A stretch of DNA of 64,000 nt from Owenia fusiformis (taxonomy: Eukaryota; Annelida; Polychaeta; Sabellida; Oweniidae): positions 27,101,936 to 27,165,935 of the forward strand of contig CAIIXF020000006.1 in NCBI GenBank assembly GCA_903813345.2, read 5' to 3'. The translations under genes were made by a program, and so were the position numbers. Positions 1 to 64,000 of this stretch are shown piece after piece. The notes below the pieces were generated by a model. That model did not search any database, was not told the origin of the DNA, and was given only the letters and a program-made list of their open reading frames with translations. Every line of letters begins with the position of its first letter. Positions within the stretch are counted from its first letter, which is position 1.

Positions 1-10
1 TTGAGATAAT

Positions 11-487
11 TCATATTATGGCATCAACTTTGACAAGTTGGTTCATCCAGTTGTCAGGTAAGAGATTTTCAGGTAATTCATTTTCTTCCTGATCTTCAAC
101 GTTTGGTGTAATGGTGTCATCAACTGGTTCAAATTCATTGTCGCTTTCAGCAACATCATCGTGCTGATGGGTTGGACAGTTCTCACACACACCTTTGCGG
201 CACTTACATGAACTTCCACAAATGAGATCCTGTTTCTTACAACTACATCTCATTGAGTCACACGCTCCTTTACAACTACAAGCAACAAGCTCCATTATTT
301 CTTGTGGGGCAGGACTGTTTTCTATCCACTTAATTTGTAGTTTATTCCCTTTGAATGTCCAACCATGTAATGTGGGGGATTGATAATCAATCATTGATTT
401 GCCTGCGTTTCGCCAAATATAGGCCTGATAGTTGGCTCTATTTATATGGAGAATGAGAGCATCCTTTGTTGGTGGTAAATGCTTTGA
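11..487 (-). CDS. Terminal exon of a CXC (tesmin/TSO1-like) cysteine-rich protein, partial
   Basis: The reading frame is open from a possible acceptor (CAG at 488-490) to a TGA at 11-13; the first in-frame ATG is at 392-394, but upstream residues such as NRANYQAYIW in the same frame suggest the exon begins earlier. The core is a dense cysteine cluster spaced C-x-C-x3-C-x4-C-x-C-x6-C-x3-C-x-C-x4-C-x2-C, the pattern of one CXC repeat, preceded by a short aromatic region and followed by an acidic tail. CXC domains bind DNA in tesmin/TSO1/LIN54 proteins. Single-CXC proteins of this layout are, from memory, common and multicopy in invertebrate genomes, so this may belong to a mobile element rather than a conserved host gene. 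The N-terminal exons are not found; the gene would have to continue upstream through the adjoining tandem array. Confidence 0.55.
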   Translation of the reverse strand, partial: SKHLPPTKDALILHINRANYQAYIWRNAGKSMIDYQSPTLHGWTFKGNKLQIKWIENSPAPQEIMELVACSCKGACDSMRCSCKKQDLICGSSCKCRKGVCENCPTHQHDDVAESDNEFEPVDDTITPNVEDQEENELPENLLPDNWMNQLVKVDAII

Positions 488-1358
488 CTGTATTTTATAT
501 TTATCTACAAACTTCCAAGATGGCCGCCAGAATGCAAGATGGCTATCGGAAAGTTAATCAGCTCTATAACTTCTTACCATGTAACATGTGTGAAAATTTG
601 AAGTAAAACTGTTACGTGGTTTTCATGGAATCATGATGACAAGATTTATCTAAAAACTTCCAAGATGGCTGACGGAATGCAACATGGCCACCGAAAAGAT
701 AGTCAGCTCTAGAACTTCATACCATGTAACATGTGTGAAAATTCGAAGTAAAACTGTGAAGTGGTTTTTCTGGAATCTTGATTACAAGATTTATCTATAA
801 ACCTTCCAAAATGGCCGCCAGAATGCAAGATGGCTACTGAAAAGTTATTCAGCTCTAGAACTTCATACCATGTAACATGTGTGAAAATTTGAAATTAATC
901 TGTTAGGTTGTTTTCCTGGAATTACGATGACAAGATTTATCCCAAAATTTCCAAGATGGCCGCCAGAATGCAAGATGGCTGCCGAAAAGTTATTCACCTC
1001 TATATTTTCTTACCATGTAACATGTGTGGAAATTTGAAGTAAATCAGTTTGGATTTCCTGAAATCGTGATGACAAGATTTACCTTAAAACTTCCAAGATG
1101 GCTGCCAGAATGCAAGATGGCCACCGAAAAAATAATGAGGTCTAGGACTTTTTACCATGTTACATGTGTGAACATTTGAAGTACATCTGTTAAGTGGTTT
1201 TTGTGGAATCGCGATGACAATATTATCTCAAGATGGCCGCCGGAATGCAAGATGGCCGCCGCAAAGTTAATCAGCTCTAAAACTTCTTACCATGTAACAT
1301 GTGTGAAAATTTGAAGTAAATCCGTCTGATGGTTTACCTGGAATCGAGATGACAAGAA
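485..1358. repeat. Tandem array, ~145 bp unit, about six copies
   Basis: Successive units begin with CTTCCAAGATGG near 512, 657, 803, 948 and 1090, with a shortened sixth unit near 1228. Each unit also carries the phrases CCATGTAACATGTGTG and TTTGAAGTAAA. Every unit has two copies of AAGATGGC about 20 bp apart. The first unit directly abuts, and reads through in frame with, the CXC exon on the minus strand. Units differ by scattered substitutions, so the array is not very recent. Confidence 0.9.
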
Positions 1359-2956
1359 AGTGAGATATCAGAATGCCACCTTGTCTAACCCCGTTTTGGT
1401 GCCTTTTGCCCCTGTTTACATCAATAGAAGAGGTGTTTTCTTTAAGAGGGAAGTCTGTTCTTTCAAACGGTATAATCATTTCATGTGGGAAAGTACCGGA
1501 CAACAAAACTTTTTTTCAGAGGGTCCAGATCAGGGACTATATTTCTCTATTTCTAAAAAATAGAATCATACATTCGACCACCACTAATCAATATATATAC
1601 ATTGAAACCTGTCTAACCCGAACGCCACTTGGACTGGTCAGAAGTGTTCAGATTGGCAGTAGGTGTTTGCATATTTCAAGGCTTTTTAATATGTGAGTAT
1701 ATATGAGATAACAATTTCGGACCGAGAAAAAACGTCTTCACATTGAGAGGTGTTCAGATTCAAGAGGTGTTCGTATGTTCAGGTTTCATTGTAATTGTTT
1801 CGGTCCAGTCGAGTCAAAATTTAGAAGCTACATATACATATACTCATGCATTAATGGAGATAGACACGAGTATCAGATTTTTAAAAATGTCACGTATCAA
1901 GGTCAGAGGCCTCTGTGATGATATCTACAAGAGAAATATGAAGATTCTCCAATTATGGTGATGTGGCACGCGTTGGATTAGAATGCCTGTCGAGAAAATA
2001 ACATCTGTAATCAACCACAAAATTTGCGCAAACCGCATCCTGTCGACATGGAATACCAACTGCAGATAGGATCCATGTTTCGATATTCAATTTGTTGTGT
2101 CTAGTTAACTATGCACATGCATGTTTGGTTGAGATCGAGGCCATCATGCATAGTTGCAGGCACATTGATTGATATCCCAGTGTCGCTCATGCATATAGCG
2201 GCATAACATTATAACTTTCTTATTAGGTGTATGGTTGCATGACCAAGCTGCCTGGACCGGTGTAAAAGAAATTATGGTCCCCTGGGGATTATGGTCCCCT
2301 TTCTTAAAGGCCCTTACTGGCCCTGATTGTTGATACGATAATAAGGGAAAGAGTTGTATTTAGGTCACCTCTATACTAAAGTGGAGTGGCATAGTAGAAT
2401 TTTACACTCTCAAAATACATACTAAATACGCGGGCCTTAAACTTAGGGAACATAAAAGATGTGTCACGCCTACCCTTGCCCCACCCCCTTCAAAACAATA
2501 ACGCCTGGTTTTGGCGTTTATAGATAGTCTCATAATTGTGCGTAATCAGTATGAGGTTATTGTGTCTTCTTAATTTTGAACACATTCTCAGACAAATTCA
2601 CATTTCAGGGAAGTAAAACAACAGTTGTACGTTTGACCATTGAAATCTTATCTGACGACACCTGGACGAGTTATTTACTGTTTTTATTTGCCTTACATTC
2701 ATGTGGTAAAATTCTTAACATTCCAGAAGTTTTTGGTCTTTGATAATTTAAGGTGTAGATCTCTGATAACGTAGAGAAATACGGTCAAACCTGATAAAGT
2801 CTAGAAGGGGGTAAATTCAATAATCGTACTCAAAAACAAGATAGTAAAAAACTCTCTTAGTAGCATGAAAGAAATAGGCTAGATTAAATTTTATTAATTG
2901 AGTACGGAACGGGTAGTTGAAATACATGCAAGGTTATGGACCGGTAATAAATCAAC
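1359..2956. other. No gene recognised
   Basis: Short open frames occur on both strands but none resembles a known family or has splice signals that join them. A local duplicated phrase ATTATGGTCCCCT appears twice near 2270-2300. Confidence 0.5.
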
Positions 2957-2958
2957 TA

Positions 2959-3162
2959 CTGTATAAGTGGTAATTTTGCCTAATCATTTAATTTGCCTAT
3001 TGCCTAATTTTTAACAGGTTCGGAAAATTAAATGTCGGATATTTTGTCCTCATAATGTTATCCAATGGGAAGTTTCTTGTCATTAGGAAAATTAAACTCA
3101 AGAAATTGAAATATTTGACCATTCGGCAAATTAACCACTCGGATTAAATACCACTTATACAG
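2959..3162. mobile_element. 204 bp MITE with TA target duplication
   Basis: The ends are a perfect 14 bp inverted repeat, CTGTATAAGTGGTA at the left and its complement at the right, flanked on both sides by TA (2957-2958 and 3163-3164). TA duplications and a coding-free 200 bp body fit a Tc1/mariner-mobilised miniature element. The interior repeats GCCTAAT and GGAAAATTAA-type phrases. Confidence 0.8.
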
Positions 3163-3423
3163 TATTTTATTCATTGTGACTTAACATGTTATGTTAGAAT
3201 TATAGATAAATATAAGCTATAAATAATTCACTATTCTACAATAAATATATCTTTACACAGGTATTTTTTAAACGCGAATCTAAATATTGAATTGATAAGC
3301 TCTGATTGTTGGAAAGACAAGTTTAAATTCAAAATCACAATACAATAGAGAAATACAAATTGATCAATGCCAGGATGTAAATTCTCAGTGCCAATTCGAG
3401 AAAGAGTCGAAGGCAAATATACA

Positions 3424-6308
3424 AAGCCGGCTTTCAAAGCCGGCTTTTAAAGCCGGCTTCTACAGTACATCAGAAGCCGGCTTCTGGCGTCACCAAGAAG
3501 CCGGCTTTTAAAAACCGGCTTCGAATGACTTACAGAAGCCGGCTTCTGCAGTTACCAAGAAGCCAGTTTTAAAAGCCAGATTCTCTCTCTCAATCATTTT
3601 GTTGTGCATTATGCATCTTATTCTCGTATAATTAGCATGGAAATGAGAAAAAATGAAAATAAGTAAAATTGTAACATATTGCAAGATTTTTTGCAAAAAG
3701 TAATTTTAACCAAACCTATGGGGGAAATTTAATTCTAAGTAAAAATATCGATGAATTAAATCATGTTCGTTAAATAAGAGTAGATTATGCAATTGCATTT
3801 CTGTTTGATAAAAACGCATCGCTCATTTTACAAAACTGGCTCCAACTTGGAGCCAGTTTGCAAATCAGCTCGCTCCATCTTACACAAGCTATGTAGGGGC
3901 AACCTAGCAACTGGGAATCACGGGATACTGTTTCATGATAATTGTCATGTGCATTATGCATCTTATTCTCGTATAATTTGCATGAAAATGAGAAAAAACT
4001 GAAAAATACGTAAAATTGTAACTTATTTCAAGATTTTTTGGAAAAAGTCATTTCAAGCCAAAACTATGACAGTAAATTGAATTCTAAGCACAGATATCGA
4101 TGAATAAGATCACATTCATTAAATCAGAATAGATTATGCAATTTGCATTTCCGTTTAATAAAAACGCACCGCTCACTTTTCAAAACTGGCTCCAACTTGG
4201 AGCCAGTTTGCAAATCAGCTCGCCCCATATGACAAATGCTATGTAGGTACAATCTGGTAGCTGAGAATCACGAAATACTATCTCACGATTATTTTTATGT
4301 GCATTATGCATGTTATTCTCGTATAATTTGCATGAAAATGAGAAAAAAAACTGAAAAATACATAAAATTGCAATATGTTTAAAGATGTTTTGCAAAAAGT
4401 CATTTCAAGCCAAAACTATGAGAGAAAAATCAATTCTAAGTAAAAAATATCGATGAAGTAGATAATGTTCACCAAATCAGAACAGATTATGCATTGCATT
4501 TCCGTTTAATAAAAACGCATCGCTCATTTTACAAAACTGGCTCCAACTTTAATTTAAAAATTTTTTATTTCTAAGTAAAAATATCGATGAATTAGATCAC
4601 GTTCACTAAATCAGAACAGATTATGCATTGCATTTCCGTTAAATAAAAACGCACCGCTCATTTTTCAAAACTGGCTCCAACTTGGAGCCAGTTTACAAAT
4701 CAGCTCGCTCCATCTTACACAAGCTATGTAGGGGCAATCTAGCAACTGGGAATCACGGGATACTGTCTCACGATTATATTTATGTGAAACGTTGCTAGAT
4801 TGTCCCTACATAGCTTGTGTAAGATGGAGCGAGCTGATTTGTAAACTGGCTCCAAGTTGGAGCCAGTTTTGAAAAATGAGCGGTGCGTTTTTATAAAACG
4901 GAAATGCAATGCATAATCTGTTCTGATTTAGTGAACATGATCTAATTCATCGATGTTTTTACTTAGACTTCAATTTTCTCTCATAGTTTTGTCTTGAAAT
5001 GACTTTTTGCAAAAAATCTTGAGTTATGTTATAATTTTACATATTTTTCAGTTTTCCTTATTTTCATGCATATACGAGAATAAGATGCATAATCCACATC
5101 AAAATTATCGGGAGACAGTATCTCGTGATTCCCCGTGGCTAGATTGTCCGTTAATAGCTTGTGTTTAATGGTGCGAGCTGATTTGAAAACTGGCTCCAAG
5201 TTTTGAAAAATGAGCGGTGCGTTTTTATTAAACAGAAATACAATGCATAATATTTTTGGAATTGATGAACGTGATCAAATTCATCGATATCCATGCTTAG
5301 AATTCAATTTACCCGTATAGTTTTGCAAAAATATGACAATATAAACTATATTCAAAAGCCATCTTCTGCAGTACGTCAGTAACCCTACTATCACACCAAA
5401 CTAGTTCTCACTACGTTCTCGAAAACGGGCTTCAACTGTGTACGAACGGACTGGACCTACTAAGAACCGTTTGGGATCTATTTACAAACTTCATCGAACG
5501 TACTCGAACGGGTAGGTCCTCTAGAACTCAGACAATGCTCACAATGTTCTCGTGGTCGTCACGTTCTACAATTAGAACGAGTGAAAACGTACTAACGACG
5601 AGCTGGACGTACTACGAACGAAACCGTCGTACTTCAATCCTACTAGGGACGTTTTAACAACGAGTTGAACTGTCTGAGGACGTGTTTAGAACGAGGTAGA
5701 ACTAATTGCAAACGGGTTTAAACTGATTAAGAACGTATTTAACACTGTTTATGAACGAGTTAGCAAAAATATAGCTATCACACCAAACAAGTTGCCACTG
5801 CGTTCTCCAAAACTGGTTTTAAACTGTGTGCGAACGGAATGAACGTAGCTGCAACTTTCTAAGGTCTATTTACGAACTTTATGAACGTTCTTAGACGGGA
5901 ATCGATTCAAAATTCGATGGCGACCATGCCGTTCTGTAATCAGGTCATTGACTAGACTAAGACTGTTTAAGAACGAAGAAGCTAATTATTTCAGACATAT
6001 TCCCGACTACAGCCAGATTGAGCCCGTTTTACGACGTTTTCGTAGGACTTGCAAGAATGGGTAAGAACTAGTTTGGTGTGATATGGGGGGTTAGTAAGAA
6101 GCCAGTTTTAAAAGCCGGCTTCTTGTTGACTGTAGAAGCCGGCTTCTGTAGTACGTAAGAAGCCAGTTTGTAAAAGCCGGCTTCTTGGTGACTCCAGAAG
6201 CCGGCTTCTGTTGTCCTTCAGAAGCCGGCTTTTAAAAGCCGGCTTCTTGGTGACTCCATAAGCCGGCTTCTGTAGTACGTAAGAAGCCAGTTTGTAAAAG
6301 CGGTTTTT
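3424..6308. mobile_element. Foldback element of ~2.9 kb with AGAAGCCGGCTTCT arms
   Basis: Clusters of the self-complementary motif AGAAGCCGGCTTCT lie at 3424-3580 and, in inverted order, 6098-6308. Between them is a ~350 bp unit containing the hairpin AACTGGCTCCAACTTGGAGC. It occurs in direct order at 3833, 4183 and (truncated) 4533, again at 4667, and then inverted at 4843 and 5187. The point of symmetry is near 4775. Layered inverted arms built of tandem subrepeats are the hallmark of foldback (FB-like) elements. No transposase frame is visible, so it is non-autonomous. The right arm is interrupted by another element at 5380-6093. Confidence 0.75.
5380..6093. mobile_element. Nested inverted-repeat element with GAACG-rich interior
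   Basis: The ends match as inverted repeats reading TAACCC, then a few variable bases, then TATCACACCAAACTAGTTCT. The right end is the complement at about 6063-6093. A third copy of the terminus, in the left-end orientation, occurs internally near 5776 (TATCACACCAAACAAGTTGC). The interior is saturated with GAACG/CGTTC-type words. It splits a GCAGTACGTCAG...AAGCCAG phrase of the surrounding foldback array that is continuous in sister units, so it inserted after the foldback element formed. No coding potential seen. Confidence 0.75.
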
Positions 6309-6309
6309 G

Positions 6310-8902
6310 CCTTCGAGTACTTCTGGCCAATTCGGACGAGGTGGAACGTTATAATAAGCACGGAAAATAAGTATCTCCGTTAGAGGCCGACCTGGAAGTT
6401 GACATGTCCGATACTGTATTCAATCAAGGTGTATGTGATACAGATGATGTAACACCTCAGCGGATTCTCCAGAGTCTGACCTTCCAAGACCTTTTTTAAG
6501 TATACAAGATAAGAAAACTAGAACCCCGTGCTGCTGTTAACCGCTATATCGCATCGCTCTACACCACATCCTGTGCAAAGCAAATACTCCAAGGAAATTG
6601 AAAGATATCAAACGTTACCAAACTATGAAACACATACGATACCATCTCAATGTTGTTATTTTTACAAGTTATATCTGAGTTTGTATCCTGTGGAACACAT
6701 TGGGTGGGATTTTAGGCTATTCTATGAGAAGGGAAATTCATAAAAAGGCACATCATGATCATCGATCCACGATAGTTATTTTAAGAATTAGATGTTAACA
6801 TATTGTTTCAAAACTCACGCTTGATCGGGAATTTTGGTGAAAATCATACTAACTAGTATACAAAATTAGAAACATTGTATATTACCTTTACGGAGGTGAT
6901 ATTCGATGTTTCTATATCACCTCCTGAACAATATCAAATCTCGATATGTACATCAGATATACAGAGTGTCCATAAAAGTCGCTAAACAATTATGTGTCCA
7001 TTTAGTCCGTGTAACGTGTGAAGAGACCCTGTGGACCTACTTCTTTTTGCTTCATTGGATATAGTTTTCGAGGTCATGTCAGATGTCAAACTGACCTGAT
7101 TGCGAAATTGTTACACTGAATTATTCGACTAAGATCTAGGTCTAAATTAGGTCGACTCATCACTTAGAAAACTGTCTAGGATATCTCCCTAGCGTCGTGT
7201 TAGGCAATCATCGTAAACCTTCATCGTCATAACAACATGTATAGCACGGGGCGCAGTGATTCAATATTCAAATATCCCTGAAAACATACACTTATTTTTC
7301 CCATAAATATGCCATGGTTATTTTTCTGTTGAAAATTAAAAGCTTGTGGAATATCGATCAGCAATGGATGGAATAAACAGATCTAAAGCCAAATAGGTTT
7401 TTCATTTCATTCCGAACATATGATACCAAGAACAAAAGAAGTGTCTGATGTGTTAAAACAATATAGAGAAAAGGGTATACATATTTTTCAAATAATAGTG
7501 TTACCCTTCAAAAGATGACCATTAAATTGACGATGTGTAAAACTTTCAGAATCTTTTGATGACTGATTTATGAGAATCGTGTGTTCAAAAAGTTCACCAT
7601 ATCGATACCCATCCTTTCTTCCATTTCATTCAAAAAGAGAAAGGGAAAAATGCCAAAAGTGGATCCTTACAAAATAGACTTACCATTTCTTCAACACTCG
7701 TGGCCACAATCAGGAAAGTATTGGAAAAGAATTTCAAGAAGAGTGAGGATGAGAGGGGTTTGAGATAAGAAATAGTATAATCGTATTGCACAATCATTAG
7801 TTTCAAACTTTATTGTTGACGGTGTTAGGCGTTCGGCGGTCAGTGTTCGGCGTTCGGCGTCCAACAAATGGCAGAGGGTGAAGGTGTTTTGACAGTTATT
7901 GATAAAACAGCCTTATTATTAGTGGTTTGGTAAACATAAACAAGGCAAGAAAATGTAATTCCAAATTGACAGATATACTAAGACCTCCGTTGCATTTGCT
8001 CTACGGAGGCCTAACGGCGGACGTAGCTTCACAAAATCGATATAGAAAATTTACATTATATTTTATGCTGCCAATTTCTCTCTTTTTGGGGAGCTACGTC
8101 CGTCCTACGATTGCCATAGTTCAAAGTTGACTGAGGCATGAAGCTAGCGGACGGTTACACGTTTAAAGTGATCATCTGTGGCACTGCCATGCTCCATATG
8201 CGATGTGATGCGCATCTGATTTGGTGTGTCTTCTTCCTAAATATCGATCCAGGTGCATTTTGCATTTTCATTAAGAAAGACCGGTTGGTATGAAAATTAT
8301 CAACGATGATCTTTTCCAGGTGTACTGGAATACTCATTCAAAAGGAAAGGCATTCCCTCTTTGGCTACCTTAACCTGTTGAGAACTGATCATAGAAGACC
8401 TTGGAAATCGATACATGATTAATCCACCAGTACATCCTGTGTACATATATCTATTTGAAGGTCATGGATATTATTCCTGACAGTTCTGGAATTTAGAGCT
8501 ATGTCAAATGCGTTAACAAGTGATCATTTTAAAAAAATGAAGGCTCGTGTGAAGGAGATGTTGCAGTGTTGTAATGAATTGTATTAATAAATAGGGATAT
8601 GAAAATATAACACAAGATAAAAATAAAAAAGATGCAAAACTTGATTATGAATATGTGAACTACATAATTTATTAATTATATTATAAAAAGAAGTACAAAA
8701 ACTAATAATGAGTTGAAATTCTCACTGGCCATCATTATATTTTGAAGCTGGCTATATTAAGAACGACATATGAAGTAATTAAAATATATAAAAACTACCA
8801 TCATTAATGAACTAATTACAATATATAATAAAAGTACCATCATCATAACATTTTGAAGTTGATAATATCAATTACATAACATATGAAGTAACTATAATAT
8901 AT
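6310..8902. other. No gene recognised
   Basis: Only short unconvincing open frames. There is a perfect 11 bp stem at 6892-6902 and 6914-6924 (GGAGGTGATAT). A GGCGTTCGGCGGTCAG-type minirepeat lies around 7828-7862; a related inverted phrase recurs near 26650-26683. From 8600 on the sequence becomes very AT-rich and repeats phrases of the following tandem duplication. Confidence 0.5.
7976..8110. repeat. Short dispersed repeat with internal palindrome
   Basis: The perfect inverted pair CGGACGTAGCT / AGCTACGTCCG sits inside a ~130 bp stretch. It resembles the sequence at 49345-49505: both contain GCATTTGCTCTA, then a GGCGG-type run, then ACAAAATC, then CTTTTT before the complementary end. It is probably a small MITE family; the outer limits are not sharply defined. 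Confidence 0.5.
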
Positions 8903-10010
8903 GAGAAATTGCAAAAATAATATTGTTCATGCATATAAAAATAAATGAATTTATGAAATCTGTGAGTATAATATTATATAACATATAACTACAACTTCCA
9001 CTAACTACAATATATAAAAACTACAAAATGAAATATTGTTGAAGCATATAAAAATAAATGAAATTATGATTGTATAATACTGTAATTTGTAATACTTTGT
9101 GACATTTTCTATGATTATGTAAAGAATGAGATTTATAGACTTGATTACCTTGACTAGTATAATTACACCTTTGACTAATCTATGGACAGTACAGCACAAT
9201 ATGTGTAAGTGTCCTACTTGGGTGTTCTATTTACATTAGTTCCTCTGATAATGTAAATGCAACTGCAATTGAGGAGAATATAAGTGGTTTTGAGAGAATT
9301 TCTTTTAGAAAAGGTAAATACTATGTTACTAGGATACATTATTTGTGGCGATAAACTATTTAGAAATCAACTGCAATACAGTATATTGAGAAACATGTAT
9401 AATAGAGAACTTGCTTTGTAGGATTTTGTGCATTCCCTCACAATCTTGCGGTAATTTGAGAAATTACAAAAATAATATTGTTCATGCTTATAAAAATAAA
9501 TGAATTTATGAAATCTGTGAGTATAATATTATATAACATATGTACTAACTACAATATATAAAAACTACAAAATGAAATATTGTTGAAGCATATAAAAATA
9601 AATGAAGTTATGAAGTTTATGATTGTAAATACTGTAATTTGTAATACTTTGTGACATTTTCTATGATTATGTAAAGAATGAGATTTATAGACTTGATTAC
9701 CTCGACTAGTATAATTACACCTTTGACTAATCTATGGACAGTACAGCACAATATATGTAAGTGTCCTACTTAGGTGTTCTATTTACATTAGTTCCTCTGA
9801 TAATGTAAATGCAACTGCAATTGAGGAGAATATAAGTGGTTTTGAGAGAATCTTCTTTTAGAAAAGGTAAATACTACGTTACTAGGATACATTATTTGTG
9901 GCGATAAACTATTTAGAAATCAACTGCAATACAGTATATTGAGAAACATGTATAATAGAGAACTTGCTTTGTAGGATTTTGTGCATTCCCTCACAATCTT
10001 GTGGTAATTT
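8903..10010. repeat. Tandem duplication of a ~555 bp AT-rich unit
   Basis: Copy one runs from about 8903 to 9457 and copy two from 9458 to 10010. They agree almost base for base over long stretches, including GGACAGTACAGCACAATAT and CTTGCTTTGTAGGATTTTGT. Single-base changes and small indels separate them. The pair lies just beyond the 3' end of the Helitron-type RPA gene and may be part of that element's 3' region or its flank. Confidence 0.9.
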
Positions 10011-10368
10011 GTATTGCGAGGATTTTTTGTTATGCTACTTTTGTAAATAATAACACTGGTCTCATACTCCAAATTAAGAAGAGGACACAGCTTTATTGTC
10101 TGTTACACAACAAATCCCTTCATAGAGAAATGTATTTTCTTGACATAAATTTTTTTTTTTTTTTCTAAATACTGTAATCAATTTAACCTTACAAATAGCA
10201 GGTGAAATTACTTATTTTAAATCATAACTGAGTCACAGGATTACCTGTGAAGCTGTAGTAACTACTAGTTATCAGGAAGCAAAACGGCAGCAATAATAAT
10301 GAAATTATAGCAAGTTTTAGCATATTTTTTTGATTGTTGTGATTGCGTTTATGAATCATAGTCACAAG

Positions 10369-12511
10369 TTATGTAAGGAGTGAAATTTTGCTGAAGAAAC
10401 CATTTGGGTGTACATCGTATGACACTTTTTGTCCAATCAGATCAAGTATCGCATCCTCAAGAGCATCTGAGGTCATAGTAGATGGTTGCATATCCTGAGA
10501 GAGTAGAAGGCTGAACATCACTTGCGTAAATACTTTTTTCTGCACATTTGATATGTTCATGTACAAATCAACAGCGTTGGCCTCATTACTTTCATTACAT
10601 TTTGGGCATTTACCATTGATGAGTTTCTTATTGTAGCATTTTGGCTGGATGCAACCACTGTAGATATTCACCGAGGAGACTGAAGTAATTGTTCCTTGGG
10701 GAAGTTTTGGTGTTTCTAATGGTTCATCTGTTGATTCGGCATCGCTCAATTCCTCATCATCAGGGAGAAACTGTAAGCATTGAAAGAATATGTGGTTGAA
10801 ATATATTCAATAACTTGTAATGTATATTAAAGTTTGGCCCTTCTGAAAGCTGTGTTTTACAAGTGAAATTTACTTAAGATAACTTGAATAAAAATGTGAA
10901 TGATTTTGGTCCCTTGGAAAACTGTTATTAGTATATGTGTATTGGTATTGGTTTGGAGTTTTTTAATTGATATTTTATAGTAGAAATTATATAGTGGAAT
11001 GTTTTTTCTTTTTTATAAACCATGGACATTACGTATGGAAAAGCGCACTTATAATAGCATATGTTAACAATACATGTAATATTAATTGATTTACATTGTC
11101 AGATTACCTTGATGTCAGTTTCATTATTGGTATTTATATATTTTGTGGAGTTGTACTCTGCTACTGTAGCTTTTGTTAATGACAGAGTGTCATTTGTTTT
11201 AAATGGTAGGTTTGCTCTTTCAGCCCATAACGATACTTTGACCTTTTGGGAACTTTTGTCTTTGATCACAATCTCTCTGAAGTCTAGAGTTTTCTGACTT
11301 GATCTGATAGTTCTTTGCGACTTTGAATGAACCTATAAATGTAAAAATATAGTGTAAAATACAGAGTATAAAATAGTAATTGTTAGAATTGGTTTGAACC
11401 ATGATAAACTGATTTTTTGAAATGTTTGGTTTAATTTATTTTGCTTTATTTTGTAGTAACAATAAAAATAGTGGCCATAGCTATCTTGGCTCACTTAGAA
11501 CAGCAGAGCGTTAGATGTTGTCCCTAGTTTAGTATGTGGAAATGTGTAGAAAGCTTCCTTTATAATAGCAACAAAAGGCACAATATTGTAGTAAAGTTAT
11601 AAAGTAGTCAATTTACTTCAGTATTGTAAATAGATATACATTATGAAGCAGTTTGTGGATATCTTTGAGAGAAGTGTGATATTTTAATATTAATATGTAA
11701 TTAAGGAAATATAAAATTGATGTTATGCTGATAACTTACCTTAACAATTTTTCCCTTAATGTCCACTCTAGATTTGACTGGGGAAGAGTGAATTTTGATG
11801 ACTGAATCGATGTTTCCTGGTAGATTTCGTGACAGAATTTGTTGTCTCATTTCAGGCGAGATGGTGAGGATTTGCTTCATGAACTGCAGGTTTGTTAGAC
11901 TGGATGCATAGATTGTGGATTTAGAGTAACCATAGTCTTGAATCCTAAAAGCAAAAGAAAGTGCGTAGTGTGAGATAGCTGGAAGAGCCTTAAGATGATA
12001 TTCTGCGTATATTTTTGTGTAGTTGTGGATTTGGTATTATGATGACTAGTAAATAATGACATATATTTTTCTATAATTTAAAACATTGAAATTCCAATAA
12101 AGCAAACATTTGAGTGAATTATGTTAACATCAAGAACATCAACTGAGTTCTTTGTGGAATTATAATGGACATTTTGAAATAAAAATTACTATTTTGAAAT
12201 CAGTTGATTGCTGCATATATAGCCTATGAACTAGTTTATTTGATATGATTATAGTGGATAACGTTATAACTGATTACTTACTTTAAACAGATTGTGTTTT
12301 GCTTCCTGTTGGCTACTTTTGCTGCATTTATAGCCTTTTCTCCAATAAACACAATTTCTTTGTAGCCTGTTTCGTCGGCAAGGTATCCAGTGGCTCTCTG
12401 GGTGTTTTTTCCCTGATTGGAAGTGTGCTGTCTGGTCTCTTCAAGCTTTATGACGTGTCCCATGAGAAACGTTGTACTCAATGTGCTGTCATCTTGTATT
12501 TCATTTAACTT
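10369..12511 (-). CDS. RPA70-like single-strand-DNA-binding protein, four recognised exons, 5' end missing
   Basis: Exons on the minus strand: 12282-12511, 11740-11944, 11108-11332 and 10369-10770. Every junction has AG/GT sites and matching phase (ends in phase 2, 0, 0), giving 353 residues without a stop. Exon 1 has an OB-fold-like stretch (ATGYLADETGYKEIVFIGEK). Exon 3 resembles the second RPA70 OB fold (REIVIKDKSSQKVKVSLWAE, then a strand with AEYNSTKYI). Exon 4 carries a zinc ribbon spaced C-x4-C-x9-C-x2-C, as in the C-terminal RPA70 DNA-binding domain. The open frame upstream of exon 1 meets a stop before any ATG, so a further 5' exon is needed or translation begins at the internal ATG of LMGHVIKL. 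RPA-like genes are known passengers of Helitron/Helentron transposons, and this one follows the Rep-helicase frame on the same strand by about 490 bp. It probably coats single-stranded DNA during transposition. Confidence 0.8.
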
Positions 12512-13002
12512 CTGAATAATAGTTAAATTTGATTAATTATTTAGAATTTGTTTCCAATATAATTTTATAGTTTATGCATGAATTTAAGAATTATGCTTGT
12601 TAATGATTGATTGATCTGTGGCATAAATTAGAAATAATAAATACTAAATTAAATGAATATTAAAAGTACTTAACATTGATTGATTATTGACTGTTACTAA
12701 CATTTATTTGTTATAGTGAATTGTATAATTCAGGAAGTAGTTAAGGTTCAATGGATATGCATAAATTTAGGAATAACTGATTTAATCATGAATGATTCAA
12801 ATAAGGGCGTAATAGTCAATATTTTTTTATTTGTTAGATAAGAATTGCACAGATAACATGACTGAGTTGTATTACAATCACAGTTGTTTACTGACATGCA
12901 ATAATATGAGAACTAGTATTGTTAAGTTGTATGAATGATTCAAAGGATAAAATGTTCGATTGTAATAATGGTATAATGTTAATTATTAAGGTCTTCATTT
13001 GA

Positions 13003-16000
13003 TCATGTGATTAGACTGGCATAAAATGACATGACTTTTGTTGCTGAATATATTCGATTTGGATTGAATTCCAATAATGCTAGTCCTTCTAAGGAAGTTA
13101 CTCTACTTAGTGCCACATAGGCTTGTCCAGCTTGAAATAAGGTATTACCCAGTGAAATAACTGCCTTTTGTAGACTTATCCCTTGTACTTTATGGACTGT
13201 ACAAGCCCAACATGGTGTCAATGGAAACTGAATTCTATTAACATAACGTCCTCTGTAGAGATATTCCTGCATATACCTTGTAATTGGAATAGCATCATTA
13301 TAATGTTTATTCTTTAGACTTTTTCCTATTGTAGTGTCATCGAATTTTACATATATTTCATGTACTTTATTTTCACTTGTATAAGTTATATGGGTTACAG
13401 TTCCCATTGCTCCATTTACTAGTCCTTCTCGTGTTAATAAATTTCTCAGTAACATGACACGTGTTCCTTTAGTAACCTCTAGATATCTTGGTAAGCCACC
13501 TGCTTCTTTATTACACTCTGGTATGAAAGTCATAGGTACATCATGTCCTGGTTGAAAATCATACTGAGAAAAAATGTGATCGGATTCAATTTTAATTGTA
13601 TCTGGGTTCAATAAATTCTGCTTGTCCTTATTGTAACTTTCTACTTCATCATTTGTAGGATATATTCGCAGTGCATCTTCAAATGCTGTCATATTTACAT
13701 TATGTGTCATCCTTGATAAAAGAAGTGTTGTTGATTCTTCAGACATGTAGCCTAGGCGAATTTCATTTAATATTTTAGTATATCTAGGATCTCCTGATTG
13801 ACGAACATTAGTTTTTAATACATGTGAGTTGAAGCATGACCATAATAATTCATTTTCAAAGGCATATAGTCCACGAACTGGTCTTAATTGGTAAAAGTCA
13901 CCAACTAGAATGATATTGTAACCTCCAAAAGGCTCCTGTTTGTTTGAAATGGCAGTGAGCCTCTCATGTATGAAACCAAGCGACTTGCAGCTAACCATAC
14001 TGATTTCATCTATAATAATAGTATGAATATGCTTGAATCGCATTTGTGTATCTTTTAGTACCGTTGGTGTGAGTGGGTACATGACTGGTTCATAAGTACG
14101 TTGGATTGGCAATTTAAAAACACTGTGTAAAGTATAACCTTTTACATTTCTAGCTGCTATGCCAGTGGGTGCAGTAACTATAACGGGATCTGTATTGTAT
14201 ATATTGTAAGTGCATAATCTAAGCCACTGAACAATTAACCTTAATAAGTATGATTTTCCTACTCCAGCTCCTCCTGTTATGAATAATCTGAGAGGCTGTT
14301 TTGTGGAACATGTACTCTGGTAATGGTGTTTAACATTTTGAAACAATTTTTTTTGATCTTCAGTCAATTTAGCTATATTGTTTAATATTTCCTCGTAGGT
14401 AATGTTTGATACTGTCAAATGATGTAGTTCAGCATCCACAGCTGCAAAGTCAGTGGTGTTGACATTTGAAACAGTTTGATTTGATTGTTGCAGATTTGGT
14501 TTATTATGTATAAGTGAAGTGTTTATGGCTGTATAATTGTCATTTAGTAAATCATTAGTTTCAAATGTCAAATTGTTAGTGTTAGGACACACATTATCAG
14601 ATAACTGTTCATGAGTTAAGCGAACTCGCAGTATTGCAGATTCCAACTCTGCAGCAAATTGTGTATTTTGAATAGATAGTGTCTTGAAAGATGTCTGATG
14701 AGCCTGAAATGCATGTGGAATGGTTGGAAAGTCTTTGAATAATGCTGTTTCATTCCGATGGGGACAATGTAACAAAATACAAGAGTAATAATAATCATCT
14801 GAATTTAATGCACTGTTAGTTGTTCTTATGACAACATGGTGGCGTCTTCTTCTGATAAACTTTCCTTGATGAGGGAGAAGCAGTTGAAATGTTGGTTGGT
14901 GTCTATTATTTGCATATTTTTTTTTTGGTGGTGGGCATATGATGTACCAAGAAGCAAACTCATGAAATGACATATTTTCTAATTCACTAGGACGTGAATG
15001 ATAATAATCTAAAATATTAGGCTCATACAATTCTGTACTATCGCTAGGTAATTCATCAATCATTTTTTTGGGTTTTAGCATTTTAACTCGTTTGCTCGGC
15101 ATCATAGTATTTACATATAATACTGATCTTGAATTGTACACTAAAGGAAACCCACATATTCTGTAAATTGCTTCTTGAGCACTGAGTCTTCTGTGTTTTA
15201 GTATTGTACAGCCTAATTTAATAAGTTGTTGTCTACGTGGTTTTTCTCTGTAGGAATCATTAGAAAATAAAGTACTAAGAATACTCTTTAGTTCATCAGG
15301 TTCTACCTTACATAAATAAGAACAGACATAATAGGCAGCACCATTTGCATTACCAATAACTTGTATATCTATATTTGCACGCCAATGTTTAAGGAGAAAA
15401 GCATTATAAGGATTTATGTTCTCCTCACCTGCTTTTCTCTTTGTAAGGTAGAATTTACCTTTGTTTGTGTGAATCATTTCTGCATTTCTAATCAAAACAG
15501 TTTGAGGAGTTAATTTTTGGGGAAAACTAAATCTACATCTACCACGACGTTGACATGTAAATGTATGTTTATGTGTCTGAAACGTTTTAACTAAACTATG
15601 CAGTTCAGTATTTGGCTCAGGAAGAGTTGTTTGAATATGCTTATCAATAAATTTAGTGACAATTTCACTTGTATTTGTTTCAAAATTTGGGCAATCTGCT
15701 AGCCATAAAAACAAATGCATGTGAGGACTTCCACGATTTTGGAACTCAATTCTTCCAAAATGATCTAAAATATTACCAAATGGACAATGAGGACCTTTAA
15801 GAAGGTTGAGTAATGATTCCCATCTATTCTTGAAAGCCATTGCAGCCATGAATGGATTGTCCTTAACATGTGTAGATCCGTTAATCTTCAAATATTGTTT
15901 CAACTCTGGCCAATTATCATTTGCAGATAATGTTATGAATAATGTTGGGGGTCCCAGACTTTTAAGTGATGCTAGTAAATTTGATAAAGTATTTTTCCAA

Positions 16001-18507
16001 TATGCAACTGTTCCTCTGATTTGTTTCATGAACATATATGAATTTTGTTTTGATACTTCTGAGTTCAAACGGATGTCACCAGCAGTAATAGACTCATAAT
16101 AAGTTGATGTATTTGATGACAATGTAGGTTTTTTGAGACGCATGTAAGTTGTGACACTTGACAGTAAACGTGTCCATTCATAGTTATTTACACTCTGTAT
16201 AATATATGGTATATTTGTACGCCAGCGTGAATCTTTATGATAAAACCTGTAATGATAATATTGCAAAAGTTTCACATTAAGATCTTTGTATCTATCAAAG
16301 CCACCATATCCAAGTGGAAACAACCATGGAAATGCTTTTTCTTCACCATACGGGATGTCCATAATAGTGACTGGTTTTACGCTGACCAAGGGTAAAAACA
16401 ATCCTTCAGTGTTGGTGGAGTTAGTTGTATAGTTCATAAGCACTGAACCACTTTCTTCGTATTCATCTAATGAAATGTTGCTTGACATGATTTGTCTCGT
16501 GTTGTTAATAAAAGAGGTGTTATATTCAGCATAAAGATGGTTATGTTTCACTAACCACTTAAAGGCTGACATAACATATTCATATCTAGCTGGTATAATC
16601 TTTTCAGTGTCATTACATTGTTGAAGAGTCACTGGAATTATTCCAAGATCATGTGGTGTTTTGACAATTTTGTTGATGTTATCTTGGATTTTATCATTTG
16701 GAAAATGAATGGCCAAACCATGCTGTGCTAACTGATTACCGGGCAATACAATCAAAGTCACAAACATTTCAACCAGGGCTATCAACCTTTTTTCAATGAT
16801 CTTAAGAGAACTTAGTTCTTTTGGAACAGCAGATACTAAAGATTCATCATTGTAAAAAACTGGTAATTTTCCTTTCTCCAAAGAATCATGACACATTTTA
16901 CAATATGTGAACAAACTTTCAGTAGGTTTCACATCAAATGTATCAGTTATATTGTACTCACTATGAAGAATTGTCTTTTGAAACAGTAGTCTCTTACATG
17001 AATGACATGAAACATTTGGTATAGATGTAACAGAATTCACATATGACTGTATACAATCTGAATCATGATATCTGAAAGAGGATACTTTTGTCAATTCATG
17101 ATGATCTGCAACATTCTCTATGTTGGATGATGCAATGGAGTCATTTATATGTGCTGTTGTCTTTCTTTGTGTATTGATGACTGTCAAATGTGTCTGTGTT
17201 TTCCTTATTGAAGCATTTTTTGTTGTATTATCGGTCATATTTTCCTGATTGTCTGCAGTTGATGGCAATGGCTTTGTGAATATCAAGTTAGTAGACTTGA
17301 TATTGCTTTTGTTTTGATGTTTACTGAGTTTAGTATATGTATGGTTCTCATGAAGTACTGGTTTCCTTTTGACTGGTTTCCTTTTAACAGGTTTATTGTT
17401 GCTACTTTGTTTTGGTTGGGTGGCCAGTGTATGTGTGGATGTAGGTGACATACTGTTAATCTGACGTGAATATGTATGTTTCTCATGTGGTGTACTAGCT
17501 TTGGTTTTAGCAATTTTTTGTATTTTCCTGGTATCAGTTCCATTTTTGTTCATTACTAAGCCTTGTTCTTTTTTACCAGTTTGTTTCGAGTGACTTGTTG
17601 GCATGTGTGTGGATGTTTGTGAAGGATGGCTGATCGAACTTGAATATGTGTGGCTCTCGTGATGTACTCCATTAGGTACCTTTTTTGGTTCATCATATTT
17701 AAATACCTCACTTGAACAGTTGTTAGTATAGCTGCGTGGATGACTGTTGCTAATACTGTTTAGTAGTGAACTTCGTGCTTTACTGCCATTTTTTTTTTGG
17801 TGAGTGATCAGTGTAGATGTGGATGCTTGTGACATATTGCTGATCTGACTTCCTGATGAATCATGCACAGAAACAGGTGACAAATTATACGCTTGATTCC
17901 CATACAAATACAAAAGATGGCGTACTACATCAACAACATCATCAAATAGCATTACTACTGCTGTACCATTTTCATCCTGAAATCCTTGGCTATCTCTGGA
18001 ATGAGAATCTACCACATAAAGCTGGTTACCATGAGCAATAATAGCTATGCAAGAGCCACCTATAGTCAAAATAGCCGCTCTTGATAATTCCATACTTTGA
18101 TGAAGACTTTCAACTAAGGGCATTGAATTTGTTTGAATGTCAGTTTCTGTTTGTGTCAAAATCCCAAAAAATGTGTCAGTTAACAATTGAATATTGATAC
18201 TTTCTATGTGTCCATGAAGACTAGGCATTTGTAGAGAAGAAAAATGAGTGGGAATATCACTATGCTGCAAGTATACAGATTGGTTGTTGAACTGAGACTG
18301 CACTATATGTGCATATTCAATAGTACCAAGATGCATGATGTGATCCAAATCGGAAGAAGACCATGATGAAATGGGTAAGTGATGACTAACTAGGATAGCC
18401 AACACCGCAATCATAACACACTGAGAGCCTGCATATGGACCAAAACGGTAAAAATCTCCCTGGTGGGTTGAACCTCGTACTCTTACCTTACGGCCTGCTC
18501 CATCCAT
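13003..18507 (-). CDS. Helitron Rep-helicase with N-terminal papain-like cysteine protease
   Basis: One uninterrupted frame of 1,834 residues from ATG at 18505-18507; the frame is open to 18624 but only a GTG starts there. In order: a cysteine-protease-like domain with GSQC (Cys30) and VVDSHSRDSQG (Asp167, His169), the layout of OTU/C76-type deubiquitinases. Then a Ser/Thr-rich linker (about 215-480) with three or four imperfect repeats around HExHTYS and a basic KPVKRKPVKRKP run. Next a four-cysteine region (C501, C504, C536, C539) like the DUF6570 found in Helitron proteins. The Helitron-like N domain and HUH nuclease follow, with HMH at 929-931 and the two-tyrosine motif YVCSY at 1060-1064. 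Last is a PIF1-like SF1 helicase with Walker A GGAGVGKS (1411-1418), Walker B IIIDEISMV, VGDFYQLRPV, and a C-terminal VHKVQGISLQ...YVALSRV block. All catalytic residues looked for are present. Expected role: nick, unwind and rolling-circle transfer of the element; the protease role is unknown. Confidence 0.93.
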   Translation of the reverse strand: MDGAGRKVRVRGSTHQGDFYRFGPYAGSQCVMIAVLAILVSHHLPISSWSSSDLDHIMHLGTIEYAHIVQSQFNNQSVYLQHSDIPTHFSSLQMPSLHGHIESINIQLLTDTFFGILTQTETDIQTNSMPLVESLHQSMELSRAAILTIGGSCIAIIAHGNQLYVVDSHSRDSQGFQDENGTAVVMLFDDVVDVVRHLLYLYGNQAYNLSPVSVHDSSGSQISNMSQASTSTLITHQKKNGSKARSSLLNSISNSHPRSYTNNCSSEVFKYDEPKKVPNGVHHESHTYSSSISHPSQTSTHMPTSHSKQTGKKEQGLVMNKNGTDTRKIQKIAKTKASTPHEKHTYSRQINSMSPTSTHTLATQPKQSSNNKPVKRKPVKRKPVLHENHTYTKLSKHQNKSNIKSTNLIFTKPLPSTADNQENMTDNTTKNASIRKTQTHLTVINTQRKTTAHINDSIASSNIENVADHHELTKVSSFRYHDSDCIQSYVNSVTSIPNVSCHSCKRLLFQKTILHSEYNITDTFDVKPTESLFTYCKMCHDSLEKGKLPVFYNDESLVSAVPKELSSLKIIEKRLIALVEMFVTLIVLPGNQLAQHGLAIHFPNDKIQDNINKIVKTPHDLGIIPVTLQQCNDTEKIIPARYEYVMSAFKWLVKHNHLYAEYNTSFINNTRQIMSSNISLDEYEESGSVLMNYTTNSTNTEGLFLPLVSVKPVTIMDIPYGEEKAFPWLFPLGYGGFDRYKDLNVKLLQYYHYRFYHKDSRWRTNIPYIIQSVNNYEWTRLLSSVTTYMRLKKPTLSSNTSTYYESITAGDIRLNSEVSKQNSYMFMKQIRGTVAYWKNTLSNLLASLKSLGPPTLFITLSANDNWPELKQYLKINGSTHVKDNPFMAAMAFKNRWESLLNLLKGPHCPFGNILDHFGRIEFQNRGSPHMHLFLWLADCPNFETNTSEIVTKFIDKHIQTTLPEPNTELHSLVKTFQTHKHTFTCQRRGRCRFSFPQKLTPQTVLIRNAEMIHTNKGKFYLTKRKAGEENINPYNAFLLKHWRANIDIQVIGNANGAAYYVCSYLCKVEPDELKSILSTLFSNDSYREKPRRQQLIKLGCTILKHRRLSAQEAIYRICGFPLVYNSRSVLYVNTMMPSKRVKMLKPKKMIDELPSDSTELYEPNILDYYHSRPSELENMSFHEFASWYIICPPPKKKYANNRHQPTFQLLLPHQGKFIRRRRHHVVIRTTNSALNSDDYYYSCILLHCPHRNETALFKDFPTIPHAFQAHQTSFKTLSIQNTQFAAELESAILRVRLTHEQLSDNVCPNTNNLTFETNDLLNDNYTAINTSLIHNKPNLQQSNQTVSNVNTTDFAAVDAELHHLTVSNITYEEILNNIAKLTEDQKKLFQNVKHHYQSTCSTKQPLRLFITGGAGVGKSYLLRLIVQWLRLCTYNIYNTDPVIVTAPTGIAARNVKGYTLHSVFKLPIQRTYEPVMYPLTPTVLKDTQMRFKHIHTIIIDEISMVSCKSLGFIHERLTAISNKQEPFGGYNIILVGDFYQLRPVRGLYAFENELLWSCFNSHVLKTNVRQSGDPRYTKILNEIRLGYMSEESTTLLLSRMTHNVNMTAFEDALRIYPTNDEVESYNKDKQNLLNPDTIKIESDHIFSQYDFQPGHDVPMTFIPECNKEAGGLPRYLEVTKGTRVMLLRNLLTREGLVNGAMGTVTHITYTSENKVHEIYVKFDDTTIGKSLKNKHYNDAIPITRYMQEYLYRGRYVNRIQFPLTPCWACTVHKVQGISLQKAVISLGNTLFQAGQAYVALSRVTSLEGLALLEFNPNRIYSATKVMSFYASLIT

Positions 18508-21500
18508 GTTGTTTTTGTTCACTAATCCAGCAGTTCGATCCGTTCGAATATTAGTAGATCTATTCAATATGGCGACCTGGTATAAATTAACTGCCAATGT
18601 AAGTGTCCGATGAAAATAGTTCACTTACTAATTGCCAAGTCGTAATAATATTATTCTGTAATTGAAGATGTGAATCATGAAATATGTTTTAACAATAATT
18701 AGCCAAGTTGGTAATAAATATTTCGACGTGCTAAGTTGCCAATGATTGTCGCATCTATTAATGCCTGTGCACAAGCCAGTAATATCACTCCGCGTCTGGA
18801 TTTCAGGCTTACTATCGCAGTAAAACCTGTATCAGAGAACAATTTCTGTGTAAACAGAAATGTAAAGACAGGCATGTGTAGACGGGTGTTCCTGACACAG
18901 ACTGAAAAATTGAAATTTTATGCATATTTTGAAAGATGTTCTATAACTTGTAAAGCAGGTGTTCCTTACAGAAGAGTGTTTTCTAAGTCAAGTTTCACTG
19001 TATAAGTAAATTGCTGAACTTACTTTTAACGCGGTTGTAATTTACCGAACGGCAAAAGTAGAAAAAGTCCTAACATTTTGAACTGATTAAGATCTTTAAA
19101 TTGTGAAGGTCTGAGTACCTGGACCTCTTAGAAAACATCCAAACATATCAAAAAGTGAAGATGGGTTAATTTTGTTCTCGTTCCCCGAAGATATTAATAA
19201 AATAGTTAAATGTTCGGAGTTTTTTTAATGCTGTAAATTGTTCACAATTCTAAATCAAGAAGTCGCTCGCATTTCTGTCGTATTAAGTAAATCATGTTGC
19301 CGAAAATCAGTGCGCAGAATTCATGGTGTTGTTGTAAAATGTGCGTATGGTCGTTTGAAACCCTCTCTAACGCAATTTTATTATAAACTAACACCTTGGG
19401 GTTAAACTTTTGCTCGAGGAATTAACTCATTTTCATCAACAAATATTTACTCATCAGGTTTTCTACTAGTAAACTAACGTTTAAACCTCAGTCCATTGTC
19501 GTTATCACTTACTACTATATCCAAGTGAGATATGGCTCTTGCCTCAGCACGAGCCAATAAGACATGTCTATATAAATGAGTAAAGTAGCAACAGCGTTCA
19601 GTGGCGGGTGAATCAGGGTATCGCTCCTAAACAGGTGGGCGTCAAGAGTTTGTATTTTGGGTTCTAAAAACGTTCAAAGAATGGTTCGGTTTTAGAATTG
19701 TTTTTTTGTTGGTACAGCGAGCATGGCTATGCTTTTCATTAAAATCCACTTGATCTTGAAACACGATGCCAATACTTGTGAAGGTAATATAATCAGTGAA
19801 ACAATATGCCATGCCATGTCTATTTCTTAAAGTTGGACAGTTGATGTTAAGGTTATTTTGGCCACTATTTTAGGATCATATTAATGGACATCCCTTTGTT
19901 TCAATTGTATATTTTAATTTCAAGTATGATGAAACTACTTTTTTAAACCGCAGATTTAAATAGTTTTGAACTAATTAAATGTAGATGTATAAGTTATTTT
20001 AGAAGTAACGTCAAACGAATGCAATATTGTCGGGGAAATATTGGCACGCTTTTGGAAAGATTCCTTCCAACATTTTTACTCTCTCGAGCTCCGTGCTTTC
20101 ACTTTAAATATATTAAGAACTTGTATTAATTCCTTGACAGAGATGATGCTTTCACATCCTATCGCGATCGCAACTTTGCTCTGTGTTGTTGTCACACACT
20201 GCCAAGTTTAGCGATGTCTCTAACCTCCGTTGACTTGTATGTGTCCCCAGCCACTTCAAACTGTTGACTCCCTCGAAATCCAGCATACAAATATTGTTTT
20301 ACATGGCCGATCTAGACTTGACATACATAGCCTGGACAATGTTTTTGTAGGTCTATTCAAATTAACAATAAAATTTTGTAAACGTGATCCCGTGTTATAT
20401 ACACAAAATATTAGCCTAACCTTATGGATAATATGCCTTACGCAAATAATCGTCTTTCACAACATCTTGGCAAGGTTTGCAATTCACACTATATTAATTT
20501 GATTTAACGTACATGTACATTTAACTAAATTCAAAGGAAAGTAACATAGGATATACATATATTTTAAAAATTTGAGGAAATTTATCAGAATCGGACTGAT
20601 GTCCTAATAAGGTAAGGCCTCAATAATACTTACTGTATTAACATACTTTTTTTAAAATCGAACATGTTGAAATTGTGATTGTGTGTATGAACTGTAAATG
20701 CTACCTCTGGTTTGTTTAAGCATAAACAAGTTGTTCCATTTTGTCAGATTGGCTGATGCAACTTATCCCCAACTTTACCATAAGGTAGTGAGTTCGAGAC
20801 GCACACGAGCTCCTTGCTTTTATTAATTTACATAATTTTACGTTTAATTTATCTCGTCACGCACATGTACATGACGCATCTTAAACGTGACACCATGGTT
20901 ACGCTCAGTTTCGTTGGACTAGCCAACGTTACCGTTGGATTATGGAGCGTGTCAGGTTGTGCCTATAAAGAGCGCACGGATCATTATGAGATGTCACATT
21001 CTGTCAATGTGATGGTTTATAAGTAGTCTTTCTAAAAGTAGAATTGAAGATAGCGACAACTGCCCGCGAACGGAGTATCTTTTGCAGAACTCCTAGTTTT
21101 AGATACGGGTCGGTAAATACAATTTCAAAAGTCATAAACAATATTTTTAATAACAATTTCCAACTTAATGCTTTAAAGTTGTACCAATAATTAGTTCACT
21201 CTTCTTTCTGGTTTTAAAAACTGCTGGTACTTGTTTGCATGATGCAACCCATTAATAATCAGATTAAATCCATAAGATACAGTCCACGTGCAAATTCAAC
21301 AATGTCGATGTTTGAAGATCACGGATTTGGCCATAGTCCATGTACCATGTACGTCAATGACACAGCACAGCAGGATTCCGTCTAAATTTATGACACCTAC
21401 GTCAATGAACAGTTTTTCACCTTGATGGAAATAGTTTGATTTTGAAATAATCAATAACCATGACCTTGTCACAAGGTCACGTTTCTTGCTAAAATCATGA

Positions 21501-21550
21501 TTGATATCAAAGACGAGAAAGAGACTACGAGAAAGTAATGCAGGTGAAGT
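18508..21550. other. No gene recognised; upstream flank of the transposon
   Basis: Presumed promoter and 5' end of the Helitron-type element plus host sequence. The frame at 18736-19005 and others here have no family resemblance. No terminal structure of the element was pinned down. Confidence 0.4.
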
Positions 21551-21558
21551 TCCCTAGA

Positions 21559-22063
21559 CACACTGGAATAGCCTGAGAACGGTAAAGTCAGATACCGTTG
21601 TCACAAATGGCGGACATAATCGTCGATTCAATTAGATTTTATGTATATTTAACAGAGCACCTAGACCAATTTCCTTTGGAACAACAATCAATCAAAGTGT
21701 CTTAATACTCGTTGTACAGTTAATAATGTTCTACCATCGAAATAAAGTCTTTAATTCAACCGATCAAAATAAGAAACGGGACAACGGACACTGTAATTAT
21801 ACCATATGCCGTTGTCTTTCTAAATTACTCAAATTCAGATTCCGTTGTCATTGACGATATCGATCGAAGACGGTAAATTCACGACCCAATTTGATCGAAA
21901 TTGGGATTTCATATGAATCACAAGAGCTTAATACATGCACAGAATTAATGACGATAAATCCCATGAAATGAGGACCAAGTAATTAAACAGTTGAAGCGAC
22001 GGTTATGTCCGCCATTTCTGACAGCGGTATCTGACTTTACCGTTGTCAGGCTATTCCGGTGTG
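21559..22063. mobile_element. ~505 bp MITE with ~70 bp inverted ends (copy 1)
   Basis: The left end CACACTGGAATAGCCTGA continues through an ACGGTAAAGTCAGATACCGT palindrome to ACAAATGGCGGACATAA. The right end is the near-perfect complement (TTATGTCCGCCATTT ... GGCTATTCCGGTGTG). The tetramer CTAG lies on both sides (21554-21557 with one extra A, and 22064-22067). No coding. A truncated relative lies at 52283-52639. Confidence 0.85.
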
Positions 22064-25000
22064 CTAGTATAGATAGATATTTGGTATGACGGATTGGGAC
22101 GGGGGTCAATCTCCTCGTTACTACTTTGGTCTTTCTCCGTCCCTGTGATTGATTATATCACCAGATCAGCTTCGGCCAACATTCCACGGTTGTTTCATAT
22201 TTTGCCATTGTTCCTTATTGTCACATATCTTCGAATTTATTTATTGATTACACGATAGACTTGACATGGACGTTTACCAAATATTAACGGTAATACGATT
22301 AAATTGCTACGTACTTTGTGCTGAAATATTAAATTTCAAAGAATTGTAATTAAGTGTATAAAACTACAATCGGAAAGCGTATATTCGTATTTCAAGCCCG
22401 ATCACGATTTACTCAAAGTGTCACGTGAATAAGTCGACCGTGTCCTGTCATTTTAAATCTGCTAAGAAGTGGACACTTGTGATGGATTAATAAGCCGATT
22501 AAATGGGATGTCAGTTGAATATATTATATATCAGGCTCATCATTGGTGATTTTTTTCATTTCTCATTTATTCCATATATGATATATAAAAATACAATGCA
22601 ATATTATTGCCTACGTTTTTCAACATAGTCGACAATATGCAAAACATCAAACTTGAAATAATGAAAATACAATAGATAAGGTCCATAATATAGATGGTGA
22701 GAAATGTCAGAGACCTTCAGGGGTTGTTGAATCTAAAATATCAAGAGCTAAACAGATGTAATGATGTTATTGGTGATTCAAATGATTTGGGGGATTAGGA
22801 TAAGATATGTAGCCTCTTGAAAGCTTTTACATTATTCAATACTGAGATACATATATAAATATAAAAACTATTGCAATGGTTAAAACACGTTTACGTAATA
22901 TTAGTCAAATGCGTAAAAACCGCATTAACGATACTCAGGCCAATGAACTGTCCTCGTCTGAATTTCGTTACATCTTTATTCTTGACATTATATATCGAAC
23001 ACAGAAGACATTCAAATAAAGATCAAAGGAAAACCAACAGATTTACTGCCCCTCTAGCCCCAAATATGATTACTGCATTCAATTACAATGCCTTAGCCTA
23101 GATCATGGATACAAAAACGCGATCGGTTTTCACTTGACAATGCTTATGTTTCGCTCTAAACTGACCAAAAACCAAAAATTGATACGAAATGTCGCCATGA
23201 AGTACTTTTCCGGAGGATGTTCTAAGTGTTTTGGGAACAATTATGCATTGCTGCGGTAGGAACATAGTCCAAGAATAGAAACATTTAATCCTTAATACAT
23301 TATAAACAGACGTCAGACGAGATAATATTTTCATCAATTACGGCATGAAGAGAGTTTCTTCGCACATTTGTTATTTTTAAACATTCATCCATGTAAAATA
23401 GAAACGGAGCTCCATTATAATCCTTATTATGGGAATGGGAATTTTTTTAGGATGACCGAAGCAGAAAAATCATGTTTTTAGTATGATTTGGTCCAGTGCT
23501 TTTCGTTTTTTTGTTTGTTCCCCCTATTATTTACATGACCAGACTCACCATTGTAACATGAAGAGAAATAGATACTGGAATGATAGGAATTTCAGATTTC
23601 ACATTGAAAATGTGAGAGAAAACAGAGAAAAATAATTATTTGGCAAAGGTCCCTTGACATTTCTTGAAATTTCGCATTACTAAAAATCCGCAAAGACGTG
23701 CACATATAAGCTTTGAGCTCAAATTGAAGAACGTTTCTGAGAACCTCACTTTTCCTTCGTTTGGCTGTCATCCGACAATTTCAAAAACGCCAAGTCATTG
23801 ATTTTACATCTGTTATTTTGGATCAGCAGTTTTTTACGTACTACTCCTCGAAAATGGCTTCAGTTGACATTATTTAAGTCCTCATCGGACACTGTTTTTA
23901 ACGTAAGCCTTTGTTGTTCTCTACAACAGATCCTAATATTAATATCTAATATAAAAATGGCTCATCATGTTATGTAGAGTGAAAATTTCATTCTTGCACG
24001 ATTCTCAATTTTACTTGAAGTTCCGCTTGGACCTTGAAATACTAGTTTTGACCAATTTTCTATAAATCATCAAAATTCACATATTATTTCTTATACAAAT
24101 GCGGGTATACGTACGTCATAGTCTTGGATAACTATAATAGGATACCACGCCATTCACATGAACATAATCCGTATTTCAATATACCGATTTACGAGAAATG
24201 AAAGAAACTAGCGCATTCGGTTGACCCCCTCCCGCCTCTCACAATAAGTAATTAGAATTGAATGCGTCATAAATTATAACCCCAAAATTGTTATTACATT
24301 TTATCCCCTCCCTCAACGTGAGCTCATGTTTCATGAATCTATTTACCGATTTATTTATTATAGTTACGCAAAAAACTAGCGATCAATATTATAAACCGTA
24401 ATACTCTTACATAGTATGCTTCGCAGATCCCTAGGATTTTACAGAACCAGTTGGAATATGATTTTTGTTTAAGTGTTCCTTCAAGCGCGTTTATTTAAGA
24501 ACATTTTGACCTTTTAAGGTCACTTTGTGTTTTTACACAAATCATGAACTCATCGGAATTTTTAAGTCTGCAGGCAGGCCTATCTTAAGTCACCTATCTA
24601 AAGTCACCTCAAAAATGTTAAGATAAAATCAATTGTTTTAACGGGATGATATCACAATATTAGACATATTTAGCTTTCCCATAGCGGGCATATTTAGATA
24701 ATCTTTTAAAATATTTCATATTATAGTGACTCATAGCTATAAAGTGGTGGAGTTACATGTGAACATTCCACTTTAACAATACAAACATTTTCATTCTGCC
24801 TCAGTATAAACATTTACAATGAATAAAAAGATCATGACTCATAAACTTAAGCTTATAAAATGCTATTCATATATATTTTGATCATAGTAGCTCACGTTTA
24901 AAACTATAATTAGATAAATACATATTTTAATATGCTCCGCCTTTAATATGCATATATGATTGATGACGTCATCTCAGGAATCCAACTAAACAGAAATGAA

Positions 25001-28000
25001 CCGACCCTTTAAGCCGAGTTTAATCATCCAATACCCTGGCTTGTTTGGCAGCACTGTTTACATCCGCAAGAGGCTTATCAAAGATAAACTAGGGAATACG
25101 ATCATATAGAACCATACAGACGTTAAGGAAACACCATTTTCAAGAAAAAGAAAATATTACGGATGAACATAGCTAAAAGTAGTATCAGTATTTTAGTTCG
25201 GATTTAGTCGTGTCGTCGCTTTAGCCAAGGGACATGGTGTACAAAACAGCCGTGTGCACGCTGGTTGAGCGGTTTGGTGGGGGCAACGACGGACATAAGG
25301 GGAGACAACCCAAAAAGATGACATCAGGTAGAAATTAACATAATCATAAATTATAATTGACATTAAATTTTTGAGATCGCAGTTAATTGTTGAAATCATG
25401 CATGATTAATTATTTATCATCAATGTAATGAGTAATTGTATTTATGCAATATTATTGGCACCCCAAAATTTAGTCACTGGAATGGAAACTGACGATCTTA
25501 CCAATCAAAAGTTTTTGATGTAACTTTTTATACTTTTAATTGTCCACTTGACTTAAACTCATTTGTTCTTGGAGCAGTTCTTACAAAATGTACAGTTTAA
25601 CGCCATGCCTCAACTTTAGGCTCTGACTACACATTTACATGGTTCAATTACCTACTTGGCTCGGGGCTACGTACTGAAGGCTGATAACGATCTCCCGAGT
25701 CATTCTATATATGATTTCCTTTCCTCAATAAGCTGGCTACGCCGCTAAAGGTAAAGAATTTTTGGTATGGAACACCCCATACGGAAAAACATAATAGGTG
25801 GTACATTGTAGAGTTGATCAATTGACTGACCCCTCTCAGTTTAATGATAAAATATCAATTTTAACTGCAGTAATCATTAGAGCAAGCCACAGCATTTGTA
25901 CTGGGTGGTTTTTAATCGTAAGCAAGTTGTGAAAAGCAACCTAACGTGTTTTTAAACAGAGGCTTCAGCTCTGTGTATGTGTGAGGATTTTACAAATGCG
26001 TGAGGATTTTACGAAGGTATCTGCGTGAGGGTTTTACAAAAACTATATGTACGTTTAAAACTGACTGTTGTTTATGTCTGAAGATCGACCCCTCATTAAT
26101 CATTTTTTGAAGGAAGGGAATTTGACACCATTGTAGTTTGTTGTTTCCTCTCGAGATCATTTTTCTGTGGTGACATTCAAAACACATGTATGAACCCACT
26201 GCATGTGATGACTAAACCGTCGTGTATCATTAATTTTTCTTTACATAGTACAACTTAAATCTCCCGAATATGGCTCATGGGAAGCTGTTGTAGGAAGGAC
26301 ACTATGGATCCTTTAGGTTATATTCCAGATTTAAATGTACCTTATTGGCCTAATATCCACAGTCAAAAGTAATGAAAACGGAACATTTGTTCCTCGTCCC
26401 AACGATGTTTTAGAGCATACCTTTTATTTGTTTATTTGCGTATACGATGACCAAATTCCGACGATTCTCATTTTATGGAAGATAAATAAGGAGTCAATAG
26501 GGCTCGATGTATATGTTTTGCCTATCAGCACAGGGCTAGTTTCCTTTGCATTGTCGCGTTTTGTTTCTTTGGAGCATTGTACTAGACTATATAGCACGAC
26601 AGTGCTAAATTAACTTACAAAATGACACTACATGCCATCTGTTACAGACACCAAACGCTGACCACCGAACGCCGTCACAAAAAGGTTAGTGATCAGAAAA
26701 ATATGTCACTATTTCGGTGGTGATATAATACCAATTTAGTGCATGATAAACATTTGGTATTTTAGTATTAAAACAGACGCTGTGCCAACAATTGCCACTT
26801 AACCACCATGCATTAATAAAGAAACACCATCATCTCCTTATTATAATATAAACATGGCAATATATAGCTCAACCAACTGCAAAGCATAACCTCGGGACAG
26901 AAAGGACAATGGACAAGATAGAGAACATGGATTTCAATCATAAGTGTAATGAATATATCATGTGAGAATGTTAAACTTATAAGAATGTCGAACTTATAAT
27001 TTGATCAAACACTTTTAACACGTTTTATAAAGTGCATTCTAGCCGAGCGAAGCGATATAGGATTTTCAAAAACATACAAAAGGTTGTTGTTCTCCGATGG
27101 TAAATTGCAAGGTAAGATTCTTTATTGTTCCCATTGTTTTTAGGAATTTGGATTCTCTGCGGCTGAGCATATACTTTATTTTAGGTTACCATAAACGCCC
27201 AATGATAAATTACAGTTTTTCGGTCATTGATCGTGGACCGCAAACAGCTACATTTCATGACTTTGTGTTTATTTCCGATTTTTTTTATCAAGATTCACTG
27301 ATTAACTCGAGGGCATTAATTATTTTAAATATATCCATTTTCTTTTCGGAACATGGACATGTAGATTCACACGCCAACTCAAGTTTGAAAATCTAGTACA
27401 CATAAATATACAGGCAACCCGATTGATAAGTAAAACGAAAAGTTTATTTTTGTTTTACATCAAGTACTTTCCATTGGGCTAGCTTAGACTATTTATCATT
27501 CTCGAACGGAATGCACCGATGACGGATAGAAACTAAAAACATAATGAGTTCTTTTGATAACAAAACCATAAACTTTTTACTCCGGGTTAATAAGTAAAAA
27601 TGTAAAATCTGCATTGTAAACGGGAGTTTCGAGACGTGTAAATATTTTTCAAAATATTGCCAGGATATCTTTAGTATTTATTAGAATTTAAGTTACAACG
27701 AATGAATGATTGAGGATCAATATGTTTACTTGCGAGCGAAGCGGGAATTTACAGATGACTGAACTTGTTATTCGAGATTTCTTTATTTATTTATATGCAA
27801 TAAGTCCCTGCTTAATCGTATTGAATAACTTTAGGTGGATAATTTAAACAATGGAGAGGTTAAGCTTTGCATATATAATCGAAACTGAACCTGTACGTAT
27901 CACTCGACCATATACAAATTCATGTAGCCTTCTCATATAAATAGCCGTTCAAATCCAGTGTTTGTTTAGACTACACCATAGCGTGTAATGATTCTATAGT

Positions 28001-29202
28001 ATGTCATTGATGCGGTTTTATAGCTGGTCTTCTAATACATATTTTAAACGAGCTCGTTTCGTAAGATTTTTGGCGCTTAATCATGCATGACATACATCAT
28101 CGTGTTCAGCAAGAATTCAACTGTGCATCGAAATCAAAATTGACAGCATAGTGTTCAATAGACACGAGTAAAATGGTTCCCGTTGACCCAACGTCAAATT
28201 TCAAATCTCCCGTTCTAAACCCGAAACTCTGAAGCTGAAAGAGTATCTGAAGTAGACTAAGCGCGCATAAAACTATGAGCGCTCGATACATTCCTTTGTT
28301 AATTTTTGTACTTTGCGTTCACGGTTACGTTGTGAAAAACATTGTTAGCTTAACCTCTCCATTGATACGTGTTAAAACCAATGCCTCCTCTTATTTAAAG
28401 GTTTGGCTCCTTTTGTTTAAAGGTTTGCATGAGTCCCCCACTTACCTTGTGACCAACCCAACTAGTGAGACAGTTTTCTCCACCCTGGGAGCAATATATG
28501 GCTAGTCAAATATAGTGAAACTTCTCATTTCAAAGCTCCCTATTCCCAGAACGGAGTATTATATCTCCCCTCGACCGATACTGCTTGTCAAATTCCCGAC
28601 CGTCATTGGAGGGGGGTCTCAAACGAACATTTGCATTACTCGGATCAAGTACTCAAGATAAAAGTTCACTTTAAAGGGGGGGGGGGGGCTAAATGCTTGA
28701 TATAAGGCTAGCTAGTTTTGTGGTTTTGTGAAATATATCAGTGAATGTAAATCACTAGTTATGTGAGTAGTTCAAGTAAAGATGGTTTAAAGCAGCCTAT
28801 CGACAAGACAAGTGAAACTGATTAGGTAAACATATCTGTATGGTTACGGCATAGCATATCGGCTCCAATTTATGATGTTATAAATTTTGAGATTCGAGCC
28901 AGATTTCCTCTATTTTTAACTCCAGCATGCATACATTTCAAAAAACTAAATGCACGAAGGCGAAAATGATAAAGAAACTATATGTCAAAAAACAAACCGT
29001 CCAGTTGGTTGGAAATGCAAATTCGTGACAGTTAAAAACAATTAATGCTATTATTCTAGGAAGGGCTATTATCATTATAGACTCTGCTGATTTCAGCACT
29101 CACTCTTGTTATCTAGTCCTCCAAGGTTACGAACTTACCGTCTTTTTTCTTCACATACTCATGACCACCATTACTGCAAATATAGTACATGTATACTGGT
29201 CA
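22064..29202. other. Long gene-free stretch
   Basis: Several 60-100 residue open frames occur but none shows family resemblance, consistent splice sites or composition unlike the background. GAGCGAAGCG-type phrases recur near 27045 and 27733. A pure G run of 11 lies near 28678. Confidence 0.45.
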
Positions 29203-29225
29203 CTTCACCGAGCTATGTACATGTA

Positions 29226-29560
29226 CAGGGTGTGCCAAAAAAATTTGCAACTTTTTTAAAAAGGCTAGAAAAGTGAGGTAGTGACGCAAAAATTGATTTA
29301 CAGATACTTAAGGGGAGGCATATTTTACAATTCAAATACACAATCTAATACTTACTTCAAATCTTTTCGACAGATCACATAAAATCATGGAAAGTCTAGC
29401 TAAAAAGTTAAATCTCGGACATATGAACAATTTACTATTGATATTCAAAGATCTGTCGAAAAAATTTGAAGACAGTAGCCTCTCTTTAAGTTGCAGTAAA
29501 TCAATTTTTATGTCAATACCTTAATGCTGTGATACCTTTCTAGCCTTTTAAAAGAGTTCA
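29226..29560. mobile_element. Foldback/MITE of mariner type, right end eroded
   Basis: The left end, after TA, is CAGGGTGTGCCAAAAA, typical of Tc1/mariner termini. The two halves fold back imperfectly: TTTTTAAAAAGGCTAGAAA against TTTCTAGCCTTTTAAAAGAG, and GATTTACTGCAACTTAAAGA-like blocks around the centre. The terminal CAGGGTG block is absent on the right. The element lies between two copies of CACTT(C/A)ACCGAG(C/T)TATGTACATGTA, at about 29203 and 29557. Confidence 0.6.
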
Positions 29561-29579
29561 CTTAACCGAGTTATGTACA

Positions 29580-32500
29580 TGTATATGGATCACTTCGGAT
29601 GTATAGGTAAAAAAATTTCAATTTTAGAATATTTTTGACACATGTCATTCCTTGTCATGTCTATTTTTTAAAATCCCCAAGTGTTTACTTTATTTCAGGA
29701 AAACTAAAGCATTTTACAATAATGTATTACCGATTTATTTTATTGGTTATCATTTTTACGATTTTGGAGAATTTAATCACATTTTCCCCATTTTTGCAAC
29801 TTCACCAATTTTATCATGAGTCTTTTGGGAGATCCTAAGGGGTCGATTGTTAGGCCAATTACACATGTTGCAAATACTTTTGTCACCCTTTAGATCTGAT
29901 TCTGCCTTAAAAGACAGAAGGTTTATAACATGATACATTTGTAAAATGATGCGTTAGTCCCCTGGCGAGTCAAACCGTTAGTTTTATAGGTGATAACTGA
30001 GAGAGAAGGAATTAAGGTAACTGAAAACAAGTTAAAAAACTTAACATAAATCATACACAAACTTCATTAATTTCCGTCTCGTCGTAAATGTATTAGATAC
30101 AAATCGGTTACCATGCCAACTAATTAGAATTAGCTGTCCAAGATTTGTTATTTATAATAAACTCAGGTTTAATTTGTTCTCGGAATATTATTAATATTCC
30201 TGACAGGTTAACTTAATGAACAGAGCTGGCGTGACAGAAGTTCGTAAACAAATCTCTACTTATTCATAACCGCAGGTATGCCTGGTATCAGAACTGTGAG
30301 GTTAATGGGAGAGGAGGGGGGGGGGGGTTATCGGACTTTTACTCAGTCTCTTACTTCTACAATTCTGTGTCTCGTACACAATATAGATATATCTAATCCT
30401 AACCTACTGAGTTATAATTTGGGATAATACCTAGAATCAGATCCCTACTTTAGGATATGCTTTTGAACATTTCCATAGGTGCTCACCAGCCCCGTCTAGT
30501 CTCAATCCCAAAGCAAAATATTATTGGAAGTTACGATGAAAAATCATTTCGGTGTGGAATCTCTGGAATGTTATTTGGCACCTCTTGCGAGATACGCTTC
30601 ATGACGTAAGGGCTAATAAGTTAGTATCGATAAGCTGCTTTCCTCTTGCTATTTGACGACAGTGAACGAAAAGTGGATGAGTATAAATGTAATAAAGTTC
30701 ACAAGGCTTTTAGCTTCCACCAGATATCCGAGATAATCCAAACAGATGGGTAAATATTCCCCGTAAGCCTCAGCAGATGTTGATCAAATCGGTATCAATG
30801 ATCAAATAAGAAACGTGTAAATAAGTATTCCTAAATAAGCTCGAAATCATTAATTTTGAAACTTCGAAGTTTTCCTTTTTAGAATTATCGAATAATGGAA
30901 TAATCTTGATAATGACGTAAGTTGTGTATCGAAATTGATTAGATTCTGTAAAGAATATCTAATTCTGAAACAACACAGGAAAAATTGAAAATTATCTTAC
31001 TAACTAAAAACTTCTGAATGTTAATCGTATATATACTTTTCTTTACTTCTCTAGAATCATTCTTGTTTCGCAATTCGCTACCACCACCATATGCAATGCA
31101 TTACATTCCTATTTTCCTCTAACAAAATTTCGATTTAAATTTAGATCTCTCGGTAACCCATGGTAACCGTTCACGTTCTGTAGATTGAGTTCTATAAATA
31201 TGTTTCAGGATTGTAAATGATAGAAACCTAAAAGATTTCGTTGCTATAGTAACGATGCCAGTATTTTTCCTGACCGAAAAACCTAGCAGTAAAACACCTG
31301 AACAGAAACAGGAGCTGTTTTCTATCTTTTCTAAGTCAAAACATCACGCTTGATAATGTGGTGAATCTTTCGGCGTCCCACTGGCAATAAAACGTCAAAT
31401 AAAGTTATCACTTTGAAAACTATAATCGTAAAGCAGCCCAGGTTAAAAAGTAAACCATTGAAATCATAACATAAATATCTGAGGAGAACTACAATTAATG
31501 TTTAACGATTAGCTTTTTTTCAAGTCTGGTATTTACAAAAAATGAACGGTGCTTTTCAAAAAGTCACTTCTTATGTGGAAAGATACGATATACATCCAAT
31601 AACTCCTTCGAAAGCCTCGATGATGCGAAGTTCATTCAGAAGTGATGCCGTGTGCTTTGGCACTATGAACTGCACCGATGCGAGATGTATTCTAAAATGA
31701 AAAAGTATAGTTGTCTAAGCTGAACCATACTATACTCGTAAAATTCCGCCCCAACCCACTGCCTAGAGAGCAATTCAGTTTGCTTTAGCTTACACTCACA
31801 GAGTGTGTACGTGTAAATATTGGGGAAATTCTGTAAGACATTTTAAAATGAATTGCAATGAGTGTCACATATATATGTAAGATTGACGTATTCTCAGCCA
31901 AATCCTCGTTGATATTTCTTTACAGAACAATCATCAACCTTGTGTGGGGCATTGCAATTTCATGGAAATAGTTACTGGTAATTAATCTGGTGTTATTCGA
32001 AATAAACTGAGTGTTATGTCAACATACTTAGAGTAGCATAACCCAGAGGGTGCCAAATAGAAAATGGAAACAAATTAACTTCCTTCTTAGGAAAGGGAAA
32101 GTGGAATAACCGTATCCAAGAATCATAGAGGTAAACTAGATTTCCCCAATCTATGCTAAAATGCGTGCTTTCAATTATCTTGTGTTAATGCCTTTCTCAT
32201 TTATTGGCATTGGCCACTATAGCTAGCTTTCCACAAGTATTCTAACCTCAGACAGGCGTGAGTTACCTCAGTATAATGTGGCTCAAAGGTACATGATAAA
32301 TTACAGTTACTTGAGGACGAATTCCAATACAACAGATTCTTATATTCCAGGTTGTCAAATCTATTGTAGAGCAAATGGAATTAAACTTATTAAATTGAAG
32401 CCATAACTATTGATATGTCACTCCAATTGTATAGGTATCACACGCATTAGAATAAACGTTTGTGTCCTCAAAAGTTGAATATATCATTTTAAACCAAGTA

Positions 32501-32663
32501 TCAAAGAGTAAGGTGCGTGTAAAATGTTTTTAAGGGTTAATATGTTGGGTATAATCCCAGAGTAAAACCAGGTGTCATTTTCGATAGCATTGGCTCCGAA
32601 TTGCTTTGTTGATCTCTGTTCTGACTAAAAGTGCAATAAAACAAGTTTAAATCACTCCTTACA
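29580..32663. other. No gene recognised; upstream region of the kinase gene
   Basis: No coding exon found. The kinase gene promoter and any 5' non-coding exon should lie in or beyond this stretch; no element could be assigned with confidence. Confidence 0.4.
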
Positions 32664-35600
32664 ATGTGTGTTCCAGGCAGGATGAGAAAAGATTTGCGGT
32701 TAATCATGGCGAAGTTTGAGAATCAGACGAACGCCGGATCTACACAACCAACAACCACAAAAACAACAACAACGTCTGCACAAAAAGATGTGACATCATC
32801 ACAACTCGATGTCAACACAACACAAACATTGACGATGACAACAATGTCCATAGAATCATCACAACAAAAAGTGATGACGTCCAAACAAGAAATGCAAACG
32901 TCATTAAATAAAGTGGTGACATCAGTGCGTGGGGACTCTGGATATGGTGGCTTCAGTGACACTGATAGAAGTGAGGGAGAAACAAGTAGACCAAGTAGTG
33001 GTATATGTGAGAGCCCCTCGGAAAATCTAGACATTCATTTTACAAGTGCATTAACCTTAAATCTTAATCCTAACAAATCAATACGTGATAATACCCCAAA
33101 TCTCAAAAGTTGTGATGAAGATGAATCGGAGATTACAAACAATGATACTCCGCTCACTCCTGAGCCAAATGTAACAATAACCCCTGCGGAAGACACCGAT
33201 ACTGCGCGAAACGAGGATGGACATGTATTTGTCAACACAACTGAACGATCGGTGGCTGAGGAAAGGGGGAAATTGGATATTGCAGAAGGTGGTGTCTCAA
33301 AAGTGCCAAGGACAAGTATACACGATGAAAATGGGATTATAAGAATAGATGAAACAGATTACGGGGATGGTAAGTGAATAAACAAGTACGAAAAGTTCAC
33401 CTGGATTATGTCTTCAAGCCAGAAACATGATGATGGGATTAATTAATTATCAGTAATAGCCTATACTTATCAGTTTCCAATAATATCAACTCAAATGCCC
33501 TGAAATGCGTGGAAGACGATAGTGTTTGTAAACCACATATGCTGGCCTGATGGTTTGAGTTTGTTATGGCAAGCATTGCTCATATTGAATACAATGTAAA
33601 GCTACTTGCAGAAAATGCAGAGTCATTTCGGGCCATTGTGTATTTTTGTGTATTAACACAATTCTCTAGCAAACAATTCCTATTGAATATCTATTTTAGT
33701 GAGTTTCTGTTTATTTTTCAACTTAAAAGTCTGCAATATTTTAAGTCCATGAAATCATCAGTTCTATAGGACCTATCGAGTCACGATTGGGCTCAGAACG
33801 TGACAATTTACTACAAAACAGAGAAAAACCGCAACTATGGCAACATACCATTTGAACGGGTGAAATAAACCATGATCACACAATACCATGTAAATATGTT
33901 GACATGTATGTTTCAGATGGTGAACTTTCAATAGAACACAAACAAGTCAAACTAAAAAAGAAGAAACGAGTCACAACAGAATTTGAAATGTTGGAATTCC
34001 TTGGAAGGTGAGTGGAAAATCAAAGTACATACTGTATATATGTACACCCGTTGTAAATAAACTACCAAGCTGCTAAGCCTGCTAACTCCATATTCTCCTC
34101 TTTAAAATTTTCGTTTTTTAAATATTCCAGATTCTTTCGTAATAACCAATATGAAATTGTATCTTTAAGTTAACAATCAATTGTTAATGTATATTGTCAA
34201 TGTCGCTTCGATGCCTAGGGTCACGTATGTTAATGACGCCAAAACAAAACGACTTGTTCATTGGCCTGTATATCTTTACCTTTAGGATATCAATGTCAGG
34301 TATATGTAGTGAATATGTCATTCATGCACTGTGTCCCGATGGGAGAACCTGATGAGCATTTTCCCCTCATCTAATTTTCGTCATTTTAGGGGGAAATTCG
34401 GGGAAGTCACGAAATGCTTAGAGAAGTCAACAGGGAAGGTTTTCGCTGCGAAATGCGTCTACGCACCGACAGAGCAAATGGTTAAAGAAGTGGCGAACGA
34501 GATTGATATAATGAACTCCCTACATCATGCTAGGCTTCTGCAGTTACATGATGCATTCCAGCACAAGGACGAAATAAATCTAGTCTTAGAATGGTTCGTA
34601 TACAAATTAATGTATGTTGACCTCCTGAACAAAGCTAAAGCAATATAAATTATAATTTAGAAATCCATAGCCAAGGGGGGGGTTCACTTTTCAGAAAAAT
34701 TCCAGGGGATCACTTTAACAAATCTGGCCCACAATCTTACGAAAAATACTCACATTCGTGACAAACTGCATGCTTTTGGAAAAAATGGCCATGGGGGGGG
34801 ACGAAACGACCCTCGAATAGAAAAGAAATCGTCGAAGTTTTGGAATGATAAATTGCATTGCGCAATCAGCGTGTTTTGAGATACTAAATGGCGCAGGAAT
34901 TTATTTCATTCATTCAAGCAATAGACAATCGCTCCGTTCGCAGTATACCATCATCTCTCCGTACGTCAGGCGTGGGTTTGTTTTATTTGTAAGAATGGGC
35001 TGCCAACAATAAAAACACCTGATCTCTGGTGAACGTGGCATCATGACCTACTTGTCCATTTTTCTTTGAAGAGGAATGTTGCACAGTATCCTATTGCTTC
35101 CACACATCTATCAGTAAACTATTTCTACATCGTGATCCCAGTGAGAGGTACATGAATTAGTACAAGCTGGGATTCTTCATTCTTAATTCGTGCACTGTTT
35201 CTATCTGCATCAAGAAATACTCTATTGGAATAATTCCATATATAGCCACAAACATGCTAAGGAAATTAAACGTTAAATATGCTATTTAAATTAAACTACT
35301 ATATGGGTCATTTCATCATCATTTCAATATGGTTGTCATCGTCATGTATACTGTATAGCTATTGTATATAAAGGTAGAAATCTCCCAGATAAAAACTCCA
35401 GATATTTTGACCTACTTAATCCTAATCTACATGAAGCCTAATGCCACTTATTGTTCCTTCATTTTTGCAGTATCTTGGGTGGTGAACTGTTTGATAGAGT
35501 TCTCCGAGATGACTTTATCCTAACAGAGCGGGCGTGTATGTTGTTTATGCGGCAGATATGTGAGGGGGTCGAGTATATGCATTCACAAGACATTCTACAT

Positions 35601-38052
35601 TTAGATATGAAGGTAAGAAAAGAAATAAAGGAAAAACTAAATGATAAGTGATCCAAGCATGCAAATATCAATCAAGAACCAAAAACTTAGGATCGGAAAC
35701 ATACAGTGAAAGCAATTTGCATGTTTTTGGTTGTGGTATCCATCGTTTGGTGTCTAGATAGAACAGATTATGGAGACAGGGTTTAAATTCTATATGATTT
35801 TGTCAGCGACCTTCGGAGGTTGTTTTTTGTTTTCTATAAAGTATCATTTGATAAAATTTGGACTGTGGAAATACCTGAATCGGCATGTATTTATATATAG
35901 CACATTTTATTCCAAATATTGACCTATTTTCTTAATTCAACAGCCAGAAAACATTCTGTGCCTGACTTGGACGGGGACCAATATCAAAATCATCGACTTC
36001 GGTTTAGCTCGAAGAAAGAAGCCAGACGAAGACATGAGAGTTATGTTCGGTACTCCAGAATTCATGGCACCGGAAGTAGCTAACTATGATTTGATTGGTA
36101 CAGAGACTGACATGTGGAGTGTGGGTGTTGTTTGCTATGTATTGTAAGTACTCCCTCTTCCTCGAAATGGAATCAATGGATTATCTCTTAAGATCAATAG
36201 TGATAAATTCAATCTGCAAATCTTCAAAATGATGTATATGCCGCGTTTTATGCGGCATCTTTATTTTCCATAACATAAAGTATTTTCTTTTTAGTAAGTA
36301 CTTTCGTTTGAGCACGTCAATGTGCCATTACTCGAAATCATAATTATGCACTGTTACCTGTATCTACTACACATGACCCCCTCACGATGTATAACGTTAT
36401 ATCTTGGGTTCCATGAATTACCTTTTGATCTTACGTATTATATTTTTGGAAATATATACATAAACATATTCCAAACGCACATAATTGTAGCAATTACACC
36501 ATAATTCAATCTCGCCCACTACTAACATTATTTTCAAATCTCCAGGCTGACGGGATTATCGCCATTTATGGGACCCACTGATGCCGAGACACTAGGAAAC
36601 GTGACAAAGGCAGAGTATGATTTTAACTATAAGGAATTCGAGACCATATCTGATACTGCCAAAGACTTCATCAAGAAACTGTTGATTCCTGATAGAACGT
36701 AAGTGTTGCATTTACAGATATGGAGGTTCAATTCTGCAAGTTACAAGTGGAAGTACACTCGACTATAAAGTCGAAATCATATATAAACCAAACCATATTG
36801 CATCACTTGTATACTGTTTAAAATAAGTTGCTGTAGCAGACATATTGCCACACACCTCACATCAGAATTCAAAAAAAGTATACGAAAATTATTTCCCTAC
36901 ATATTTAGTTGTAATTTTGTATATATTTTATATTTCAGTAAACGTATGTCAGCGAGGGAATGCCTTGAGCATGAATGGTTACAAAGGCAGCCATGTAAAA
37001 TTAAACCCAAACAGCTGTCCAAAAAGAAGCTGCGCGGTTTTGTCTGTAGAAGGAAATGGCAGGTAAGTCGGATGCTACATGTGAGTCAGTGTTACCATAT
37101 GCAAAACTGCTATTGACGATTCTTTCACTATGTAAAATCTGATGATTAATGTGTATGATAACATCTGATATTAATGTTTAATTTGTCGTTTAATCCGGTA
37201 TCACAGAAAATATCATTCAAAATTAAAACATCTGACACAGAATCATAATATCATACAGTCTGATACAAAACCATGCCAAAACATATTCGAATATTCCATA
37301 TTTCAGTTGATATAATTTAGTATCACCTCAGCTTTTAGTGGATTATACCATGCCTGTCATTATCGATGATTATATTATACCAATGACAAACCGATGATAC
37401 TGTATTACTTTGTTCTGATAAATCCAGACCTTAGTTATACAAACCTTCATAAGCCTGTTAAATACAATTAGCTAAATCTGAAGACGGCGAGCTATCTAAA
37501 TACCATGAGCTTTTTTAGAGACCACGAGACTATGAGACATTTTTAATTAAGACAACGTGCCTCCCAAAGATCGCAGTCCTTCTAAAAATCACGAGCCTTA
37601 TATTGACCACGCCCTATTTAAAGACCATGATACATCCTTAAGACCGATAGCTATTTAGGGAATACAAAGAAAAACTAAAAACTGTCTCGATTTAAATACG
37701 ACGAGCCTGCAAAATAACTCAACCCATTACTAAAGTCCAAAAACCTTTGTCAGATCACGAGGCTTCTAAAGATCATAAGACAATAGGTACTACACCTGCA
37801 TTGTAGACCCCAGGATGCAGATGCCTCTTTGGAATATTTGTGGCTTTGAGGAAGTTTCAGACCTTTGCCTACATTGAAATGGTGACATGCAAAACATTTC
37901 GGCCAATTAAATTGAAGGTTCTTGAATTTGGTATACTTTAGAGAAAAAATTGTGTCAATTTTCCCAGAACTAATAATTTCTATTATTTTTATTTATAGAA
38001 AGCTGTCAATGCAATTTTGGCGTTGAAGCGAATGGGGGTGCAGCTGCAATAG
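32664..38052 (+). CDS. MYLK-like: Myosin light chain kinase, short Ig-less form, eight exons
   Basis: Exons 32664-33369, 33917-34007, 34390-34593, 35471-35612, 35944-36143, 36546-36698, 36939-37062 and 37999-38052 join with GT-AG sites and consistent phase to 557 residues. The first ~240 residues are disordered and Thr/Gln/Ser-rich. The kinase domain has GRGKFGEV (G-loop from 265), AAK with Lys287, HLDMKPEN (catalytic Asp379), DFG (399-401), MAPE (422-425) and WSVGVV. The C-terminus RRKWQKAVNAILALKRM is a calmodulin-binding helix. Trp539, Val543, Ile546 and Met552 fit 1-5-8-14 spacing, and the protein stops five residues later. The Ca2+/calmodulin-activated kinase phosphorylates the myosin regulatory light chain to drive contraction. 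No Ig or Fn3 domains are present, so the layout is like vertebrate MYLK2/3/4. The start is uncertain: ATG at 32664, 32682 or 32706 are all in frame, and GTGTTCCAG at 32674-32682 could instead be an acceptor for a further 5' exon. Confidence 0.93.
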
Positions 38053-38403
38053 AGGATCATGATCATGGAATGATTACACATTGAAGTCACCACATGGCCT
38101 TGGTAATGCAGATTCTACCTTGATGGCGCGTGCGCATCATTATAACACGATTTGAATGGGTGTGAACAAATTGCACGATTCTGAATATTGTGTTTGACAA
38201 TCAGAGAAAAGCAAACCAAATAAGGCAGCCAACAAATCCAAATGGAAACAGTTAACAGATCAACAACAAACACATATTTGGTCTTCAAATGAGATTGTAG
38301 ACAGTGTAGCGTTACATGTGACTGTATATCATAAAAAAACAAAGACCACCCGACCAGATATGATACTTGTAAAAGAGGGAAGACGTTATACAGCATGTAC
38401 TGC

Positions 38404-38409
38404 AATAAA
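38404..38409 (+). terminator. Candidate poly(A) signal of the kinase gene
   Basis: AATAAA 352 bases after the kinase stop codon is the first canonical hexamer downstream on the plus strand. Position fits a short 3' UTR; cleavage site not determined. Confidence 0.55.
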
Positions 38410-39616
38410 AGTATTCGCTAACAAGATTTGATTAGGGTTACCTTTCTCAGCGGGTGTGTGTAGAACACGTGGACTATTGGACTATAAGTGTTGGTTTACC
38501 CAAGACTAAAAGTATGCATAAGAGTGTTTTTGCCAAGACTATGCACATCTACTTGCCTAGAATAACTGTGTAATGATTACATGCATGGATAATCTTTAAA
38601 TGTACGCGGTTTAAGTTATTCATATTTTTCCGTATTTTGTTAAATACTTTGTAGACAACATACTGGGGGTATAATTCTTTGAATGTTGACTGTTTTTCTT
38701 AAGCGCCATCTATAAGACCATGCTTTATAACCATGGTTTAAGATAATTACTACCGTTTAAATTAGTAGTCTCGGCTTTAAAGAGGCTCTTAAACAAAATT
38801 ATGTATATAAATAATAACTCGTGTGTAAATAATATGACGACGTTTTTTCCTCATGTATATAAAACAGATCTCAGAGTTGACATGTATAAGATATTGCTTT
38901 GTATGCCCTTTTAGCTTGATGTACATATAATACTTGTTTTTGATAAGAGTGTTTAACGAGGTTACCTGGAATGTCGTTGTGATATGCGTTCGATTACCTC
39001 TCCTAAAGTACCATATAGTTTATGTGAATATCAGACATTGGAAAGGGGGGGGGGGCAAAATGACTGTATGATTGACACGAAAAATCGATAGGAAAATGAA
39101 TCCCCAAAATGCAACTTTATCAAAGTATAAGTATTGTCCCCTGTACCTCATTTTAAAAGTTAGAAATGTCCATTTGTCAGTACACATTACTTTCCTTGAA
39201 AAATCTGGAATCAACATGTCATTTTGGCTTCAGAGTGTGGAGCATCCTGTATTTCCTGGACCTCAGCGATAGCGGGATAGATACAGAAAATATCTATCCC
39301 GTCCATGGATATACTATATATTCCCTCACGTTATGAACCATAAGCATAGTAGGTATGGAATACATAAAGCATTTTTTGTAATAATTTACAATATGTAATA
39401 TTTAATAACGATTGATAAGCAATGTACCATGTAATAATACATGACGTAAGACAATAAACATATGTAAATATTTAAACATTGTTTTCATTATCTTTTCACA
39501 GTTTTCAATGCAAAACCTCTGTCCCTTTCTGGATAAACTCTCTGATATGGTAGCTTTAACTGTCTTTATAGTATTCGTGTTAAGCAACACGTGGTACAAT
39601 GTTCTGATATGGTCAA
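38410..39616. other. No gene recognised
   Basis: Intergenic. A run of ten G at about 39046 and short spurious frames only. Confidence 0.45.
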
Positions 39617-39804
39617 CACTGGCGGATCCAGGGTGGGGGGGGGGACATGGAGCCTTTCCCAGGAAAAAATTCGGCCCCAAAAAACTGTAGGGCCTCCAGT
39701 TCTTATTGGGCATTAATTTATCAAAAATGGGCCTTAAATTTTCAGAATTTTGGCCCATCTTTTGGATATAAGGTCCCCCCTTTTAGCTTTTGGATCCGCC
39801 AGTG
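39617..39804. mobile_element. 188 bp MITE with 5 bp duplication GTCAA
   Basis: Perfect terminal inverted repeat CACTGGCGGATCCA, flanked on both sides by GTCAA (39612-39616 and 39805-39809). The interior begins with a G run and ends with a C run, so the inverted pairing extends beyond the terminal 14 bp. No coding; superfamily not assigned. Confidence 0.85.
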
Positions 39805-40205
39805 GTCAATATTTAGAGGCTATGTCACTATCGTTGCATATATGCCCGAGGGTTTCAGTGATATATAGCCGGTCTTGGGAGGGACATTGATCATTGAGAA
39901 CCGAGGGCATATGTGCAACAGTTCTATAGTGACATAATAATAAACGATTTATAACATACCTATGATGATCTAGTCTGGTCAGAGAACCGTTTTCTTAATA
40001 TTTAATTGACTAGCAATGGTTCGGAAATGATGATTTATTCCCATGTTTGTATCTTACGAAGTACGAGTCAATTTGACCTAGGCCTAATGTATGACGTAGT
40101 CCTAGCGCTTGACAAATCAGAAAGTTAGCGGGCGCGGGCTTTTCAAAGTTATATTGGCCCGCTTTCTTGTGAACATTTTACACTATACATCATCATAGGT
40201 ATGTT

Positions 40206-41376
40206 CAGTGGCGTAGCGTGGCAATTTTACTAGGGGACGCAAAATTCCAAAATTGGGATGGGGGGGGGGTTACCCGATACGCATTCATTTCCACTTGAAA
40301 TTTACTCATAAGTACTCATTATAAGTCTTGTAGAAATTCAAGCAAAAATATTTAATGTATCGTTAAGAATGAATGGAGAAATCTAGCTAATTTATTTAGG
40401 ATCCAGGAAGTGCAATTTACGTTATTGTCAAACAAGCGAAAAACGTAAAAGCATGATGGAATAATTGATGATGTAGGCCTAATGTACAAAGTTCAAATAT
40501 CGGTCAATACACTAAAACTTTACGTATCGATCGTCCCGTGTTTTCATAAAGGAATATAACAAGGAATATAACATAAAATCATATTTTCTATTTTCCGACT
40601 CATATCATGTGCAGTACGACGAAACGAAAACGTACAACTATGAAAATTGTTGTAGTGTACAGAGTATATATATATACTCAATTACAGCAGTCTCATATCA
40701 AAAGGACAAAGGGCCCAAGTTCAGTTTTACAGAATGAAACTTATTCTCCTAGTATTCACGAAATTATGAGAGTATAATTTGAAAGAATCATTAATGACAT
40801 GTCGGGACTAAAATAAACACCTAATTTCTATGGTTGAACCCTGTTCAAAGATACGAAATGATAAGGTTGAACAATGGCTTTGCTTATTAATACTTGAGAA
40901 AGGACGATTCTCGGTTTGGAGAACAGTCTCCTGGGCTAATAATTTTTTTCATGAAAAATATAGAAATATTACCCAAATTAAACTATGAATATTTAAAAGT
41001 GGACATTTAAATCTACAAGATGTAAAAATAACAAATTGGTCTGAAGCAGGGATAACGTTCAATTAGACCGATTCAATAAAATTACAAGTCTCGATTTGGG
41101 GAAAGAAGTTCATCAGTGTACTGCGCAAATATTTTTTTGAGAAAAATCTAGAAATATTACCCAAATCAAATTATGATTATTCAAAAGAAGACATTCAAAT
41201 CTATATTATGTAAAAAAATCAAATTTGTCCGAAGCAGGGATAATGGTCATTTAGATTGATGAACTTCGTTCTCCAAACCGAGAATCGTCCTTTAGAATTT
41301 CCAAATATTCAGATAAACATTGGATTGTTCCAGTGGACGCATTTGCGTACTTTGCGTAAACGACGCTACGCCACTG
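40206..41376. mobile_element. 1.17 kb inverted-repeat element, CAGTGGCGTAGCG ends
   Basis: The outer ends are CAGTGGCGTAGCG and its complement CGCTACGCCACTG. An inner inverted pair (GGACGATTCTCGGTTTGGAG at about 40902 and its complement near 41268) brackets two direct copies of a ~140 bp block. Each block contains AGAAATATTACCCAAAT and GAAGCAGGGATAA. No transposase frame. Ends of this form are common in hAT-like MITEs, but no 8 bp duplication is evident (only TGTT on both sides). Confidence 0.75.
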
Positions 41377-42212
41377 TGTTATAATGATCATTTTCAACTC
41401 TAATGTGGCCATTTCCAGGAGACTGCCATCTTCTAAGTTTGGAAACCTAGGCTCCCCAATTTGCTAACGTGTTGAAGCTATATGTTTGAATTCTTATCCT
41501 GCAAAGAACTAATTATAAAGGCAGGTTATGAAAATACAGATTCAAGCATAGAGAAACACGTTCAAGCCGATGGGGGAGTTAAGGTCGTCAAACTTATATG
41601 ATGTATTGAAAGTGAATCCATATATCTGTCTTAATATTCGCAATAATATAACTCTATGACGTTCCTTTAAACAAAAGCAACGCCCTTTCTTTGGGTAGAA
41701 CTAAAGCCTAAACAGACTGGTCCATTCTTATACATTCGTCATTCTGAGAGCTATCGATTGAGTTCAGGAGGAAATTGAATTTTTATCTGTAAAATTAAAG
41801 AACAAACATGTAAATATAAATGCCAAAACATAACATGTGAAATGAGTATTACTGATAAAGCTGTAATCAAAAGACTTGTTCCTCTTTGAAGTCTTGGTTA
41901 ACGCATAGTATTTCAAGGAGAATCCTTCAATGTATTGTATATTAATTACTATACGGGCAATCAATATAAGTAAGAAACTTTGTTGTTTTGTTTCAAATAC
42001 GATGCATGTTGCTTGCTGCCTTTTATTAAAATAATGTTTTGGAAAACAACTGGTTGCCCAATGTTGCTTGTGCCAGGTGCGAAAGAAACAATAGTATTTT
42101 ACATAGTATTTCTAATATGTTGAAGCTCACAATGCGATAAAGCGGTAGGGTAGAATAAGGAGACATTTTGAACCTCCTAATATTTTTAAGAATCCGGTAT
42201 ATTCTTACCTTA
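41377..42212. other. No gene recognised
   Basis: Downstream flank of the discoidin gene. The last part, from about 42130, is shared with the second copy near 49760, so the segmental duplication extends past the coding exons. Confidence 0.45.
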
Positions 42213-44554
42213 TTAGGAGGGGCATCCCATGACATCAAACCTCATGGATGCACGACTATACCAAGTTTGAGGATTAATGCGCACAAATCTGGCAAAGACA
42301 GCGGGCTCGATCGTGTTTGTAACTTGGGTGTCTTTGTCCACATTTCCCGGGAGAACCTTAAGTTAAATAATATCTGTCTTAGCCTTAGAGTCAGTTCTGG
42401 ATTGCTCTCGCATATACACTGATATGTATCAACGACCAATTTTAAATAATTAAATAATTTTGTCTTTGATGAACTGACTCGCTTGTTGAGTAAATTTTAA
42501 AAAAGCAGATTTCTAATTTACAGTTTTGTGTGACTTTGTGTCAGAGCATGCCTCTGCAGAAAATGAATTATCTATTAATCTTCAGGTTATTGATGCTATG
42601 CATGTATACCAATCTTTTCCCCATTGAACACTCCATCTACACATAAAATCATAACGATTCCTGAATTATTGAGAAATTATTCCGAAATTAGTGGGTTGCA
42701 TTTTGTTTCACTCTGGAAAAAGGTGAATCTTCCCATGTTGATAAGTCTAATTCTCCTCCGTATTAAGGGAAATCACAAAATATTGTCAAGAAAGGTTGGA
42801 CTAATATGTTATATTACCATTCCATACTCTTCGAGATTGTTCTCAGTTGTACCATAGATGAATCTGTATGATTTAACCCATTGGGGATGGTCTGCTCTTC
42901 CTTGAGTGACCACCTCCGCCACTACCATAACTTCACCAAGATCTGCTTGTATCCATTGATCCATATTAATCGCACCAGGAGCCCACCCCCATCCCCTATT
43001 ATCATAAGAGGCATTGAAAACTTACGGAGGGAAAACATAAAAGTAACAAATAACATCATATCTAAGTATTTGCAGAATAGTGATATTCAATAGCATAAGA
43101 ATTACACATATCAATGGAACAGTACTTATACAAATAATAGTTACGTTTTACAGCGGAAAGGCTACTTATTATATGTTACAGTAATCGTTTTAGTTTAAGA
43201 GCTTTGGAACATTTTATTTCATATATAAAATAGAGCAATGTTTAGAAGCAGGAGAATGGGGGAAAACAACAGTCGAGTAGCATGATATAACAGGAGAGAA
43301 GCACGTAATAGCCAATACTAATTAACATATAACAAGAGCGTAATAAAAATATATATGAGATTATCGAATGCCTTTTTGAATTAAAAAAAAGATTTTAGCT
43401 TTGCCAATTTAAAAAAACTGAATATCAGAAGCGTGTTATTATAAATTACAATGAACGATACTGTAATAATACATTCCGAGCTCGTATGTGTTGTAATATG
43501 GAAAAGAAACTAAAGTAGCATGCATACCCTCCCAATCTAGATTTCCTTTGATCGAGATCAAGACTATAAATTGTTGATGCAGTTATTCCTGAATCATCAA
43601 CATAGTAAGCATCTCCAGATATCAGCTGTACATTTTCTCTACAGAAAGCTGGAGTTCAAATAATATGAAATTAAATCATGCATAAACAGAGACAATCTGA
43701 ATTCTGTAAAAAGATATATTGTCTGAGTGGGATTGAGTATGTCAAAAACTACTCCACCCTTTTTGGAATATCCTCGCGTGATCTTATTTGGTCTGACATA
43801 CCTGTATATTTATTTATTTAATATTCAAAAGTCCTTTATTATACTAAAATGACTTTTAATAAAGTTTGAAATAATGCCCTTTTGTTGTACTTGAAAAAAC
43901 TCATGTCACTCAATTAACTTTTCAGGTTCTATATCTAATCGTTGAGATTAACATCTAATAAAAGTATTTTGAAATGTTTCTCCTTTTCTCATTGGATAAG
44001 AACCGATCACATGATTAGAAATATACGTTTTTTATTTCCATGCCGTGATACTCGTTCTCTCATTGGTCAATTAGATACCATGTAACCAGAGTCGCCAATA
44101 CTACTTCATTATATTATGTCTAACCAGTTTTGTTGACATCAGCGAGCTTCAAGTGTTCAAATAAGTTACCTTTTCTATGGTAGTGATCGACATCTTCTAG
44201 TGTTGCAGTAGGTGATTCGCTCGTCAAATATGGTCCAAGTAACTCACACATTTTCACGTGCTTTTCTCCTTCAATATTCCGTAGGTTGTATGATTTGCAC
44301 GTTTCTCGAATGGCGGAACAGCTAGTGGCGCATCTGGTGCTAGTCACTACTTTAAATGACCTCAGATGATTTTCTAGTACCTCAGCATGAGTATATTTAA
44401 AGTAAACCTTATCTTCCAATTGATATTTAGAAAGTGATATTCCAATACATGTAGTTTCAGACAGTGCTAGATCAAAGGTAATGTGAAAAATGAGTAGAAT
44501 TAGTATTGCAGTGATCATTTCTACAGATACAGGCATTGTGCTTAAAAAAATCAT
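42213..44554 (-). CDS. Secreted PAN/apple plus F5/8-type-C (discoidin) protein, four exons
   Basis: Exons on the minus strand are 44125-44554, 43528-43648, 42818-42995 and 42213-42356. They join with GT-AG sites and phases 1, 2, 0 to 290 residues from ATG to TAA. Exon 1 starts with a hydrophobic signal peptide (core ITAILILLIFHITFDLALS) and continues into a cysteine-rich region (CATSCSAIRETCKSYN, then KMCELLG) like a PAN/apple domain. Exons 2 to 4 make one compact F5/8C domain. Landmarks are ITASTIY, NMDQWIQADLGEV, VVTQGRADHPQWVKSYRFIY, TQVTNTIEPAVFARFVRINP, and a final SMRFDVMGC with three residues to the stop. The domain pair suggests an extracellular carbohydrate- or lipid-binding protein, perhaps lectin-like in immunity or adhesion; the ligand is not inferable. 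ATG choice is first in frame; two more lie within the signal peptide. Identity of the PAN region is less certain than that of the discoidin domain. Confidence 0.85.
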
Positions 44555-44935
44555 TTGTCACCCAAGTCCTTTATGCATATGTTAATGTAAGTTAGTCACA
44601 GACTTCAGTTTAAAAAATGAACCGAATCACGGCAGCGGTTACGCATGTCCTTCAAGTTGATTCGTCTCTTTACCTTTTGATCAAAAATCAATAAACAATA
44701 TATATGTTTCTTATAATAATGAAATATTGAATCATATACTAGCATTAAGGTGATAAAGGAATAGTTGCAGTAATTATTAATTTTCGATATGGAATAACTT
44801 ATGAATTGTCATCGGGACTACAAAACAGCATATATATAATACTTTTGATGGAATTGATCCATTGATTAGTTTCTTATAAAGTGTGGATTCTAGATCGGAA
44901 TTTATTTCTTTATTGTTTTTTCCTATGATTCACTA

Positions 44936-46185
44936 CGAGGGGTGATCGGGAATTTCTGGACCGTTGGCTCTATTTTCGCCATTTTTTATCCTTTCTTAGT
45001 CATTTTTTCACACAATATAACTCAAATATATAGGATCACATCATGAAGATTTCACTGTTCTATGAAATCATTATCCTTTCATTTTTGTTACCATGGTAAT
45101 CGGGGATCCTTTATCATTGGCCAAATTCAAATGAGAGAAGAATCTTTATGGAGAGAATCAATTATGACAAATTCCAAAACATTACGATATAGCAACATTC
45201 AACTAAAATATGATACATCAGTTCTTTGGAAGCTTGGATTTAAATATCCAATGCTTACATGCGAAGTTTGGTCAACTTTTGAATTTGGCCGTTCTTCACA
45301 CTGAAAAAGAATATGTATGTAAAGCATGTAATGCTGTTATGGCTCTAAGGGATGCTATGCTGGATGGCATTGTCAACATTCTTGATCCTGTCAGCTCAGT
45401 AATGCTACTTAACACAGAAGAGGATATTTTGATAGAAACAATGCTTGGAGGGACCACTGATGTTCCCCAAGACTGTAAACCAGAAACATGGGAATGTTTT
45501 ATATCACATTTGTGCAAATAAAATATCAGAAATCATTTACACCTTAACTATGTTAACCATTGAAGTTGTGATACAGACCGTCTTTGCCTACAAAATGTGA
45601 TTGTTTCCATCGGCTGTGACGCACCGTATTCACCAGACTTAGCTGGCTGTGGTTTCTATCTTTTCCCAACAGTGAAGACCAAATTATGAGGTATCCACTT
45701 TGAGAACAGTAATGAGATCATTCAGGAATTCACACACCAATCTTACAAAGTAGGCAAAGGCGGTCTGTATCACGTCTTTCAGGACTTGGTGAAAAGGCAT
45801 ACAAATGCTTACAAAGTACTGGTAACTACTTAAGTATTAGAATTGATGGAAGAATAATGACAGTTACTTATAGATGAACATTTATGAATATACTTAATGA
45901 AATAATACAGCCTAGACAGTATGTCACATATTCAGCAATGAATACATTGTCCAAACATCATATAAAATTACTGTTGTTTTTCTTTGGTATTTTTCTGAGC
46001 TCCACCTTGTCGCATCACGAGTTACCATGGTAACAAAAATAATAGGATAATGATGTCATAGAACAGTGAAAGCTTCATGGTTCGATCCTATATATTTGGG
46101 TTATATTGTGTGAAAAAATCAGTAAGAAAGGATAAAAACTGGCAAAAATAGAGCCAACGGTCAAGAAATTCCTGATCACCCCTCG
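44936..46185. mobile_element. Mariner-type element A, 1.25 kb, decayed
   Basis: Ends are CGAGGGGTGATCGGGAATTT at the left and its near-complement at the right, flanked by TA (44934-44935 and 46186-46187). Inverted arms extend at least 140 bp inward (GAGCCAACGGTC, GGATAAAAAatGGCgAA, ATATATTTGGGTTATATTGTG). A further internal inverted pair, GATACAGACCGTCTTTGCCT and complement, lies at about 45570 and 45752. The central open frame at 45210-45521 is not recognisable as transposase. Confidence 0.85.
45618..45836 (+). pseudogene. Mariner transposase C-terminal fragment
   Basis: Translation gives DAPYSPDLAGCGFYLFPTVK, matching the DD34D mariner signature YSPDLAPCDFFLFP with its catalytic Asp. An in-frame TGA follows after the next residues, and a frameshift near the end is needed to reach the usual KC...GNY tail. 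It is non-functional. Confidence 0.85.
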
Positions 46186-46187
46186 TA

Positions 46188-47486
46188 TTAAGTAAAATGT
46201 ATAGATCTTATGGATCTGTTATTTAACATAGACATGAATAGAGAAAACCTATAATTAATGCATCTTATAATTGGAATCTAGATCTTATATAATAACATAT
46301 CAACTTTATCTTGTTAGGGGTTTCTTGAATTCCTGAAATATCTTATATTTGTAAAAATGAATGCAAGTGCATCATTGCAACATAATTTATAACAAACACA
46401 TAGCAGTTAAAATGCCGATTCCAAATATTTAAAACATGTTCGTTTGAATAAGTATTTTACATTTGATTAATCATTTATTGATTAATTATCAAATAGGACC
46501 GCATTACTATACTTAATTAAATGGCAGAATATTTTTTTTCATTTTTAAACGTTCACAATATATTTTATGACACACTCAGATCTACACCCTTGGTATACGC
46601 AGCTAACGAAAATTGACCGGTACGGGTCAAAAGCTGGACCGGTACGGGTTAACGGTTTTATTTGAATTTAAAACAGCCATAACTTGCTCAATATTGACTT
46701 CCTCGTGTCTAATTTGAAATATATGATGCCTCCCGATGCTTTTAAGTACCCCAATTTTTTACAGATTTTTAAATGGACCAAAACTCTCTAAATGCGCATT
46801 TATGCTCTTTTCTCTCGAGAACGACTGTCTCATTTTCACGATAACTTTTATTTAGTACTTCTAACATATAAGATCTAGTTTTCCCCATCTAGGTATGATG
46901 TAAATGACATGCTATTTACATCTTGTGAGTTTCAATGACGCGCGTTTGATTTTATAAAAAATGCCAAACTTTGTGACAAAGAATTTCATCAGCTATTGCC
47001 CCGAACCGGTCCGTCTTCTCGCTGCAAGCAGATTGCCCCGAACCGGTCCGTCTTCTCGCTGCAAGCAAAACTCAACTCCAATAATTTTTCTTTATATGTA
47101 AAAGTCTAAAAGCCTATAGTAAATGTTATGCAATTAGTTCAAAATATATATAGAAAAATCTTGTCTTCGACTGTTACCTCATGATACGGAAAGTACTATT
47201 GAGTCACTGATATCCATCCACACAACTTGCAATGAAAACAGTCATGCATGAAAATTTAAAACTAAGAGTGAATCAGATCTAGCGAGCAAGCTGAACATTT
47301 CCGATTGGTTTACAGGGGAATGTCTAGTATTCTAAAAGTCATCCGATTCGTCAACAATTCCAGGCCTGTAGTAATTGTTGAAAACATTGAAAAAAGTGGA
47401 GGTTTTTGAATTTATGTCAATTTTACATTTTGAGCCCGTAAATTACTTTTTTCTTTAAAGATTAGGCAAATAAGATTTCAAACATA
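46188..47486. other. No gene; contains a GGACCGGTACGGG repeat cluster
   Basis: Between 46610 and 47070 there are two GACCGGTACGGGT-type phrases. Further on is a direct tandem pair of ~36 bp (GCCCCGAACCGGTCCGTCTT...) at about 46997-47068 that reads roughly as their complement. The arrangement suggests a small inverted-repeat element with a duplicated end; its limits are not certain. Confidence 0.5.
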
Positions 47487-48579
47487 CGAGGGGTGATCCA
47501 AAAGTCTTGGACGCCCTGCTCTAATTTTGTTGATTTTTGATAAAATTACTTTAAACTTTCCAATAATAAAGACCAACAACCTAACTACTTTGTGTATTAA
47601 TTTCATGGTGAACTGATATATTTTATGTAGTTTTCTAGATAGTTATTAATATAGTGACACTGCCACCCGGAACGGTATTCGCACATGGCAACTTTCAGCC
47701 TTAAACGTTGCCGCTATTTGACTTGTTTTGCAAGTCTTGACCGCTTTCTTTCCTTAAATTTTGAATGTTAAACCATGTTAGTTTACTTCCTTTGTTACTA
47801 GGCAACCAATTAATTGTGTTTTAATAATAATGTCACATATGGCAATGGCCGTATATGTCAATTTCTAAGAAAATGACATCAGACAATCAACCCTCATTCT
47901 GGTGTCATTTTTGCTCCAAGATGGCTGCTGAAATGCAGAACATGAAAGAAATCAAAGTGGAACAAAGAATACTACAATATATTTTCACTATATTTGACAT
48001 TGAGCAGCTACTATATGCACGATACAGTCTGGATATGGCTTCGTGTGATTTTCTTCCTTTTCTCCAAGTTGAAAGGAGGGTTGAAAGAAAATGTTTTTTA
48101 CTCATTGGATGAGGTTTAGGGTGGCACTCCAGCAGCATTTGTATCACATAGGCAATGGCCGTTTCATAAATGTCTTTCATTCATTGGTAAAGCGGTATGT
48201 AAAATGTGTTAAAATTCGTGGAAAATATGTTGAAAAGTAGGTCTTACTATGTGAAGATGATCATGGCAGATGACACTCAGACTGAAAATCGGAAATTCTC
48301 TCATATCATGACTGGTGTTAGGATGTGCACCTGCACCTAAAGTATTTGCCATATTATAACAGTTGTGACGTGATTTGCTATATTTAAATACCGTTCCGGG
48401 TGGCAGGGACCCAGTATCAAAAAATATTTAGAAAAGTAGCTAAAATATATTAGTTTCTGTTGAAACTTATACACAAAGTTGTTAAGATGTTTATGTTTAT
48501 TATCTGAAAGCTTCATGTAATTATATTAGAAAATAGCAAAGTTAGAGCGGGGCGTCCAAGACTTTTGGATCACCCCTCG
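47487..48579. mobile_element. Mariner-type element C, 1.09 kb, long inverted arms, decayed
   Basis: Ends CGAGGGGTGATCCAAAAGTC and complement, flanked by TA (47485-47486 and 48580-48581). Inverted arms continue to about 47690 and back from about 48385, including TGCCACCCGGAACGGTATT and its complement. The interior frame at 47855-48112 keeps a mutated mariner motif (LDMASCDFLPF in place of the usual PDLAPCDFFLF), so a transposase remnant is present but broken. Confidence 0.85.
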
Positions 48580-48992
48580 TAGAGGCTTTAACCTACTCCA
48601 ATGGGTTTGCTAAACTTTCGGAGTGCAGTATATAGCGCTAAAACACATATTATGTGGAAAATTCATCCATGTAACAAAGATGGCCGCACTTGTTGTCGTG
48701 GTCGCCAGGTTATAACGTTTTAAAATAATCATGTGGCATAGATAAAAACAATGGTCCATTTTTGTGTATTCTTGTTTGGTGTAGTTTGTTATTCTGAAGT
48801 TGAGATATCATTCTGTAAAATCCAAGAACATGTAGGTAAGTACAAATGCAAAAACAAAATAAGCAAGACATGTTACTAGTACTTTGTTGACTTCTTACAG
48901 TCTATACATTCCATTGTGTAATGTACAGTATATTGAATATTGCCAAAAGAACCGCTATCAAAAGACTTGTTCCTACACTATTTAACATCTAA

Positions 48993-49186
48993 AGCCCGGT
49001 ATACACCAATGGGGCACTTGCCTCATCGAGTCCCATCTTGCCCCATCGAATCCCAATTTGCCCCATCGAATCCCACGAAGTCCCATGGGACCTTGATGAC
49101 TTTGCCCCATCGTGCCCCATGGACTCCCATTAAGTCCCAATGAGTCCCATCAAATCCCATTGTGCCTCACTGGTCTATACCGGGCT
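48993..49186. mobile_element. 194 bp MITE made of CCCAT-type motif repeats, TAA duplication
   Basis: Ends AGCCCGGTATACACCA and TGGTCTATACCGGGCT, each flanked by TAA (48990-48992 and 49187-49189). The whole interior is a degenerate series of GCCCCATCGAATCCCA-like words. A 3 bp TAA duplication fits PIF/Harbinger-type integration. No coding. Confidence 0.8.
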
Positions 49187-49344
49187 TAATCGTGCAATGG
49201 ATATAATGATGTTATATTACGATGAAGAGTACTTTGAGGGAAAACAATACTTATTAGTAACAGACGTTGTTATTTTATTCAAACGGGTTTAACAGGTAAA
49301 GAAAGGTGTTTTCTCAAATATTCATCAGAAAAATATCATTAAAA

Positions 49345-49505
49345 CCACCGTCGCATTTGCTCTATCTTAATATATAAATGGCGGCCGTACGGCGGGCGAA
49401 GTTGACAAAATCAATATAGGACTCTACATCATGAGTATCCCTATACTTATGCTGCATTTTCTCTTTATTTTTGGAAGCCAGGGCCGCCGTAAATCAAATG
49501 TGACT
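49345..49505. repeat. Short dispersed repeat related to 7976-8110
   Basis: Contains GTCGCATTTGCTCTA, ACAAAATCAATATAG and TTTTCTCTTTATTTTTGGA in the same order as the earlier copy. The outer ends CGTCGCATTTG and CAAATGTGACT are approximately complementary, suggesting a small MITE. Confidence 0.5.
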
Positions 49506-49831
49506 GATTACTTACACATAACATTTTCTTATTGATGTCATAAATTATTGTAATGCACTATGCTTAGTACATGTACTTTGACAAAAACAGAGTTTTGGAA
49601 GACCACAGTTGCCCAGTATTATTTGTGTCGAAGTGCAATATTGTGATGGGACGCATAAAAGTAGCACTTTGAAGAAACAAAGTAGGTAAAAAATGGAATA
49701 CTAGTACTTGTGTATGTGTATATTAATAAGTAGTTCTGAAGTTTTGAAGCTTACATTGTATATTAGCGGTAGGTTACGGGGTAGTTTAGAACTTCATTAT
49801 ATCTTTAAGAACCCATGGTATTCTTACCTTG

Positions 49832-51979
49832 TTAGGAGGGACATCCCATGACATCGAACCTCATTGATATATGGCCAGACCATGTTTGAGGATAAATGCG
49901 CACAAATCTAGCAAAGACAGCAGGCTCAATCGTGTTTGTCACTTGGGTGTTCCTGTCCACATTTCCCGGGAGAACCTAGAAATAAATAATTTACTAATAA
50001 AATTATGCTTTCGAATTTGACAAAATACGAATAGTGATCTAATTAGTGTATTTTTCATCAATGAAAAGCGACTACAAATATTACTTTTCAAGTACTTTCG
50101 TGGCTTTGGTTATAATAAGTTTACAATGTCAGCTGCATCCCAATATTTTAAGTCCTAAGTTGATTTCAAAACAACTTTATTACAATGCTCAGAAAATATT
50201 TCCTTCCAACTTCATCACAGTCTGCCTTCTGCCTTATGTGTACAACGTAATGGATAGGGGGAAGGGGGGAGGTTCAGATGACTACCCCCCCCCTGGCGTT
50301 TCAAAAGTTGAAGAGGTACAGAAAAAAAGTAAGGTACCATATTGTAGGTCATTCAAAATCCTCGAGAGGGGTGTATTAAAATCTCAAAAAATGAGGTCAA
50401 ACGGGGTCAAAAGTAGGTCAAAGTGACATAGGGGTGAGCTTGTATTTTTTACTTTTTTCAGTCAAAAACAACATTTAATGTTTTCTAGCCAGATAAGGGT
50501 ACTAAATGCGATAGATGTATATAGTATCTACCATTTTAGGACAAAAGAACGTGGGTAAATACCTTTCCTAGATCCAGAGATGGGTAATTTGGTCGAAATT
50601 TTGACGAAATGAAATATCGGAAAATGGGGGGAATGGGGAGACAAATCACAGCCAAGGATCTAAGATACTAAATAGATAATATTTTTTATTTGTGCATTTT
50701 AAGAAAAATGACTTAAATAGCCGCGAAACGGGAAGATCTTTGGTAGGGGAGACAAATACTATATATCTACAAAAAAATGAAGATATGGTTATGGTTATGC
50801 AGACATCTGACAAACATGTTCAGGACCTCCCAGAAAAAATTCATGAATATATGATCACTAGTTTTTGAAAAAAACAATTCTTTTACTCAAATTATTTGGA
50901 TCGAAATGCGAGTTGCGGACCACAATGTAAAATTGAAAACTTCGTATCTCAGTCAATAAAAGTGGAAAATATTTCGAAATACTTTTGAAGCACAAATAAA
51001 AATTTAATGGTTCCCATTGAATTTGATCGTAAGAAATATATTTTGAAAAGATTTGGAACTACTTTTGAAGGACTATTAACATTGTAATGGTTACAATTCA
51101 ATGAGATTGGAAGAAATAGATTTTGAAAAGATTTGGAACGAAGGACAACTAATATTTTAATCGTTCCCATTGAATGTGATCGTAAGAAATAACTTTTGAA
51201 AGATTTGGAACTACTTTTGAAGGACTACAAACATTGCAATGGTTCACATTCAATTTGATCGTGTGAAATAAATTTCGAAAAGAGGTGGAACTACTTTTGA
51301 AGGACTACTTACGTTTTAATGATTCCCATTGAAAGAGATCGGAAGAAATAGATTTTGAAAAGATTTGGAACTACTTTTGAGGACTACAAACATTGTGGTT
51401 CCCATTCAATTTGATTGTGTGAAATAAATTTCGAAAAGAGTTGGAACTACTTTTGAAGGACTACTTACATTTTAATGATTCCCATTGAAAGAGATCGGAA
51501 GAAATCGATTTTGAAAAGATTTGGAACTACTTTTTGAGGACTACTACCTTTGTAATGTGATGAAATAATAAAATATTATTTTACTGAGTCCAGATTTTAA
51601 AGTTGTAATCAAATTGACTTTGAAAATATTTTAATTTACAGTATAGCGATTGCCATTGAATGATGTGAAGTATCAGAATTCCTCATATTCTAGCCAGATT
51701 GTAATGAAGGTGTAAGGAAATCAATTTTGAAAATATTTGGAATAAATTGGATTGAATAAAGGAAACTATGGTCGTGACTTATAATAGAAATGTTTTATTA
51801 CCATTCCATACTCTTCGAGATTGTTCTCAGTTGTACCATAGATGAGTTTGTATGATTTAACCCATTGGGGATAGTCTGCTCTTCCTTGAGTGACCACCTC
51901 CGCCACTACCATGACTTCACCAAGATCTGCTTGTATCCATTGAGCCATATTATTCGCACCTGCAGCCCATCCCCATCCC
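49832..51979 (-). pseudogene. Partial second copy of the PAN-F5/8C gene (last two exons)
   Basis: Exons 51802-51979 and 49832-49975 correspond exactly in length, phase and splice positions to exons 3 and 4 of the gene at 42213-44554, with the same TAA stop after MGCPS. Both frames are intact (QWIQADLGEVMVVAEVV; PAVFARFVRIYPQTWSG). Differences from the first copy are few and keep the fold residues. No copy of the signal-peptide/PAN exon or the first discoidin exon was found up to 55 kb. It is therefore either a truncated duplicate or the 3' part of a gene whose 5' exons are unrecognised. The intron is 1.8 kb instead of 0.46 kb, enlarged by a tandem array and G/C-run sequence. Confidence 0.7.
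50955..51560. repeat. Tandem array, ~79 bp unit, about seven copies
   Basis: TTTGGAACTACTTTTGAAGG recurs near 51053, 51210, 51287, 51364, 51443 and 51520, with a divergent unit near 51134. Units also share TTCCCATTGAA and ATCGGAAGAAAT. It lies inside the enlarged intron of the partial discoidin copy. Confidence 0.85.
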
Positions 51980-52282
51980 CTATTTTCATAAGAATCAATG
52001 CAAAACTTACGAAGGACAAAAAACATATAACACCATACTTGAAGAGCAGAATTATAGTAATATTCAAAAGCAAAAGAATAACATAAGTACGGGTATATCA
52101 GCGAACAGTAATATAACGTAATAGATTTGTAACGTTTAACAATAATGTATCTTTAATAGCGGAACAGAAAAATTAGTACAAGTACCAAACAAAAAATGTA
52201 AAGGCTCTCCGTTAAGCCAATAAACTCTAGATCTATTCTAACTATTGAAATGGATTCTACCAATACTATCCAACATCACACA

Positions 52283-52639
52283 ATTCATAATGTTCTACCA
52301 TCTAAACACAGTCTTTAACTTATAACCGATCAAAATGAGATACGGGACAACGGAGACTGCATTACCATATGCCGTTGTCTTTGTAAATTATTTCAAATTC
52401 AGATTCCGCTGTCATTGACGATATCGAAGACGCTATATTATAGCGAATCACGACCCACTTTGATCGAAATTGGGATTTTATTTGACACATCATCACAAGA
52501 GCTAATGCATGCAAAGAATTAGCGACGATAGAATCCCATGAAATGAGATCCAAGTGATTAAAGAGTTGAAGCGACGGTTATGTTACGTCATTTGTGACAA
52601 CGGTACCTGACTTTACCGTTGTCAGGCTATTCTGGTGTG
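52283..52639. mobile_element. Truncated copy 2 of the 505 bp MITE
   Basis: Matches the internal and right-hand part of the element at 21559-22063, including ACAATGTTCTACCATC-like, ATATGCCGTTGTCTTT and the right end ACGGTTATGT...TTTACCGTTGTCAGGCTATTC. The left ~165 bp and left terminus are missing. Confidence 0.85.
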
Positions 52640-52957
52640 ACATGCATATACTTCATGACATTAGATCAACTTCAGTTCTTCTGAGACTTTTTGCGCACCA
52701 ATTTACTTCTATAGACTCGGCTCATTGCGCATGTGGTAAACCCGAATCCCCAAAACATATCTATTTTTAAAGTCCTTTATCCCATATCATTATATCTGTA
52801 TGTATACGTATGTATTCTAGATGCTCATTGGCATATTCATGGTCACATGAGATGAAATAGATGAATTAATTCCCTGGAAAGTCCTAAATCCCTGGTATCA
52901 GGGAAGATGAAATGTACTAATCACCGGTTAGGTCATGTAGTCATTAGTACGTTTTAT

Positions 52958-53738
52958 CTGGACGTTTCACCCCCTGGACGTTTCACCCCCTAGACATTTC
53001 ACCCCTAGACGTTTCATCCCTTAGACGTGTCACCAAAAATTATATCACTTTCATCAACGTTTACGAAATGTCCGTCTACCATGTTTTTTCTGCAAACATT
53101 ATGACGTCATATTCCCCATAATTCACAAGTGTAGTACAGTAACATAAGCGGTCAATAATATGATATCCCATGATGCACAGGTGAGGTACAGGCAAAAATG
53201 TTGACCGCTAATTGACCAATCAGATGCGAGTATTTACACTGAGGTACTTACAGTACTTGTTATTTGATTATGCTATTTGGAACACTTTTGGTAATTAAAT
53301 TGTGATTTTAATTAATCAAACCCACGCTAAAGCATATTACATAAAATCAACTTAAATTCACTAAAAGTTACTGAGCAAAATGTGTCAATAGGAAATATCT
53401 TCTATAATATATGCCATTTACACTAAGGGTATTCAGTTCTAACAAAGAGAAATACTTGAATGAAATATGTAGGAGTAAAAATTAAGATTAAAATGTCTAG
53501 GGGGTGAAACGTCTAAGGGTTGAAAAGTCTAAGGGATGAAATGTCTAGGGGGTGAAATGTCTAAGGGGTGAAACGTCTAGGGGGAGAAGTGTCCAGGGGG
53601 TGAAATGTCTAAGGGATGAAATGTCTAGGGGTGAAACGTCCAGGGGGAGAAATGTCCAGGGGGTGAAATGTCTAAGGGGTGAAATGTCCAGGGGGTGAAC
53701 AGTCTAGGGGTGAAACGTCCAGGGGGTGAAACGTCTAG
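52958..53738. repeat. Foldback pair of 16 bp minisatellite arrays
   Basis: About five units of GGACGTTTCACCCCCT lie at 52958-53034. About fifteen units of the complementary form (GTCTAGGGGGTGAAAC) lie at 53492-53738, around a ~460 bp unrelated AT-rich spacer. Units vary in CT/CC and A/G positions. The arms can pair over their full length. No terminal motif beyond the repeat and no target duplication were recognised. Confidence 0.85.
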
Positions 53739-54009
53739 AAAGCCATATCGGGTATAGAATAAAACAAATAGTGACTGCCACATTATTTGGGAAATAGTGT
53801 AAAGATTTTCCCCGAGGGAATATCCTGTCCACTGACATGTTCCCGAGGCTGCAGGCCGAACATGGAAAAAATAATTTGCACTATTTCCCTCAATGGCAGT
53901 CACTATTTGTATAATAAAGACAGTCTTGATGAAAAAGATCAACACTTTTGATTTAAAGATCTGTTAATTAATTTTACTTTTGATTTTAATTTGTATGATG
54001 ACCAACCTA

Positions 54010-54721
54010 CGAGGAGTGATCAGGAATTTCTGGACCGTTGGCTCTATTTTTGACATTTTTTATCCTTTCTTAGTAATTTTTTCACACAATATAACCCAAA
54101 TATATAGGATCACACCACGAAGATTTCATTGTTCTATGACATTATTATCCTATTATTTTGAAAAATCTACAGTTAATTTTATATGATGTTTGGACACTGT
54201 ATTCATTGCTGAATATTTGACATACTGTATAGGTTGTATTATTTCATTAAGTATATTCATTAATGTTCATAGTAACTAGTATTATTCTTCCATCAAAAAA
54301 GACGGTCTTTATCACGCCTTTCAGGATTTGGTGAAAAGGCATAACAAATGCTTACAAAATGCTGGTAACTACTTTGAAGGATTAGAATAATAATGTCAGT
54401 TACTATGAACGTTAATGAATATACTTCATGATATATACAACCTATTACAGTATGTCACATATTCAGCAATGAATACAGTGTCCAAACATCATATAAAACT
54501 ACTGTAGATTTTTCAAAATTGTCATTTTTTCTGAGCTCCACCTTGTCGCATCACCGGTTACCATGGTAACAAAAATAAAAGGATAATAATGTCATAGAAC
54601 AGTGTAATCCTCATGGTGTGATCCTGTATATTTGGGTTATAATGTGTGAAAAAATCAGTAAGAAAGGATAAAAAATGGCAAAATTAGAGCCAACGGTCCA
54701 GAAATTCCTGATCACCCCTCG
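54010..54721. mobile_element. Mariner-type element B, 0.7 kb, foldback derivative of A
   Basis: Ends CGAGGAGTGATCAGGAATTT and complement, flanked by TA (54008-54009 and 54722-54723). The arms match element A but extend further, each reaching about 290 bp inward (ATCATATAAAA / TTTTATATGATG, TATTCATTAA and complements). The short central spacer keeps the GACGGTCTTTATCACGCCTT...AAAAGGCAT block of element A. It is a deletion derivative in which nearly all sequence is inverted arm. Confidence 0.85.
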
Positions 54722-54723
54722 TA

Positions 54724-55527
54724 TAATGCCGACATTGCTATTGGTGGCCGATAATGTATTGACTTTACTTTACTACAAAAAGGTTCTGAGTATTGTGTCT
54801 ATCCCATTGATATGATGATATCCCTTTGTTTAATCAATGTTTACCCCCCGTGAATGATTTTATAAACATTGTTGACTTAAGGTGCTGATTGTATGCATTT
54901 CCACACGATATAACTGTTCGAACAATTCATATTACAATCTAAGTTATTAACATAATGTTCTTCTGAATGATTATGCTAAGACAGTAACTGGATCATTTTT
55001 GATTTTCAACCTTGTTTTTACGATTTCGAAACGTGCGTCTTCAATGCTGTTATTAGTATGATTATAAATGAAAACGCATACTTTTTCACAACATTTGACC
55101 CTTTATCACGACGGATCGCAAAAAACTGTACATTCCTTGAAATGAGAATTATAAGCAATATGTCGAAAGAACTTATAACGTTGTAGGTTTCCAAACTGCG
55201 TTTCCTCATTCACGTTCTTTGACATGGAAAATCATTCCAAAACAAGGATTTTCTCAATTTTTGATTATTCTTAAAAAGCTACTCCTGAAAAATAACGTGC
55301 GTATAGGGGATTACATGCAAAATTGTCACGCTTTTTACTTAATGTCGTGAAAAGTAAATGCGGTGTCATATTTTATACTCAAAAATAGTAAGCTCATTCT
55401 AAATGATTACAAATAAAGATAACTTTGTTGGTTCATGATTGCAAATCATACATCATTTGAATCAGGGGTATTCCAGCACACACCGAATTTCAGAAATTTT
55501 AGCAATATCATTCGATGTATCTTTATG
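54724..55527. other. No gene recognised
   Basis: AT-rich; only short frames without resemblance. Confidence 0.45.
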
Positions 55528-55530
55528 TAA

Positions 55531-56180
55531 AGGCCCGGTCACACCGCCCGGACGTTGCTGGAGCGTTCCTTGAACGTTGAAAAAATTCATCAACGCTCGA
55601 CAACGCGCACAAAATGGGGAAAAAAACAAAAACACGGGCGTTGGTTTAGCGGTGCACCGCTGAAGCCGGCGTTGCTTTAGCGTTGGTTAAGCGGTTGCGA
55701 GCGGTAGCTAGCGTTTGTTTAGCGGTAATGCGAGCGTTGGTATAGCGGCGTTCTGCGCATGAGAGCGTTGCCTCGGCGGGGGTGTAAATAGCAGCAGCGT
55801 TGGTTTAGCAGCATATCGCGTTTGACTACTGGGAAATTATTTCAAGTGGTAAGTGTTTAAGAGTAAAGACCTTTATTGGAATTTGTAACTTTAACAAAAG
55901 TCCTTCAAGGATTAAAGAAGAAATGTTTTAAATCTAAAGTGCTTCTATTAATGTAATATGACATTAAGAATGAATAACATTACAATTTTCTTTAATAATC
56001 TCTCATATCATTTCAAACAAACATATCACAATTTAATCGTTGCATTTCCATTACTTGGAACCGATTTACGTTCAAATTGCTTTAACAATGTCAAATAACA
56101 TTTACAGCAAAGTAATAATCATGACGCATGACAAATTTTTGCATTGCTGTACGCGCATCAACTTTTTGTATAATACCATG
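55531..56180. repeat. Left ~650 bp inverted arm
   Basis: Begins TAA-AGGCCCGGTCACACCGCC and is nearly identical, reversed, to 62248-62894. The outer ~300 bp is packed with AGCGTTG/CAACGC/GCGGT words. The inner ~340 bp is ordinary AT-rich sequence (ATTTCCATTACTTGGAACC, ACAGCAAAGTAATAATCATG). Both arms stop at the same internal point (CCATG). Confidence 0.9.
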
Positions 56181-56369
56181 ACGAGTGCAACATTTTACAA
56201 GCTGCGCAGAAAATTCACAGATAATTTATTGAATTGCTTGACGTGAAAACACTAGGTATATATTATATTTGAATAAAGGTCTCAGTAAAAGTCTATTTGT
56301 ATTAACATTTAATGAAAAACCAGACATGAATATATATCAAATGTAAAATGCACAAGTGTCTCCACAGTG

Positions 56370-56955
56370 TTCTACACAGTGGTGCATATCTCCACGTATT
56401 TATAGCCAAATTCTGGTCCCGCTCCGACACCTCTATACCAACGCCAAAGCAAAGTTCATCGCCGCCATGGAACGCTGCGACAACGTCCGACACCGTTCCA
56501 ACAACCCCATGTACGCTGATAAAACGCTAACAACCGCTCCACCGACGTTTGTGCAACGTTTAATCGCCGCCCGGGCAACGCTGGCGAAGCAGCGGTGGTC
56601 CAGCGTTTAAGATTTCTGCGTTGGTCTAGCGGATTCAGGCGTCCACGAACTTGCGTCTAGCGGTGCCAAACTTTGACTGGGCGTTGGTGGAGCGGTGATA
56701 AACTTTGCCAGGGCGTAAAATTGTCCCTTTTTCAACGCTCGCAATATTTTGAGCAGCTCAAAACTTTTGGAGCGTTAGGATGGCCAGTCGAGAAACATCC
56801 GCGTTGGCCGAGCGTTTACAGCGTTGCTTTAACGGATGCCAACTTTTGTTAAACGGTGGTGAACGTTTACGAGCGTCACACCGCCTAAACGTTGCTGGAG
56901 CGTTCCTTGAACGTTGAAAAAATCATCAACGCTCGTAAACGTTCACCACCGTTTA
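56370..56955. repeat. GCGTT-motif-rich block ending in a hairpin
   Basis: Dozens of degenerate AACGCT/AGCGTT/GCGGT words in both orientations. A second, shortened terminus GTCACACCGCC...GTTGCTGGAGCGTTCC lies at about 56878. It is bracketed by TAAACGGTGGTGAACGTTTA and its complement (about 56854 and 56936), forming a stem. The frames at 56348-56610 follow from the repeats and look non-coding. Confidence 0.75.
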
Positions 56956-58487
56956 TTATAATTTAATGAACTCAATAGTCTAAATGATAATAAGATCATA
57001 ATTCAGTCTTGGCTGACTAGTCTTGCATCATCAGAGTTGGATTGCAAATACCTCCCTAAATTTAAATTTACAAATTTACTAGTCTACGGGGTGGGGAAAC
57101 AAGTCTCCATCCAACCACTAAAGTTTAAAAGGAAGACTATAGTGTCCCGTGAATTCATTATAATTATCTTAGACAATAGTCAAGCGGTACAATCATGGGA
57201 GTGTTAATTAATCGGAAGTTTGATTTAAAATAACTCCTTTGGATCAAATATTTAAATTCTACTAGAATATCAAAAGAAAGATTTCAGTACCCCTTAACTT
57301 CACTCCCGGACTTCACTATTCACCACCCCCCCCCCCTTCTCCAGTTATCCCTTATGACCCCAGAATGTTCGTTTCTGTGCCCCCCCCCTTTCCATGGCCA
57401 GTAAGTCATCTATGTGTATATTGGTTCCCTCCAAAAGGTGGGAAAACCAGATGCAGGCATAGGCATGTTCTTATTTCTGTATTCTGTCCTTTGATTGTGT
57501 ATTAAGTTGAGCTGCACGCCAAACGTTAAGATTGTTAAAACGCTTAAAATAAAACTTTATTCCTCTCAATTTACATAAAAATGAAACAGATTAGATTCGA
57601 ATCTCAGTCACACCAGCCACTGGTCAAAGGAAGTAGAAATATCTATATCAATCAAATGTCTGAGAATTTGATAACTGTCTGGGATCCAATGTTAATTTTA
57701 TTGAATCAAACTAAGAAAAGTATAAAGATGAATTTTAAACGTTAAGAGGGAAAAGTCAAATATGCATTGTTACCCTTAAAATAATTCATTAAAGTGTCGT
57801 ACACATTTCATAACATTTATATAAATAAAACAAATAAAGCACAACCCTCATGCCCTAATGAATTCATATCGGCGCTAAACGGCCCTTGCAATAAAAACGC
57901 ATCGAAGCAGGGAATGCTTGGAAAATTCTTCCGAGACTGACTTTTGCTATTTCAAAATTGAAATATGCCTAATTCCTATGAAATAATCAAATAACCACGC
58001 GATCTTTTTCCCTGGGTTTTACTCTATTTTAGATTTACTAGAAAAATGTTTATATGATGATTGCGTTTGCTTCTCACGAGTTCATTGAAAAGTTCAGTTG
58101 TAAACTTTAGAGATCAAAAGACTAATTAGGCACCTGATTGCGAAAGTTTGATTGCATTTCGATCGCCGGGATTTTACAAACGTATTGTTTAAGTAGCGAT
58201 CGTGTTCTTGGGATCTTGATAACTTCCTATTTTAAGTTTTGGGTTGAAAGCAATGAGTATGTCGGACTTTCTCAAGTCCACATAATGAAACAATATCCCT
58301 TTATATTAGTCCAATGGCATAAACATACCAGTTTTTTATTGCAAAAAGAACTGTAATTAATAGCCTACATAAAAGCATCATGATAAATAAAACATTAAAG
58401 CATATATAAAGCCTATTGTTATCAAAATCCATAAATCCTCACCATATAAATATAGTTTTATTGATGACCAAAAACAGATATCAAGGG
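56956..58487. other. No gene recognised
   Basis: AT-rich with C runs near 57327 and 57380; short frames only. Confidence 0.45.
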
Positions 58488-58664
58488 CGTAGCCAGCTTT
58501 CAGTCAGGAGGGGGGAGGGGTGCGATCGCCAAAAAGATTTCGGTTTTCAGTCAGGAGGGTATGATTGTGGCATTTTAATGCTTCTTTCTTCTTCTTTCTC
58601 AGCGTTTTATTTTTATTGTTATGGGGGAGGTTGCGATCGCACCCCCTCCCCTCCTGGCTACGCC
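58488..58664. mobile_element. ~177 bp MITE with GGCGTAGCCAG ends
   Basis: Ends GGCGTAGCCAG and CTGGCTACGCC; just inside are a G-rich run and a C-rich run plus matching GCGATCGC palindromes. The phrase TTTCAGTCAGGAGGG occurs twice. A second, one-ended copy is at 62150-62247. Confidence 0.7.
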
Positions 58665-58689
58665 TATGGATATTTTGACAACTTTCACG

Positions 58690-60450
58690 TTTACCCCGCC
58701 CCCTAATAATTTTTGCACCCCCTCTAAATATCAGACCCGTCAGACGTTGAGGCATCAGGGCCGTCAGATGGGGGGTGCGATGGGTGCGACCGCACCCCCC
58801 TTTGTCACCCCCCAAAATTAATTTGAAATTTATTTTTTTTTGTAATTTTCTTTTCATTGACTCATACACTTTGAAAGTACCCAGAAAGCACCAAATAGCA
58901 TCTTAAAATTGTAAAATTTTCTAGGGGTATTGGCCACCCCTCACCCCCCCCCCCACAAAACAATGGAAAAGTTCTAATTTTATTTTAGAGTTTTGTCTCA
59001 GACACTTTTAAAGTGCCCAGATATCATCAAATGGCTCCTTGATATAGTTATTGTTTCTGGGGGACTTACTCCCCATCTTGCACTTGCATAACCCCCCCCC
59101 CTCTGGCGCCCCCCCCCCCCCTTGACCCCCTCCCCCCCCAAAAAAAAATTGTGATTTTCTCAAATTCTTTAATTGACTCATACACTAAAAGTGCCCAGAA
59201 AGCACCAAATAGCGTCATAAAATTGTAAAATTTTCTAGGGGGAGTGGGCCACCCCTCACACACCCCAAAAAAATGGAAAAGTCCTGAATTTGTTTTATGT
59301 ATTGTCTCAGACACTTTTAAATTGCCCAGACATCACCAAATACCTCCGTGATAAAGTTAATGATTCTGGAAGACTAACACTTACTTGCCCTCTGGCATCC
59401 CCACTCCACCTCCCCCTCTGGCAGCCCCCCTCCCTTAACAAAAAAAATTGAGATTTTTCAAAAAATTTTTATTGATTCATACCCTTTGAAAGTGCCCAGA
59501 AAGCACCAAATAGCATCTTAAAATTGTAAAATTTTCTTGGGAAATAGGCACTTTTAGGCACAGACACTTTTAAAGTGCCCAAACTTCATCAAATAGCACC
59601 TTGATATTGTAAATTTTGATATGGGGGACAAACACTTGCTCCCCCTCTGGCACCCCAGCCCCACCTCCCCTTCTGGCACCCTTCCCCCCCCCTTTGACAC
59701 CCCCAAAATTTGAAAAAATTGCGATTGTTTTTCAATGTTTTTATTGACTAATACACTTTAAAAGTGCCCAGAAGCACCAAATATCATCTTTAAATTGTAA
59801 AATTTTCTAGGAGAGTTAGCCACCCCTCACATCCCCCACAAAACAAAAGAAAATATTCTGAATTTCATGTATTGTCTCAGAAGTGCCAGATATCATCAAA
59901 TAGCACCTTGATATGCATGGTCAATGTTTCTGGGGGACAACCCTTTGCTCCCCTACTGGCACCCAACCCCACATCACCCTCTCATCCTCTTTGACACCCA
60001 AAAGAATTTGAAAAAAATCACATTTTTCTTATTGACTCATAACGCACAGGCGTACCAGATGGTTGCAAATTCGCTCCAAATACAACCAAATTTCAAAATT
60101 TTCCTGGGGGACAACCCCCAGACCCCCCTAAATTTTCTAGGAGAGTTAGCCACCCCTCACATCCCCCACAAAACAAAAGAAAATATTCTGAATTTCATGT
60201 ATTGTCTCAGAAGTGCCAGACATCATCAAATAGCACCTTGATATGCATGTTCAATGTTTCTGGGGGACAACCCCTATCTCCCCTACTGGCACCCCACCCC
60301 ACATCACCCTCTCATCCTCTTTGACACCCCAAAAGAATTTGAAAAAAATCACATTTTTCTTATTGACTCATAACGCACAGGCGTACCAGATGGTTGCAAA
60401 TTCGCTCCAAATACAACTTAATTTCAAAATTTTCTAAAAAAAGCTAAAAA
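58690..60450. repeat. Satellite-like array, ~300 bp unit with poly-C tracts
   Basis: About six units, each with TTGACTCATACAC, CCCAGAAAGCACCAAATAGC, TAAAATTGTAAAATTTTCTA and long C runs (CCCCTCTGGC). Starts fall near 58855, 59171, 59471, 59745, 60033 and 60362. The last two units are nearly identical over ~300 bp (59800-60090 versus 60130-60420), so amplification is recent. Open frames here follow the C runs and are not genes. Confidence 0.85.
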
Positions 60451-60459
60451 CCGCACCCC

Positions 60460-62149
60460 CCTTGGAGAAAAGTGTCTTACGGGCCTGGGCATGGATCAGG
60501 ATACCCTGACTCCCAAGCTGTGCGACTTCTGGCAACCGCTACACCTATATTCCCGGGGAAAACGCTTTTAGAAAAATTGTCAAATATGGTCGTGTGTGGG
60601 CAAACACGGAGGAGGAGGAGAGGGGTGCGTGCATTGCGTGCGACCCTTTATCAGTTGTGTACCTTATTTTTGTATGAATTTCTTCCGAATAGTTATGCTA
60701 GAGGGGTTCTGATATTTATTTCTGTTTTCAAATGAAATAATTTCACCCTTGCCCGACTGACTTGTAGATAATGCACGAATCAAATAGCATGGAGATCAGA
60801 TAATCAGATTGATTCGTATTTTCGCAATCAGATGAATTAACTTATTATTTTCTCTGATTAAAAGGCGGTTTGAAGCTACTTTTACAGGATTTGTAAATTC
60901 GCAATCAGACTGGCTTATTTTAATATTTAGTCAGTGCAAGAGGAGGGGACTATTAATGTAGAAAATTGTTTTGATTTCGACACTAACTGAATAATTTATC
61001 ACAATTGTTAAATACGCAAACAGAAACAGGTTTAAAAATGAGAATAGAGGCAAAAAAGTCTATTCATAAAATGTAATTAAAACCCGGGAATTAAAAGCAA
61101 TTTTAGACTGTTAGATCTCTTCTGTAATCAAGGTGATGTTGGTACACTTCCGCCGTTAGAAAAACAAAGACTAAGACAAAGACTATATAGCAATTAATCC
61201 TTTTGTAATCATTAAATGTTAGATTCTTATTATTTTGTTGGACAATGTTCAGACTTCTGACCAAGATTAAATCATTTATGTTTTTATAGTATTTCAATCA
61301 GACAGACGTGCTAATGAGTTCGAAAAATACATTTGTCCATTTCCTCTCAAGAAGTTTTCAAAGGTAATCAAGTCGATTTGTTTGAGTGTTTAGCATTGTT
61401 TTTCATAACTTGACGCTTCCATGAACAGAATGACTTTGAAATGAGTTTTTATAATTTTAGCTTTTATACGGCCATGCTTATTAGTATATTTCTATATGAA
61501 CGTTGTAGTTATGTGATGTAACATCGCCCCCCCCCCCAAATTACAGGTATACAAATTTTGATCGGAATGCATTAACTTGCAATTAAAAGCAATTTTAGAC
61601 TGTTAGATGATCTCTTAAGTAATCTAGGTGATGTTGGTACACTTCCGCATTTAAGAAAATAAAGACTAAGACAAAGAGAACTAAGCAATTAATCCTTTTG
61701 TTATCATTAAATGTTAGATTCTTATTTTTTGATTGGACAATATTAAGACTTCTGTCTCCGATTGTTATGCAGGTATGTGTATAAAATCATGTGAACAACA
61801 TTATCGTGGAAACCCCCATCTTCATTCTCATAATGTCTTACAGCTATTTCGCAAATGACATAATCCTAAACAACATATGGACATAACGATAATATTGCAG
61901 AACTGAGCGAAAAGAAAGGTGGAACAAATCAGATTAAGATATTTTATTTTTGAAATGCACAAAGGGCAACAATTGAAGAACAAAAGTTAATGGCGTTTTG
62001 AAATAGATCGTGCTTTTATATGAACCCCTTCTATAATACCCTACCCTTTGCATTTGTTCGACTTCACTCCTTAAATGAGAGTTTCGTCTTCTCGTAGTTT
62101 ATAATTAGACTCTGCACGCAGCGTAATAGTGCCCCTATTATCCATGTTC
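60460..62149. other. No gene; holds a ~170 bp direct duplication
   Basis: The stretch 61093-61259 recurs at 61582-61753 (AAAGCAATTTTAGACTGTTA, GGTGATGTTGGTACACTTCC, CAATTAATCCTTTTGT) with small indels, about 490 bp apart. Confidence 0.75.
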
Positions 62150-62247
62150 AGGGGCGTAGCCAACTTTCAGTCGGGGGGGGGGGTGCGATCGCCAAAAAAC
62201 AATAACGGTTTTCAGTCGGGGGAGGGGGTTGCGATCGTGGCAAAAGC
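62150..62247. repeat. One-ended copy of the GGCGTAGCCA MITE
   Basis: GGGGCGTAGCCAACTTTCAG followed by G runs and GCGATCGC as at 58488, but it runs straight into the right inverted arm without its own right end. Confidence 0.65.
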
Positions 62248-62894
62248 CATGGTATTATACAAAAAATTGATGCGCGCACAGCAATGCAAAAATTTGTCAT
62301 GCGTCATGATTATTACTTTGCTGTAAATGTTATTTGACATTGTTAAAGCAATTTGAACGTAAATCGGTTCCAAGTAATGGAAATGCAACGATTAAATTGT
62401 GATATGTTTGTTTGAAATGATATGAGAGATTATTAAAGAAAATTGTAATGTTATTCATTCTTAATGTCATATTACATTAATAGAAGCACTTTAGATTTAA
62501 AACATTTCTTCTTTAATCCTTGAAGGACTTTTGTTAAAGTTACAAATTCCAATAAAGGTCTTTACTCTTAAACACTTACCACTTGAAATAATTTCCCAGT
62601 AGTCAAACGCGATATGCTGCTAAACCAACGCTGCTGCTATTTATACCCCCGCCGAGGCAACGCTCTCATGCGCAGAACGCCGCTATACCAACGCTCGCAT
62701 TACCGCTAAACAAACGCTAGCTACCGCTCGCAACCGCTTAACCAACGCTAAAGCAACGCCGGCTTCAGCGGTGCACCGCTAAGCCAACGCCCGTGTTTTT
62801 GTTTTTTCCCCATTTTGTGCGCGTTGACGAGTTGATGAATTTTTTCAACGTTCAAGGAACGCACCAGCAACGTCCGGGCGGTGTGACCGGGCCT
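62248..62894. repeat. Right ~650 bp inverted arm
   Basis: Reverse complement of 55531-56180, ending GGTGTGACCGGGCCT-TTA. The outer trinucleotides are TAA at the left and TTA at the right, i.e. part of the inverted repeat rather than a direct duplication. Confidence 0.9.
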
Positions 62895-62899
62895 TTACG

Positions 62900-64000
62900 C
62901 AGAAATATGTAACCACAGTCAAATAACGCAATTAACAATTGCAATATTTAATGATGTTATTTTCATACTGATGATTTGTGTATTATTATTTTGTGTTTAT
63001 TCAAGTTTGATAAATTCCCATACTGCAGTAAAAGTACATGGACTGGAATCACGCCTACAGAACATGCCTCCTTTTGTAGCCATTGATGTGATACTCACGA
63101 TTTTTCTCCAAAAATCAATATCTCTTGTATAAACGAAATACAGTTTTTGTTATATAATAGCATCTTATAAATGATAATTGCTTAATTGCAATGAGTATTA
63201 ATTTACGATAAGTAATCAAGGGATTATGTAAGAGCACCACATCACATCTTTGTACTTTGTTACTTGTACCCTCTCTACTGAGAGGGGTTGTATGGAAACC
63301 AAAGAATGATTTTCGGTCATACACCATTTAATTGGAATTATTTCCTAATCAGTTATCAATATTACTTGCTTGATCCATTCTTTAATTTCAAAAGAATTGG
63401 TATCGATATGACGAACTGAATTGAACACACGTTTCTCTTAAACCAGTCATGAATAAATTCTGAAAATCCTACACATCGTCAATCTAGTGATCATCTTTTG
63501 AATGGTACAGACTAATTTGAAAAAATATACTTTTCTATATATTGTTTTAGAAAACACATCCGACACTTCTATTGTTCTTGGTATCATATATTCGGAATTA
63601 AACAAAACATCAATCCGAACCTCATTGGAGCAAACCGACATATACACAAGTTGTTTAGGTCTCTTAAGATTATAACTGTACAAAGGAAACTTTGGTTGAT
63701 TTAAAAAAAAGTATCCTGTTAATGACATAAAAGGTTTACTTTAATTTTCATCTATTTTTGGGGTTTTTGTTTTATTTTTGGGATACTTTTTGCAGTAATC
63801 AACCAAATTTTCCTTTGTACAAATAACTATAATATTGAGAGGTCTAAGAAAATGCTGTATATGCTATTGTGTTTCGGTTTCATTCTCAAGAATAGGTAGA
63901 AAGGAACAAAACAGTTTCACTAAAATCAAAAAATGTTTACAAAAACAGTATAGAATCTATTTAAATAACTTTCGCATTAAATTGTTGTCAATCAGTGGCC
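62900..64000. other. No gene recognised
   Basis: AT-rich. The phrases AACCAAATTTTCCTTTGTAC (near 63800) and its approximate complement GTACAAAGGAAACTTTGGTT (near 63680) form a weak inverted pair. Confidence 0.4.

Follow-up and report, generated by a model that had tools for sequence, protein, structure and literature searches.

Coding content of the locus

The locus lies on the minus strand of a 64-kb stretch of Owenia fusiformis DNA (the whole stretch is called the window here) and consists of a long single-exon reading frame and a four-exon RPA-like gene. Its features are as follows.

13003..18507 (-): VTD-Rep-helicase ORF, 1834 aa, single exon (open frame, ATG context and Pfam domains)
17986..18471 (-): VTD (herpesvirus-tegument-like) cysteine protease (Herpes_teg_N and 8ADD matches)
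16990..17985 (-): linker rich in Ser, Thr, Lys and Asn (composition and motif scan)
16522..16836 (-): DUF6570 region upstream of the Rep (PF20209, E=1.7e-10, residues 597-701)
15307..16260 (-): HUH Rep nuclease (Helitron_like_N, PF14214, E=1.9e-30, residues 789-972, and YVCSY)
13012..14370 (-): PIF1-type helicase, to the ORF end (PF05970, E=7.1e-27, residues 1419-1624)
12282..12463 (-): RPA-like exon 1, from the first in-frame ATG (GT-AG splice model)
11740..11944 (-): RPA-like exon 2 (AG acceptor, GT donor)
11108..11332 (-): RPA-like exon 3, most of the OB fold (REPA_OB_2 over spliced residues 112-199)
10369..10770 (-): RPA-like exon 4, with a CX4C...CX2C zinc-ribbon-like pattern (Rep_fac-A_C at only 0.054)
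10233..10250 (-): hairpin TCACAGGTAATCCTGTGA, a speculative 3'-end candidate (hairpin search)

The ORF listing of the window places a stop-free frame of 1873 codons at 13003-18624 on the minus strand, and the chance of so long a stop-free run from a given start is about 6e-61 at the window's base composition. The first ATG of the frame is located at 18507 and has an A in position -3 and a G in position +4. Residue numbers refer to the 1873-residue translation (P0001). Along P0001, Pfam finds Herpes_teg_N, DUF6570, Helitron_like_N, PIF1 and Pif1_2B in this order, and Herpes_teg_N, Helitron_like_N, PIF1 and Pif1_2B exceed their curated cut-offs; NCBIfam matches were solely far under its cut-offs. 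The initial annotation had proposed one uninterrupted frame, a boundary at 18507 and the fusion of a protease to a Rep-helicase in one polypeptide, and all three proposals agree with the frame, its first ATG and the Pfam domains within the single ORF.

What kind of protease occupies the N-terminal region? Herpes_teg_N matches residues 52-213 of the whole protein (Pfam, E=1.5e-12) and, when the protease stretch is searched alone, PF04843 reaches E=5.6e-14 with 52.6 bits against a cut-off of 25. The motif scan locates HQGD...GSQC at residues 54-69 and DSHSR at residues 206-210. The initial annotation had named OTU, C76 and other papain-like families for a profile search. Its cysteine protease is recovered with the GSQC and DSHSR residues, in the C76-like family Herpes_teg_N and not in OTU: Pfam up to E=10 on the protease stretch lists Herpes_teg_N alone, and no OTU family is listed for the whole protein at E=1. 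The best PDB match of the protease is 8ADD (E=4.3e-6), the DrT1-VTD2 domain from a zebrafish Helitron (PMC9741609). In the displayed piece of the alignment, 47 of the 162 aligned positions carry the same residue, and the catalytic Cys and Asp-Ser-His line up, with Cys69, Asp206 and His208 of P0001 aligned with the catalytic residues of 8ADD. DrT1-VTD2 requires C322, D451 and H453 for its activity, and its acidic pair D376/E377 is reported to be important for the ubiquitin tail (PMC9741609). The E377 position corresponds to Asp123 and the D376 position to Ser122 in the alignment, where the pair was placed by counting from C322, a count that reaches D451 one short. The second PDB match, a cytomegalovirus-type tegument chain (E=0.2), covers the first motif only and, taken alone, would not be evidence. 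Judged from its sequence, the protease is a member of the herpesvirus-tegument-like VTD family with its catalytic residues in place, and we infer that it is an active deubiquitinase. The predicted structure of the protease has a mean pLDDT of 43.1, which is too low for use. A search for Herpes_teg_N in 14 control genomes and a single viral record yielded zero matches and thus provides no positive control.

The linker that follows the protease contains three HE[SKN]HTY[ST] repeats (motif scan) and a 66-bp internal repeat (17400-17465 and 17784-17849) that emerged from the self-comparison of the window; positions 16900-17700 match zero Pfam families at E<=10. The Rep nuclease carries the motif IEFQNRGSPHMH at residues 959-970 and the two-tyrosine motif YVCSYLCK at residues 1099-1106. 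It matches Helraiser (7LCC) with E=4.2e-11, and its two tyrosines are at the Helraiser spacing. In the helicase, Walker A, Walker B and motif VI were all found by the motif scan, Pif1_2B matches residues 1714-1745 (Pfam, E=1.6e-6), and the alignment with the human-type PIF1 chain 6hph extends to residue 1871 of 1873. The HUH, YVCSY and helicase motifs noticed in the initial annotation are therefore all present in the motif scan and Pfam results. The polypeptide joins an HUH Y2 Rep to a PIF1-type helicase, the combination that defines the Helitron superfamily, and the earlier assignment to a Helitron-type element stands on the Helitron_like_N (1.9e-30) and PIF1 (7.1e-27) matches.

The RPA-like gene shares the strand of the Rep ORF and begins 539 bp beyond its stop, downstream as the initial annotation had placed it. 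Its four exons join via GT-AG introns into a 337-aa protein with zero internal stops, and the exons have a GC content of ~39%, versus 26-28% in the introns. REPA_OB_2 (PF16900) matches the spliced protein with E=9.7e-10 (38.7 bits versus a cut-off of 27) and the unspliced exon pieces with 4e-7. Rep_fac-A_C reaches E=0.054 on the ORF that forms most of the last exon and does not appear among the matches of the spliced protein up to E=1. Of the four-exon OB-fold/zinc-ribbon gene that had been proposed, the exons and the OB fold are thus retained, and the 0.054 match gives little support to the zinc ribbon at the C-terminus. The predicted structure of exon 4 has a mean pLDDT of 41.4, also too low for use. 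An additional 5' exon is possible, given the acceptor-like TTATTCAG directly upstream of exon 1. Among solved chains, the best match of the RPA-like protein has E=0.25, and chains named RPA are at 0.28-0.29, a divergence that would exceed what an animal host RPA1 should give. Given these weak RPA matches and the 539-bp distance on the same strand, the RPA-like gene is likely of the transposon type and part of the element rather than the host RPA1.

Clade placement and the missing AP endonuclease

Helentrons are told apart from Helitrons by an S, in place of L, in RG(S/L)PH and by a (F/Y)(w/l/y/k)R tripeptide (Thomas et al. 2014, PMC4067079). Motif 2 of the Rep reads RGSPH, with the S of the Helentron type instead of the RGLPH of canonical Helitrons (Helitron1). 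The tripeptide before motif 2 is F-G-R, in which two of the three residues fit the published key and the middle G is not w, l, y or k. The C-terminal AP endonuclease of Helentrons is not among the families that Pfam lists for the main ORF. The element is not filed as a Helentron because this hallmark is absent; judged by the motif, it looks like an endonuclease-less member of the Helentron clade.

Could the endonuclease be encoded nearby, in a downstream exon or as a decayed remnant? This option was ruled out within the 57 stop-free stretches of 45 aa or longer that start at 4.5-13 and 18.6-23.5 kb on the minus strand, since the endonuclease is absent from all 57; the scan was confined to this strand and length. 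The segments yielded the RPA pieces and otherwise only sub-cut-off matches, the best of which is DUF5836 at 0.0069.

Helraiser, the canonical Helitron of bats (7LCC), resembles the element in its HUH Rep, two tyrosines and PIF1-like helicase and differs in having RGLPH in place of RGSPH. Helraiser is not known to carry a protease. Erven et al. 2022 (PMC9741609) described VTD deubiquitinases that reside in Helitrons of vertebrates, insects, cnidarians and molluscs, and the core of the present finding was thus already published in 2022. The zebrafish DrT1 and DrT2 Helentrons likewise contain a VTD in the Helitron ORF, the Cys and Asp-x-His residues and a Rep-helicase. However, DrT1 has two VTDs and DrT2 has one active VTD and an OTU, whereas one VTD and zero OTU domains are found here; moreover, a C-terminal AP endonuclease is stated for VTD-hosting Helitrons, whereas the present element lacks it and has an RPA-like gene adjacent (PMC9741609). 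What sets the element apart from the published VTD Helitrons is therefore its missing endonuclease, along with its spliced RPA-like gene, its single VTD and the lack of an OTU.

The mite Helentron-Mo shares the Rep-helicase, a second ORF for RPA and the Helentron-type Rep motif 2, but it has an endonuclease and an intronless RPA ORF, and a protease is unmentioned in the excerpted description (PMC4067079). Proto-Helentron-Pi of Phytophthora (PMC4067079) and the Fusarium Helitron2-type FoHeli (PMC5148889) each have a Helentron-side Rep-helicase without the endonuclease; unlike the present element, their ends are known, and the excerpted descriptions do not mention a VTD. Herpesvirus large tegument deubiquitinases share the Pfam family, the aligned HQGD...QC and the Asp-x-His (PMC9741609), but the herpesvirus enzyme sits in a capsid-associated protein and not in a transposase. 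Among the open-access matches listed, no other paper reports a VTD in an endonuclease-less Helitron. The combination may nevertheless not be unique, given that cnidarian genes join VTDs to diverse other regions, among them domains associated with transposons (PMC9741609).

Relatives of the element were confirmed in none of the four viral-contig protein scans and neither of the two genome-contig scans. As a separate observation, the EFQxRGxPHxH DNA pattern occurs at 17 loci in viral contigs. Three of the 17 IMG/VR contigs (L005 at 1767-1943, L008 at 4131-4307 and L011 at 297-473) match the Rep over 62 residues with 31% identity and E of about 6e-4, and they possibly encode distant Reps of prokaryotic viruses.

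Proposed transposition mechanism and probable role of the protease

In Helitrons, two tyrosines nick and join DNA in a rolling-circle process, the helicase unwinds it, and RPA binds the strand. By analogy with these known elements, the Rep tyrosines would nick and join strands, the helicase would peel one strand away, and the RPA-like protein would coat the peeled strand. We propose that the locus is probably an autonomous-type, Helentron/Helitron2-side rolling-circle transposon without an AP endonuclease that encodes a VTD-linker-Rep-PIF1 polypeptide, in which the linker would be flexible, and carries a spliced RPA-like gene.

An ordinary Helentron that lost its endonuclease by recent truncation or deletion, and is hence a defective copy, would be the simplest route from the described members, as VTD-hosting Helitrons carry the endonuclease (PMC9741609). 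However, the ORF terminates right where the PIF1 match does, at residue 1871 of 1873, and the scanned same-strand segments nearby hold zero endonuclease remnants, which makes such a loss unlikely. A host gene domesticated from a Helitron would no longer be a mobile element; domesticated VTD genes have been described in insects and nematodes (PMC9741609), and a single copy is visible in the 64-kb window. The 5.5-kb frame has nevertheless kept all of the protease, nuclease and helicase motifs that were searched for, and the adjoining RPA-like gene follows the usual autonomous layout, so that domestication is the most improbable of these explanations.

What would the protease do in such a transposon? 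The initial annotation had offered two roles, the processing of the polypeptide itself and the removal of ubiquitin from host factors, which fared differently. Self-processing, by which the protease would free the Rep-helicase from itself, has been suggested for the OTU-like proteases of Helentrons (PMC4067079) and would suit the long linker between the protease and the Rep-helicase. It is nonetheless highly doubtful, if slightly less so than domestication, because an LxGG or RLRGG sequence is absent from the 1873-residue frame (motif search) and all three zebrafish Helitron VTDs tested cleave ubiquitin, two of them also cleaving NEDD8 (PMC9741609). The removal of ubiquitin is the better founded of the two proposals. 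In the transposon proposed here, the VTD would take ubiquitin, and perhaps NEDD8, off its own transposition protein or off host factors in the vicinity and, by extension from the assays on the zebrafish relatives, would spare those proteins from degradation. The protection of transposition proteins by ubiquitin removal is the best-supported role, and Helitron deubiquitinases have been suggested to guard proteins needed in transposition (PMC9741609). One VTD-Rep-helicase with one RPA-like partner would offer a simpler protein set for testing the deubiquitinase role.

It has also been suggested that the herpesvirus tegument enzyme probably derives from the deubiquitinases of Helitrons (PMC9741609). 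A VTD element without the endonuclease would separate the acquisitions of the deubiquitinase and the endonuclease. We tentatively consider, as a conjecture with the odds against it, that a lineage with a herpesvirus-type deubiquitinase on its Rep-helicase never had the AP endonuclease, that the deubiquitinase joined independently or earlier, and that such a lineage is a candidate source of the herpesvirus enzyme.

Extent of the element and other features of the window

The initial annotation had called the element intact, which holds for the reading frames only and does not extend to its ends, as the terminus searches found none. Helentrons and Helitron2 elements are marked by subterminal inverted repeats and one or more terminal hairpins, and canonical Helitrons by 5'-TC...CTRR-3' ends with a hairpin 10-12 nt ahead of the 3' terminus. 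Inverted-repeat and hairpin searches for element termini in the window remained at chance level. Against the candidate 3' end, the top inverted-match score is 11.0, and five shuffles score 10.5-11.5. Between the flanks, exact inverted pairs reach 13 bp at most, and 46 of 100 shuffles gave pairs at least as long. As one of 18 hairpins of its type within the window, the candidate at 10233-10250 is not significant, and no CTRR was seen by eye shortly after it. The self-comparison of the 64-kb window contains no second copy, and no empty site was found. The extent of the element and the place of the RPA-like gene inside it are therefore putative, and the recent activity that the initial annotation read from the intact copy is conjectural. 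Dispersed repeats at 7405-7617 and 21716-22063 appear to bracket the element loosely.

A direct tandem duplication (8899-9458 and 9454-10011; ~555 bp, 94% identical) is located just downstream of the RPA-like gene and may be part of the AT-rich 3' region of the element. Palindromic AAGCCGGCTT repeats cluster in both orientations at 3424-3584 and 6090-6309, on either side of 350-bp units that recur in tandem and in inverted arrangement at 3.6-5.3 kb.

Elsewhere in the window, an inverted repeat pairs 55527-56180 with 62248-62898 (~654 bp, 98.6% identical), and each of its arms opens with GTAAAGGCCCGGTCACACCG. The interval 55527-62898 resembles a 7.4-kb DNA element of young age that is bounded by long terminal inverted repeats and contains diverged repeats at 58.8-60.4 kb. 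An exon at 51769-52152 (-) encodes an F5/8 type C (discoidin) domain (E=2.5e-11). A protein kinase exon at 34313-34645 (+) (Pkinase, E=2.1e-14), which resembles myosin light chain kinase by eye, probably belongs to a host gene.
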